Source of the DNA: Megaustenia siamemsis
Taxonomy: Eukaryota > Mollusca > Gastropoda > Stylommatophora > Ariophantidae
Assembly: GCA_032433765.1 (NCBI GenBank)
Contig: JAVIAB010000092.1
Span: 108,194,396 to 108,258,395 of the forward strand
DNA: 64,000 bases
Direction: 5' to 3'
In this document: piece by piece, positions 1 through 64,000 of the stretch
Layout: every line of letters begins with the position of its first letter
How positions within the stretch are numbered: the stretch's first letter is position 1
Notes under the pieces: generated by a model
What the model saw: only the letters and a program-made list of their open reading frames with translations
Databases searched by the model: none
Told to the model about the DNA's origin: nothing
Made by a program: the position numbers and the translations under genes

Positions 1-1854
1 TAACAGTTTAGTTGTGTTGCTCGTTTTCTCATTTCGGTTGGTCCGAAAAGTTGGTCCGATTAGATGTTACATCCTATATTGTAATTGCTTGCTTGCGTTC
101 ACCCTATAACTAAAGACATACACCTGTTCGTAATCCGCCCTTAAAAGGACGTCTAGTGGACGTGTATCCGTTGTGTTGTGGTTTATTTTAAAACTACGAT
201 ATTTGCGCCCTTCGGCCCAACACATCCGACTTCAGCACTTTTTATTGTAATATTGTATTTTGTGACACATATTGAAAATTTTTCATGGAAGGTTGACACA
301 TTTGTCACAATTTAAAAATGCAAATGATGAAGTTAAAGGTCAACCTAAAACAGTTCGGTCTCATGTCTGACCTCAAGTTTCGACGTCACCGTCCGCCACG
401 GATGCACTCACACTGATGTAGCTTTTCTTATTGTTGACATATAAATCAGTTGAACTAAAAAATGCAAACATAAAATAAGGATAATGTAAAATGAAAGTAC
501 ATAAAAAAATAACAAAAATATAGACGACAGCAATATTTCAAAATGTAAAGAATTATTTTTATAATTCTAGCATATATTTGGCTCTTAAAACTAACAACAA
601 TAAAAAGTTTTCCACATTAAGTATCAAGAAATGATTGTATCTTTAAAAGTGAAAAGCCTATAAAACGTAAATGCCAAAATATGTTGAGAATATTCCTAAT
701 CTAGATAGACTACTTTCGTGATTCAGAGAGTATCACAAAAACTGTCAGAAAGTGGCCTGAAAATAGACCGGGAGAGCAGATATAATTTTGCTATGAAGAG
801 TGCAGTAAGATATGCGTAGATAAAGTATGGATGACGGTGATACAGCGAGCATGAATGGGGAGATGTTGTTATTTCTGTCGAATCTATTTTGTTTTTGTTT
901 TTCATCGAGAACTAGAAGAATAGGAAGATAAGTTACTTCAGCATGGGAGTAGTGTAGAGGATGTGAACTTGCTTGATGATCCAGAGATCACGGACACCAT
1001 TCTCTCAACCGATTTGTTAAAACCGATACCTGGACATCAATTATTAAAGATGATAACATTGAAGAGATACTCTCAATTTGTAATCGATAAATACGGCTCT
1101 AAGGTTTAAATAATTCATATCATTGCTGTTTTATATGCTTTGAGACTACCTTCATCTGTTTGGGAATAAACTCATTCAAGATTTGTTCGGACTAAGAATT
1201 AACGTTTGTGTATGTGCCTTTAATCTTGAACATTCTACTCCAGCCGTGTCAACTAGGACTCCTGTGGCGTATCTGAATACACTGGATGATCTCAACATAA
1301 TGTACGATCTCAATGGAGCAGCTTCAGAAAGCTAGTTAATAACAGCTTTAGTACCACTGTTATTTTTGTATATAACCTGACAGCGGTATAGGTCCTGCTA
1401 TTTTCGACATTCTTTTACGTATTATCTAACCTTCAACATTGGGAACTAATTTCGTTGTTGTCCACCTAATAAAGAAGCAGGTATTTTCTCGCATTTCTTG
1501 ACATGAGCGGAAATTCAATAACAACACACATAATGTGAACTTGATACTCTTCAACTTGAGGCAAGCCCTCTCCTCCCCACCCCTACCATCATCCTTATAT
1601 GTGCCTAATGAGCTACTTTTCCCCTCATTCCAACACCATCTATAGAGATACATCGTACTAACATCTTTGATTGCTATTATGAACATGTTTTTGATTTTTT
1701 TAAAAACATGGTAATTAGTTATTGCTGCTTGTGCAACAAAGGAAGAAGCCAAAGACCTTTCTGATTTACTAAATATTTACATAATATGGCCTCACTTCTC
1801 TTTGACTCCCACCTTACCATGTGTACCTTAATCCCCTAGAGCCTGCTTGAGTTA
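1..1854. other. Intergenic DNA, no gene recognised
   Basis: AT-rich DNA with scattered stops in all frames. The short open frames here show no family motif. Around 948-1010 there is a weak tRNA-like stretch (TAGTGTAGAGGATGTGAACT followed by a degraded B-box-like segment) that could be an old SINE head, but it is too diverged to call. Nothing else is supportable. Confidence 0.5.
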
Positions 1855-2039
1855 AAGTCAAAGGAGAAGTGGCAACACAAAATACCACGTTTAAAATATG
1901 AGTTGTTTAAAGGAGAAGTGGCAACACAAAATACCACGTTTAAAATATGAGTTGTTTAAAGGAGAAGTGACAACACAAAATACCACGTTTAAAATATGAG
2001 TTGTTTAAAAGAGAAGTGACAACACAAAATACCACGTTT
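1855..2039. repeat. 49-bp minisatellite, about 4 copies
   Basis: A 49-bp unit (contains AAGGAGAAGTGGCAACAC and ATACCACGTTTAAAATATG) is repeated in tandem, with unit starts near 1861, 1910, 1959 and 2008. Copies differ by single substitutions only (GTGGC versus GTGAC, and AAAGG versus AAAAG). The array stops exactly where a LINE fragment begins at about 2040, so the breakpoint is shared. Confidence 0.9.
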
Positions 2040-2289
2040 AAGAACTCGTTTTCTTGTTTCTATTGTCAAAAATGGATTGCATAGTATCTTCCTCATTTTT
2101 TGGAAAGTTGCTTTTGCCTGAGCCATTCTGCATCTCACCTCTTTTGTACATCTTCCGTCTGAGGTAAACAAAGTTCCCAAATATTTAAATTCATTTACCT
2201 GTTTTAATATTGTTCCACTTGTCTTTATTTTGCACTGAGGTGATGCCTTTCTCTTTGTTGTTACCATTACCTCTGTCTTTTTGCTATTC
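2040..2289 (-). pseudogene. LINE fragment, family B, RT C-terminal region
   Basis: The minus strand encodes a non-LTR retrotransposon segment just after the RT catalytic core. The recognisable motifs are FKYLGTLFTSDGRCTKEV and MRKILCNPFLTIETRKRV, typical of the RT thumb and connection region of RTE/Jockey-like LINEs. It is nearly identical to the stretch at 55540-55792. It is truncated on both sides: the 3' half of the element is missing and a minisatellite abuts it. The clade is unresolved. No function is expected. Confidence 0.85.
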
Positions 2290-3104
2290 ACACTCACATG
2301 AATATACTTTCTTGATTATCTTATCAGCACATACTCATTATAAGTCAATAGTACCTAGCATCCTTCACGGCATCTTGAAACCTTTCCATTCATTGAAACA
2401 CATTAGACTTCACAGCTATATTGTTAATGTCTACCCTAGGTCTAACAATAATATTCATACACAAGTCCTGTTGTGGACTCTAATTAAATATGCTGCTCTA
2501 ACTTTGATCTAACATTGGTCCTGTTCTAACATCTTATCCACCTGCACTAGATGTTGATGGTGTGCCGTGGAGCATATTGACAGCCTTTCTGATGGAGTCT
2601 TCTAATCATTCTCTGCCTCTGTTCTGTGTGTGATCTCGATTTGTCCGCCTCTAACTTGGGGGATGAAATCATAGTTTATTTATATAATAGCCACTCCTAC
2701 CCGTTGACATATCTTAACTTATTTCTTTTTTTTTTCTACGTCCACACGCTCGGTGGTCAATCCTTACTGACCTCGTTTACTTGTCCGTCCGCCCATACTG
2801 TCTGGTTGTCTAACCTTGTTCTAATTTACTGTGAACTATTCATGTCAATTAAAATTTTTTCCTACACTGAGACTACACTTAGGCGGTAATCCTAAATTAC
2901 ACCGTGTAAAAGTATACTCAAACGCGAAAGGACAGAGGATGTGTGCAAATATGTGTGTATGTGTGTGTATGTGTGTGTGTGTGTGGGGGGGGGGGGGGGG
3001 CGAGCGCTTTTTATGAAGGGAGACAATTATTTTAAAAAAGAGCTCCAGGAAATATACATGCTTTCCTATCTTGACAGTTCTACAAAATCTGTTTCTAACG
3101 TGTG
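2290..3104. other. Intergenic, with GT/G microsatellite
   Basis: No gene is recognised. Around 2950-3001 a (GT)n tract runs into a run of G residues, giving a shadow open frame. The rest is unremarkable AT-rich DNA. Confidence 0.5.
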
Positions 3105-3374
3105 CTTTTATTTGCTACAAAAATTTATGGGAACTATCATCCGATCATACACAACGAACATAACATTGTGGCGGTTCTAGTTTACAATTAAAATGTTTGC
3201 ATTTCGGGACTCTGAAGTCCTAAAGGTCCGATAATATTTTTTTTTTTTGCTTCAGAGTCTCGAGGTACAAACTTTATAGTTGTAAACTATAACTGCCACC
3301 AAGTTATATTTGTATGTTATGTTTGTAGTATAGGATCCGGATGATAGAGCTCCCGTAAACTCGTGTAGGGATGA
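3105..3374. mobile_element. Foldback hairpin element (MITE-like)
   Basis: The left arm (about 3105-3214) and right arm (about 3251-3374) are imperfect reverse complements around a short T-rich loop. Matching blocks include GACTCTGAAG against CTTCAGAGTC, AGTTTACAAT against TTGTAAACTA, and GGAACTATCATCCG against CGGATGATAGAGCTCC. The size and structure fit a non-autonomous hairpin transposon. I did not find a convincing target-site duplication, so the class is open. Confidence 0.6.
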
Positions 3375-3429
3375 AAAAAATACACTAGATATCATATATC
3401 AGTTTAGATACATATACAGATTTGGGGGG

Positions 3430-3790
3430 GGGGGGGTTGTGGGCTCGATAGACTATTTGGGAAAATCACCCAACTAAGCTACCAACGTTCGGACAACCCG
3501 TGTTCGATTCCCGCTGGAAGCAGTGTGAGTTGTACTCGTGGTTGGACAAAAATAATACCCCCGTAGTCGATCCAGCCGTTGGCAGCAAGGTTACCAGGGT
3601 AGTACTTTGCGTGGTGAGGGATTTTGTCTCGCATCGTGAGTTTCGATGCTCGAAGAGTCACTATCCAGAATCTCCGAACACTTCTGGACAATCGGCAGAG
3701 CACATATGGGTGAAAACTCGCGTGCTAAGACGCCGATTCAAGTCTCGAACTTTACCTTTACACTTTATATGCAGATTTATTTTGTTCTGG
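3430..3790 (+). repeat. Possible tRNA-derived SINE with two tRNA-like heads
   Basis: A tRNA-like segment begins near 3437 (GGGCTCGATAGAC, A-box-like) and has a good B box (GTGTTCGATTCCCGC) near 3500. A second tRNA-like segment near 3695-3760 has GGCAGAGCAC and GATTCAAGTCTCG. This suggests a dimeric SINE or two adjacent ones. It is preceded by a run of G. No poly(A) tail or duplication was confirmed. Confidence 0.4.
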
Positions 3791-4059
3791 TAAGGTAGAT
3801 AAGCATGTATATCGTTTGAGCTTTTTAAAAACAGTTTTTCTCTCCCTTCGTAAAAATTCCGCAACTGCTTTAATTTGATATATCAATAATGTACATTAAA
3901 CTGCATTTGCTTTAAATTTACTCATTCCTACGGAAGAGTAGTCCCTTTCTTTAATTTGACGGATGTAAAATGTTGTATAGAACATACAAATATACATAAC
4001 AAGACGTTATTAAAGTACTCTTCGAAATGGGAAATGTATGCTTAACAAAACATAGGTAG

Positions 4060-4200
4060 TCAAAGACTAGTAGAGACAGACAACATCAAGAGGCGGAGAC
4101 TGGAAACTTATGACAGTACAGTATCAAAGCAAGATGCAGAATGAAATAAAGTTCTACGCTAGCCAGGTTTCGATGTGGAGACGGCAAGAGATGCTGATAA
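4060..4200 (+). pseudogene. LINE family C, diverged 3' end
   Basis: The stretch ending GATGTGGAGACGGCAAGAG resembles the 3' end of LINE family C, seen better at 4820-4910 and 63690-63770 (GATGCGGAGACGG followed by ACTT and GATGATGA). It is a short and old copy with no coding capacity. The call rests on shared 3'-terminal sequence only. Confidence 0.55.
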
Positions 4201-4436
4201 AGGTTTCTTAAATTTGTCGACACAATTTCACTAATGAGAGACATCTTGAAGACTTACACTTGAGAACACCAAAATCACATTTGTTTCTCAAATCATTTCG
4301 TGAAAGATATTTAGCAAGAGAGAACTCAGTCACGCTAACTCAAGAGATGTGTCCCAAGGAAGAGGAAGTCCTTCACTTCTCCATCATAGATAATTTTGTG
4401 GGATTTATCTACTCTTTTGTTACCCTGCCACATCAT

Positions 4437-4916
4437 AGTGGAAAATGTAAAAGTGGAATAAACAAAATAATAGGAATGGCTAAAAGTAATTTTAATGCCA
4501 TGAAAAGTATACTGACATCAAAACAAAAAATACCATGAAAAAAATTAAGAATAGCAAAATGTTATGTCTTCTCAATATTCCTATATGGTGCAGAAAAAGG
4601 GACATTATACAAGAAAACAGAACAGAAAATTGATGATATGAAACAACTTAAAATTAAAAGAGAACAATTAGAACAAGACATGACATTTTTGGGGCATGTT
4701 GAAAGACAAAGCAGCCTATTAAAAGTGATATTGGAAGGGAATATACAAGGTAAAAGAGGCAGAGGCAGACCAAGACCAACATGGACAAGTAACATCAAAA
4801 GATGGATAAGATAGCCTATGACAACTTGAACTATCAAAGCAAGAGACAGGGCGGAATGGCGCTCTCCATGGCAGCCAACCTTCGATGCGGAGACGGTACT
4901 TGATGATGATGAATGA
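4437..4916 (+). pseudogene. LINE family C, 3' fragment
   Basis: Nucleotide similarity to 63265-63770 is strong: both carry ATAGGAATG, AAAAGTAATTTTAATGCC-like sequence, AAAATGTTATGTCTTCTCAA, and end in ATGCGGAGACGG plus a GAT-repeat tail. The encoded segment is the C-terminal part of a LINE ORF2, after the RT. Stops and frameshifts are frequent. The stretch 4260-4436 before it is unassigned. Confidence 0.85.
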
Positions 4917-5666
4917 ATTTTTGAAAAAATTATAGCATTTTGAGCTTTGAACAAATAGTATTATTATACCTAGAAAAATATAAGTCTAATAGAATATATT
5001 GTAACTGTATTTTGAGTATTGACTGTAGAGAATATTGTTTTCTCCTAAGCTTTCAAATAAACTTGAGGCAATTGCTGATGCAGAAACTGTTCATCATATG
5101 ATGATACTATATGGTTGTAGTGTTGAACAATATAGTAAGGAAAGTGTCAGGTGAGTAGATTTCAATGGAGAATAACCATAGTAACATCTTTTCATTAAAA
5201 CAAGTTACATCTTTTAATTAAAACAAGTTGGTGCGTCTACTTTGAAATTTAGCTAGAAAGATCTCCAGCATTTCAGTCTTATATCAGTTATATATTAAAT
5301 ACATTTATATACCTTCTTCTGCTTAAATTCCACCTGTGTCTAAGTTCCCTTTGTTTCCATTATGCGCACATCAGCTATTCTTATTTTCCACACAAACTAA
5401 TATTTTGATTTTTACTTGCCTGTCAGGGAGTTGAGTTACGATTGCAAAAGACGGATCAAAGGCACTTATATTTGCTTGGGCTAATAATGCTCTACCCACA
5501 GTCTTAGCGACAGGTGAGTGAAGCTCTGATATAATAAATTGAGACGTGTCCCACACATTTATATATTTGAACATAGGATAGTGGTGACAGTAACAATGTT
5601 AAGAGCTATTATTTTTGTTTTGTTTATTCTGTTACCAGCAACAAATATTATGCTTATATTTTGATA
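4917..5666. other. Intergenic, nothing recognised
   Basis: AT-rich sequence without a recognisable gene, RNA or repeat beyond short direct repeats such as the doubled AACAAGTT near 5200-5230. Confidence 0.5.
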
Positions 5667-5676
5667 CACATATAAT

Positions 5677-5836
5677 TCTTCTTCTTCTACCTTTTTAGCT
5701 CCCAGTGGAGCATAGGTCTTCAACAAACACTTTCCAAATCGTTCTGTTTTTTGCCATTTTTTAAGATCATTCAATGTCTTCCCCATCATCTTCATCTCTT
5801 CTTTTATCTGTCTTCTCCAAGAATTCCTTGGTCTTC
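5677..5836 (-). mobile_element. LINE family A, 160-bp 3' end with 10-bp TSD
   Basis: The minus strand gives the C-terminal end of a LINE ORF2 (MKMMGKTLNDLKKW, then LLKTYAPLGAKKVEEE) followed by a (GAA)n tail. The same 3' end occurs at 42257-42430. The insertion is flanked by perfect copies of CACATATAAT at 5667-5676 and 5837-5846, so this is a severely 5'-truncated target-primed reverse transcription product. Confidence 0.9.
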
Positions 5837-5846
5837 ACATATAATG

Positions 5847-7150
5847 TAGCACATAAAATATTTGTTGGGGAAAAATAGATAACAGTTTTAAAAGGTCTAT
5901 ACAAATTAACTGACTGTACTAATTACAAACTTAAAATAATGAAATCAATATTATTTAGCCAACTTAAAATATGAAGAATATAATGATTTCAATTACATTT
6001 AATGATAGTAAGCAGTCATAGTTTTACTGCCAATCTTTGTTGTCTTCACTTATCTCATGTGCTTGAAATGTTTATGCCAAAATTGCATTAATATTTTAGT
6101 TCATTTTGCTTACTTGTTCACATCCAAAATTTAATTTCTACGCTATTCTTCAATGGCACAATCAGGTTGACTAAAGTAAAGTTACTGCTAAATTTGTAAT
6201 AATATATGTGTTTACAAATGGAATATTTCACACCAGAAGGTGTTAGATTTGCCAATTATTTGAAATGTGTTTACTCATAACCATAAAGCCACTAAATAAT
6301 AAATGATACAAAAAATTAACTAAGCCACAATATTTGAATATTTGTGTATAGTGTCACAAAATGGAACCACTTCCATAAATATTAATTTTAACAATGAGCA
6401 GAATGTAATAAACTCAGGACATCTTCACCCATCAATACTGCACAATTTTTAAGATGATAACTAAAGTGCTACTTTGAGATTAAAACAAGCAGCTGTGACA
6501 TAATGATTGACACTTTTGTTAAAACAGAGTATATGTTCTATTTGGATAAATTGCAATTAAAATTTACATTTTATTAAAAATGTAAGTGATTATAACTAGT
6601 TAAATTTATCACCAACTATGAATATTTCTTCCTTTCGACTCTGAAATATCTAACTAATGATATTTAAGTTTTTATTTTTTGCAGTGGACATTCAAACGTT
6701 TTTTTTATTAGATCTTATTGTTCCAGAGAAACCAATGATTTAAAAACAAAAAAAAAAAAAAAACAAAAAAAAAAAAATCACCAGTTCATAAAAGCAGTCA
6801 GATTTAATTTGGTATATCTGCTATTTTTATTTCTTTTGGGAGTTGGCATCAGAATTGGTAGAACCAGCACTGTCAAATCCTTTATTCTTCAGGTGCACTA
6901 TGCTAGAGCAATTCAAAGTAAGATACAATGTTTTGTCAGGTGTTTTTACTTTTATTAATTATTCCAAACATATTCAAAATATTTGTTTTTACCACCTGAC
7001 CACGATATGGGGAGAAAAGAATAGAAAAAAACTGTCACCTGCCATACATGCCATAAAAGGTGAATGATAAGATTGAGAACAAGGTCTTCGTCTGTGATAT
7101 GGAGTTCATGCATCTGAGCTAAAGCCATCTTCAGTGAATTCGCTAGTGTG
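5847..7150. other. Intergenic, A-rich tracts
   Basis: No gene is recognised. Two A-runs lie at about 6749-6777. Short open frames such as the one at 6843-7067 carry no family motif. Confidence 0.5.
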
Positions 7151-7153
7151 TGG

Positions 7154-7692
7154 CACTCAAGATGAGAATTGGCGTAAACTAAGATGAGAATTGGCTTAAA
7201 TTAAGATGAGAATTGGCTTAAACTAAGATGAGAATTGGCTGAAACTAAGATGAGAATTGGCTGAAACTAAGATGAGAATTGGCTTAAACTAAGATGATAA
7301 TTGGCTTAAACTAAGATGAGAATTGGCTGAAACTAAGATGAGAATTGGCTTAAACTAAAGATGAGAATTGGCTTAAACTAAGATGAGAATTGGCTTAAAC
7401 TAAGATGAGAATTGTTTTAAACTCAGATGAGAATTGGCTTAAACTAAGATGAGAATTGGCTTAAACTAAGATGAGAATTGGCTTAAACTAAGAGGAGATT
7501 TGTCTTAAACTAAGATGAGAATTGGCTTAAACTAAAGATGAGAATTGTGTTAAACTAAGATGAGAATTGGCTTAAACTAAAGATGAGAATTGTGTTAAAC
7601 TAAGATGAGAATTGGCTTAAACTAAAGATGAGAATTGGCATAAGCTAAGATGAGAATTGGCTTAAACTAAAGATGAGAATTGGGTTAATCTA
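7154..7692. repeat. 22-bp minisatellite, about 24 copies
   Basis: The tandem unit is AGATGAGAATTGGCTTAAAC plus TA, with variants (GGCTGAAAC, GTGTTAAAC, and units with an extra A giving TAAAGATG). The variants cluster by position: copies with the extra A are concentrated in the right half, as expected from local amplification of a variant block. Confidence 0.95.
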
Positions 7693-8009
7693 AGATCAAA
7701 TCAGGCTGGCTAACAGAAACGAGGATCATGTTCCCTATAGCGGTGTCTGTTATTGATATAGAGGACATTGTATTGCAGTACCTCTGGGCTGGACTAGTAG
7801 TTTCCCAGCATAGCCTGGGAAAGATGAAATCCAACTTCTCCAGTAGGAGGCGGGCTTGTCAAGAAAGCCAATACTACCCGTCACATCTAAGAGTAAAAGG
7901 GCAACCTGGCCTCCTTAACTCATGACATTACATCAACAGCAACTTTGAGCATTATGTGAAATGCAGGTCTAGTTCTGAGTATGCATAAAATAATTCTTGA
8001 TGCTTCCAG

Positions 8010-8235
8010 TGCAATTAGATGGCACGTAGAGCTCATAAAGTCATTTGCCAATTGTCTCTATTCTGGGTAAGCTGTTCGATCATAGAGAGTCAGTCTATGC
8101 CTGCCGATCTTGCTTCTTTTGTTAGAATTCTTTTCAGTGTTTCTCAAGGTTGTCCTCTTTTCCTCTTACAGGACGTTCCCCATTTGAGAGCTTGCTTAGT
8201 AATTCTCTGGTCGTTTCTTCTAAATACATGCTGAC
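8010..8235 (-). pseudogene. LINE family D, 3' coding end
   Basis: On the minus strand the sequence decodes, with a few frame breaks, to a typical LINE ORF2 C-terminus: a KRKRGQPRETL-type motif, then LTQNRDNWQMTL. The same family is at 16400-16870, which shares GRP-type and LAKNRDGL-type motifs. Only the end is present and it is decayed. Confidence 0.7.
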
Positions 8236-8340
8236 ATTCTTTACTTAATAGTAGACAGGATACCTGCCTACCTACTTACATACCTACCTACTTACCTGTC
8301 ATGCTGTCTATACATATATATATTTTTTTATTCTGCTTCT

Positions 8341-8612
8341 CTTAGTGGATTCTCTGCCTAGATGAATATGTTTTCCCTGTGGGAATTTCCTATTTTAATC
8401 ATCTCTTTTCTGTCTTTCCTTTCATCAGTGCTTGCTATATATGTAAAAACACACACTCGTACATATACTACAGAGCAATTAACACAAAATCAAGACTAAC
8501 ATGAAAATTATACTAAAGAAGCAAGCACCGCTGAGTGGAAAGGCAGAAAAGAGAGCCAAATAGAAAATCCCCACAGGGAAGTGTGTCTATCTAGGCAGAG
8601 AATCCACCAAGA
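8341..8612. mobile_element. Foldback hairpin element with ~95-bp arms
   Basis: The left arm 8341-8436 and right arm 8521-8612 are reverse complements with scattered mismatches. Matching blocks are GGATTCTCTGCCTAGAT against ATCTAGGCAGAGAATCC, CCCTGTGGG against CCCACAGGG, and GCTTGC against GCAAGC. The loop is about 84 bp. It looks like a MITE or snap-back insertion. Nothing recognisable is encoded. Confidence 0.75.
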
Positions 8613-8871
8613 TAACAAAAAAAGCACAAAAAAACTTGAAAAAGCTGAGATAGGAAAATCTCGCCTTATTAATTAAGATTACTTCCTGAGAGAGATATTT
8701 TAAATATAAGCAGCATGGGCTATGCGGAAAGATTAATGGAAGATCAAGTGCTAGGCTATCAGTCGCGAACAAATCCGTGCTGAAATATATACTTAACCGC
8801 AAGGTGCAACAAATCCTAATGGATACTATATACGCACAAAATGAGGTAGCAAGTCATTAACATTTTATCTA

Positions 8872-8978
8872 TAGTTCGTTCAGAAATTCGTGCCCACAGA
8901 GTTGATTAATTATCTCGAAAACTGTTTGATGAATTTATGTAATTCTTTTTCATGAAATCTTATTTTTTCACTGACCTT
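8872..8978 (+). repeat. Left TIR of the mariner-like element
   Basis: Begins TAGTTCGTTCAGAAATTC next to TA. It matches the reverse complement of 11208-11315 over its length with about ten differences. Transposase binding and cleavage would occur here. Confidence 0.93.
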
Positions 8979-9325
8979 AAGTATGATTTTTTCCCCTACT
9001 GTCATGCATTTAGGAAAGATTTTTGCTTCTTTGGGGGTATATAGAAATATGATTTTCTTGGTTGCCCTAAATTTTAGAGTTTAACGCACATTTTTTATAA
9101 TCAACTCACCGTTTAAAAAGGCAAATTTCACGTGCTCTCCACACAATCTTAGCACCAGTTCGCACTCACTGAACTGTAACTTGTAAGACGCACGCCACTC
9201 CTAGGTTCTTTTTGTCATTTTAAATTTCTTGTTAAATATGTCCAGAGGCGTACTTTGACAAAATATTTACTATTTATGTGATAATTTGTAAGCTGCTGTG
9301 AAGTGACTACTTGATTTTTAAAACC

Positions 9326-10837
9326 ATGAAGAGTTTAAAGTTTAGATTGATCACTATGCAAAAGGTAACTGTGTTATTGTACAGCACTTCTGCAAGGAAT
9401 CTAAAAAGGGTCTGTTATATAACGGTGTCAAAAAACCAGAAAAAAGAACACGGGCAGCTCTAAATATAGATAGAAAGTCTTTCAGTCGATGGATAGGACA
9501 GAACTTTGAATCTGCAGAGGCGACGGGCAATCAAGGGAAAAAAATTTAATTAATGATTTTGACAAAATTGTTATTAGACGTGAGATTTTGAAAGTGTTTG
9601 AATCGAATCAACTTGTTACACTGGGCAAACTTAAAGTTCGACTGCAATTAGAATGTGATATTGAAATCTCAAAAACGACTCTTTGGAAGATCGTAAGAGG
9701 CGTTGGTTTCACTTTTCGAAAATCTGCTAGTTGTAGAAATATTGTTTGTGAAAAACCACACCTGATAGCTAGCTGCCTGAAGCAAATACCTGAGGCAGAT
9801 CCGTGAACAACGAATGGAAGGTTACGATATAATATATTTGGATGAAACGTGGGTCAATGCTCATCATACATATGAGAAAGAATGGCAATCAGTTGACAGA
9901 GAAAATAAAAGAAGCATTCCCAGGAGCAAAGGACAGCGCATTATATTGGTACATACTGGCAGTAGAGAGAATGGACTTGTTAATGAAACACAACTTATTT
10001 TTCAATCAAAGTCAACAGACAATAGGGGCTACCATACTGAAATGAATGGACGAATGAATTTTCAGAGACTGGATAGAGAACACTCTACTCCCCATTCTGG
10101 ATAGACCTTCATGCTTTGTAATGGTCAATGTATCCTATCAAAATGCAGTAGCACTGGAGGACAAAGTTCCTAATTCGTCAAACACAAAAGATGAAATCAT
10201 TACATGGCTTAGGAAAGAAAATGTTTCCTTTCACAACGCCCAATTAAAACCAGAGTTTTTGCATCTTGTTAGACAGACGAGAAAGACAAAGTTATATCAA
10301 AATGATGCAATAATTGTAAAGTATGGCCACACATCCCTTCGCCTCCCACCTTATCATTCGCACCTCAACCCAGTAGAATTTGTGTGGGCTAAAGTCAAAG
10401 GGTAAGTTGCTGCTGGGCAGAACACGACGTTTAAAATGTGGGATGTTAAAGAACTGACGCGTGATGCCCTCTCAACGATAGACATTGAGTACTGGAGAAA
10501 ATGTGACGACCATGTGCTCAGAGAAGAAGAACAATAATGGAGAAAATGTGACGACCATGTGCTCAGAGAAGAAGAACAATAATGGAGAAAATGTGACGAC
10601 CATGTGCTCAGAGAAGAAGAACAATAATGGAGAAAATGTGACGACCATGTGCTCAGAGAAGAGGAACAATACTGGAGAAAATGTGACGACCATGTGCTCA
10701 GAGAAGAAGAACAATAATGGAGAAAATGTGACGACCATGTGCTCAGAGAAGAGGAACAATACTGACAACGAGATGGATTACAGATTGTCCAACCGATAAC
10801 AGTTGTTAATCTCTTAGAGACTTCTGATTCGGAATGA
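9326..10837 (+). pseudogene. Mariner/IS630-like DDE transposase pseudogene
   Basis: The protein can be read only across several frames. An N-terminal helix-turn-helix region is around 9345-9548 (HYAKGNCVIVQHF, RKSFSRWIG). A second DNA-binding segment is at 9588-9800. The catalytic domain has YLDETWVNAHH at about 9835, a degenerate second motif VMVNVSYQ near 10120, and RLPPYHSHLNPVEFVWAKVK near 10345. In this family the second motif normally reads VMDN and the third has an acidic residue just before LNP. Here they are V and H, so two of three catalytic acids are lost. Stops and frame changes occur near 9346, 9548, 9803, 10065 and in the C-terminal repeat. The C-terminus resumes as QRDGLQIVQPITVVN and ends at 10837. 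It is not functional. Confidence 0.92.
10493..10762 (+). repeat. In-frame 45-bp repeat, exactly 6 copies, inside transposase
   Basis: Exactly 270 bp, six times 45 bp. Each unit encodes WRKCDDHVLREEEQ plus a last codon that is TAC (Y) or TAA (stop). This is the C-terminal helix of the transposase amplified in tandem. Units 1, 2, 3 and 5 end in TAA, while 4 and 6 end in TAC. The codon after the last unit is TGA where the repeat pattern predicts TGG. The repeat number is a multiple of the codon length, but the stops show it expanded in, or after, a dead copy. Confidence 0.95.
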
Positions 10838-11207
10838 CTTATGTGTGACATGTGTACATTTGTGTTGTTGACACTCTTACTATTTGCTGACTATGTGTGT
10901 TTGATGTTCTGGTCGTTCCACTTATATTTTTGTTGATGGCACGCCTGTTATTTGGTGAATATGTGTGTCTGATACTTTGGCCAAAGTTTACTTATCTCTA
11001 TAACGAAATTATAAAATCAAGTAAAAAATGGTGCACTCTTCAATGTGATACGGATACGCCTTTGACTTGCATTGTTAGAAAATCAACGTAATGTACAGTA
11101 CAATCTAATGTCTAGAGCACACGGTTTAATATTTTTCTAAAATTATATAACAAAAAACGATTTGTGCAAAATTCAGACAACCTTTGTACTTAAATGTTAT
11201 AAATCTG

Positions 11208-11315
11208 AAGGTCGGTGAAAAAAATAAGATTTCATGACAAATAATTACAGAAATTCATCAAACGGTTTCCGAGATAATTGATAAACTCTGCGGGCATGAA
11301 TTTCTGAACGAACTA
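11208..11315 (-). repeat. Right TIR of the mariner-like element
   Basis: Reverse complement of the left TIR, ending CGAACTA before the flanking TA at 11316-11317. Confidence 0.93.
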
Positions 11316-11493
11316 TACTATAGATGGCCACTGACGGAAGTCACACGTAATTTATTGAATGATTTAGTAAATAAACTAAAAACAATTACAGGGTAATTTA
11401 AAATTATTTTATGAGCTTGCGTAGAAATAATGTGGGTGGTCACCTTCAGGGAACAGGCAAATAATTGCAATGCTGCGGTAAAGCTGGTAGCAA

Positions 11494-12332
11494 GGAGCCA
11501 GTGGTGGGGTGTGCTAAACACTCCAAGGTATGGTGACAGCTTTACAAATAAAGAACACAACACAATACTGACGTTTCGGCCTGTGGCCTTCTTCAGAATA
11601 CAGGGACAACGACAACAAGCGGTGAAGCACAATTACTACATGTTAGATGATCAAGTGGAGGGCGAGGAAAGTAGGATGCAGAAATAAGAAAAGAGAGAAA
11701 TGAATATTACATGATGAGAGGTATGATGGGCGTCAAAATATATAAAATAGAAAAAGAGAGAGAAAAATGTATAATAAATTGTACTTAGCTGAGCTCAGAG
11801 CAGGGAAACTGTAATCCGTGCTGAAACAAGTCGAAATGACTAAAAGCGCAGAGAACGTGTATAGAAAGCAACACGTGACAAAGACAGGTCAGTAAAGAGG
11901 GCAAAAGTATCTAATATCGGGAAAACCAAAAAAAGGGGGGGGGAGAGGGGATAGACGAGGACAATCCTGGGACACAACAAGCAATACATATAAATCACTC
12001 AACAATGGAAGTGAGAGATCACGCGAGAGGTTAAGAGAAAGAAATTGAATGACACGACAAAGTAGTAAACTAGGCAGTGGGTGAGAGAGATGGACTCTAC
12101 AGAATGGATGGCCTCGAACTGAAAGAGTTGAGAGGTAGGTCAACGAAAGGAAGGATAGGATAGGATACTGGAGGAAGAGATACGGTGAGGAAGAATAATA
12201 AAGCCGGTATAATGAGAAGGGCGATAGAGGGGTGGTCCGGAGGAAGTTAGTCTATCGGGAGGTAGGGAAGTATTAGAGGAGGAGGTATGGAGAGGAGGGA
12301 TAAGAAGCAGGTATGTGAAAACTGGATAGGGG
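11494..12332 (-). repeat. PLE1 left arm (3' UTR / pLTR)
   Basis: Near-identical reverse complement of 14065-14907. It is the true 3' UTR of the element. On the minus strand it is very pyrimidine-rich, which explains the long artefactual open frames through 12140-12901. The only notable differences from the other arm lie in the C/T homopolymer around 11930-11942 versus 14456-14472. Confidence 0.93.
11570..11596 (-). ncRNA. Hammerhead-ribozyme-like core in PLE1 left arm
   Basis: On the minus strand: CTGAAGA, then the short stem AGGCC-ACA-GGCC, then GAAAC and GTC. This fits the hammerhead core CUGANGA / stem II / GAAA / GUC. Penelope-like elements are known to carry minimal hammerheads with a very short stem III, likely acting as dimers. 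The fit is by eye; stems I and III were not modelled. Confidence 0.6.
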
Positions 12333-12852
12333 GAGAGGCGGTAGGTCAGAAGTGAATGGAAAAAGAGAAAGTCTGGAAGAAGTGGAGCAATAGGGGAATG
12401 GTGTGCAAGAGGTATGAACCATAGGAGGTAAAGAAGTAGGGAAATGATAGAACAAAGGGGGGAATGAAAGTGGGCATCAGGATAAGGGGGATACTGGAAT
12501 AGTAGGTATAGATGAGTAGTGACTACAAGTGAATAGAGAGGAGAGGGGTGAGCTAGGAGTAGATCAGCAGAGGGGTGGTAGGAAGGACGAGGGACAATAG
12601 AGGTGGGCAGAGAGATCGTACGTACAGTCCAGGTGGAGAGGTGATATAGTGATAAAGAGGTAAAGGACATGAAGGTAGTCAGAAGAGAAAAAGGTGTAGG
12701 GAGAGGGTGGGAGTTTAGGAGGAAGAAGGCAAGATGGGGGTTACTCCAAGAGGATATGAAAAGCAGGGATGGACGAGGAGTAGAGGACCCAAGAAGAGAA
12801 ATAGGAAGAGAGGTCCATAGGTGGGAGGGTGGAGTCGGAGGCCGGAGGGTCC

Positions 12853-14063
12853 TCAGAGGGACAGGGATACATTGATGCCACGAGGGGTGAGGCAGCCCCA
12901 ACGAGCGATCAGACGGTGCTCAAGAGTGAGCCGACTGTGGTGATCAGAGGAGCACGATACTAGGCCAGTTACCAAGACATCAGTCTTACCTCGATGGCCC
13001 CTCGAGTTAAAGTGGGCTGCTACAGGAGTGTCCGCTTCTTGGGTGATGTCATTCAAGTGTTCCCGGCACCTATCGCCGATTCTGCGACCAGACTGACCGA
13101 TGTAGGTCAACTTGCATCGCTTACAGATGATGGCATAAATGATGTTCCGCGATGTGCAAGTGAATCCCTCTCTGATCTCGAAAGGACCATTAGGGAAGAG
13201 GACAGTGTCGGTCTGGAGAACGTGGTCACAAGTTTTACATACTCTCCGGTTGCAGCGGATAGTGCCTCGATGGCTGAAGTGGTCAGCAGGAAGACGGCCC
13301 CTGACAAGAAAGTCTCGGAGGTTCCGGTCACGTCTAAAGGCCACTCGTGGCGGGTCAGGGAAGAGCAGACGAGTAGTAGGGTCAGATCGAAGAATAGGGA
13401 GGTAGCGGTGGATGGTCCTAATAGCGGCGTAGTGGTGAGGGTGATGGGTGAGAGCGAGCACTACTCTATCAGAGGGGGGATGAGTAGAGGGGGTAAGAGC
13501 AGACTGACGTGAAGTGTGGAGAACTCGACGCAGGGCAGGGAGGAGAGCTGATTCTGGATAAAGGCGTCGGCGGAAGAAATCAAGCATGAGGTGGGCATTG
13601 TGAAGGAAATCTTCATCGTCTTGGCAAAGGCGACGAAGTCTGAGAAGCTGAGAATAAGGAAGAGAGTTCTTGCAGGATGTAGGATGAGAGGAGTCGTAGC
13701 GAAGGAAACTATGGGAGTCCGTGGCCTTGTAGAAGACCGAGGTGAGAAGATGAGAGGTGCCCAAGGAGACTAGGATGTCCAGGAAAGATACGGAGGAGGT
13801 GGAGATGTGGAAGGTGATGTGGATAGAGGGGTGGAAATGTCCGACATAATCGATGAAACGGGAGATCTCATCTTCTGGAAGGTCAGACAGACCAATGCAG
13901 TCATCAATGTACCTACGATACATAAGGGGAAGAGGGCCCTGGTAGGTATGGATGATTTGGTGCTCAAGGTAACCCATGAAGAGACAAGCATAGCTAGGGC
14001 CCATTTTAGTGCCCATCGCCACACCGCTGATCTGGGTGAAGAAATTGCCATTGAACTCGAAAG
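12853..14063 (-). pseudogene. PLE1 reverse transcriptase / GIY-YIG endonuclease, 5'-truncated
   Basis: An open frame of about 400 codons with no internal stop, reading from the inverted-arm junction to a stop at 12853. N-terminally it has NFFTQISGVAMGTKMGP (RT motif before the catalytic box), then YRRYIDDCIGL with the catalytic aspartate pair about 35 residues later. The C-terminal third has CNRRVCKTC and then NIIYAIICKRCKLTYIGQSG, RIGDRCREHL: a GIY-YIG nuclease with the CCHH-like cysteines that Penelope proteins carry. It ends GCLTPRGINVSLSL. The first RT motifs (1-3) are missing, so it cannot be a working RT, but the remaining frame is intact, which suggests a fairly recent insertion. An internal Met at 14022 is not the natural start. 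Confidence 0.93.
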
Positions 14064-14064
14064 T

Positions 14065-14907
14065 CCCCTATCCAGTTTTCACATACCTGCTTCTTATCCC
14101 TCCTCTCCATACCTCCTCCTCTAATACTTCCCTACCTCCCGATAGACTAACTTCCTCCGGACCACCCCTCTATCGCCCTTCTCATTATACCGGCTTTATT
14201 ATTCTTCCTCACCGTATCTCTTCCTCCAGTATCCTATCCTATCCTTCCTTTCGTTGACCTACCTCTCAACTCTTTCAGTTCGAGGCCATCCATTCTGTAG
14301 AGTCCATCTCTCTCACCCACTGCCTAGTTTACTACTTTGTCGTGTCATTCAATTTCTTTCTCTTAACCTCTCGCGTGATCTCTCACTTCCATTGTTGAGT
14401 GATTTATATGTATTGCTTGTTGTGTCCCAGGAGTGTCCTCGTCTATCCCCTCTTCCCCCCCCCCCTTTTTTTTGGTTTTCCCGATATTAGATACTTTTGC
14501 CCTCTTTACTGACCTGTCTTTGTCACGTGTTGCTGTCTATACACGTTCTCTGCGCTTTTAGTCATTTCGACTTGTTTCAGCACGGATTACAGTTTCCCTG
14601 CTCTGAGCTCAGCTAAGTACAATTTATTATACATTTTTCTCTCTCTTTTTCTATTTTATATATTTTGACGCCCATCATACCTCTCATCATGTAATATTCA
14701 TTTCTCTCTTTTCTTATTTCTGCATCCTACTTTCCTCGCCCTCCACTTGATCATCTAACATGTAGTAATTGTGCTTCACCGCTTGTTGTCGTTGTCCCTG
14801 TATTCTGAAGAAGGCCACAGGCCGAAACGTCAGTATTGTGTTGTGTTCTTTATTTGTAAAGCTGTCACCATACCTTGGAGTGTTTAGCACACCCCACCAC
14901 TGGCTCC
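14065..14907 (+). repeat. PLE1 right arm, inverted UTR copy
   Basis: Inverted copy of 11494-12332, fused to the truncated coding region. The outer edge is TGGCTCC at 14901-14907, adjoining the 13-bp flanking repeat. Confidence 0.93.
14805..14831 (+). ncRNA. Hammerhead-ribozyme-like core in PLE1 right arm
   Basis: Identical in core to the motif at 11570-11596 but in plus orientation: CTGAAGA, AGGCC-ACA-GGCC, GAAAC, GTC. Retention of every core base in both arms is notable, though the arms are recent copies of each other. Confidence 0.6.
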
Positions 14908-14921
14908 CTGGTCACCTTCAG

Positions 14922-15715
14922 ACGGAGTATCTTTTTGTTACCACGTGCCCACAATACTACCGGCTGTCAGCAAATACCCGGTTTTAAATATGGTGATAAT
15001 ATACCACATGTGAATACCTTTTTGTCATTTTTGGATATAGAACTGAAACCAAACACGTTCAGTGCCTATCTCACATAAAGCAGGACAAGACAAAGAACGC
15101 TCGTGTTACTATGCAGAAATGATTTGTATCCATAGTTATGTCCCTTACACAACGATGATAAAAATAATTATTTTTGAGTTTTGCTATAACAAGCAATCTA
15201 ATTCAGACATGCTTCTCTATTTTTCTCTACACCTCCCCTCTACCCTTCCTCAGAACTACAACCTCCTCTCACCCCACTAGCATTTCGAATTCGATTCGAA
15301 TTCCGACCAATTGGTCAGCAGATTTGGACGTTATTAACTTCGTAAGTTTTCTCGACTTATTTTCAGGTAATTTTTATGTTACAGTAAATGTAGTTTTGTT
15401 GTATTATTTTAAAGAAATAAATGTAGAAAAAAGTTCATTATTACCTGTCTTCTTCTTTCTTCACTTTCTCTTGTTCGGATTCTGAGGAAGGTACACAGTT
15501 CTGGTTCTCGCACTTTTGCTGACCCCTTCAATCATTGTGAACTGACGTTGCTGTCTAGCTTACTCTGGATCTGACATTTGCTCATCTCCCTTCTCCTTAT
15601 TTAATATATGCTTTGTATGGTAAGGAATCACACAACATTCATTCTAGATGGGCAAACCAGTTCATTATTCGTTTCTTTATGTAGCTTAATACTGGTTTAA
15701 TGCCTACTCTTTCTC
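14922..15715. other. Intergenic, nothing recognised
   Basis: AT-rich sequence with no recognisable domain. A short direct repeat of TTCGAATTC-like sequence occurs near 15284-15302. Confidence 0.5.
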
Positions 15716-15995
15716 TTATAATAATTTCTGATTTTTTTTCCCTCGTTTTCTACAAGCGCCTTTCTCTGACGTCGCATCTCTGTGGTGGCAAGCTTCTTTT
15801 ATGCTTAGACGTAAGTGACCATGTTTTGCATTGGTAGCACAATGTGGGAATGAATATACACTGCGTAAGATGTTTCTTGGTGGTAATAGGTATTGCTTGT
15901 GTTGAAGTAAAGGGGATTGCTGTCCCAATATTTGATTTACATTGTTGCATCTTATTTGTTACTTCTTTATCGATGTTACATCGGTACATCATACA
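15716..15995 (-). pseudogene. LINE relic, post-RT segment
   Basis: On the minus strand: NIDKEVTNKMQQCK, then CIFIPTLCYQCKTWSL and a KHKR motif. The segment (I/E)..R(I/M)..., then LxPTLCYQCxTW, is a common signature of the region after the RT palm in non-LTR retrotransposons. It is short and truncated on both sides. A related, more decayed fragment lies at 29240-29440. Confidence 0.7.
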
Positions 15996-16399
15996 GAGAA
16001 CCCAAGCGGGTAAATACGAGTTAGTAATTGTAGGGGAAGAGAGAACCAGAACGGGACGATTAGAAATAGTGAGAGGAAGAATTGAAATGCAACAATTTAT
16101 AGGGATTCATAGGAATGGAGGGCGAAGATAGTCGTTAGATGTAGCAACGACTGGCACATATTGGAGGCGAATTGTATAGAAGGGAATTGCACTCCAAGGG
16201 ATGTGGAAGTAGAATTAGTGCAGTACGGTACGCAGAGGGAGAGAAGTGACGTGAAAGAAAGATAATGACGTAGTGAGCGAGAGACGGTTGGGAAGGAGCA
16301 ACGAATAGAGTCAGTTGGAGATCGGCAGCGATACAGAGCGGTTGATTAATTGAGAGCCATGGAAGGCAAGAGTGATCGTAGAGAATTATGAAGCCAAGC

Positions 16400-16870
16400 G
16401 GCTGAGATTGGCCTCAAATACTTGTTAATAAAACTTAATAGAATATTCAACTCAAATGTATTATCAACCATTAGCTACAAATGTGAAAGCTGGAAAAACA
16501 AAAGATTGAAAACTAAACGCTTTTTATGACAAATTCCTAAGAAGAATACTCAATGTACAATTGAATGAATTCAAGATTAATACAGAGATAAGAGAAATGG
16601 CCATGTAACCAATGATCTAATCTACAATTAGGAAGAGTAGATGAACATATGTCAGACATTGCTGTGAAGAGACAAAAAAAAGAATTTCAAAACAGGCCCA
16701 CTCTATGGGAAACATCAGGATACAGGAAAAGAGGAAGACCTAGATAGACATTAAAAAGAACACTTATAAGAGAGACAAAATTGGCAGGCATAAACTCACT
16801 AGGTAAGGTTGAATATCTCGCCAAGAATAGAGATGGCTTGTGAAAAACACTTCGAGCCCTATTCAACATC
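16400..16870 (+). pseudogene. LINE family D, 3' coding region
   Basis: Plus-strand frames read FNSNVLSTISYKCESW near 16450, then RMSDIAVKRQKKEF, YRKRGRPR and TKLAGINSLG, with LAKNRDGL at the end. This is the typical C-terminal layout of an RTE-like ORF2 (loss of GCESW-type context, a GRPR motif, then a W/D..N block). Several stops interrupt it. The same family is represented at 8010-8235. Confidence 0.8.
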
Positions 16871-17049
16871 TAGAATCACTGGAAGGCTCAAGATGAGTTC
16901 ATTTGTTAAATTAATGTACAGATTTACAATTATATTTCAATGTTTGATTTATTTAATTAAAGTCACTTGTCTACAACATATAAAAAAAAATCTGCGCCGC
17001 CGAGTACACACAGCAATTTTCTTTTTGACAAGTCAAGTATTGTGAAAGC

Positions 17050-17800
17050 AACCTTCACCGTCTAGTGTTGAGATGCGGTTTACGTCACATTGAGTGCTGT
17101 TCAATGGCCGACGTTGGAATTGTTTGACGCAAGTTATTTACTTGTCGAAACGCATTAATGTGGACTACTCCGTCAAGTAGACAGAAGATTTTCCTCTTTG
17201 GGGAATTTGCACCGTATTTCGTTCGTTGTGCGCCAACCGTACGGTCTGTTGTTTGATGTGCGACAGGGATAATCCGACGACGTTTATATGTTCGGTTGGA
17301 GTCAAAAGCGATGTCTTAACTTCATCAAGCTCTATACATCTTACAAATATGACGATCATCATTTCTGGGAGGACGCGAACTTCCAGTGTATGGTGGATAG
17401 GCGGCAGGAACCATTGAAGGCTATGTCTCAAAAGTATTCCTTGTTGCAGTTTACTCATATTCCAAGTCCGGCTTGTTGCAGGAGCTACTGAGTTAAGTGC
17501 TCTGTGCACACCGTGAGCTGTGTGTCTCATCCGTTTTGATCATGTTTTTATAGTCCAATTGTTTTTCGACGAATGATGCTATCGTATGACAGCGAACAGT
17601 TGGCTGTGTTCACTTTTTGTGTGGTTTCGTCTTATGTCTTATGGCGTGTGCTGAGACTGCTACGATAGGAACTACAGTTACCTTTCTTTGTTTGGGAGAT
17701 GAGTTAGTAATTCGGATGATTCCACTGGCACTGACGGTTGAGCAATTATGGATTTTGATTCGTTTGCAGTGATACCGAGGCCTTTCATAACCAATAACCT
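17050..17800 (-). repeat. Dispersed repeat family X, longest copy
   Basis: On the minus strand this segment shares blocks with 20830-21335 (+), 28815-29170 (+) and 53408-53640 (+). The shared blocks include CACAGCTCACGGTGTGCACA, CAGTAGCTCCTGC, CAAGCCGGA, CCCCGGTATCACTGCAAACG-like sequence and GTGCCAGTGGAATCAT. The longest copy has a 121-codon open frame (17165-17530) without a recognisable domain. No TIRs or tRNA-like boxes were found, so the class is unknown. Confidence 0.75.
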
Positions 17801-18329
17801 ATGTTACATTTTTGCAGAGAATGTAATTTCTAAATATTTAAAGTTTGTTGTTTTTTTTATAACTTAATTTTCTGTAGCTTTGTTTAATGTCTTCTTTTGT
17901 CTTCCAATTGTAAAAACTTCTCTATTTTTTCAGTCCTTATTTTCCTGTTGAACACGAAAGCATAAGGGAACATTGGACAGAATATATTAAATATATTTAT
18001 GATTATCCTCATCAAGGCCAGCTCCTTGTCGTGGGTATGGGGCTTAACAATCACCAGGGACTGAAAACCAAGACTGGCCAGGCATTCCTACAACCGAGCA
18101 AGACCACAGTCTGCTCCAGCAAGTTTAAGTGCTGAAGTCGGAGGCAACCAGCCAAAAGGCGCACTACAACAATCAGGATGCCACGCACTCACGCCATTCT
18201 GGCTTCTTTGCGTTTAATCCTGTACTTTATATAATATTCTTCAGTTTGTGACTGTATCCATACTTTATGTAAGTTTTGTTTTCTTCTTAACCGTTTCTTA
18301 TACTCCTTCACTCCATTAAAGTGTTTGTT

Positions 18330-18578
18330 TGTTCCCATTTTACTTCTTTCCACTCTTCGTTTTCAAACATAATTCTTCTGCCTTTTTAATTAAAGTTGAT
18401 TTGTATTTTTTCCATTCCTCCTTCACATTGCTCACTTCTAGTGGTAATTGTTTAAATGTTGTTTCTACTGTTTTTTGCAATTGCTGTTTCATTCCTTCAC
18501 TTGCAAGGTTTGCCAGCTTCAGAAGGCCTTGATTTTCAGTTTGCATTTTCCTTTTATTCTTGACTATGTATATTCTCG
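18330..18578 (-). pseudogene. LINE relic, linker after endonuclease domain
   Basis: The minus-strand frame reads LANLASEGMKQQLQKTVETT, then VKEEWKKYKSTLIKKAEELC. This matches the linker that follows the EEP endonuclease of RTE-like LINEs. It is continuous in orientation with 18836-19440; the two parts were separated by a SINE insertion. Confidence 0.75.
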
Positions 18579-18835
18579 AGGAGCCGCAATAACTCAGTGG
18601 TTAATGAACTGGACTACATAGGACAAGAGTCCGGGTTCGATCCTGACCGACGGCTGCCAGGTTCACCAAACCTTAGGTGAGTGCCGGATTTTTTCTGGGA
18701 AAGTAAAGCGGCATGAGCATAATACCGACCACATTACCTCAAAAATCGTGTGCCGAAGGTCTATACAAATTATGGTCACTAACACCATATTCCCTATACG
18801 CCACTTGGCGTAACAGTGCTCTTTTTACTTACTTT
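18579..18835 (+). mobile_element. SINE family S, copy inserted in a LINE
   Basis: tRNA-like head GGAGCCGCAATAACTCAGTG with A box, B box GGTTCGATCCTG near 18633, then the family body (TTCACC, CCTTAGGTGAGTGCCGG, ACCGACCACATTACC) and the 3' dyad CGCCACTTGGCG, ending CTTTTTACTTACTT. It splits a LINE relic into 18330-18578 and 18836-19440. The flanking TATATTC / TATATCTATTC are only weakly similar, so the duplication is decayed. It is an older copy with several substitutions. Confidence 0.9.
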
Positions 18836-19440
18836 ATATCTATTCCTGCTGTTAGCGTTACAATCTTATGATCTGTGTCGCAGAGGATATTTGGTATTGC
18901 TTTTAAATCTATAATGTTCTATCTTCCTTTCACTCTTGTCAGAATATAATCAATCTGGCTTCTAACATTAATGTTGTTCCACTTATACCATATGTAACGT
19001 TGTGATTCTCTGTGATCATAGAAAGTTTTTGTAATAAAACGTTGACATTGGCTATATAAGTCTATTATTCTTTGACCGTTCTCATTTCTTTCACTGTTCA
19101 TTGGAGCATGAGGACCTAGATACTGTTCATAATCGTTGCTGTTGGTGCCTAATTTACCGTTTGAGTCACCCATTACATACAGATTTTGGTTCTATCTACT
19201 TTCCCTATTCCGTCCGACAGCTCATCAAAAAATTCATCTTTTATTTTTTCTGCATAATTATCCTTGCATTGTGCATATATATGTTTCTGCTTGCTATCCT
19301 ATTTTGATTGTTAAAATTGTTATTCTATCTGAACAGTTGCGGATGTCTACAATATAAGTTATTTCTGGATCTACGATAAATCCTATTAAGATTTTTTGCA
19401 CTTGTTCCTCTTGAATATATACATATATATATATATATAC
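18836..19440 (-). pseudogene. LINE relic, EEP (APE-like) endonuclease domain
   Basis: The minus strand encodes MGDSNGKLGT (canonical MGDFNAKVG), GPHAPMNSERNENGQRIIDL, YIWYKWNNINVRSQIDYILT (the conserved endonuclease motif before the final SDH-type box) and, beyond a stop, DTDHKIVTLTAGID, which holds the final D-H motif. Upstream, KDEFFDELSD in another frame is the expected preceding helix. So an almost complete C-terminal half of an apurinic-type endonuclease is visible, with at least one frameshift. Confidence 0.88.
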
Positions 19441-19525
19441 ACATATATTCTCCATTAACCTTCTTACTGCCACTTCCTTTCCGTCAGCTACCCCTCATAT
19501 TTTAACTTTACCCTTCATATTTAAT

Positions 19526-19786
19526 GGGAGCCGCGATAGCTTAGTGTTAGTGAACTGGACTACCACGGACAAGGGGTAGGGTTCGATCCCAACCGACGGC
19601 TTCCGGGTTCACCCAGCCTTAAATGGGTACCGGATTTTTTTCTGGGAAAATAAAGCAGCATCGGCGTAATACCGACCACATTACCCCAAAAATCATGTGT
19701 TGAAGGTCTGTAAAATATAGGGTCACTAACACCATATTTCCCTATACGCCACTTGGCGTGACGGGGGTACTTTACTTTTTTACTTA
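19526..19786 (+). mobile_element. SINE family S, full-length with 13-bp TSD
   Basis: Full copy: head GGGAGCCGCGATAGCTTAGT, B box GGTTCGATCCCA, body, conserved dyad CGCCACTTGGCG, 3' end CTTTACTTTTTTACTTA. Perfect flanking repeats CTTCATATTTAAT lie at 19513-19525 and 19787-19799. This gives exact boundaries for the family: about 261 bp with a short TTTACTTAC-type 3' end and no poly(A). Confidence 0.95.
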
Positions 19787-19977
19787 CTTCATATTTAATC
19801 ATTAGTACCAACTGGGAAAATCTACTTGCATAATAAGAGCACTAAATTGTGCCGTTTGAAATGTGCAGTTACATTAAGTGATAGTTCAGTTTCTTCCCCA
19901 CATTTTTTGCGACATTTTTAAACGCTCTCTGTCTAGAGCAGATTGTATTGTTTATTTGATTTGTTCGTGGCTTTACT

Positions 19978-20095
19978 AATCTTTTAGTGGATTTACTAAT
20001 CTGTTAGTGGCTTTACTAATCTGTTAGTGGCTTTACTAATCTGTTAGTGGCTTTACTAAATTGTTAGTGGCTTTATTTCTCTGTTAGTGGCCCCT
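19978..20095. repeat. 20-bp minisatellite, about 5-6 copies
   Basis: The unit is GGCTTTACTAATCTGTTAGT, with the first and last copies diverged. Confidence 0.9.
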
Positions 20096-20139
20096 TTCAA
20101 CACAACTAATGAAAATTCTCCAGGGCACTGCAGTCAGAG

Positions 20140-20748
20140 AGAAAGAGATAGATAGAGAGAGAGAGATACACGTGCACGCACGTACACACGCACTTACACT
20201 CACACAGTGATGTACGCACGCCACACATGCACTTACACGCGCCCAAAGACGCACTTACACGAACGAACGCACTTACGTTCACACAGATAAACACTTCCAC
20301 ACGCGCACTTACACTCGCGCTGAGACGCACTTACACGAACCCAGAGAAGAACATAAACGCAGGCGCGCACTTACACACACATAGAGACGGACTTAAATGA
20401 ATGCACACACTTACACGAAAGCAGAGACGTACAAACACGCACGCACTTGCACTGACGCAGAGACACATTTACACGAACGCATTCACGCAGAGACGCATAC
20501 AACAACGAAACCCAGAAAGGAGGTAAGGTTAGGAAGGGTGTCAAAGAGAGAGAGAGAGAGATACAGAGAGAGAGGGAGAGAGAGAGAAAGACAGAGATAA
20601 AGTATAAATGCACACGCATACACGCATGAATATACTTACACTCACGCAGAGAGGGACTTGTATGCAATGACAATCACGCAGAGATACTTTAAAAAACGTA
20701 ACTCAGAAAGAGAGGGTAGGGCAGGGAGGATCTCAAAGATTGAATGAC

Positions 20749-20793
<45 letters not shown>

Positions 20794-20800
20794 AAAAATG
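20140..20800. repeat. Low-complexity CA/GA region with (GA)n tracts
   Basis: Irregular repeats built on ACGCACTTACAC and GCAGAGACGCACTT, interrupted by (GA)n tracts at about 20541-20587 and 20749-20792. The open frames here are shadows of the repeat. Confidence 0.85.
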
Positions 20801-20829
20801 ATACTAATAGAATGTTCGTTGGTTCTTTG

Positions 20830-21335
20830 GTTATGGAAGGCCCCGGTATCACTGCAAACGAATCCATAATTGCTCAACCGCCTGTGCCAGTGGAATCATC
20901 CGAATTACTATCTCATCTCCCAAACAAAGAAAGGTAGCTGTAGTCACCGTCATAGCAGTCTCAGCATACGCCAAAAGACATAAGGCGAAACCGCACAGAA
21001 AGTGAACACAACCAACTGTTCCCTGTTTCGATATCATCATTCATCGTAAACAATTGGAATATCGAAACATGATCAAAACGGATGTAACACACAGCTCACG
21101 GTGTGCACAGAGCACCTAACTCAGTAGCTCCTGCAACAAGCCGGACTTGGAATATGAGGAAACTGCAACAAGGAACACTTTCATACATAGCCTTCAATGG
21201 TTCCTGTCGCCTATCCACCGTATTGACCGGAAGTTCATGTCCTCCTGAAAATGATGATCGTCATATTTTTAAAAAATGTATAGCACTTGATGATGTTAGG
21301 ACATTGTTTTTGACTCCAATTCCGAACCTATAAAA
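20830..21335 (+). repeat. Dispersed repeat family X, second copy
   Basis: Shares the CCCCGGTATCACTGCAAACG start, the GCCAGTGGAATCAT block, CACAGCTCACGGTGTGCACA and CCTTCAATGGTTCCTG with the 17050-17800 copy in opposite orientation. It is about 70-85 percent similar by eye and ends near CCTATAAAACACAG. Confidence 0.75.
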
Positions 21336-21339
21336 CACA

Positions 21340-22035
21340 GTTAATCGTCAGAATGTATGGGCAATGACTTGGTAAGTGTACTTAGATTTGCGGCAGACAG
21401 AAAGGCGAGTGAACATCTTTGTGCGCTTACAACCCGATTACATTAAGCTGTGTATTGCGCCTTACAGTTCTATGTATCTGTCTTCAGCACTCACATGTTT
21501 CGGATTGATCTGATAGCCTTTTATCTTCCTTTACATGTGTACCAATCAGCAGCTGCTTGTATTCAGAGTTGTCTTACATAGGAAACCAGTTACCAGGTTA
21601 ACAAATCTCTATTAACAGAGTTTGCTATTATCATGATACCCCAACATGCAGTTCGGGTGTCGGAAGTGTGAGTTGAAGAAGGCAGATGTTGTAGCCTGCT
21701 ATAAAAGCTCGACACAAAACATCTCCGCTCATTTATCGCCCTTTAATTGACTGGCCGTGATGGAGAAAAATAGGGTATTATATTTTTACCAAAAGCAATA
21801 TTGTTACCAAAAACAAGGTATTATATTTTTGACATCGTGATCGTTTCATATTAGAACATTCTTGTGAATACACAGTGTCCACTTATACTGTTTGATGATC
21901 ACTTCTATACTTATCATTAATTGTAATTTTGATTTTGCTTGTTCTACTTCTGATATTTATAGTGTTGTGATCTTTTTTTTTTTTAAAGAAAATGCATAAT
22001 GTTCGGTGCTAAAATTATTTGCCATTTCTCTGAAA
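21340..22035. other. Intergenic, nothing recognised
   Basis: No gene, RNA or repeat recognised apart from a short doubled ACCAAAA-CAATATTG-like segment near 21780-21830. Confidence 0.5.
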
Positions 22036-22380
22036 AATGTTGAAGTTCCCTGGACAGCTAAAAGACAAATGAAGACATTCTCAAAGAGACCAACACAAAA
22101 ACGGAGCTCCTAAAAAACATCAAAAAGAAACAATCAACATTTTTCAGGCACATAATGAAAAGAGGTAAGTTGGAATACTTTGTTACAGCTGGCAAAATAA
22201 AAGGAAAGAGTAATCGTGGACGACACAGAGAGAAAATACTGGATAGCTTGGTGTCATTGCATGGAAAACAGTCAACAATAGAACTGATACGATGCACTGT
22301 AGATAGAAGATTGTGGAAGGACATGATCGCCTACGCCAACCGATATGGCACATGATTATGATGATGATGATGATGATGAT
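22036..22380 (+). pseudogene. LINE family B, 3' coding end with (GAT)n tail
   Basis: Begins with VPWTAKRQM in one frame, then MKRGKLEYFVTAGKIKGKS, RGRHREKILDSLVSLHG, ELIRCTVDRRLWKDMIAYAN and RYGT, followed by a (GAT)n microsatellite tail. The final D..W..MIAYA..GT block is the standard end of this LINE family and is also seen at 59409-59647 and 55112-55330. It is 5'-truncated. I did not find a convincing duplication. Confidence 0.88.
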
Positions 22381-22440
22381 AGTGATATAGAATAATTGTT
22401 TTTTGGGAATATATAACTGATCTACTGAGAGTAGGTAGGC

Positions 22441-22660
22441 GATCATGGCGTAGAGGTAGAGAACTTGGTTTCACAACCTGAAGATCGATGGAACAAGTTC
22501 CGCTGAGCGCGGTTTATATAGAAATCGCTACTCGTGGATTTACCGTACTCAGAACCGCGCCTGCCGTCAGAAGGCAATGACAAACCACTATCTTATTATG
22601 CCTAGACAATAACACAACCAAATAATGCTGAGATAATAAAGCAACGCTCTGTAAAAGATA
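22441..22660 (+). repeat. Probable second tRNA-derived SINE family
   Basis: tRNA-like head ATGGCGTAGAGGTAGAGAAC with A-box spacing, then an anticodon-stem-like stretch and a degraded B box (AGATCGATGGAACA). The body has the motif GGCAATGACAAACCACT, which resembles SINE core motifs known from several animals. No duplication was confirmed. Confidence 0.5.
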
Positions 22661-22676
22661 TGCTACTTTACTTTCT

Positions 22677-22865
22677 ACGGAGAAGTAGGGTTCAGTCCCT
22701 ATCGACGGCTTCTATGTTCAACCAGCCTTAAATGGTTGTTGTTTCTTTCGGGCAATAAAGGCGTCGTCCACTATCATAATGCTGGCCACATCACCCAAGC
22801 AAAAATGTGCCAAATAGTAAACAATTGTTTGGGCACAAGCACAATATTCTCTACATGTTACATGT
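22677..22865 (+). mobile_element. SINE family S, headless diverged copy
   Basis: Contains the B-box region GTAGGGTTCAGTCCCTATCG, ACGGCTTCTATGTTCAACC, GCCTTAAATGG and the ATTGGGCACA-type 3' half. The A-box half is missing and the dyad is lost. It is an old copy running into the (TTCC)n tract. Confidence 0.75.
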
Positions 22866-22879
22866 CGAGAACAATCATA

Positions 22880-23272
22880 CCTTCCTTCCTTCCTTCCTTC
22901 CTTCCTTCCTTCCTTCCTTCCTTCCTTCCTTCCTTCCTTCCTTCCTTCCTTCCTTCCTTCCTTCCTTCCTTCCTTCCTTCCTTCCTTCCTTCCTTCCTTC
23001 CTTCCTTCCTTCCTTCCTTCCTTCCTTCCTTCCTTCCTTCCTTCCTTCCTTCCTTCCTTCCTTCCTTCCTTCCTTCCTTCCTTCCTTCCTTCCTTCCTTC
23101 CTTCCTTCCTTCCTTCCTTCCTTCCTTCCTTCCTTCCTTCCTTCCTTCCTTTCTGCCTTCCTTCCTTCCTTCCTTCCTGCCTACCTTTCTTCATTCCTTC
23201 CTTCCTTCTTTCCTCCCTTACTCAATCCTTCCTCCCTTGCTTCCTTCCTTCCTTGCTTCCTTCCTTCCTTCC
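22880..23272. repeat. (TTCC)n microsatellite, about 390 bp
   Basis: An almost perfect tetranucleotide tract to 23150, then interrupted copies (TTTCTGCC, GCCTACC). It generates long S/F/L/P and K/E/G/R shadow frames on the two strands. Assembly length here should be treated with caution. Confidence 0.97.
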
Positions 23273-25720
23273 ATTTAAAATGAAATGATTACCCCAAAAA
23301 AAATGTTGCAGCAAAATTAAATTTATCTCGTATTATAATCTTTCAAACTGGGGCTTTTTGTAAACTGGAGCTAATATCTTTTATCAAAATTGATTTTTGC
23401 ATTTTAAAAAATACGCTGACATTATATTTTTTAATGGTTATTAAAGCGGATGTGAAAGTGATCACATCAAACATTTGAATGTGTAGTGTTACAGTATAAT
23501 TTATAGCTAAATTTGTAGTATACACTTTTTTGCTCAGTTCAGAAAGGACTTGTACACATGGTCATCACCATCCTTATCACGAATGTCGTCATCCACGTGA
23601 TTTTAACATCATCAATTTTGTTATTATTAATTATTATTTTAATCATCTACGCCTTCGCTGTTGATGTCATCGCCGTCATCATAATCTTTAGTATCGTCAT
23701 CTTCATTATCACCGGGATGTCATAATTATTTTTGTCATCATCATCATCACCTTCATCATCAGCTGCAGCAGCATCATCGCAAGAATCATCATAGTCACCA
23801 GTGTCGTTCCATATCATTATCATTATCACCACCCACATCTCACCTTGCCTTGTCGTTCTAATTTTTCTTCTACTTGTAGAAACATTCATTCCATAACAAC
23901 TACTCTTCTTCGTCTGTCCTGAAAAGGATATTAAGTTGACCTAAATTCGTTGTTTCGCTAGTTTACTGTAACCTCCAATTTCTGCGTCTTTTGGCATCAG
24001 TTTCTGGCATCGTCGTTTTCATTATTTCTTTTACAAATATGTTATGTTGTCAAAATGCGTTGTTTGTTTATTAATCATATCCCTTTTGATACAATATTTG
24101 CTAGAGTATTAAATTTCCATAACTGAGGTTCGATACAAATCCACAATAGCTTCCTCCATTTTTTTATTTTATCGACACAATTTTTGTCCGTGTAGACGAT
24201 ATACTTTAGATCCTGATGCTCTACATGTTCAACAAATGAAGGTGAAGAAGACAGTGTTAAACTAGATATTTTTAAATAAAGTGCCCCATAATTTCACCTC
24301 TTTATTGTGTTTGAAATAAATTCCCTGTCTGCATTGATTCGTTTTATCGAATTATAATAATTCATCTATAAAGAGTATAAAACTGGTTGAGAATGCAAAA
24401 ATAAGACAACAAAGAGCAGACGAAATTGAAACGATGCCATTTTTATAAATCTGTTCAGAAGAAGCTGTTTTCTCAGAGGGATGCAGCCATTCCAACCACA
24501 GAATCCGAATGTGGCCAATTCAAATCAAACCAAGATCCGCGCGCCCAATCAACGTTGATTTTATTGCTGTAACTTGTTCATCTACCGCGAGACTTGACTA
24601 CAAATTTGCCACATTAACAACACAGCTAGGATACAGACAACGAGGAAAGAGAGAGGGGGGAAATCTGCGTAAACGAGTGGCCCGCGGGTGAGTTTGTGGT
24701 CGGTTCCACGAGTTATAACGAGCTGTTGGCCTTCGTAGACCCTCGCGCTAATGTACAGGAGACTTTAATCAAAACAGGATCAGAGGAAGCATAAAGACAT
24801 GCGCGTTGCATCGAAGCTTCCGGGCGGAAGGAGACAGATTTGTGTTAATGCTGGAGATCTTCTTCCGACATCCCTAATTCTGTTTTACTCACTCAATTTC
24901 CCTCGCATCACAATTCCAATTACAGTTAGGGTCTGGAACTTAATCAAATGGCAGTGCTAGCGTCGCCACACCTAATTCTATTAGTTTTTGTGAGGTGACT
25001 CGCGGGCAAGACTGATGGCTGTCCGCAGTGCTCGTTGGGTAATCAAATGTTGGACATGCCTGCGGTAAGCGGCCACCCCGGAACAAGACTTGAATAGTCA
25101 AGTATGGCACAGCGCCTTTGGTGGATTTCTTTTCTTTCTCCTGTTTTTGAACCGTGCTGGATTCGCTCTTTTATACAAGTATGGGAGCGTACTAAATACT
25201 ATGGCTAGATAAATGCCTTCGAATAAAATATTTGGAATTAATAATAACAAATTTAATGTATTTTTTATCTTAATATTCTGACGCTTTTACTTGACTTTTA
25301 TTGATTATCTCGTCCACTTTATAAAGGATATCAGACGGGCTTAAACTGCGTTCAGTCTTGAGTCGTGGTGTACAACAAGCTGCAATATCAGCACCTCTCC
25401 TTCCTATACATCGTGTTTAAACACTATAGCTTTGGCTTGTTTTCCCTCTTCGAACACATATTCACTTGGCCAGATCAATTAGACTGTTCCCAGAGCTACA
25501 CCAGTAATAAACTGAATCTTGGTCAGTTATGTTTCACTAACCCTGACCAGCAATCAGCTGGGAATCACTTAACACTTTCAGCTGACACGCTGTACATCGC
25601 ATTGGACTATTTCAATTTTGCAGTAGAAAGATATACACAAAATAAATAAACTAACTTTAATACTAGAAGACCTTCGTCGAGGACAATATATGAGAATAAA
25701 AGTAAAATAATACCTCATGC
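23273..25720. other. Long intergenic stretch; non-repetitive, GC-richer part at 24.5-25.1 kb
   Basis: 23560-23850 is low-complexity ATC/GTCATC-rich DNA. 24500-25130 is distinctly richer in GC than its surroundings, has no repeat I recognise and no domain in any frame, and contains several TAATC/TAATT-type sites (for example TAATCAAAT near 24933 and 25039). It may be a regulatory or exon-proximal segment, but the sequence alone does not show this. The rest is AT-rich. Confidence 0.45.
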
Positions 25721-25723
25721 ACA

Positions 25724-25758
<35 letters not shown>

Positions 25759-26275
25759 TGCATTAATACTTGATTTTTCAGACCGTCATAAAATAATTTG
25801 CTTATTTATATATTCAGGGTAAGCTTACTACAAATGAAAGATTGCTCATATTATTTATAACAAAACGTAATTGTCCAAATTTAGAATCGTGTTGCCGTTT
25901 GTTTATAGTATAGCACGTTGAAAAATAACAATCTCAAAGCAAAATGTGAGTGATAATTGTCCGCTTTGATATATTTAAAAAAAAATTAAATAAGATGCAT
26001 ATAAATAAATTAGGATCCATGTAAGTTAAATAAATAATTAATATGCATATTAATAAAAAAAAGATATAAAAATAAATAACAAATTAAATTAAATTAAATT
26101 AAATTGCAAGAATACTGCCTAATGGTTTTAAACTGCAACGTTTAGGTGAGACTGCAAAAACAGTTCTTAAAAGTCAAAGTACCTGGTCCAAGTAATCATA
26201 TCTTCATTTAAGAAAAACAAGAGCATAACGACTGTAGGAGAGAATAACGTATTTTGAATATCTCACACATATATT
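25721..26275. other. Poly(A) tract and AT-rich spacer
   Basis: A run of A residues occupies 25726-25756, with AT-rich sequence after it including a (TTAAA)n stretch near 26085-26104. The poly(A) could be the tail of an unrecognised retroinsert on the plus strand. The preceding 25350-25650 contains an open frame without family motifs. Confidence 0.5.
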
Positions 26276-26381
26276 GGGTGGGAGCTGCGATAGCTCAGTG
26301 GTTAGTGAGCTGGACTACAAAGGACTAACACCGTATTATCTAAACGCCAATTGGCATGATGGGACTCATTACTTTTTACTT
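26276..26381 (+). mobile_element. SINE family S with internal deletion
   Basis: Head GGGAGCTGCGATAGCTCAGT up to GGACTACAAAGGAC, then directly the 3' end AACACCGTATTATC...CGCCAATTGGCATG...TTTTTACTTAC. About 150 bp, including the B box, is missing. The flanks ACACATATATT (26265-26275) and ACACATACATT (26382-26392) differ by one base and are the likely duplication. Confidence 0.88.
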
Positions 26382-26489
26382 ACACATACATTCTGATCTG
26401 GACCAGAATAGACATACATCAGCACCGAAGAGACCAAACAATTAATGTTTCCATCCTGAAGAAAAGAGATGTTCAGTGGTATCACTTTT

Positions 26490-27366
26490 AGGTCATTTGA
26501 AACATCTTTTAGGCCATTGGAAACATCTTTTAGGGGTTTGGAAACATCTTTTAGGCCATTGGAAACATCGTTTAGGCCATTGGAAACATCTTTTAGGCCA
26601 TTGGAAACATCTTTTAGGTCATTGGAAACATCTTTTAGGCCATTGGAAACATCATTTAGGCCATTGGAAACATCTTTTAGGCCATTGGAAACATCTTTTA
26701 GGCCATTGGAAACAACTTTTAGGCCATTTGAAACATCATTTAGACCATTGGAAACATCTTTTAGGCCATTGGAAACATCTTTTAGGCCATTGGAAACAAC
26801 TTTTAGGCCATTTGAAACATCATTTAGACCATTGGAAACATCTTTTAGGCCATTGGAAACATCTTTTAGGCCATTGGAAACAACTTTTAGGCCATTTGAA
26901 ACATCATTTAGACCATTGGAAACATCTTTTAGGCCATTTGAAACATCTTTTAGGCCATTGGAAACATCTTTTAGGCCATTGGAAACATCTTTTAGGCCAT
27001 TGGAAACATCATTTAGACCATTGGAAACATCTTTTAGGCCATTGGAAACATCTTTTAGGCCATTGGAAACAACTTTTAGGCCATTTGAAACATCATTTAG
27101 ACCATTGGAAACATCTTTTAGGCCATTGGAAACAACTTTTAGGCCATTGGAAACAACTTTTATGCCATTTGAAACATCATTTAGACCATTGGAAACATCT
27201 TTTAGGCCAATGGAAACATCTTTTAGGCCATTGGAAACATCTTTTAGGCCATTGGAAACATCTTTTAGGCCAAACATCTTTTAGGCCATTGGAAACATCT
27301 TTAAGGCCACTGGAAACATCTTTTAGGCCATTGGAAACATCTTTTAGGCCATTGGAAACATCTTTG
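26490..27366. repeat. 21-bp satellite, about 41 copies, with 84-bp higher-order unit
   Basis: The unit is GGAAACATCTTTTAGGCCAT plus T (21 bp, 7 codons), so several frames stay open. A composite of four units marked by AACAACTTTTAGGCCATTTG recurs at 26711, 26795 and 26879 (84-bp spacing) and again at 27068. A local higher-order structure has therefore formed. One unit is truncated near 27271. Confidence 0.95.
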
Positions 27367-27394
27367 ACAAATGTTGAAGTGACTAAAAACAATA

Positions 27395-27437
<43 letters not shown>

Positions 27438-27453
27438 AACAATATGAATGGCA

Positions 27454-27658
27454 GGGAGCCGCATTAGTTCAGTGACTAGTGAACTGGACTACAAATGACA
27501 AGAGACCGATCCGTTTCGATCCTGATCGACGGCTTCCAGGTTCACCCAGCCTTAAATAGGTACCCCAAAAAACACGTGCTGAAGGTCTATAAATATTATG
27601 GTCACAATCACCATATTCCCTATACGCCACTTGGCTTGACGGGGTTCTTTACTTACTT
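27454..27658 (+). mobile_element. SINE family S, copy with partial internal deletion
   Basis: Head GGGAGCCGCATTAGTTCAGT; B-box region TTTCGATCCTGATCG with a small insertion; the segment between TAGGTACC and CCAAAAAACACG lacks about 50 bp found in full copies. The 3' end is CGCCACTTGGCTTGACGG. Flanking AATATGAA at 27441-27448 and 27659-27666 may be the duplication. A preceding A-run (27397-27436) abuts it. Confidence 0.85.
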
Positions 27659-27856
27659 AATATGAAAAATGGGATTAGTGGAAAAATAAAAGCTAGAAGT
27701 TCCACAAATGTCGTCTTTGATTAGCCCCAGAAAGAAGCCACATGAGCGTAACCAAGAACTACGAGCAGTTTTCGTTGACATAACAGACCTACGACAGTAG
27801 CAGATAAATTACAGAAACAAAACGACTATAGAGTAAATAGCCACCTTATAAGTATG

Positions 27857-28339
27857 CGTGTAGTCACGATAGTTCAGTCGTTAGTGAACTGGACTACAAA
27901 GGACTAGAGGTCTGGTTCGATCCTGATCAACGGCATCCGGGTTCACCCAGCCTTAAATGGGTACCGGAATTTTTTCTGGGAAAGAAAATCGACACGGCCG
28001 TAATATCGACCCTATTACCCCAAAAATCATGTGCCGGAGGTCTGTAAAATGTTTGGTCACTAATACCATATTCAGGGTTCGATCCCAACCGACGGCTTCC
28101 GGATTCACCCAGCCTTAAATGAGTACTGGATTTTTTTCTGGGAAAGTAAATAAGCACGGGCGTAATACTGACCACATTACCCCAAAAATCATGTGCTGAA
28201 GGTCTGTAAAATATAGGGTCACTGACACCATATTTCCCTATACGCCACTTGGCGTGACGGGGCACTTTACTTTTTTTTTAAACTAATACCATATTCCCTA
28301 TACGCCAATTGGCGTGACGGGGGTACTTTACTTTACTTG
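27857..28339 (+). mobile_element. SINE family S, host copy split by a nested SINE
   Basis: The head is at about 27860 (GTAGTCACGATAGTTCAGTC), the body runs to 28072, and the 3' end resumes at 28296 (CCCTATACGCCAATTGGCG). The outer duplication TATAAGTATG lies at 27847-27856 and 28340-28349. The insert 28073-28281 is described separately. Confidence 0.9.
28073..28281 (+). mobile_element. Headless SINE nested inside a SINE, 14-bp TSD
   Basis: Starts in the B box (CAGGGTTCGATCCCAACC) and ends CACTTTACTTTTTTTTTAA. Perfect duplication ACTAATACCATATT at 28059-28072 and 28282-28295, within the 3' part of the host SINE. This shows that 5'-truncated copies lacking the A box can be integrated by the same machinery. 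Confidence 0.93.
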
Positions 28340-28814
28340 TATAAGTATGTGCGAAAGTCTGAACTAAAACGGTCAAAGTCAGATTCAACAGTGGCTACAC
28401 AGAAGCTTTTATCATCAGATCTTCAAGAGTTGGACATTGATATACATTGTCAACCAGGTGATTCACGTCACACACATAGGCCGAAAATTTCAGTTCGAAC
28501 ATATCTATACAATTTAGACATTTGTGAGGACAATTTTCTGATTCGTTGGGTAATTGTTTGATTGTGATGAGGAATTAACTTCATTGAACTCAGGGAAGAC
28601 GTGTCAATGTTAAGGTCACTTTATTAAACAACGAAACCGGCATCAAACAAACAAGGGAGCACATGCTGTAGCTGAACAACGAAGGGTTTGTTGTTGTTGT
28701 TGTTGGCTTGGTTATTTTGCCTACTTCTAGGCGAGACACGATCCATTCAACATCTTTTAGTTGGTTAGACCGCAATTGCCATTGAAAAATAAAAGTAGAA
28801 ATCCATTTTTTTAT
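28340..28814. other. Intergenic, nothing recognised
   Basis: No family motif in any frame. A short (TTG)n tract is near 28688-28705. Confidence 0.5.
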
Positions 28815-29170
28815 GATTATGGTATTCGAAGGCCCCGGTATCATTGCAGACTAATGGAAATCCATAACTGCTCAACCGCCCGTGCCAGTGGAGTCATTCG
28901 AATTAACAAATCATCAACTATCCAAACAAATGCAGTTGTATTCCACATCGTAGAAGATACAGCGCACGTCAAAAAGTCATAAGGCGTTTCCGCACCGAAA
29001 TGAACGCATCTGAACCGTCCTTCGTCATACGATATCATAATTCATCGTAAGCAATTTGAATATAGAAAGTACCATTCGAATGAAACACACAGCTCACGGT
29101 GTGCACAGGGCACTCACTACTCAGTAGCTCCTGCTGCAAGCCGGATTTGAGGAAACTGCAACAAGAAACA
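28815..29170 (+). repeat. Dispersed repeat family X, third copy
   Basis: Contains GGCCCCGGTATCATTGCAGA, GTGCCAGTGGAGTCATTCG, CACAGCTCACGGTGTGCACA and CAGTAGCTCCTGCTGCAAGC, in the same order and spacing as the copies at 17 kb and 20.8 kb. Confidence 0.75.
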
Positions 29171-29239
29171 TTTTTCGGACAGTGACTCAGCGATTCGCCG
29201 TCAAGACCGGAAGTCCATCACTTTGTTGTTATACAAAAG

Positions 29240-29445
29240 GGACATGTATTTTGTCGTCAAACAACGAAGGGTATGCTGTTTGTTGCTCATGTCATAATCT
29301 ACAAAATAGCACCTATCAAGATGCATCAAAATGTTGTTATGCAACTGAAAAGAGATTCATAAAAGCAATGTTTGTACCAACATTATGCTACGAACGCCAA
29401 GCATGGACAGCCCTTGAAAGCATAAATACACATCGTGTTAAGTAA
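29240..29445 (+). pseudogene. LINE relic, post-RT segment
   Basis: Reads KRFIKAMFVPTLCYERQAW, similar to the FIPTLCYQCKTW motif on the minus strand near 15850. It is short and truncated. It adjoins the family X repeat. Confidence 0.6.
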
Positions 29446-30082
29446 GATGCTTAAAAAATGCTGCAAACAAAACAAAACAGGATATGTCTTAAAATGTGTA
29501 ACTGTGGATCATTATCTTCATTATCATCACAATTGTTCTTCACCAACATCATGTTTTATTAAAGTTATTATCAGCACCATTATATCCCACATTGAACTTC
29601 TCACAAAGTATCAATCTATTTTCATTTTGGAAGAACTTTTTCTCATCCTAATTAAGTCACTACTTTTCTTATTTATTTCACTTTCTCCACTTCCTCTGTG
29701 TTTCCTGTTCTTCATAGACTCCAGAACAAAACCAGCGTACACATTTTTTAATGCAGTCTAATCAATATATATCTAATATCACCGCCGTCTCGCCATTAAT
29801 GCTGGCGTTTGTTTACTTTATATTCTATAGGTTTCTTATTATAGATTTAATCGTATTATCTGGATCCAATCCTTAACTTCATCGCCTGCTTTTGAAAGTC
29901 TGAATTTTCATTTCAGGAAATAATAGTGTAGTAATATTTAATTTAAAATTGGAATTTTATTGTATTTAACTGACGAGAAAGTTACATGCTTCTCCCAATT
30001 GAAATACCTCACATTACAAGCAGTAAAATGAAATGTAAGAAGAAGTAGTGCAACAATTTTATGGTGATTGCTCTTTTTATTA
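29446..30082. other. Intergenic, nothing recognised
   Basis: AT-rich; the open frame 29435-29761 is hydrophobic low complexity without a domain. Confidence 0.5.
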
Positions 30083-30337
30083 GGGAGCCGCGATAGCTCA
30101 GTGGTTAGTGAACTGGACTAACACGGACAAGGGGTAGGGTTCGATCCCAACAGACGGCTTCCGGGTTCACTCAGCCTTAAATGGGTACCGGATGTTTTCT
30201 GAGAAAGTAAAGCCACACGGGCGTAATACTGACCACATTACCCCAAAAAATCATGTGCTGAAGGTCTGTAAAATATAGGATAACTAATACCATATTTCCC
30301 TATACGCCACTTGGCGTGACGGGGATATTTTACTTAC
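30083..30337 (+). mobile_element. SINE family S, near full length
   Basis: Head GGGAGCCGCGATAGCTCAGT, B box GGTTCGATCCCA, dyad CGCCACTTGGCG, 3' end TATTTTACTTAC. Flanks TTTTTATTAG and TTTTTCATTAG suggest a slightly diverged duplication. It lies only about 90 bp outside the large palindrome. Confidence 0.93.
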
Positions 30338-30499
30338 TATTTTTCATTAGCATCAGCATTGTTTATCACTATCGTCACCATTATGTCTTTTTTTAAATGT
30401 CTGTATAGTTTCCAAAGCACTAAAACAACACGTAAGTAGTAGTATACAAGGAAGGATTTGGATATTATTTTGGCGTAAATTAACAAAGATATATAAGAG

Positions 30500-30725
30500 G
30501 CGCCTTTAGCGCCTAATGTACACGAGAGACAAGGGGAGTTAATCGGTCGTGCGACGGCGTGACCCCTCGTGCAGCGGGCGCCGGATCACGCGGGTGCGTG
30601 GTGACCTCGGGGCGGATCGCGTGTTGGAGGGGGGGTGACACCTTCAGATTAGCTCGAGTGTTTCGGACAGCGTGCTATCGGATCGGGGATTATCTCGGCT
30701 CGGTGGGACGCTATCGCGCCAGGTA
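30500..30725. repeat. GC-rich subterminal block of the palindrome
   Basis: A sharply GC-rich segment with a perfect short dyad GGCGCCTTTAGCGCC near 30499-30513 and blocks such as CGTGCGACGGCGTGACC. It is present in mirror form at about 40185-40420. It stands out from an AT-rich genome and could hold the element's terminal replication or protein-binding signals, but that is inference. Confidence 0.8.
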
Positions 30726-30867
30726 GCCGTTAGAAAATATTTATAGCTATGTAGTTGGGTGTCTGCTTAACGTTGTACCATAAATGAAGCATAAGGGTGA
30801 AACAGTTAGAGATTACTGGTTAGTCTAAGCTGGTAGTGTAAATATGTTCATCGGTGTTAGTGGTTCG

Positions 30868-31305
30868 CTCTCTCTCTCTCTCTCTTTCTCTCGCTCTCTC
30901 TCTCTCTCTCTCTACTATTCCAGCCTAGATTTCCCTCCATTGAAACACTTACTCATTCTCTCCATTTATCCATATCATCGCGCCTTCCTTCTCTCTCTCT
31001 CTCTCTCTCTCTCTCGCTTTCTCCCCTATCCTCTCTTAGACTTCTAACCTATCACTCCACCCTCCGCCTCTCTCTTTAGCTCCCCCGCCCTCCCTCATAT
31101 TTTTAGCGTCCCTCCTATTGTAACACTTGATTATTCTCACCATTAATACATAGCATCTCGCCTTCTTTCTCATAGGCTTCTCTCGCTCTCTCTCTCTCTC
31201 TCTCTCAGTTAGAGATTACTGGTTAGTCTTAGCTGGTAGTGTAAATATGTTCCTCGGTGTTAGTGGTTCGCTATCTCTCTCTCTCTCTCTCTCTCTCTCC
31301 CTCTT

Positions 31306-31348
<43 letters not shown>

Positions 31349-31611
31349 ACTATTCCAGCCTAGATTTCCCGCCATTGAAACACTTACTCATTCTCTCCAT
31401 TTATCCCTAGCATCGCGCCTTCCTTCTCTCTCTCTCTCTCTCTCTCTCGCTTTCTCCCCTATCCTCTCTTAGACTTCTAACCTATCACTCCACCCTCCGC
31501 CTCTCCCTTTAGCTCCCCCGCCCTCCCTCATATTTTTAGCGTCCCTCCTATTATAACACTTGATTATTCTCACCATTAATACATAGCATCTCGCCTTCTT
31601 TATCATACGCT

Positions 31612-31658
<47 letters not shown>

Positions 31659-31701
31659 CTTCTAACCCCTACTAGACTTCTCTCCTACCATTCCACCTTT
31701 C

Positions 31702-31748
<47 letters not shown>
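30868..31748. repeat. (CT)n microsatellites and duplicated ~400-bp segment, left arm
   Basis: A segment that starts GTTCATCGGTGTTAGTGG (30845) is repeated starting GTTCCTCGGTGTTAGTGG (31248), each followed by (CT)n, then TACTATTCCAGCCTAGATT. Two tandem copies of about 400 bp, each rich in (CT)n. Mirrored in the right arm at 39180-40070. Confidence 0.9.
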
Positions 31749-32540
31749 ACCTCGCCTAGCGTTCCGCCTTCATTCGTATTTTTACCTTACCACCAGTGTA
31801 ACACATTAATAACATTGAATATCAATTACAAAAAGACTTGAAATATCTACTTTTTAAAGAACCAATAAGATAAACATATGAAAAACGAAGGAATAATACA
31901 CTCGACAAGGCGTAACATACGTACTTTATACACATCACCCATTAATACAACTGAAATTCCTTTAATGATAACCTATCACATCGTTATGAGCTAAGAGAAA
32001 AACAGAAAAAAATTCAACTTACACCGTAAAATATTCCACTACAACACAGACCGCTAGACTGAACAGTACTACGAAAATAAACGTCCGTGAATCAAGCGCG
32101 CTTATAACACGAAGTCTCACATCCGACTAGTTTAAATATAATCTGGTAAATAAAATTTGGACGATACTATTCCACCCTCGACTAATATCTAGGTTAACCA
32201 ATCAGAGAAGAAGATTTCTATCGGACACCCATCAACGAAATGACTGACCTCTGGATTAACTAATCGGAGAAGAGGATTACTGTTATCGTGATAACTGACC
32301 TCATTTTCAACTTGAAGTGCTGTCGAGTCTGATGCATGGGTTACTTTAAATCGACCTAGCGGGTCAATGGTGGGGGAAATAATACAAGTGGCGGGTTACT
32401 TGAACGCGTTTTGACCCCTGCTGCAATACCAGAAGTTCCATGACAGTTATAAATAGTTGGATACAACAAGCAGGAAGTTATATTAAGGACAGAAATCTAG
32501 CAGGCAATGGCAGAAACCTAAGAGGCAAGGACAGAAAACT

Positions 32541-33215
32541 AGGGGGGTCGTGGTTCGTGGTTCGGTAAGTCCGTGATTCGTTAAGTCCGTGGTTCGTGGG
32601 GTTGTGGTTCGTGGTTCGTTAGTTGATGGTTCGTTAAGTCCATGGTTCGTAGGGGTTGTGGTTCGCGGTTCGTGAGTTGATGGTTCGTTAAGTTCGTGGT
32701 TTGTTAAGTTCGTTGTTCGTGAGTTTGCGGTTCGTTAGTTGATGATTCGTTAAGTCCGTGGTTCGTGGGGTTGTGGTTCGTGGTTCGTTAGTTGATGGTT
32801 CGTTAAGTCCGTGGTTCGTGGGGTTGTGGTTTGTGGTTCGTTAGTTGATGGTTCGTTAAGTTCGTGGTTCGTGGGGTTGTGGTTCGTGGTTCGTTAGCTG
32901 ATGGTTCGTTAAGTCCATGGTTCGTAGGGGTTGTGGTTCGCGGTTCGTGAGTTGAGGGTTCGTTAAGTCCGTGGTTCGTGGGGTTGTGGTTTGTGGTTCG
33001 TTAGTTGATGGTTCGTTAAGTTCGTGGTTCGTGGGGTTGTGGTTCGTGGTTCGTTAGCTGATGGTTCGTTAAGTCCATGGTTCGTAGGGGTTGTGGTTCG
33101 CGGTTCGTGAGTTGAGGGTTCGTTAAGTCCGTGGTTCGTGGTTTGTTAAGTTCGTTGTTCGTGAGTTTGTGGTTTATTAAGTTTGTAGTTTGTTAAGTGC
33201 GTGGTTCGAGAGGTC
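32541..33215. repeat. GGTTCGT-rich tandem array, left arm
   Basis: Built from GTGGTTCGTGGGGTTGTG, GTGGTTCGTTAGTTGATG and GTTCGTTAAGTCC in irregular alternation, period about 55-60 bp. A ~120-bp composite recurs (for example 32929-33050 and 33049-33140). Mirrored at 37725-38390. Confidence 0.92.
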
Positions 33216-33553
33216 GTGGGCAAGGGCAGAAACCTAAGAGGCAAGGGCAGAAACCTAGGAGGCAAGGTCAGAAACCTAGGAGGCAAGGGCAGAAACCTAG
33301 GAGGCAAGGGCAGAAACCTAAGAGGCAAAGACAGAAACCTAGGAGGCAAGGTCAGAAACCTAGGAGGCAAGGGCAGAAACCTAGGAAGCAAAGGCTGAAA
33401 AACACTCGTACTGACTAAGGCTTCCAAGGTGTATTTGATTGTCGCCCTATTTTTGTCTGTATAACCTAATATATCACTTTCATTTAATCTATCGATAAAC
33501 GTTTCAAAGTCATTTCTGTTGTTAACTAACAAGGGTTTGTCTAACCCTGTCAC
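33146..33553 (-). CDS. Unrecognised 135-aa ORF in left arm
   Basis: The minus strand from MTGLDKPLLV; the first ~47 residues (NRNDFETFIDRLNESDILGY and so on) look like an ordinary mixed protein sequence. The rest is a degenerate repeat of PRFLPLPP from the 21-bp array, ending in TTSRTTHLTNYKLNKPQT. The frame opens upstream of the Met for about 18 codons before a stop. It may be the remnant of an element gene whose end was overrun by repeats. No family recognised. Confidence 0.25.
   Translation of the reverse strand: MTGLDKPLLVNNRNDFETFIDRLNESDILGYTDKNRATIKYTLEALVSTSVFQPLLPRFLPLPPRFLTLPPRFLSLPLRFLPLPPRFLPLPPRFLTLPPRFLPLPLRFLPLPTTSRTTHLTNYKLNKPQTHEQRT
33218..33396. repeat. 21-bp array, left arm (about 8-9 copies)
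   Basis: The unit is GGCAAGGGCAGAAACCTAGGA (21 bp). It is shorter than the mirror array at 37511-37712, which has about one more unit, showing independent change in the arms. Confidence 0.93.
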
Positions 33554-33934
33554 GTTATTTGAGCTTGTGTGTGAAAGTAACGCAGCCCCTGTGTCTCTCT
33601 ATGTCTTAAAACTAGATGATGACTATAATTTTAGGTTACACAAATAACACGTGGATACTAAAAAAACCAACTTTTCGAAAATAGGTTACTAAAGTAACAT
33701 ACTATAACATTAAAGATCTAAGATAACACTTACTTTTATGTGTTTGAAGGTACGAGACACATCCATCGGCAACAACTGTAAGCGTATGTCTGATTACAAG
33801 CTTCTCAGATATATACACTTGAAACCCTAGAGGTGTTACTAAAAATAGAACTGACATCTGAGGCAATACCGGATGTGTTACTAAAAAGATTTTGACGTAT
33901 GATGGCAATTTTATGAGTTTACCCCCTTATCATT

Positions 33935-35243
33935 TTTTTTGAGGGTTACGCCCATGGAATCGATAAAAAGCGTTAATTTAGCACGCAGGCTTACCTAAAA
34001 CTTTATTTTAGACATCCCCACACCAAAAATTTACTTAAAAATCACTTTTGAAATTGTTACCCCCTTACCATTTTTTAGGGTTACGCCCATGGAATTGATA
34101 AAAAATTGAAATATAACCTCAAGGCATACCCCAAACTTTATTTTAGACATCCCCATAACAAAGATTTACATTAAAAACCACTTTTAGGATTTTACCCCCT
34201 TACCATTTTTTAGGGTTACGCCACTGAAATCGATAAAAATCGTAAATTTAGCACGTAGACTTACCTAAAACTTTATTTTAGACATCCCCACACCAAAAAT
34301 TAACTTAAAAATCACTTTTGAAATTGTAACCCCCCTTACCAATTTTGAGGGTTACGCCCCTGAAATCGATAAAAATCGTAAATTTAGCACGTAGGCTTAC
34401 CTAAAACTTTATTTTAGACATCCCCACTCCAAAAATTAACTTAAAAATCACTTTTGAAAATGTAACCCCCCCCCCCTTACCATTTTTTAGGGTTACGCCC
34501 CTGAAATCGATAAAAATCGTAATTTTAGCACATAGGCTTACTTAAAACTTTATTTTAGACATCCCCACACCAAAAATTAACTTAAAAATCAATTTTGAAA
34601 ATGTAACCCCCCTTACCATTTTTGAGGGTTACGCCCCTGAAATCGATAAAAAATTGAAATATAACCTCAAGGCATACCCCAAACATATTTTTTGACACCC
34701 CTACATATCAAACTCCATCAAAAAATCAACAAAAACTAGTAGTGGTATAGGGGTTTTTGAGCCGTTCATACTACGCAGATGCACGGTGCAGCACGTGCAA
34801 TCGATAAAAAAAATTGAAATATAACTGAAAGGCATACCCCAAACATAATATTTGACACCCCTACATATCAAACTCCATCAAAAAATCAACAAAAACTAGT
34901 AGTGGTATAGTGGTTTTTGAGCCGTTCATACTACGCAGATGCACGGTGCAGCACGTGCAATCGATAAAAAAATTGAAATATAACATCAAGGCATACCCCA
35001 AACATAATATTTGACACCCCTACATATCAAATTCCAACAAAAAAAACAACAACAAACTAGTAGTGGTAAGGGTTTTTGAGCCGTGAATACTACGCAGATG
35101 TACGGTGCAGCACGTGCAATCGATAAAAAAAATGAAATATAACCTCAAGGCATACCCCAAACATATTTTTTGACACCCCTACATATCAAATTTCAACAAA
35201 AAAACAACAACAAAAATAGTAGTAAGGAAGGGTGTTTTTGAGC
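33935..35243. repeat. ~115-157-bp tandem repeats next to the palindrome centre, left side
   Basis: Units of two kinds. Outer units (33935-34630) have GGGTTACGCC, ATCGATAAAAA and TTTATTTTAGACATCCCC. Inner units (34670-35243) have CATACCCCAAACAT, GACACCCCTACATATCAAA and ACTACGCAGATGCACGGTGC. The inner units continue partly into the loop. Confidence 0.9.
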
Positions 35244-35320
35244 CGTGCATACTACGCAGATGTATCGTGCTGCACAACGAGATTGTCCTGTACGATATCT
35301 TCACAAAATGTTCAATATTT
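35244..35320. other. Loop at the palindrome centre (~77 bp)
   Basis: Unpaired sequence between the arms. Its left part is a further degenerate piece of the inner repeat (GCATACTACGCAGATGTATC), so the repeat array of one arm ran into the centre before the turn-around. The pairing axis is near 35282, set by AGTAAGGAAGGGTGTTTT (35221-35238) against its complement at 35325-35342. Confidence 0.9.
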
Positions 35321-36517
35321 GCTCAAAACACCCTTCCTTACTACTATTTTTGTTGTTGTTTTTTTGTTGAAATTTGATATGTAGGGGTGTCAAAAAATAT
35401 GTTTGGGGTATGCCTTGAGGTTATATTTCATTTTTTTTATCGATTGCACGTGCTGCACCGTACATCTGCGTAGTATTCACGGCTCAAAAACCCTTACCAC
35501 TACTAGTTTGTTGTTGTTTTTTTTGTTGGAATTTGATATGTAGGGGTGTCAAATATTATGTTTGGGGTATGCCTTGATGTTATATTTCAATTTTTTTATC
35601 GATTGCACGTGCTGCACCGTGCATCTGCGTAGTATGAACGGCTCAAAAACCACTATACCACTACTAGTTTTTGTTGATTTTTTGATGGAGTTTGATATGT
35701 AGGGGTGTCAAAAAATATGTTTAGGGTATGCCTTGCAGTTATATTTCAATTTTTTATCGATTTCAGGGGCGTAACCCTCAAAAATGGTAAGGGGGGTTAC
35801 ATTTTCAAAATTGATTTTTAAGTTAATTTTTGGTGTGGGGATGTCTAAAATAAAGTTTTAAGTAAGCCTATGTGCTAAAATTACGATTTTTATCGATTTC
35901 AGGGGCGTAACCCTAAAAAATGGTAAGGGGGGGGGGGTTACATTTTCAAAAGTGATTTTTAAGTTAATTTTTGGTGTGGGGATGTCTAAAATAAAGTTTT
36001 AGGTAAGCCTACGTGCTAAATTTACGATTTTTATCGATTTCAGGGGCGTAACCCTCAAAAATGGTAAGGGGGGTTACAATTTCAAAAGTGATTTTTAAGT
36101 TAATTTTTGGTGTGGGGATGTCTAAAATAAAGTTTTAGGTAAGTCTACGTGCTAAATTTACGATTTTTATCGATTTCAGGGCGTAACCCTCAAAAATGGT
36201 AAGGGGGTTACAATTTCAAAAGTGATTTTTAAGTTAATTTTTGGTGTAGGGATGTCTAAAATAAAGTTTTAGGTAAGTCTACGTGCTAAATTTACGATTT
36301 TTATCGATTTCAGTGGCGTAACCCTAAAAAATGGTAAGGGGGTAAAATCCTAAAAGTGGTTTTAATTGTAAATCTTTGTTATGGGGATGTCTAAAATAAA
36401 GTTTGGGGTATGCCTTGAGGTTATATTTCAATTTTTTATCAATTCCATGGGCGTAACCCTAAAAAATGGTAAGGGGGTAACAATTTCAAAAGTGATTTTT
36501 AAGTAAATTTTTGGTGT

Positions 36518-36768
36518 AAGTAAAGTACCCCCCGTCACGCCAAGTGGCGTATAGGGAAATATGGTGTTAGTGACCCTATATTTTACAGACCTTCAGCACA
36601 TGATTTTTGGGGTAATGTGGTCGGTATTACGCCCGTGCTGTTTTACTTTCCCAGAAAAAATCCGGTACCCATTTAAGGCTGGGTGAACCCGGAGCCGTCG
36701 GTTGGGATCGAACCCTACCCCTTGTCCGTAGTAGTCCAGTTCACTAACCACTGAGCTATCGCGGCTCC
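36518..36768 (-). mobile_element. SINE family S inside the right arm
   Basis: A full family S body on the minus strand: 3' end at 36518 (complement of TACTTTACTTAC), dyad CGCCAAGTGGCG, and head at 36761-36768 (GCGGCTCC, complement of GGAGCCGC). Together with 36769-36877 it forms one insert flanked by AAATTTTTGGTGT at 36505-36517 and 36878-36890. Confidence 0.95.
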
Positions 36769-36877
36769 TACTAATTTTTAGGGAATTAGTAAAACCCAGG
36801 TGTCCTCGCCAGGGTACGAACCCCGGCTGTTGCCGTGGTAAGCCAACCGCCTATCGATTGCGCTAACCGGACATCAT
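36769..36877 (-). mobile_element. Second tRNA-like module, upstream half of a composite SINE insert
   Basis: On the minus strand GTCCGGTTAGCGCAATCG (A-box region, near 36870) and GGTTCGTACCC (B box, 36812-36822) form a tRNA-like head of a family different from S. A short linker with ACTAATT and AATTAGT follows. Both modules lie within a single 13-bp duplication, so they inserted as one unit or as a template-switched hybrid. Confidence 0.8.
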
Positions 36878-37355
36878 AAATTTTTGGTGTGGGGATGTCT
36901 AAAATAAAGTTTTAGGTAAGCCTGCGTGCTAAATTAACGCTTTTTATCGATTCCATGGGCGTAACCCTAAAAAAAATGATAAGGGGGTAAACTCATAAAA
37001 TTGCCATCATACGTCAAAATCTTTTTAGTAACACATCCGGTATTGCCTCAGATGTCAGTTCTATTTTTAGTAACACCTCTAGGGTTTCAAGTGTATATAT
37101 CTGAGAAGCTTGTAATCAGACATACGCTTACAGTTGTTGCCGATGGATGTGTCTCGTACCTTCAAAAACATAAAAGTAAGTGTTATCTTAGATCTTTAAT
37201 GTTATAGTATGTTACTTTAGTAACCTATTTTCGAAAAGTTGGTTTTTTTAGTATCCACGTGTTATTTGTGTAACCTAAAATTATAGTCATCATCTAGTTT
37301 TAAGACATAGAGAGACACAGGGACTGCGTTACTTTCACACACAAGCTCAAATAAC

Positions 37356-37784
37356 GTGACAGGGTTAGACAAACCCTTGTTAGTTAACAACAGAAATGAC
37401 TTTGAAACGTTTATCGATAGATTAAATGAAAGTGATATATTAGGTTATACAGACAAAAATAGGGCGACAATCAAATACACCTTGGAAGCCTTAGTCAGTA
37501 CGAGTGTTTTTCAGCCTTTGCTTCCTAGGTTTCTGACCTTGCCTCCTAGGTTTCTGTCTTTGCCTCTTAGGTTTCTGCCCTTGCCTCCTCGGTTTCTGCC
37601 CTTGCCTCCTAGGTTTCTGACCTTGCCTCCTAGGTTTCTGCCCTTGCCTCCTAGGTTTCTGACCTTGCCTCCTAGGTTTCTGCCCTTGCCTCTTAGGTTT
37701 CTGCCCTTGCCCACGACCTCTCGAACCACGCACTTAACAAACTACAAACTTAATAAACCACAAACTCACGAACAACGAACTTAA
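37356..37784 (+). CDS. Unrecognised 142-aa ORF in right arm
   Basis: Mirror of 33146-33553: the same MTGLDKPLLV start and N-terminal 47 residues, one more PRFL-type heptapeptide, and the same C-terminus. Conservation between arms reflects recent duplication or gene conversion and not necessarily selection. Confidence 0.25.
   Translation: MTGLDKPLLVNNRNDFETFIDRLNESDILGYTDKNRATIKYTLEALVSTSVFQPLLPRFLTLPPRFLSLPLRFLPLPPRFLPLPPRFLTLPPRFLPLPPRFLTLPPRFLPLPLRFLPLPTTSRTTHLTNYKLNKPQTHEQRT
37511..37712. repeat. 21-bp array, right arm
   Basis: Mirror of 33218-33396 with about one additional unit. Confidence 0.9.
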
Positions 37785-38390
37785 CAAACCACGAACCACG
37801 GACTTACCGAACCCTCAACTCACGAACCGCGAACCACAACCCCTACGAACCATGGACTTAACGAACCATCAGCTAACGAACCACGAACCACAACCCCACG
37901 AACCACGAACTTAACGAACCATCAACTAACGAACCACAAACCACAACCCCACGAACCACGGACTTAACGAACCCTCAACTCACGAATCGCGAACCACAAC
38001 CCCTACGAACCATGGACTTAACGAACCATCAGCTAACGAACCACGAACCACAACCCCACGAACCACGAACTTAACGAACCATCAACTAACGAACCACAAA
38101 CCACAACCCCACGAACCACGGACTTAACGAACCATCAACTAACGAACCACGAACCACAACCACACGAACCACGGACTTAACGAATCATCAACTAACGAAC
38201 CGCAAACTCACGAACAACGAACTTAACAAACCACGAACTTAACGAACCATCAACTCACGAACCGCGAACCACAACCCCTACGAACCATGGACTTAACGAA
38301 CCATCAACTAACGAACCACGAACCACAACCCCACGAACCACGGACTTAACGAATCACGGACTTACCGAACCACGAACCACGACCCCCCTA
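37725..38390. repeat. CGAACCA-rich tandem array, right arm
   Basis: Mirror of 32541-33215. Unit order is the same with minor substitutions. Confidence 0.92.
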
Positions 38391-39178
38391 GTTTTCTGTC
38401 CTTGCCTCTTAGGTTTCTGCCATTGCCTGCTAGATTTCTGTCCTTAATATAACTTCCTGCTTGTTGTATCCAACTATTTATAACTGTCATGGAACTCCTG
38501 GTATTGCAGCAGGGGTCAAAACGCGTTCAAGTAACCCGCCACTTGTATTATTTCCCCCACCATTGACCCGCTAGGTCGATTTAAAGTAACCCATGCATCA
38601 GACTCGACAGCACTTCAAGTTGAAAATGAGGTCAGTTATCACGATAACAGTAATCCTCTTCTCCGATTAGTTAATCCAGAGGTCAGTCATTTCGTTGATG
38701 GGTGTCCGATAGAAATCTTCTTCTCTGATTGGTTAACCTAGATATTAGTCGAGGGTGGAATAGTATCGTCCAATTTTATTTACCAGATTATATTTAAACT
38801 AGTCGGATGTGAGACTTCGTGTTATAAGCGCGCTTGATTCACGGACGTTTATTTTCGTAGTACTGTTCAGTCTAGCGGTCTGTGTTGTAGTGGAATATTT
38901 TACGGTGTAAGTTGAATTTTTTTCTGTTTTTCTCTTAGCTCATAACGATGTGATAGGTTATCATTAAAGGAATTTCAGTTGTATTAATGGGTGATGTGTA
39001 TAAAGTACGTATGTTACGCCTTGTCGAGTGTATTATTCCTTCGTTTTTCATATGTTTATCTTATTGGTTCTTTAAAAAGTAGATATTTCAAGTCTTTTTG
39101 TAATTGATATTCAATGTTATTAATGTGTTACACTGGTGGTAAGGTAAAAATACGAATGAAGGCGGAACGCTAGGCGAG

Positions 39179-39179
<1 letters not shown>

Positions 39180-39216
<37 letters not shown>

Positions 39217-39262
39217 GAAAGGTGGAATGGTAGGAGAGAAGTCTAGTAGGGGTTAGAAGAGC

Positions 39263-39302
<40 letters not shown>

Positions 39303-39565
39303 AGCGTATGATAAAGAAGGCGAGATGCTATGTTTTAATGGTGAGAATAATCAAGTGTTATAATAGGAGGGACGCTAAAAATATGAGGGAGGGCGGGGGA
39401 ACTAAAGGGAGAGGCGGAGGGTGGAGTGATAGGTTAGAAGTCTAAGAGAGGATAGGGGAGAAAGCGAGAGAGAGAGAGAGAGAGAGAGAAGGAAGGCGCG
39501 ATGCTAGGGATAAATGGAGAGAATGAGTAAGTGTTTCAATGGCGGGAAATCTAGGCTGGAATAGT

Positions 39566-39616
<51 letters not shown>

Positions 39617-40019
39617 AAGAGGGAGAGAGAGAGAGAGATAGCGAACCACTAACACCGAGGAACATATTTACACTACCAGCTAAGACTAACCAGTAATCTC
39701 TAACTGAGAGAGAGAGAGAGAGAGAGAGCGAGAGAAGCCTATGAGAAAGAAGGCGAGATGCTATGTATTAATGGTGAGAATAATCAAGTGTTACAATAGG
39801 AGGGACGCTAAAAATATGAGGGAGGGCGGGGGAGCTAAAGAGAGAGGCGGAGGGTGGAGTGATAGGTTAGAAGTCTAAGAGAGGATAGGGGAGAAAGCGA
39901 GAGGGAGAGAGAGAGAGAGAAGGAAGGCGCGATGATATGGATAAATGGAGAGAATGAGTAAGTGTTTCAATGGAGGGAAATCTAGGCTGGAATAGTAGAG
40001 AGAGAGAGAGAGAGAGAGC

Positions 40020-40050
<31 letters not shown>

Positions 40051-40070
40051 CGAACCACTAACACCGAGGA
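39180..40070. repeat. (GA)n microsatellites and duplicated segment, right arm
   Basis: Mirror of the (CT)n region of the left arm, with differences in tract length (for example around 39565-39640). Confidence 0.9.
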
Positions 40071-40484
40071 ACATATTTACACTACCAGCTTAGACTAACC
40101 AGTAATCTCTAACTGTTTCACCCTTATGCTTCATTTATGGTACAACGTTAAGCAGACACCCAACTACATAGCTATAAATATTTTCTAACGGCTACCTGGC
40201 GCGATAGCGTCCCCCGAGCCGAGATAATCCCCGATCCGATAGCACGCTGTCCGAAACACTCGAGCTAATCTGAAGGTGTCACCCCCCTCCAACACGCGAT
40301 CCGCCCCGAGGTCACCACGCACCCGCGTGATCCGGCGCCCGCTGCACGAGGGGTCACGCCGTCGCACGACCGATTAACTCCCCTTGTCTCTCGTGTACAT
40401 TAGGCGCTAAAGGCGCCTCTTATATATCTTTGTTAATTTACGCCAAAATAATATCCAAATCCTTCCTTGTATACTACTCACGTA

Positions 40485-40885
40485 AAACAATCCTCTGTAT
40501 GTAATTTGGTACCATAATCAATTTTTTTCTAACTTAACTCAGACATATAAAGGCCTACGTTTCTGTCGAGTAATTTCAATCAAAAGACTCAAGCAACAAG
40601 AACGAGTCGTGAGCTCATAAAGTGAACCAACATTTTTCTTGCTTGCTCTTAGAAAGTAACGTTTTGTGAATTTACCACACTTCGCGTATCAGCTAGTTCA
40701 TGTTAATTTACCATTATATATTATTTCTTACCATACATTTTTGTTATATCTTCTGTCATAAAATGTTGTTTTTCAAGCTTTACGTGAAGTGTCTATGCCC
40801 CCGCAGAAAGATTTTACGTGGCACTTCAAGGCGGCACTTTGTCTTTATCATCATAAAGCTGTCATTATACCGTTTGTCTACTTTT
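40485..40885. other. Intergenic, nothing recognised
   Basis: AT-rich spacer between the palindrome and the pyrimidine arrays. Short open frames only. Confidence 0.5.
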
Positions 40886-42120
40886 TTTCTCCTACTACTC
40901 TCCAACGTTCCCACCTCTCTCTACTCTCCAACGTTCACACCTCACTTTGTTCTTCTATTCTCCAACGTTTCCATCTCTCTCTATTCTTCTATTCTTCAAC
41001 GTCATAACCTCTCTCAATTCTTATATTATCCAGCGTCCCACCTCTCTCAATTCTTCTATTATCCAGCGTCCCACCTCTCTTAATTCTTCTATTCTCTAAC
41101 GTTCCCACCTCTATCTATTATATTCTCCAACGTTTCCATCTCTCTCTATTCTTCTATTCTCCAACGTCATCACCTCTCTCAATTCTTCTATTATCCTACG
41201 TCCCACTTCTCTCAATTCTTCTATTCTTCTACGTATCAACCTCTCTCTATTCTTCTATCCTCCATCATCCCCACCTCTCTCTATTCTTTTCTCTAACGTA
41301 CCCACCTCTCTCTATTATTTTTTTCAACGTGCTCACCTTTCTCTATTCTTCTATTCTCCAACGTCCCCACCTATTTCTATTCTTCTACTCATCAACGTAC
41401 CCACCTCTCTCTATTCTTCTATTCTCCAACATAACCACCTCTCTCTATTCTCCAACATTCTTACCTCTCTCTATTAGTATATAATCCAACGTTCCTACAT
41501 CAATCTACTGTCCCACGTTCCCATATCTCTCTAATCTCCAACGTTTTCACTTATCTCTATTCTTCTATTCTCCAACGTTTTCACCTCTCACTCTATTCTT
41601 TTGTTCTCCACTGTCCCCACCTCCCTCTATTTTTCTATTCTTCAACGTTCCCACCTCTCTCTACTCTAAATCGTTCCCCCTTTTCTCTATTCTCCAACGT
41701 TCAGACCTTTCTCTATTTTCCAACGTTCCTACCTCTCTATATTCTTCTATTCTCCAACGTCCCCACCTCTCTCTATTCTTCTATTCTCCAGCGTTTCCAC
41801 CACTCTCTATTCTTCTATTCTCCAACGTCTCCACCTCTATCTATTTTTCTATTCTCCAACGTCCCCATCTCTCTCTATTTTCCTATTTTCCAACGTCCAC
41901 ACCTCTCTATATTCTTCTATTCTCCAACGTCCCCACCTCTCTCTATTCTTCTATTCTCCAGCGTTTCCACCACTCTCTATTCTTCTATTCTCCAACGTCT
42001 CCACCTCTATCTATTTTTCTATTCTCCAACGTCCCCATCTCTCTCTATTTTCCTATTTTCCAACGTCCACACCTCTCTCTATTCTCCAACGTTCCCATAT
42101 CTATTTATTCTCCGACGTAC
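40886..42120. repeat. ~33-bp pyrimidine-rich satellite
   Basis: The consensus includes CACCTCTCTCTATTC, TTCTATTCTCCAACGT. Units vary in length (25-35 bp). A block of several units is duplicated with an offset of about 170 bp: CAGCGTTTCCACCACTC occurs at about 41789 and 41959. The plus strand is almost purine-free. Confidence 0.92.
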
Positions 42121-42256
42121 ATACCCCCCCCCCCCCAAACCATTATCCGTTTCCTGACACATTCTCCTTCCTGGAACATTTTTTCTTTAAATTCAACATT
42201 TTTTCCTATTCTTAACTTCTCTTCTATTATACAACTTCCCTTCTATTGTCCAGCTT

Positions 42257-42727
42257 CTTCTACCTTTTAGCTCCCAGTGGAGCATAGGTCTTCAACAAAC
42301 ACTTTCCAAGTCGTTCTGTTTTTTGCAATTCTTTTAAGATCATTCCATGTCTTCCCCATCATCTTCATCTCTGCTTCAATCTGTCTTCTCCAAGAATTCC
42401 TTGGTCTTCCTCTTTGTCTTTTCCCCTGGGGATTCCAAAAAAGGGCCTGTTGTGTAATACTCTCAGTTGGTTTCCGTAGTGTGTGTCCTATCCATCGCCA
42501 TCGTCTTCGCGTATTTCTTTATCCACTGGTATTTGACCGGTACATTTCCATAATTCCACGTTTGTGACTTTGTCCTGCCATTTCCATCCCTTTATTCTGC
42601 GCAAGCATCCATTAATGAAAGTCTGTACCTTCGTGATTGTCAATTTTGTTATTCTCCATGTTTCACAGCCATATAATAGAACCGACTTAACATTGGAGTT
42701 GAAAATTTGTATTTTTGTATTTATTGT
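42257..42727 (-). mobile_element. LINE family A, 5'-truncated, 12-bp TSD, between satellites
   Basis: The minus strand reads IFNSNVKSVLLYGCETWRIT, TFINGCLRRIKGWKWQ, then in other frames QALFWNPQGKRQRGRPRNSW, AEMKMMGKTWNDLKR and a (GAAGAAG) tail at 42257. This is the RT thumb-to-C-terminal part of an RTE-like ORF2. The flanking ATTGTCCAGCTT at 42245-42256 and 42728-42739 is perfect, so the full 471-bp insert and its target, a pyrimidine-rich repeat, are defined. A frame break occurs near 42490. Confidence 0.95.
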
Positions 42728-42739
42728 ATTGTCCAGCTT

Positions 42740-45700
42740 AACCAACTCTAAAACTTCCCTCCTATTTTCCCACTTTCCTTCTATTCTCCAAGTCCCATCC
42801 TATTCTCCGAAGATCCCCCCTATTCTTCAACTTCTCTCCTATTATTCAACTTCCCCCCCCCTATTCTCTAACTTCCCCCTATTCTCCAACTTTCCTACTA
42901 TTCTCTAACTTCTCCCCTAAACTCCAAGCCCCCCCCCTATTCCCCAACTTCCCTCATATTCCCCAACTTCCCTTCTATTCAACAACTTACCTCCTATTCA
43001 CCAACTTCCCCCCTATTCTCCAACTTCCCCCCTATTCTACAACTTCCCCCCTATTCTCCAACTTCCCCCCTATTCTACAACTTCCCCCTACTCTCCAACT
43101 TCCCCCTACTCTCCAACTTCCCCCCTATTCTCCAACTTCCCCCCTATTTCTCCAACTTCCCCCCTATTCTCCAACTTCCCCCCCCTCTTTTCTCCAACTT
43201 CCCCCTTATTCTCCAACTTCCCCCCTATTCTACAACTTCCCCCCCTCTTTTCTCCAACTTCCCCCTATTCTACAACTTCCCCCCCCCCTCTCTTTTCTCC
43301 AACTTCCCCCCTATTCTCCCACTTCCCCCCTATTCTCCAACTTCCTCCCCTATTCTCCAACTTCCCCCTATTCTCCAACTTCCCCCCTATTCTACAACTT
43401 CCCCCCCCTCTTTTCTCCAACTTCCCCCCTATTCTACAACTTCCCCCCCTCTTTTCTCCAACTTCCCCCCTATTCTCCCACTTCCCTCCTATTCTACAAC
43501 TTCCCTCCTATTCTCCAACTTCCCCTCCTATTCTCCAACTTCCCCCCTATTCTCCTACTTCCCCTCTATTCTCCAACTTCCCCCCTATTCTCCAACTTCC
43601 CCCTATTCTCCAACTTCCCCGCTATTCTCCAACTTCCCTCCTATTCTCCAACTTCCCCCCTATTCTCCAACTTCCCCCCCTCTTTTCTCCAACTTCCCCC
43701 CTATTCTTAAACTTCCCCCTATTCCCCAACTTCCCCCCTATTCTCCAACTTCCCCCCTATTCTCCAACTTCCCCCCTATTCTCCAACTTCCCCCCTATTC
43801 TCCAACTTCCCCCCTATTCTCCAACTTCCCCCCTATTCTCCAACTTCCCCCCTATTCTCCAACTTCCCTCCTATTCTCCAACTTCACCCCTATTCTCCAA
43901 CTTTCCCCTCCCTCTTTTCTCCAACTTCCCCCCTATTCTCCCACTTCCCCCCTATTCTCCAACTTCCTCCCCTATTCTACAACTTCCCTCCTATTCTCCA
44001 ACTTCCCCCCTATTCTCCAACTTCCCCCCCCCTCTTTTCTCCAACTTCCCCCCTATTCTCCCACTTCCCCCCTATTCTCCAACTTCCTCCCCTATTCTAC
44101 AACTTCCCCCCTATTCTCCCATTTCCCCCTATTCTCCAACTTCCCCCCCCCCTCTTTTCTCCAACTTCCCCCCTATTCTCCCACTTAACCCCTATTCTCC
44201 AACTTCCCCCCTATTCTACAGCTTCCCCCTATTCTCCAACTTCCCCCCTATTCTCCAACTTCCCCCCTATTCTCCAACTTCCCCCCCCCCTCTTTTCTCC
44301 AACTTCCCCCCTATTCTCCAACTTCCTCCCCTATTCTCCAACTTCCCCCCTATTCTACAACTTCCCTCCTATTCTCCAACTTCCCCCTATTCTCCAACTC
44401 CCCCCCCCCTCTTTTCTCCAACTTCCCCCCTATTCTCCAACTTCCTCCCCTATTCTCCCACTTCCCCCCCCCTCTTTTCTCCAACTTCCCTCCTATTCTC
44501 CAACTTCCTCCCCTATTCTCCAACTTCCCCCCTATTCTCCAACTTCCTCCCTTATTCTCCCACTTCCCCCCTATTCTCCAACTTCCCCCCCCTCTTTTCT
44601 CCAACTTCCCTCCTATTCTCCAACTTCCCCCCTATTCTCCAACTTCCTCCCCTATTCTCCAACTTCCCCCCTATTCTCCAACTTCCCACCTATTCTCCAA
44701 CTTCCTCCCCTATTCTCCAACTTCCCCCCTATTCTCCAAATTCCCCCCTATTCTCCAACTTCCTCCCTATTCTCCAACTTCCCCCCTATTCTCCAACTCC
44801 CCCCCCTTTTTCTCCAACTTCCCTCCTATTCTCCAACTTCCCCCCCTATTCCCCAACTTCCCCCCTATTCTCCAACTTCCCCCCTATTCTCCCACTTCCC
44901 CCCTATTCTCCAACTTCCTCCCCTATTCTCCAACTTCCCCCCTATTCTCCAACTTCCCCCCTATTCTACAACTTCCCCCCCTCTTTTCTCCAACTTCCCC
45001 CCTATTCTACAACTTCCCCCCCTCTTTTCTCCAACTTCCCCCCTATTCTCCCACTTCCCTCCTATTCTACAACTTCCCTCCTATTCTCCAACTTCCCCCC
45101 TATTCTCCAACTTCCCCCCTATTCTCCTACTTCCCCTCTATTCTCCAACTTCCCCCCTATTCTCCAACTTCCCCCCTATTCTCCAACTTCCCCCCTATTC
45201 TCCAACTTCCCTCCTATTCTCCAACTTCCCCCTATTCTCCAACTTCCCCCCCCCCTCTTTTCTCCAACTTCCCCCCTATTCTCCAACTTCCCCCTATTCC
45301 CCAACTTCCCCCCTATTCTCCAACTTCCCCCCTATTCTCCAACTTCCCCCCTATTCTCCAACTTCCCCCCTATTCTCCAACTTCCCCCTATTCTCCAACT
45401 TCCCCCCTATTCTCCAACTTCCCCCCTATTCTCCAACTTCCCTCCTATTCTCCAACTTCCCCCCTTATCTCCAACTTCCCCCCCTCTTTTCTCCAACTTC
45501 CCCCTATTCTCCCACTTCCCCCCTATTCTCCAACTTCCTCCCCTATTCTACAACTTCCCTCCTATTCTCCAACTTCCCCCCTATTCTCCAACTTCCCCCC
45601 CCTCTTTTCTCCAACTTCCCCCCTATTCTCCCACTTCCCCCCTATTCTCCAACTTCCTCCCCTATTCTACAACTTCCCCCCTATTCTCCCATTTCCCCCC

Positions 45701-48700
45701 TATTCTCCAACTTCCCCCCCTCTTTTCTCCAACTTCCCCCCTATTCTCCCACTTAACCCCTATTCTCCAACTTCCCCCTATTCTACAGCTTCCCCCCTAT
45801 TCTCCAACTTCCCCCCTATTCTCCAACTTCCCCCCTATTCTCCAACTTCCCCCCCCCCTTTTCTCCAACTTCCCCCCTATTCTCCAACTTCCTCCCCTAT
45901 TCTCCAACTTCCCCCCTATTCTACAATTTCCCTCCTATTCTCCAACTTCCCCCCTATTCTCCAACTCTCCCCCCCCCTCTTTTCTCCAACTTACCCCCTA
46001 TTCTCCAACTTCCTCCCCTATTCTCTAACTTCCCCCCCTCTTTTCTCCAACTTCCCCCCTATTCTCCCACTTCCCCCCTATTCTCCAACTTCCCCCCTAT
46101 TCTACAACTTCCCCCCTATTCTCCAACTCCCCACCTATTCTCCAACTTCCCCCTACTCTCCAACTTCCCCCCTATTCTCCAACTCCCCCCCCCTCTTTTC
46201 TCCAACTTCCCTCCTATTCTCCAACTTCCTCCCCTATTCTCCAACTTCCCCCCTATTCTCCAACTTCCTCCCCTATTCTCCCACTTCCCCCCTATTCTCC
46301 AACTTGCCCCCCCCTCTTTTCTCCAACTTCCCTCCTATTCTCCAACTTCCCCCTATTCTCCAACTTCCTCCCCTATTCTCCAACTTCCCCCCTATTCTCC
46401 AACTTCCCCCCTATTCTCCAACTTCCTCCCCTATTCTCCAACTTCCCCCCTATTCTCCAACTTCCCCCCTATTCTCCAACTTCCCCCCTATTCTCCAACT
46501 TCCTCCCTATTCTCCAACTTCCCCCCTATTCTCCAACTCCCCCCCCCTCTTTTCTCCAACTTCCCTCCTATTCTCCAACTTCCCCCCCCTATTCCCCAAC
46601 TTGCCCCCTATTCTCCAACTTCCCCCCTATTCTCCAACTTCCCCCCTATTCTCCAACTTTCCCCCCTCTTTTCTCCAACTTCCCTCCTATTCTCCAACTT
46701 CCTCCCCTATTCTCCAACTTCCCTCCTATTCTCCAACTTCCCCCCTATTCTCCAACTTCCCCCCTCTTTTCTCCAACTTCCCCCCTATTCTCCCACTTCC
46801 CCCCTATTCTCCAACTTCCCCCCTATTCTCCAACTTCCCCCACCCCCTCTTTTCTCCAACTTCTCCCTTATTCTCCCACTTCCCCCCTATTCTCCAACTT
46901 CCTCCCCTATTCTACAACTTCCCTCCTATTCTCCAACTTCCCCCCCTATTCTCCAACTTCCCCCCCCCTCTTTTCTCCAACTTCCCCCCTATTCTCCCAC
47001 TTCCCCCTATTCTCCAACTTCCCCCCTATTCTACAACTTCCCCTCTTTTCTCCAACTTCCCTCCTATTCTCCAACTTCCTCCCCTATTCTCCAACTTCCC
47101 CCCTATTCTCCAACTTCCCCCTATTCTCCAACTTCCCCCCTATTCTCCAACTTCCCTCCTATTCTCCAACTTCCTCCCCTATTCTCCAACTTTCACATTG
47201 TTTTGTAACTTCCCCATATTCTCCACCCCCCCCTATTCGTAAACTTCCCTCCTATTCTCCAACTTCCCTCCTATTCTCCAACTTCCCTCCTATTCTCCAA
47301 CTTCCCTCCTATTCTCCAACTTCCCTCCTATTCTTCAACTTCCCTCCTATTCTCCAACTTCCCTCCTATTCTCCAACTTTCCTCCTATTCTCCAACTTCC
47401 CTCCTATTCTCCAACTTCCCTCCTATTCTCCAACTTCCCTCCTATTCTCCAACTTCCCTCCTATTCTCCAACTTCCCTCCTATTCTCCAACTTCCCTCCT
47501 ATTCTTCAACTTACCTCCTATTCTCCAACTTCCCTCCTATTCTCCAACTTCCCTCCTATTCTCCAACTTCCCTCCTATTCTCCAACTTCCCTCCTATTCT
47601 TCAACTTCCCTCCTATTCTCCAACTTCCCTCCTATTCTCCAACTTCCCTCCTATTCTCCAACTTCCCTCCTATTCTCCAACTTCCCCCCTATTCTCCCAC
47701 TTCCCCCCTATTCTCCAACTTCCCCCCTATTCTACAACTTCCCCTCTTTTCTCCAACTTCCCTCTTATTCTCCAACTTCCTCCCCTATTCCCCAACTTCC
47801 CCCTATTCCCCAACTTCCCCCCTATTCTCCAATTTCACTCCTATTCTCCAACTTCCCTCCTATTCTCCAACTTCCCCCCCCCCTCTTTTCTCCAGCTTCC
47901 CTCCTATTCTCCAACTTCCTCCCCTATTCTCCAACTTCCCCCCCCTCTTTACTCCAACTTCCCTCCTATTCTCCAACTTCCTCCCCTATTCTCCAACTTC
48001 CCCCCTATTCTCCAACTTCCCCCCTATTCTCCAACTTCCCCCCTATTCTCCAACTTCCCTCCTATTCTCCAACTTCCTCCCCTATTCTCCAACTTTCACA
48101 TTGTTTTGTAACTTCCCCATATTCTCCACCCCCCCCCTATTCGTAAACTTCCCTCCTATTCTCCAACTTCCCTCCTATTCTCCAACTTCCCTCCTATTCT
48201 CCAACTTCCCTCCTATTCTCCAACTTCCCTCCTATTCTTCAACTTCCCTCCTATTCTCCAACTTCCCTCCTATTCTCCAACTTCCCTCCTATTCTCCAAC
48301 TTCCCTCCTATTCTCCAACTTCCCTCCTATTCTTCAACTTCCCTCCTATTCTTCAACTTCCCTCCTATTCTCCAACTTCCCTCCTATTCTCCAACTTCCC
48401 TCCTATTCTCCAACTTCCCTCCTATTCTTCAACTTCCCTCCTATTCTTCAACTTCCCTCCTATTCTACAACTTCCCCCTATTCCCCAACTTCCCCCCTAT
48501 TCCCCAACTTCCCCCTATTCTCCAACTTCCCCCTATTCCCCAACTTCCCCCTATTCTACAACTTCCCCCTATTCCCCAACTTCCCCCTATTCCCCAACTT
48601 CCCCCCTATTCTCCAACTTCCCCCTATTCCCCAACTTCCCCCCTATTCTCCAACTTCCCCCTATTCCCCAACTTCCCCCTATTCCCCAACTTCCCCCTAT

Positions 48701-50370
48701 TCCCCAACTTCCCCCTATTCCCCAACTTCCCTCTATTCTCCAACTTCCCCTATTCCCCAACTTCCCCCTATTCTCCAACTTCCCCCTATTCCCCAACTTC
48801 CCCCTATTCCCCAACTTCCCCCCTATTCTCCAACTTCCCCCTATTCCCCAACTTCCCCCTTTTCCCCAACTTCCCCCTATTCCCCAACTTCCCTCCTATT
48901 CTCCAACTTCCCCCTATTCCCCAACTTCCCCCTATTCCCCAACTTCCCTCCTATTCTCCAACTTCCCCCTATTCCCCAACTTCCCCCTATTCCCCAACTT
49001 CCCCCCTATTCCCCAACTTCCCCCTATTCTCCAACTTCCCCCTATTCCCCAACTTCCCCCTATATCTCCAACTTCCCCCTATTCCCCAACTTCCCCCTAT
49101 TCCCCAACTTCCCCCTATTCTCCAACTTCCCCCTATTCCCCAACTTCCCCCTATTCCCCAACTTCCCCCTATTCCCCAACTTCCCTCCTATTCTCCAACT
49201 TCCCCCTATTCCCCAACTTCCCCCTATTCCCCAACTTCCCTCCTATTCCCCAACTTCCCCCTATTCCCCAACTTCCCCCCTATTCCCCAACTTCCCCCTA
49301 TTCTCCAACTTCCCCCTATTCCCCAACTTCCCCCTATTCTACAACTTCCCCCTATTCTCCAACTTCCCCCTATTCCCCAACTTCCCCCTATTCCCCAACT
49401 TCCCTCCTATTCTCCAACTTCCCCCTATTCCCCAACTTCCCTCCTATTCTCCAACTTCCCTCCTATTCTCCAACTTCCCTCCTATTCTCCAACTTCCCCC
49501 TATTCTCCAACTTCCCTCCTATTCTCCAACTTCCCCCTATTCTCCAACTTCCCTCCTATTCTCCAACTTCCCACTATTCTCCAACTTCCCTCCTATTCTC
49601 CAACTTCCCTCATATTCTCCAACTTCCCTCCTATTCTCCAACTTCCCTCCTATTCCCCAACTTCCCCCTATTCCCCAACTTCCCTCCTATTCTCCAACTT
49701 CCCTCCTATTCTCCAACTTCCCTCCTATTCTCCAACTTCCCTCCTATTCCCCAACTTCCCCCTATTCTCCAACTTCCCTCCTATTCTCCAACTTCCCTCC
49801 TATTCTCCAACTTCCCTCCTATTCCCCAACTTCCCCCTATTCCCCAACTTCCCTCCTATTCTCCAACTTCCCTCCTATTCTCCAACTTCCCCCTATTCCC
49901 CAACTTCCCCCTATTCCCCAACTTCCCTCCTATTCTCCAAATTCCCCCTATTCCCCAACTTCCCCCCTATTCCCCAACTTCCCTCCTATTCTCCAACTTC
50001 CCCCTATTCCCCAACTTCCCCCTATTCTACAACTTCCCCCTATTCTCCAACTTCCCCCTATTCCCCAACTTCCCCCTATTCCCCAACTTCCCTCCTATTC
50101 TCCAACTTCCCTCCTATTCTCCAACTTCCCTCCTATTCTCCAACTTCCCCCTATTCTCCAACTTCCCCCTATTCCCCAACTTCCCCCCTATTCTACAACT
50201 TCCTCCTATCTCCAACTCCTTTCATATTCTCAAATTTCCCTCCTATTCTCCAACTTTTCCCCTATTCTCCGAAGCTCCTTCATTTTCTTCAACTTTCACC
50301 CTATTTTTCAACTTCCCCCTATTCTCCACCCCCCCCCCCCAATTCTCCAGCTTCCCCCCTATTCTCCAAA
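42740..50370. repeat. Giant 20-bp polypyrimidine satellite, ~7.6 kb
   Basis: About 380 copies of a unit around CTATTCTCCAACTTCCCCC. Unit variants form domains: C-rich with CCCCCCTCTTTT inserts (43.1-47.1 kb), homogeneous CTATTCTCCAACTTCCCTC (47.24-47.68 and 48.15-48.47 kb), and CCCTATTCCCCAACTTCC (48.5-50.1 kb). One strand is nearly pure pyrimidine throughout. The 312- and 764-codon open frames (46304-47242, 48101-50395) are satellite shadows. Confidence 0.97.
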
Positions 50371-50700
50371 GATTCCTCCCCAACCTGTTCTCTAACATTT
50401 TTTCCCCTTAATTCCCGGACATCCCCCTCCCATATTTTCCTCCGTATCCGTCAACGTTCATCTCCCTATTCATCTACTCCCCCCCCCCCTTTCTACTGTG
50501 ACCTCCTCCCCTCATTTCACCAGCTTTTTCTTTCCCTACTTTCCAACATCCCTCCCCAACATCTCCTCCTACTTTTCAACATCTCTCCCCAATTCTCCCC
50601 TTTATCATCCAACGTTTTTCCCACTTCTTATTTCTCAACGTCCCTCACCCCATCCCTCCAATTCGCCAACGTTTTACTTCCCCTATTCTCCATAATTTTC
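50371..50700. repeat. Degenerate edge of the pyrimidine satellite
   Basis: Pyrimidine-rich sequence with faint periodicity (CCAACGTT, CCAACATC) that resembles the 33-bp family more than the 20-bp one. This links the two satellites. Confidence 0.7.
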
Positions 50701-51186
50701 CGCCCGACACAGCAGTTTCTAGACGACAGCTTTTGTTTGTTTCCATTAATGATGATGTCATCACCATGTTTATCTTATTTATTTGCTGAAGATGTCATTA
50801 CCACATACATTCTATATAGTTATCTTGGTACAATATGTTAATAATTTTCATCGTGCCATTGCTCACTCGAAAACAACATAGATTTCGAGTGAATATTTAT
50901 CGACATATTTGAGAGTTCGAACGAATATTTATCGAAAGATTTGTGTACATTTCTTTTGCAGACCTTAGCAATGTTGATAAACGTCAGATAGCAACTGTCT
51001 TGCTATAAATAGACTGCTCTGTTCTTACGTGTTCGCTTCCACAGCACCGCCAGGCTGGTGACAAATCTCTGAGCAATGTTTTTCTTGGGTGCTTAGTCCT
51101 GCTGGGAGAACTCCGTTCCCGTCAACTTTATTTGGACGCAGAGCTGGCGCAGCTAAATCTCCCGTGATTCTTCTTCACGTTTAAGT
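50701..51186. other. Intergenic, nothing recognised
   Basis: No recognisable motif. A short doubled segment ATATTTATCGA occurs near 50892-50937. Confidence 0.5.
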
Positions 51187-51321
51187 ATGACGGACGCTAA
51201 GCGGCTTGTTCGTGAATTGATTGATGAAAAGATTAATCTACCAGAGAAACGTCTCCAATTTTTGCGCAAGATGTTTGCGAAATCCTTCTTTCTTGTCTTG
51301 ATCTCGCTGAAAAGAACATAA
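51187..51321 (+). CDS. Short 44-aa ORF, unrecognised
   Basis: Starts MTDAKRLVRELIDEKINLP and has a mixed amphipathic composition that looks protein-like up to about residue 30. Then there is a hydrophobic tail and a stop. It could be the start of an element ORF or an exon. No family recognised. Confidence 0.2.
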   Translation: MTDAKRLVRELIDEKINLPEKRLQFLRKMFAKSFFLVLISLKRT

Positions 51322-51791
51322 AGTGGATGCCCATATCGTTGGTTGCTTCTGAGAAAAATAAATGGAAATTATGTTGCAAATAATATGATTTAATTTACGA
51401 TTGTAATTAGGTAAACCATTAGCGTCACGTTAATAAACGGTTTTTGTTTTATATTGCAAAAAATTTGTAATTAGAAACTCCTGGTCAACTAAAAAGGAAT
51501 AAATATAAAAAAAGAAAGTATTTTAATTCTAACATGACATTTAAAAATCTGTAATTTATATTCCAAACTATTTATTTATTATTTTTGTTGTTGCTTTTTT
51601 TCATTTTCACCTGCTAACTTGAACACGGGATCAACATTAGACTTTTTGTCTCCGATGGGACTAGGCAAGAGACCTTACTTTTAAATAAAGTGGTCATTAG
51701 AAAAGGAATCGATACTTGCCTGATTCGTGTGGGCATCGAGTCGAGAAACTCTTCATTGTGGGTCCAGCATCACAATCTGCATATCTTCTTA
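51322..51791. other. Intergenic, nothing recognised
   Basis: AT-rich, no recognisable feature. Confidence 0.5.
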
Positions 51792-52590
51792 TTAATTATT
51801 ACTCGTTAGATCATCGCTACTGCACATCAAACAATTTGTCCATAAGTGCTCGGACCACCTCTTAGGCATATCTCGCAGTGAGAAACAATTGAGAAAACCG
51901 GTTCTGTATTGAGTGACCAATCGTCTAATGCCGCTCAAATAACTCACGTTTCTGGTAACACCTCTTTGTGCATGCAGTTCTTCTTGTATTTTGGTTAAGA
52001 TTGCTGATGCGCTAACCGTCGCGGAGTCGTGTACTCGCCCTGTGTTTCTCAGGACGTTCAGAATGTCATCCGTGTCCATTGCCTGGCCGCAATCCAAGTC
52101 AGCTGCACCAGTGAGTCTACCCGCACGCTCATTACTACTTACACCTCATGCTTAGTGCTCCTCAAGGACTTCAACCACTGCCCACGGGCCTAGGTCATTT
52201 CCATCTTCGTTAGTTTACTCATCGCGTCGCTAAGGAAGCACACCCGGGAAAACGTCTGTCTCCAACCAAGCCATTGCCTTAATTACAGACATGACTTCCA
52301 GTGTCAGGCTGCTTGTGGTCAGAGCAAACACACCACTAGTCTCCACTGTTCTACCTCCAATCAAGCCCGCGAAAGCCCATGAGCTATGCAGATGTCGTAC
52401 CACTGATGCATATGCAAATAACACCATCTTCCCCCGAACAAGGGTAAAGAACACGCAGTTGGTACCCGCATCCATTCCTCCCCAGCTGCTGTAGTGAACA
52501 CACCTCACCAGTAATATCCTCTGCATGAACCATCAATGGTTTTCCTCTTCTCAGCCAGTTGCCAGCCAGTCTTTGTAGTCTCACTGTGCA
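51792..52590 (-). pseudogene. LINE relic with RNase H-like domain
   Basis: On the minus strand, from 52526 downward, WAFAGLIGGRTVETSGVFAL and TTSSLTLEVMSVIKAMAWLE correspond to the RNase H fold carried by some non-LTR elements (strand after the first catalytic D, then the S-LT-E-xx-A helix with the conserved glutamate). Around 52120, SNERAGRLTGAADL matches the final N-E-R-AD-LA motif, with D replaced by G. A trailing ~100-codon tail (LDCGQAMDTDDILNVLRNTG and on) ends at 51792. At least two frame breaks occur. The clade (I-like) is suggested by presence of RNase H only. Confidence 0.75.
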
Positions 52591-53407
52591 GTGAATGTCT
52601 GGAAGTGACGTTGATTCGCAGCTATGCTCTCACACGACAATACCTTAAACTATAATGTATGGTGATCTAACAGATAGCGCTCAACGTTGTAAACAGGGAT
52701 TGACATTAAATTAATTTTATTCGTAAATTATTCCGTAGAAATGTTAATGTGCCTGTACATAAAAAAGATAATTACCAAAATCATAGAGAAACAATATTTT
52801 TAGCACTGTAATGTGACGAGCGGGAAATTACAGGATAGAAGAAATAGAAGGAACAGATAAAAAGAAATCTCACAGCTTAGGAAAACGGCACGCTTAGAAG
52901 TAAATAGGGGAAATTATGTCAACTGCTGTAGATAACATAATATCGATGACAACTATCATCACCTGCACTAGAAGGTAAGGTATTTCATGATGATATGCGT
53001 CTTGGGATATTGCCACATTTTCTTCTCAAATCGTGGTCATTAATTGCATCCTAAAGTTAACGAATTAATCGGCTGATCTCTCCATCTCATGGTTGGCACA
53101 GATGGCCTTCCTTCACCAGCTTCTAGAGAAACTCATTCTTGCTATCACAAACCCCAGAGAGCGCGATAAACACTGCACTTTATGAGTTGATATCTTTGAG
53201 ACACACTTTCACGGTATAGTCCCTCATGTCCATGAAAAGATGACAAATTATATAAAATGTCGCAGCTTGAAATGACTCGCTTCAAGTTACTAGGCCACAC
53301 ATTTGCATATCAAGGACAGTGCTCTTCTCACTATTTATACCATCCTTACTTCAAGATTGAGGTACTCATTCATTGATAAATTTGGTAGTTTCGTGAATGG
53401 CTATGGT
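52591..53407. other. Intergenic, nothing recognised
   Basis: No gene or repeat recognised. Confidence 0.5.
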
Positions 53408-53640
53408 TAGTCGAAGACCCCGGTATCCTTACAAACGAATTAAAATCCATAATTGTTCAACCGTCCGTGCCAGTGGAATCTTACGAATTAAAACTCATCT
53501 CATCTGATCAAGGGTCCAAAGAAAGAAAGAACTGATGTCCCCATCATAGTAACTACAGACAAAAAAAAAGACATAAGAACCAGCGGTACCTAAAGGGAAC
53601 GCAGCTAAACTGTCCTTATTCATACGATATCATCTTTCAT
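53408..53640 (+). repeat. Dispersed repeat family X, fourth copy (partial)
   Basis: Has CCCCGGTATCCTTACAAACG, CATAATTGTTCAACCG and GTGCCAGTGGAATC, then AAGACATAAGA and CATACGATATCATC. It ends before the CACAGCTCACGG block present in the others. Confidence 0.7.
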
Positions 53641-54480
53641 CGTAATATTAATTGATGACATTAATGATTGCATTAATGTACGTAATGTTCGTGAATGTTA
53701 GGTTGATACGGAACCTCGATCATCTTATCACAAACCCTGTGCGCTAACAAGTAACGCTACTGAAGTTTATGTGCCAATATCATGAGGGAAAAAACATCGC
53801 TGTCAGTGTAATTTTAAATAATCATTACCTGTTTCGGAATTGCCAATAAACTGTTACTGACGTAGATTATCTATTGTTGCTAATATCAATATATATATAT
53901 TTGCATTGGATGATGGTTCAAAGTCGTGTGATAAAAGTGGTAAAATTAAGCGATAGTTTTAGCAGAAATAAATAATGTAATTAAGTTGAGGTTGTAGTTT
54001 GTAAATGCAAAATAAACATAAAACAGTATGAAACAGTTCAATTAATGAAAGAACAAGACAAACTGTATCGTTTCAGCAAAAGCCTTCAACAAGTATAACA
54101 CACAAACTATTAAAATAAACCAAAGAAATCCAAGCAAGGAAACAAAACATTGATCTACAAGAAATATCGGAAAGAAACGGTGACCAGGATGTGGTAGAAG
54201 TTGGTTATATGATTAATAGACATATTGGGCAGGTAGAATTTAATTAGACCAAAAGGAATCAAACAGTGAAAAATTAGAAAGGGGGTCTCATGAGATAGGA
54301 TGAAAAGAGGTGTCGCATTGGGTACGATGAAAACGTGAACAAGAGTAAAAGAGAAAGCAGATAGAGATGGCAATGGGGGAGAGGAACAGAAGATATAACG
54401 ATAGCGCAGTGAGAAATAGGAAAAGGATACATGAAAGAAAAGGAGAGGGGACCAGTGATTGAAGAAAAGAATGAAAAGAG

Positions 54481-54655
54481 ATTAGACCTCTCGGTTTGAG
54501 AGTGTCAAAACGGGCCATGATTTGGTTATCCATCGTGAACCCAGTGTTGGTGTCAGAGGAACAAGAGATAATGTCAGTCATCCGGAAATTATCACAGGTA
54601 TTTTGGCCTGGCGATCTGAAATGGGAGGAGACGGGTTTTGTGTGTGTGGTGTGTG
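54481..54655 (-). pseudogene. PLE2 GIY-YIG protein, C-terminal ~58 residues
   Basis: Reads TKPVSSHFRSPGQNTCDNFR, MTDIISCSSD, then FTMDNQIMARFDTLKPRGL. PLE1 at the same place has TPVAAHFNSRGH, GLVSCSSDHH, LEHRLIARWGCLTPRGI. The alignment without large gaps over about 55 residues identifies the family. All of the RT and the GIY-YIG catalytic motif are lost by truncation. Confidence 0.85.
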
Positions 54656-54817
54656 TGTGCGTGTGTGTGTGTGTGTGTGTAATTAAATCCTACCTGCCCT
54701 TTTATCTATTAATCATATCACCAACATCTATGTAAATCCTGGCCTCCGTTTTTTCAGCCATTTTCTAGATCAATGTTTTGTTTTTGTGCTTGGATTTAAT
54801 TTTAATGGTTTATGTGT

Positions 54818-54850
54818 TATGCACGATGAAGTCTTTTGCTGAAACGTATT
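54818..54850 (+). ncRNA. Degraded hammerhead-like motif in PLE2 right arm
   Basis: ACGATGAAGTCTTTTGCTGA followed by AACGTA: the GATGA and GAAAC...GTA elements are present with a weak stem II, but the leading CU of the core is changed. The left arm copy (about 54065-54100, minus) is more degraded. Probably inactive. Confidence 0.4.
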
Positions 54851-55111
54851 AGTTTGTCTTGTCTTTCTGTTAGTTTAGCTGCTTTATACTGTTACTGGCT
54901 GTAATTTAATGGTTTTTCTTTACATATTCTATATGTGTACTTATTTTCTGTGGTTTGTAAAGGACGTCCGCTAGTCATCACTCGCATTCACAACTTGACT
55001 CTTTAACTGTTTGTACCAAGATGGTTAACTTTCGACCTATTCCCCACTCTATATCGTTTTCTAAGCTTTTGATTTTAACTGCTCTAGTGTTTCACTCCAT
55101 CACTTCTCAAT

Positions 55112-55796
55112 CATCATCATCAAGTACCGGGCCTGCTGGCGTAGGTGATCATGTCTCTCCACAACTTTCGATCTCGGCAGCTAAATATCATTTCCGTTGT
55201 TGACCTTCTGCCAAGCCATTCTCTTAAGCTGTCTGTTATTTTTTCTCTTTGCTTCTCTCTATCTCTTCGTCCCTCAATTTTTCTAGTTGTTACAAATATA
55301 TTCCAGTTGTTTTCTTCTCATTACATGGCCAAAAAATGATGATTGTTTCTTCCTAATATTGGAAATTAGCTCTCTTTTTGCTTTTACCTCAGAACATCTT
55401 CATTACTCTTCTTAGCTGTCCATGGTACTCTCAACATTCTTCTGTAAAACCACATTTCTACAGACTCTAGTGATTTTCTTGTCTGTTGTTCTATTGTCCA
55501 TGATTCGCATCCATATGTTAAGACTGGCTCTACGTACAATTTAAGAACTCTTTTTCTTGTTTCTATTGTCAAAAATGGATTGCATAGTATCTTCCTCATT
55601 TTTTGGAAAGCTGCTTTTGCCTGAGCCATTCTGCACCTCACCTCTTTTGTACATCTTCCGTCTGAGGTTAACAAAGTTTCCAAATATTTAAATTCATTTA
55701 CCTGTTTTAGTATTGTTCCACTTGTCTTTATTTCGCACTGAGCGGATGTCTTTTTCTTTGTTGTTACCATTACCTCTGTCTTTTTGCTATTATTTG
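55112..55796 (-). mobile_element. LINE family B, 5'-truncated, 11-bp TSD
   Basis: The minus strand has NEFKYLETLLTSDGRCTKE, RKILCNPFLTIETRKRV, LYVEPVLTYGCESWTIEQQT, EMWFYRRMLRVPWTAKKSNE, then (with frame breaks) the FFGHVMRRE-like motif and C-terminal end and a (GAT)n-type tail at 55112-55123. It is flanked by CACTTCTCAAT at 55101-55111 and 55797-55807. The RT palm is missing. The insert length of 685 bp is thus exact. Confidence 0.95.
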
Positions 55797-55829
55797 CACT
55801 TCTCAATAGCATGACAAAAATTGAAGTCA

Positions 55830-55965
55830 AACTGCCTTGTCTCTCTCTCTCTCTCTCTCTCTCTCCCTCTCTCTCTCTTCCTCTCTCTCCCCTCCCCTTT
55901 CCTCTCTCTCCACTCCACTCCACTCTCCTCTCTCTCTCCCTCCCTTCTCTCTCCGTCCTCGGTTA
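55830..55965. repeat. (CT)n low-complexity tract
   Basis: Impure CT/CCT repeats, giving shadow frames on both strands. Confidence 0.9.
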
Positions 55966-56285
55966 AGTAACAAAATCACAAGTACATACATTATATATTC
56001 TCTGTTAAATTTATGTTTAATCCATTTAATTAGTTATGTTGAGTGTTTTAGTTATCTAATACTGGGTCTTCAGTACTAGTTTTAAAGGAAGTCAATTCAC
56101 TTAGTAACCTAAGTGATAATATAAGACTAAAAGTGCTGGCTTCAGCCATGAAGTTCATGATAAAAGTTGAACGTTCCTCTTTGACACCGAATTATTTCAT
56201 TTTTGCTCAACTACATTCTAACATCAACTATGACTTACTTCAGCTACGACTTTCCAAAATAGTATTAAATTGTAGCTCAGCGACT
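55966..56285. other. Intergenic spacer, nothing recognised
   Basis: AT-rich sequence between the CT tract and the satellite. Confidence 0.5.
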
Positions 56286-58895
56286 CAGTCTTTAGCTTAG
56301 ATTCCCCAACTCCAACTCAGACTTGTGCTTGATTCCCTAACTCCAACTCAGACTTCAACTGTTACTCCTAAACTCCAACTCAGTCTTCAGCTGTGACTTC
56401 ACAACTCCAACTCAGACTTCAGATGTGGCTTCACAACTCCAACTCACACTTCAGCTGTGACTTCCCAACTCCAACTCAGACTTCAGCCTGACTCCGCAAC
56501 TCCAACTCAGCCTTCAACTTAACTTCCCAACTCCAACTCAGACTTCATTTGTGGCTTCCCAACTTCAACTCAGACTTCAGATGTGGCTTCACAACTCCAA
56601 CTCAGACTTCATTTGTGGCTTCCCAACTTCAACTCAGCCTTCAACTTGACTCCCCAACTCCAACTCAGCCTATAACCTAACTCCACATCTCCAACTCAGA
56701 CTTCTCGACTCCACATCTCCAACTCAGACTTCTTGACTTCATATCTCCAACTCAGACTTCCTGACTCCACATCTCCAACTCAGACTTCTCGACTCCACAT
56801 CTCCAACTCAGACTTCTCGACTCCACATCTCCAACTCAGACTTCTTGACTCCACATCTCCAACTCAGACTTCTTGACTTCACATCTCCAACTCAGACTTC
56901 TTGACTCCACATCTCCAACTCAGACTTCTCGACTCCACATCTCCAACTCAGACTTCTTGACTTCATATCTCCAACTCAGACTTCCTGACTCCACATCTCC
57001 AACTCAGACTTCTAGACTCCACATCTCCAACTCAGACTTCTCGACTCCACATCTCCAACTCAGACTTCTTGACTCCACATCTCCAACTCAGACTTCTTGA
57101 CTTCACATCTCCAACTCAGACTTCTTGACTCCACATCTCCAACTCAGACTTCTCGACTCCAAATCTCCAACTCAGACTTCTCGACTCCACATCTCCAACT
57201 CAGACTTTTTGACTCCACATCTCCAACTCAGACTTCTTGACTTTACATCTCCAACTCAGACTACTTGACTCCACATCTCCAACTCAGACTTCTTGACTCC
57301 ACATCTCCAACTCAGACTTCTTGACTCCACATCTCCAACTCAGATTTCTTGACTCCACATCTCCAACTCAGAATTCTTGACTTCACATCTCCAACTCAGA
57401 CTTCCTGACTCCACATCTCCAACTCAGACTTCTTGACTCCACATCTCCAACTCAGACTTCAACTTGACTCCACATCTCCAACTCAGACTTCTTGACTCCA
57501 CATCTCCAACTCAGACTTCTTGACTCCACATCTCCAACTCAGACTTCTTGACTCCACATCTCCAACTCAGACTTCTTCTTGACTCCACATCTCCAACTCA
57601 GACTTCAACTTGACTCCACATCTCCAACTCACTCAGATTTCTTCTTGACTCCACATCTCCAACTCAGACTTTTTCTTGACTCCACATCTCCAACTCAGAC
57701 TTCAACTTGACTCCACATCTCCAACTCAGACTTCAACTTGACTCCACATCTCCAACTCACTCAGACTTCAACTTGACTCCACAACTCCAACTCAGACTTC
57801 AACTTGACTCCACATCTCCAACTCAGACTTCAACTTCACTCCACATCTCCAACTCAGACTTCTTCTTGGCTTCACAACTCCATTTCAGACTTCAACTTCA
57901 CTCCACATCTCCAACTCAGACTTCAACTTGACTCCACATCTCCAACTCATACTTCTTCTCGACTCCACATCTCCAACTCAGACTTCAACTTGACTTCACA
58001 TCTTCAACTCAGACTTCAACTAGACTCCACATCTCCAACTCAGACTTCAACTCGACTCCACATCTCCAACTCAGACTTCAACTCGACTCCACATATCCAA
58101 CTCAGACTTCAACTCGACTCCACATCTCCAACTCAGACTTCAACTTGACTCCACATCTCCAACTCATACTTCTTCTCGACTCCACATCTTCAACTCAGAC
58201 TTCAACTCGACTCCACATCTCCAACTCAGACTTCAACTCGACTCCACATCTCCAACTCAGACTTCAACTTGACTTCACATCTTCAACTCAAACTTCAACT
58301 TGACTCCACATCTCCAACTCAAACTTCATCTTGACTCCACATCTCCGACTCAGACTTCAACTTGACTTCACATCTTCAACTCAGACTTCAACTTGACTCC
58401 ACATCTCCAACTCAGACTTCAACTTGACTTCACATCTTCAACTCAGACTTCAACTTGACTCCACATCTTCAACTCAGATTTCAACTTGACTTCACATCTT
58501 CAACTCAGACTTCAACTTGACTTCACATCTTCAACTCAGACTTCAACTCGACTCCACATCTCCAACTCAGACTTCAACTTGACTTCACATCTTCAACTCA
58601 GACTTCAACTTGACTCCACATCTTCAACTCAGACTTCAACTCGACTCCACATCTCCAACTCAAACTTCAACTTGACTTCACATCTTCAACTCAGACTTCA
58701 ACTTGACTTCACATCTTCAACTCAGACTTCAACTCGACTCCACATCTCCAACTCAGACTTCAACTTGACTTCACATCTTCAACTCAGACTTCAACTCGGC
58801 TCCTCATCTCCAACTCAGTCTTCTTCTTGACTCCACATCTCCGACTCAGACTTCATCTTGACTCCTCAACTCCGACTTTAACTAAGACCCCCATG
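56286..58895. repeat. 28/31-bp satellite, ~2.6 kb
   Basis: The unit is CTCCACATCTCCAACTCAG plus ACTTCTTGA (28 bp) in 56690-57560, and the same with ACTTCAACTTGA (31 bp) in 57590-58800. Outer edge units are diverged (CCCAACTCCAACTCAG). So two related period lengths occupy separate halves, with a short mixed zone near 57450-57720. Open frames here are shadows. Confidence 0.95.
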
Positions 58896-59397
58896 GATTC
58901 CTACATTAGCTGCGACACCACAATTCCGTCTCATTGTTGTGCTAACGCATGACTAGAAACTCTTAAATATGTGTCATCTAATTAATAAATTGAGCTCGGT
59001 TCTCTAGCAATTAGAATAAATCAATCTATCACATAACAAAAATAGAAAACCAAATCATTCCTTAGAATACTGTGTGACTTCTGGCCTAACACTGTCTCTA
59101 AAAGAGATATGCACATTAAAATGTAGTTGAAGCTATCACTATGGATATTCATAAAATGAAAACGGTGCAGGATGGATCTTTTCAGATTGCCTCCAAAATT
59201 CTTGCCAAAGATAGCTCTGAGCTCTAGATAGCAACAAAACATGGCAAACAATAGTATTTAAAGAACTTGATGAGAGTGGCAATCCTTTTGGTGGGGTTCC
59301 TGAAGAAAGACTACTATTGGCCGCTTTATGTGCCATAAGGGGATTTACTGAGTTCTTGTAACTGAAGTACCACTGTTCATAATTTGTATATGTTCAT
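58896..59397. other. Intergenic, nothing recognised
   Basis: No recognisable gene. Confidence 0.5.
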
Positions 59398-59408
59398 CAA
59401 TATTAGGA

Positions 59409-59647
59409 AGAATCAATCATCATTTTTTGGCCACGTAATGAGAAGAGAACAGCTGGAATAAATTGTAACAACTGGACAAATTGAGGGACGAAGAGATAGA
59501 GGGAAGCAAAGAGAAAAAAATACCAGACAGCTTAAGAGAATGGCTTGGCAGAAGGTCAACAACAGAAATGATAAATAACTGTCGAGATCGAAAGTCGTGG
59601 AGAGACATGATCACCTACGCCCGCAGGCCTGGTACTTGATGATGATG
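59409..59647 (+). mobile_element. LINE family B 3' end, 239 bp, 11-bp TSD
   Basis: Reads SFFGHVMRREQLE in frame, then RRDRGKQRE-like and the RDRKSWRDMITYAR end with GT-stop and a (GAT)n tail. Flanked by ATATGTTCATC at 59398-59408 and 59648-59658 (perfect). It is a very short 5'-truncated insertion. Confidence 0.95.
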
Positions 59648-59658
59648 ATATGTTCATC

Positions 59659-60812
59659 TCAAAAGTTTATACTTATCGCTTTTGCACTCTCATGCTTCAA
59701 CCTCACCTGAACTTGATTTCAACTCCTACTGTACAATCTTGTTTGAAACTATCAGACCAGTATCATACACTATACTTACAACTACGATAACTCATCAGTG
59801 CTAAATCCCTAAGAACTTCCACACGTAGAATATCGCTTTGTCAGAAACCAGTTTTGACCTCCACACGGGTTAAACGATTCCTGGTAACTAATTTTCTAAG
59901 CAGCATCACGCGATCAGAAGGCAACTGTCATCTTATTCCGTTCCAAAGAGGATCGGCTCAGCACTACATGACCGATAGTACTAGAGTTTGCTCAAAGACT
60001 CGGACAGACAAGAAAGCAATTAAGAGCCACCAGCTTAATATCGATAACGCTTTGGCTTCCGACCAGTTTCTAATAATCTTAGCGTGATCAGATTTGTTCC
60101 GTTATAACTCCCTTTAGTTTGTGTTCGCTTTGACGAGGGTTTGAATAACTCTCGGGATCAGTTTTATCGACATATTGCAATAATGACATTAATGAGATAC
60201 TGAGACAAGAAATGATTTGTACCACATGTGGAAGTTGGTATTGATATTGCTTTTACTGTCTATTTTCTACTTTGTTTAATTCATTAGAATTATGTAAGAA
60301 AACTGCATGTGAGAACATGTTGGTTCCCTACCTCGCAATTACAAAACCAAGTATGACATAAACCTATATTTGTACACATGACTTGTGGGCATTGATTCGA
60401 CAGTTCATCAAATTGCATCACATAGTTGTATTTGCTTTAAAACGGAAGCTTTTGGGATCTTTATTTGGTATAAAGTTCCAGAAGTTTAATTAATATTTTA
60501 TATTTGTTTTACAATTTAATAGTCTGTAATTGTTATACACTTAAACTGGTTTTATGTGTTGTACAATTGAACGTTCTGTATTTGTTATACAGTATCATTG
60601 TGTAATTCAATTTTTCAAAATTCAAAAATTGCTGACATATAGTTTTTGTTGTTCGATAAAGAGGTGTGTGTATGTGTGTGTGCGTACGCGCGACACAATC
60701 GAGAAGTGTGTATATCTGGTGCATATTGAGAATTGTGTACATGGAGCACAATTGAGAAAAGTGCATATGTTGTACAACAGAGAAGTTTTTTTTTACATTT
60801 TACAATTTTGAA
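59659..60812. other. Intergenic; degenerate repeats after 60.5 kb
   Basis: 59659-60500 has nothing recognisable. From about 60530 there are degenerate TTGTACAATTGA / GTTATACA / GTGTATATGTGG segments that look like diverged units at the edge of the 52-bp satellite, and a short (GT)n tract near 60663-60682. Confidence 0.55.
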
Positions 60813-61475
60813 ATGTGCATATGTTGTAGAGTTGAGAAGCGTATATATGTGGCTGAGTTGAGAAATGTGTATATGTTGTAGAGTTGAGAAGCGTATATAT
60901 GCGGCTGAGTTGAGAAATGTGTATATGTTGTAGAGTTGAGAAGCGTATATATGTGGCTGAGTTGAGAAATGTGTATATGTTGTAGAGTTGAGAAGCGTAT
61001 ATATGCGGCTGAGTTGAGAAATGTGTTTATGTTGTAGAGTTGAGAAGCGTATATATGTGGCTGAGTTGAGAAATGTGCATATGTTGTAGAGTTGAGAAGC
61101 GTATATATGTGGCTGAGTTGAGAAATGTGTATATGTTGTAGAGTTGAGAAACGTATATATGTGGCTGAGTTGAGAAATGTGTATATGTTGTAGAGTTGAG
61201 AAGCGTATATATGTGGCTGAGTTGAGAAATGTGTATATGTTGTAGAGTTGAGAAGCGTATATATGTGGCTGAGTTGAGAAATGTGTACATGTTGTAGAGT
61301 TGAGAAGCGTATATATGTGGCTGAGTTGAGAAATGTGCATATGTTGTAGAGTTGAGAAGCGTATATATGTGGCTGAGTTGAGAAATGTGTATATGTTGTA
61401 GAGTTGAGAAGCGTATATATGTGGCTGAGTTGAGAAATGTGTATATGTTGTAGAGTTGAGAAATGTGTATATCAA
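60813..61475. repeat. 52-bp satellite, about 12 copies
   Basis: The unit is made of two related halves: GTTGAGAAATGTGTATATGT plus TGTAGA, and GTTGAGAAGCGTATATATGT plus GGCTGA. Each half is 26 bp, so a 26-bp ancestor was doubled and then amplified as 52 bp. Variants (GCATATG, GCGGCTGA) recur at regular intervals, which suggests amplification in blocks. Confidence 0.95.
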
Positions 61476-61639
61476 CGGCATATTGTATGTTTGAAATTAG
61501 AGGGATCCAGGACGTGAGACGGAACTTTAAGCTTGACCTTTAACCTGATAATTTGCAAACTTAATACCACAACCAATATCAACAAAGTCAAAACCTATCC
61601 AGGAGCAGAAGAGAAACAAACAAAGATCTAATTCATCAA

Positions 61640-61746
61640 CAATACCACTAGACAGTTTTAAATCAAAAAGATGTATTGTATAAGTATCATTGACATCTTT
61701 TTTGATTTAAAACTGTCTAGTGGTATTGTATTGTATAAGTATCATT
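61640..61746. repeat. Hairpin with linked direct repeat
   Basis: The arm 61640-61674 (AATACCACTAGACAG and on, to AAAGATGT) has its complement at 61692-61728. The 17-nt spacer ATTGTATAAGTATCATT (61675-61691) is repeated directly after the hairpin at 61730-61746. This pattern fits a template-switch during synthesis. Confidence 0.9.
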
Positions 61747-61784
61747 AACAAGTAAAGAACACACATCAGAAGCTGCTAGAAGGA

Positions 61785-63775
61785 GGGATTGAGTAGTACA
61801 GAAGAGAAAATCTTATGAAAAAGTTACAATCAAATGGCGATGACAAAGAAAAGTATACAAGAAACTTGCGACATCTTACCCAAAAAGGAAAAGAACAAAG
61901 AACAAAAATGGATACCTGACGCCACCTTTGATGGAAGAAAGAAGACAAGCTAAGAACACTACCCAATACAACAAAATAGATAATGAAATATGTAAAATGT
62001 GCAAAAAGGCAACAGAAGACCGGCTGAGCTAACGATGTCTAGAAATCTAAACTATGGAAAATAAACGAGATTTAGGGGGTGGGGGATGTAAACAGAAATA
62101 AAGAGAATATCTAGTAAAAAAAATGGTTAAGCCACAGAAAGTATATGTATTGCAAACAAAAAAAAGGAAAAATTTTAACAGACAACAAAGAAATTATAAA
62201 TAGATGTCTGGGATATATAACAGAATTATTTTATGGCGAAAGAGAAAAGAAACCAATTATAAAATGTACGTAAGGCTCTAAAATCTTAAAATCGAAAGTG
62301 TCAAAAAAAACTATTCAAGCAATGAACAAGGGAAAAAACTGCAAGACCTAACAAATTACAGATAGGGATTAAGAAGACACTAGAAGATTTGGGCATCACA
62401 GACATATGCATCGATATATACCATAAAGGGCACATACCAAATGAAGTAAATCCATCAACTTTCATTTAATTGCCTAAAAATAAATGTGCAGTTGGATGCA
62501 GTGATTTTAAAACAATAAACCTAATGAGCTAGGTAACAAAAATATTGCTAAAAATTATACAAGGAAGGATTCAGAATAAAATCAATATAGAATTAGAAGA
62601 ACAACAATTTGGATTTTGGAGAAATAGTGGGACAAAAGAAGCCATATTCTGAGTTAGAAGATTAATCGAAAAGTACACAAAAAGTAAATAAACCAAAATA
62701 TGCCTGCTTTATAGACTGCACTAAAGCTTCTGATAGAATACACCATAAACAACTTATAGAATGCCTAAAAGATATACATCTAGATGACATGGACATAGGA
62801 CTAATATGTAATTTATACTGGGAGCAAACAGAAATATTAAAATATAACAAGGAGAACTCTACACCCATTGATATAAAAAGAGGGGTAGGAGAGGGATGCA
62901 TCCTATCACCAAGCTTGTTCAATCTATACACTGAGCAAATCTTTAAAAACATCGTAGAGATGCCAGGCCTGAACATCAATGGAAAGATAATCAATAACCT
63001 AAGATATGCTGACAATACTGTACTAATAGCAGAAAATCTTAAAGATCTAGAACAATTACTTAATGAAATAAACATGACAAAAACAAAAATTGATTAGATA
63101 TGAATATCAAAAAGACTTAAACTATGATTATAAACAAATATAATACTCAAAACCCACAAGTGGATATCAAAATTTAAAGAATAGACCTGGAGACAGTTCA
63201 GAACTACAACTACCTTGGTAATACAATAACCAGTGATGGAGAATGTAAAACTGAAATGAACAAAAGAATAGGAATGACAAAAAGTAATTTAATGCCATGA
63301 AAAATATACTAACATCAAAATAAATAACATCAGAACTAAAATTAAGAATAGCAAAATGTTATGTCTTCTCAACATTCCTGTATGGTGCAAAAACATGGAC
63401 ATTACACAAGAAAACAACAGAAAATTGAAGTCTTTAAAATGTGGATTTATAGAAGAATTGGATGGAAAGAAAATAAAACAAACAAAGACGTCTTAAAACA
63501 ATTAAAATATCAAGATAACTACTAAATACAATTCAAACAAGACAAATAAGACTTTTGGGCCATGTTAAAAAACACAACAGCCTACTAAATGTAATCTTGG
63601 AAGGGAAAATACAGGGTAAAAGAAGCAGATCAAGACTAACATGGACGAGTAACATCAAAAGATGGACATGTTAACCTATGACAACCTGCACCATCAAAAC
63701 CAGAGACAGCGGAATGGCGTTCCATGGAAGCCAACCTCCGATGCGGAGACGGCACTTAATGATGATGATAAAGAT
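61785..63775 (+). pseudogene. LINE family C, long relic with RT
   Basis: In several frames: post-endonuclease linker (EETCDILPKKEKNKEQ-like, then KIDNEICKMCKKATEDRLS) near 61850-62030; RT region with YACFIDCTKASDRIHH near 62705, RGVGEGCILSPSLFNLY near 62880 and LRYADNTVLIAENL near 63000; then YNYLGNTITSDGECKTEM near 63205; and the C-terminal MEANLRCGDGT with a (GAT)n tail at 63755. The catalytic RT box is YADN where YADD is needed. Multiple stops and frameshifts. The same 3' end occurs at 4437-4916. Confidence 0.9.
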
Positions 63776-63840
63776 CACAACTTCCAGCTTCTATGTAAAA
63801 TGTGCCTTTCAGTTAAATTATCATAATTACATCATACTAT

Positions 63841-64000
63841 GGGAGCCGCGATAGCTCAGTGGTTAGTGAACTGGACTACACAGGACAGGAGGTAGGGTTC
63901 GATCCCAATCGACGGCCACCGGTTCACCAAGCCATTAATGGGTACTGGATTTTTTTTCTGGGAAAGTAAAGTGGCACGGGCGTAATACCGAGCACATTAC
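63841..64000 (+). mobile_element. SINE family S, cut by the window end
   Basis: Head GGGAGCCGCGATAGCTCAGT, B box GGTTCGATCCCA, and body up to ACCGAGCACATTAC at the last base. The missing 3' part lies beyond the window. Confidence 0.93.

What the first reader, a model, noticed from the sequence alone, without database searches (positions are those of the whole stretch)
30435..40478. 10-kb near-perfect palindrome with Polinton-type ends and 6-bp duplication but no Polinton genes
The arms (4.8 and 5.2 kb) leave only ~77 bp unpaired. The ends read AGTAGT... and ...ACTACT, with CACGTA directly repeated outside (30429-30434, 40479-40484). Established: Polinton/Maverick elements make 6-bp duplications, end in AG/CT, and use a protein-primed polymerase. 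Inference: this may be a snap-back derivative in which one end of a Polinton-like element was copied back on itself during protein-primed replication, giving a non-autonomous element that is all terminal repeat. I know of no description of such a derivative.
Basis: partly seen in the sequence, partly recalled or inferred. Interest (0 to 1): 0.92.

Follow-up and report, generated by a model that had tools for sequence, protein, structure and literature searches.

The report
Gene-less palindrome with Polinton-type ends
In what is likely a snail or slug genome, a 10-kb insertion is an almost perfect DNA palindrome in which no gene could be recognised, yet its ends and the 6-base repeat around it match those of Maverick/Polinton virus-like transposons, so it is probably a gene-less derivative made when such an element was copied back on itself and then inserted.

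Summary
Arms 30435-35243 and 35321-40478 leave 77 bases unpaired; single-copy arm sequence differs at 4 of 1,645 positions. CACGTA flanks both ends, which read (AGT)3 and (ACT)2: the commonest published Maverick end motif, (AGT)2//(ACT)2, with one extra triplet on the left. Of 74 AGTAGT...ACTACT pairs within 20 kb only this one has equal 6-bp flanks. An assembly fold-back is unlikely: the flanks are not copies of each other, and only the right arm carries a 360-bp repeat with its own 13-bp duplication.

About a third of each arm is single-copy; the rest is tandem arrays (21, 53, 136, 159 bp) and microsatellite. Scanned ORFs match no Pfam family. The architecture is that of a foldback element; ends and duplication are Polinton-type, while the three foldbacks checked duplicate 7-10 bp. 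Most likely it is a non-autonomous foldback derivative moved by a Polinton integrase in trans. The snap-back step fits the one-sided loop and the extra triplet but is not shown; conversion between terminal repeats would give the same product. Other copies or a polB-bearing relative could not be sought: the genome search did not complete (13 tries). New variant of a known kind, provisional.

The parts
30429..30434 (+). left copy of the 6-bp target-site duplication CACGTA
   Evidence: sequence; control scans
30435..35243 (+). left arm of the palindrome (4,809 bp)
30435..30443 (+). left terminus (AGT)3; one AGT triplet more than the right end
   Evidence: 3-base gap at the terminus in the arm alignment
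30435..30860 (+). single-copy outer end of the left arm
32544..33182 (+). 53-bp tandem array, left arm
   Evidence: lies in a stretch of 1,248 bp matched without gaps by the right arm (I1)
33219..33400 (+). 21-bp tandem array, left arm
33936..34652 (+). 136-bp tandem array, left arm
34641..35262 (+). 159-bp tandem array, left arm, running about 20 bp into the central loop
35244..35320 (.). unpaired centre (77 bp): the first 21 bases match the left arm's 159-bp array by BLAST, 32 by direct comparison; the last 45 are not array-like
35321..40478 (-). right arm (5,158 bp), reverse complement of the left arm
36505..36517 (+). left copy of the 13-bp duplication AAATTTTTGGTGT around the inserted repeat
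36518..36877 (-). 360-bp SINE-like repeat (tRNA-like by eye; ARAGORN and Rfam report nothing) inserted in the right arm only, after the palindrome formed
   Evidence: 373-base gap in left arm; copies of its first 258 bp elsewhere in the window
36878..36890 (+). right copy of the 13-bp duplication
37356..37784 (+). longest ORF of the right arm (142 aa from GTG; mirrored at 33146-33553 -, 135 aa); no relative found; its second half is translated 21-bp repeats
40473..40478 (+). right terminus (ACT)2
40479..40484 (+). right copy of the target-site duplication CACGTA

Best explanation
This 10,044-bp insertion is a foldback-like element, all inverted repeat and without a recognised gene, whose (AGT)n...(ACT)2 ends and 6-bp flanking repeat match those of Maverick/Polinton elements, and it was likely inserted by a Polinton integrase supplied in trans. 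Shown: palindromic arms, 77-bp loop, end motif, 6-bp direct repeat, arrays in the arms, flanks that are not copies of each other, a later insertion in one arm. Inferred: the palindrome probably arose on the linear replicating form, when a strand displaced during protein-primed synthesis broke or stalled just past the 159-bp array, folded on a short complementary stretch (TTTTGAGC / GCTCAAAA at the loop's edges) and was copied back to its own end. That would yield a molecule with the same end twice, both usable for terminal-protein priming and by the integrase. The one-triplet difference between the ends would follow from jumping-back on the AGT repeat. The parent was probably already non-autonomous.
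For: Ends and duplication; published motif (AGT)2//(ACT)2 with 6-bp duplications, and its proposed role in jumping-back (PMC8097293). 6 bp is given for Polinton, 4 or 5 for Ginger, 6 for IS3EU but with TA..TA ends (PMC10045372). Only this one of 74 AGTAGT...ACTACT pairs has equal 6-bp flanks; control over all 6-mers. The loop goes on as the left arm's array (32 of 36 bases from GAGC on agree with the nearest unit) while the right arm's side does not, so one arm looks like the template. Low single-copy divergence, 4 of 1,645, and 1,248 bp with the 53-bp array matched without gaps at 99% mean one recent copying event or recent homogenisation. No inverted pair joins the two flanks in a self-comparison, so the palindrome stops at the element ends. 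Mavericks are reported in all genomes of a mollusc survey (PMC10294476, passage), and the best named relatives of a protein in the window are gastropod. [quoted passage not shown]
Against: No copy or polB/integrase-bearing relative with these ends is known; it could not be sought in the genome and two end-derived patterns had no match in viral contigs. ORFs scanned over the 4.8 kb behind the end show no Polinton gene, whereas intact vertebrate Mavericks are 12.7-24.6 kb with repeats of 46-1,447 bp. The end motif is documented for vertebrates; I did not check it for molluscs. The T-runs beside the loop differ (5 against 4), so the fold-back complementarity is short and not clean. The terminal-triplet difference could be slippage after insertion. 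One locus only.
Confidence: 0.45

Rival explanations
1. A Polinton-ended element was inserted first and became palindromic in place: after a break inside it, the right end was repaired by copying from the left terminal repeat inward (gap repair or gene conversion), replacing the right half by an inverted copy of the left half.
For: Gives the same exact ends, duplication, differing flanks and one-sided loop. The Galileo paper proposes this route (TIR1-F1-F1-TIR2) and says expansion of Polinton inverted repeats has been reported (PMC3573991, passage; the works it cites were not read).
Against: Needs one 4.8-kb tract ending within 77 bp of the end of its template; the longest Galileo repeats in that paper are 1.26 kb. 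Does not by itself account for the extra terminal triplet.
Confidence: 0.27
2. An ordinary foldback element of a cut-and-paste superfamily (Mutator, P or another), whose 6-bp duplication and AGT ends resemble Polinton ends by accident.
For: Architecture (outer single-copy part, tandem arrays, almost no middle) is that of foldbacks such as Tetris and Galileo.
Against: Tetris duplicates 8-10 bp, Tm1 mostly 9 (8-10 in 45 of 53 elements), Galileo 7. A 7-bp reading (CACGTAA) is possible on the letters but leaves ends that are not inverted copies. From memory, the end motif fits none of those families.
Confidence: 0.22
3. Assembly or read artefact (a fold-back read joined into the assembly).
For: Near-perfect inverted duplications are a known artefact of long reads (recalled). 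Reads could not be examined.
Against: The flanks are not inverted copies yet share a 6-bp repeat, one arm alone carries an insertion with its own 13-bp duplication, and three arrays differ by one unit between the arms.
Confidence: 0.03

Closest known systems
Maverick/Polinton elements (PMC8097293: section 7 and passages read)
   Same: Ends (AGT)2//(ACT)2, 6-bp target duplication, inverted terminal repeats
   Different: No recognised polB, integrase, ATPase, protease or capsid gene; 10 kb; inverted repeats of 4.8-5.2 kb instead of 46-1,447 bp, almost meeting at the centre; one extra AGT on the left
Foldback elements Tetris, Galileo, Tm1 (PMC4079207, PMC3573991, PMC3169594; passages read)
   Same: Long inverted repeats with internal tandem arrays, little or no middle, often non-coding
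   Different: They duplicate 7 to 10 bp and are assigned to the P or Mutator superfamilies; longest Galileo repeats 1.26 kb
Palindromic or hairpin deletion derivatives of protein-primed linear DNAs: kalilo plasmid derivative (title seen in the reference list of PMC11071308); yeast pGKL1 derivatives and adenovirus symmetric recombinants (recalled)
   Same: One end of a protein-primed linear molecule present twice, inverted (recalled for the latter two, inferred from the title for the first)
   Different: Those are free replicons; this one is integrated in a chromosome with a target duplication
IS3EU / GingerRoot (PMC10045372, passages read)
   Same: 6-bp duplication
   Different: Ends TA..TA (GingerRoot occasionally TG..CA)

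Membership tests
Maverick/Polinton | 6-bp target-site duplication | tested here: met
   CACGTA on both sides
Maverick/Polinton | end motif (AGT)2//(ACT)2 (commonest type in vertebrates) | tested here: met
   (AGT)3 left, (ACT)2 right; motif; not checked for molluscs
Maverick/Polinton | encodes protein-primed PolB and retroviral-type integrase | tested here: not met
   0 Pfam matches in 20 ORF translations of the palindrome
Maverick/Polinton | size 12.7-24.6 kb and terminal repeats 46-1,447 bp (intact vertebrate elements) | tested here: not met
   10,044 bp; arms 4.8 and 5.2 kb; ranges
Maverick/Polinton | autonomous relative sharing the terminal repeat in the same genome | not testable with these tools
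   genome search unanswered in 13 tries
Foldback element (architecture) | long inverted repeats with internal tandem repeats and a minimal middle | tested here: met
Mutator or P foldbacks | target duplication of 8-10 bp (Mutator type) or 7 bp (Galileo) | tested here: not met
   6 bp; no 7-9 bp match with inverted ends and paired arms. A 7-bp reading breaks the symmetry of the ends, which that scan requires
Mutator or P foldbacks | mobilised by the matching transposase | not testable with these tools
   no genome access
Snap-back derivative of a protein-primed molecule | same end twice around a loop that continues one arm only | tested here: met
   the in-place conversion rival expects the same
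Snap-back derivative of a protein-primed molecule | exists as a free protein-capped linear molecule | not testable with these tools
   needs DNA from the animal

The most novel reading that the evidence does not exclude
A defective, all-terminal-repeat palindromic genome made by snap-back during protein-primed replication of an animal Polinton, which kept both ends competent for priming and integration and so became a gene-less parasite of its parent that inserts into chromosomes: an integrated counterpart of the palindromic defective genomes of adenoviruses and linear plasmids.
Probability: 0.3. Interest if true: 0.8.

Novelty: new variant of a known kind. Interest (0 to 1): 0.55.

Why it matters
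How Polintons replicate is inferred from their sequences (to my knowledge). An integrated palindrome whose two ends differ by one AGT triplet would be a fossil of strand displacement, snap-back and jumping-back in these elements, and would join two classes kept apart so far, foldback elements and self-synthesising transposons. It predicts gene-less Polinton parasites that annotation based on polB and integrase would miss.

Tried and rejected
Pfam on ORFs of the palindrome: no match (1 of its 8 proteins; 10; 10). Relatives of the 142-aa ORF: 10 candidates, none at E<=1, in the protein database; none in viral contigs (54 pattern matches, none confirmed); one weak PDB match at E 1.3. Two exact end-derived DNA patterns in viral contigs: 0 matches each; weak evidence, since that is a collection of viral contigs from which the window's own genome may be left out. 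Polinton genes in the flanks: none among 27 further ORF translations (7, 10, 10; one ORF was given twice); one search counts 119 ORFs of at least 70 aa mostly outside arrays, so most were not scanned. ATR13, Exonuc_VII_S, Spectrin_5, Flu_PB2 and phage-tail matches were set aside as repeats or chance. tRNA and Rfam scans: 0. The borders of three other large inverted repeats in the window were looked at: none ends in AGTAGT.

Control that looks unfavourable at first: 92 pairs with equal 6-bp flanks and paired arms (60 printed); most of those printed are self-complementary 6-mers inside inverted repeats, and 2 pairs remain when self-complementary flanks are left out.

Literature: polinton+palindrom (44 papers, 25 listed), polinton+foldback (7 papers). 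I saw listings and the passages named, and section 7 of PMC8097293; so I do not claim that such a derivative is absent from print. The Galileo paper says that expansion of Polinton inverted repeats has been reported.
Full report
What is there. The window holds a 10,044-bp inverted duplication at 30435-40478. The left arm is 4,809 bp and the right arm 5,158 bp; 77 bp at the centre (35244-35320) are unpaired. Aligned with the cut at 35295/35296, which takes in some loop bases, 4,595 of 4,640 aligned bases agree. With the loop left out and another setting, the three single-copy stretches (30435-30860, 31780-32484, 33401-33920) differ at 4 of 1,645 bases and the rest at 100 of 3,104, part of which is ambiguity in arrays. 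The main length differences are a 360-bp repeat (36518-36877) with its own 13-bp duplication, present in the right arm only, and single-unit differences in the 21-, 136- and 159-bp arrays. A stretch of 1,248 bp that holds the 53-bp array is matched without gaps at 99%.

The inserted repeat looks like a tRNA-derived SINE by eye; ARAGORN and Rfam report nothing. Its first 258 bp or so recur in the window in 11 aligned pieces of 79-95% identity, which are also the only matches of the palindrome to the rest of the window. Its 13-bp duplication is intact in the right arm, and the left arm has the uninterrupted sequence, so it came after the palindrome.

Ends. CACGTA lies directly outside both ends. 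The left end reads (AGT)3, the right (ACT)2, so the outermost left triplet has no partner. Control: among inverted 6-mers 2-20 kb apart, 178 pairs had equal 6-bp flanks and 92 also had paired inner arms; 60 of the 92 were printed and nearly all are self-complementary 6-mers inside inverted repeats, which are equal by construction. Leaving out self-complementary flanks, 81 pairs had equal 6-bp flanks and 2 of those paired inner arms: this locus, and 55188/59571, which lies within the arms of another repeat and not at its border. With 7, 8 or 9 bp there were none. With 4 bp there were 4 (two in other repeats, two inside this palindrome) and with 5 bp 3 (all inside this palindrome). Of 74 AGTAGT...ACTACT pairs within 20 kb only this one has equal 6-bp flanks. 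On the letters a 7-bp repeat CACGTAA can also be read, but then the two ends are no longer inverted copies.

Why an artefact is unlikely. A fold-back read would put the same flank, inverted, on both sides, and no direct repeat. Here no inverted pair joins the flanks, they share one 6-mer, and one arm carries a later insertion. Reads could not be examined.

What it resembles. Vertebrate Mavericks have 6-bp duplications and end most often in (AGT)2//(ACT)2; the authors link the repetition to jumping-back in protein-primed replication (PMC8097293, section 7 and passages). I did not find or check the motif for molluscs. Another paper gives 6 bp for Polinton, 4 for Ginger1, 4 or 5 for Ginger2, 3-6 for LTR retroelements, and 6 for IS3EU, whose ends are TA..TA (PMC10045372, passages). 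Foldback elements, which share the architecture of long inverted repeats holding tandem arrays, duplicate 8-10 bp in Tetris, mostly 9 in Tm1 and 7 in Galileo. So it is built like a foldback and flanked like a Polinton. No Polinton gene was recognised: 20 ORF translations from the palindrome have no Pfam match, and the longest ORF has no relative in three searches. I therefore do not file it as a Polinton.

Host. A reverse transcriptase/GIY-YIG protein elsewhere in the window has 288 relatives, 120 listed. The best-scoring one is unnamed (45% identity); the best named ones are from Arion vulgaris (62%), Bradybaena similaris (56%) and Biomphalaria glabrata (51%), all gastropods, and lower ones from sharks, echinoderms, a coral and other snails. 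The host is probably a gastropod, perhaps a heterobranch; this rests on one mobile element. Mavericks are reported in all genomes of a mollusc survey that included five gastropods (PMC10294476, passages).

How it may have formed. The loop is one-sided: from GAGC on, 32 of 36 bases agree with the nearest unit of the left arm's 159-bp array (BLAST alignment to 35264), and the last 45 bases of the loop are not array-like; on the right side the array breaks off at the loop. At the loop's edges TTTTGAGC faces GCTCAAAA, with one more T on the left. A strand that ended there could have folded and been copied back to the terminus. Protein-primed replication by strand displacement would supply such strands, and deletion derivatives of protein-primed linear DNA with hairpin form exist: one of the kalilo plasmid is listed in the references of PMC11071308 (title only); yeast pGKL1 derivatives and adenovirus symmetric recombinants are recalled and were not found in the library. 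The product would keep two good ends and could be inserted by an integrase in trans. The rival is conversion in place: the Galileo paper describes copying one terminal repeat onto the other with inclusion of internal sequence and says expansion of Polinton inverted repeats has been reported. Both give exact ends, a duplication and a one-sided loop. I prefer the first because the tract reaches within 77 bp of the end of its template and because of the terminal triplet, but the preference is mild. The age of the event cannot be told, since homogenisation would hide it.

Limits. The decisive data, other copies and a polB-bearing relative, are missing: the search of the window's own assembly was unanswered 13 times. 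Exact patterns from the ends gave no match in viral contigs. This is one locus. A simple copy-back of a normal Polinton end is also strained by the lack of recognisable genes in 4.8 kb; the parent was probably already stripped and filled with arrays.

Noticed in passing
11494-14907: Inverted repeats of 843 aligned bp (99.3% identical) around an ORF on the minus strand (12856-14067) with weak RVT_1 and GIY-YIG matches, Penelope-like; best named relatives are gastropod proteins.
   Followed up: partly
42752-50369: 7.6-kb array of a 19-bp unit, about 396 copies, with almost no G on the plus strand (GC skew -0.98 to -1.0 in the 1-kb windows from 43001 to 50000).
   Followed up: no
55110-59649: Inverted repeats of about 252 bp that begin with ATC repeats and enclose a 2.6-kb array of a 31-bp unit; no clear target duplication at the borders. 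Trinucleotide-repeat ends again.
   Followed up: partly
36518-36877; related pieces at 30079-30337, 28074-28272, 19521-19777, 18579-18832 and others: SINE-like repeat: 11 aligned pieces (79-95% identity) in the rest of the window; one of them ends about 100 bp left of the palindrome.
   Followed up: partly
17283-21334: Another inverted repeat pair (518 aligned bp, 87%) whose borders show no obvious duplication.
   Followed up: no
37356-37550: First part of the 142-aa ORF reads like ordinary protein by eye before it runs into translated 21-bp repeats, but has no relative in the searches made.
   Followed up: yes
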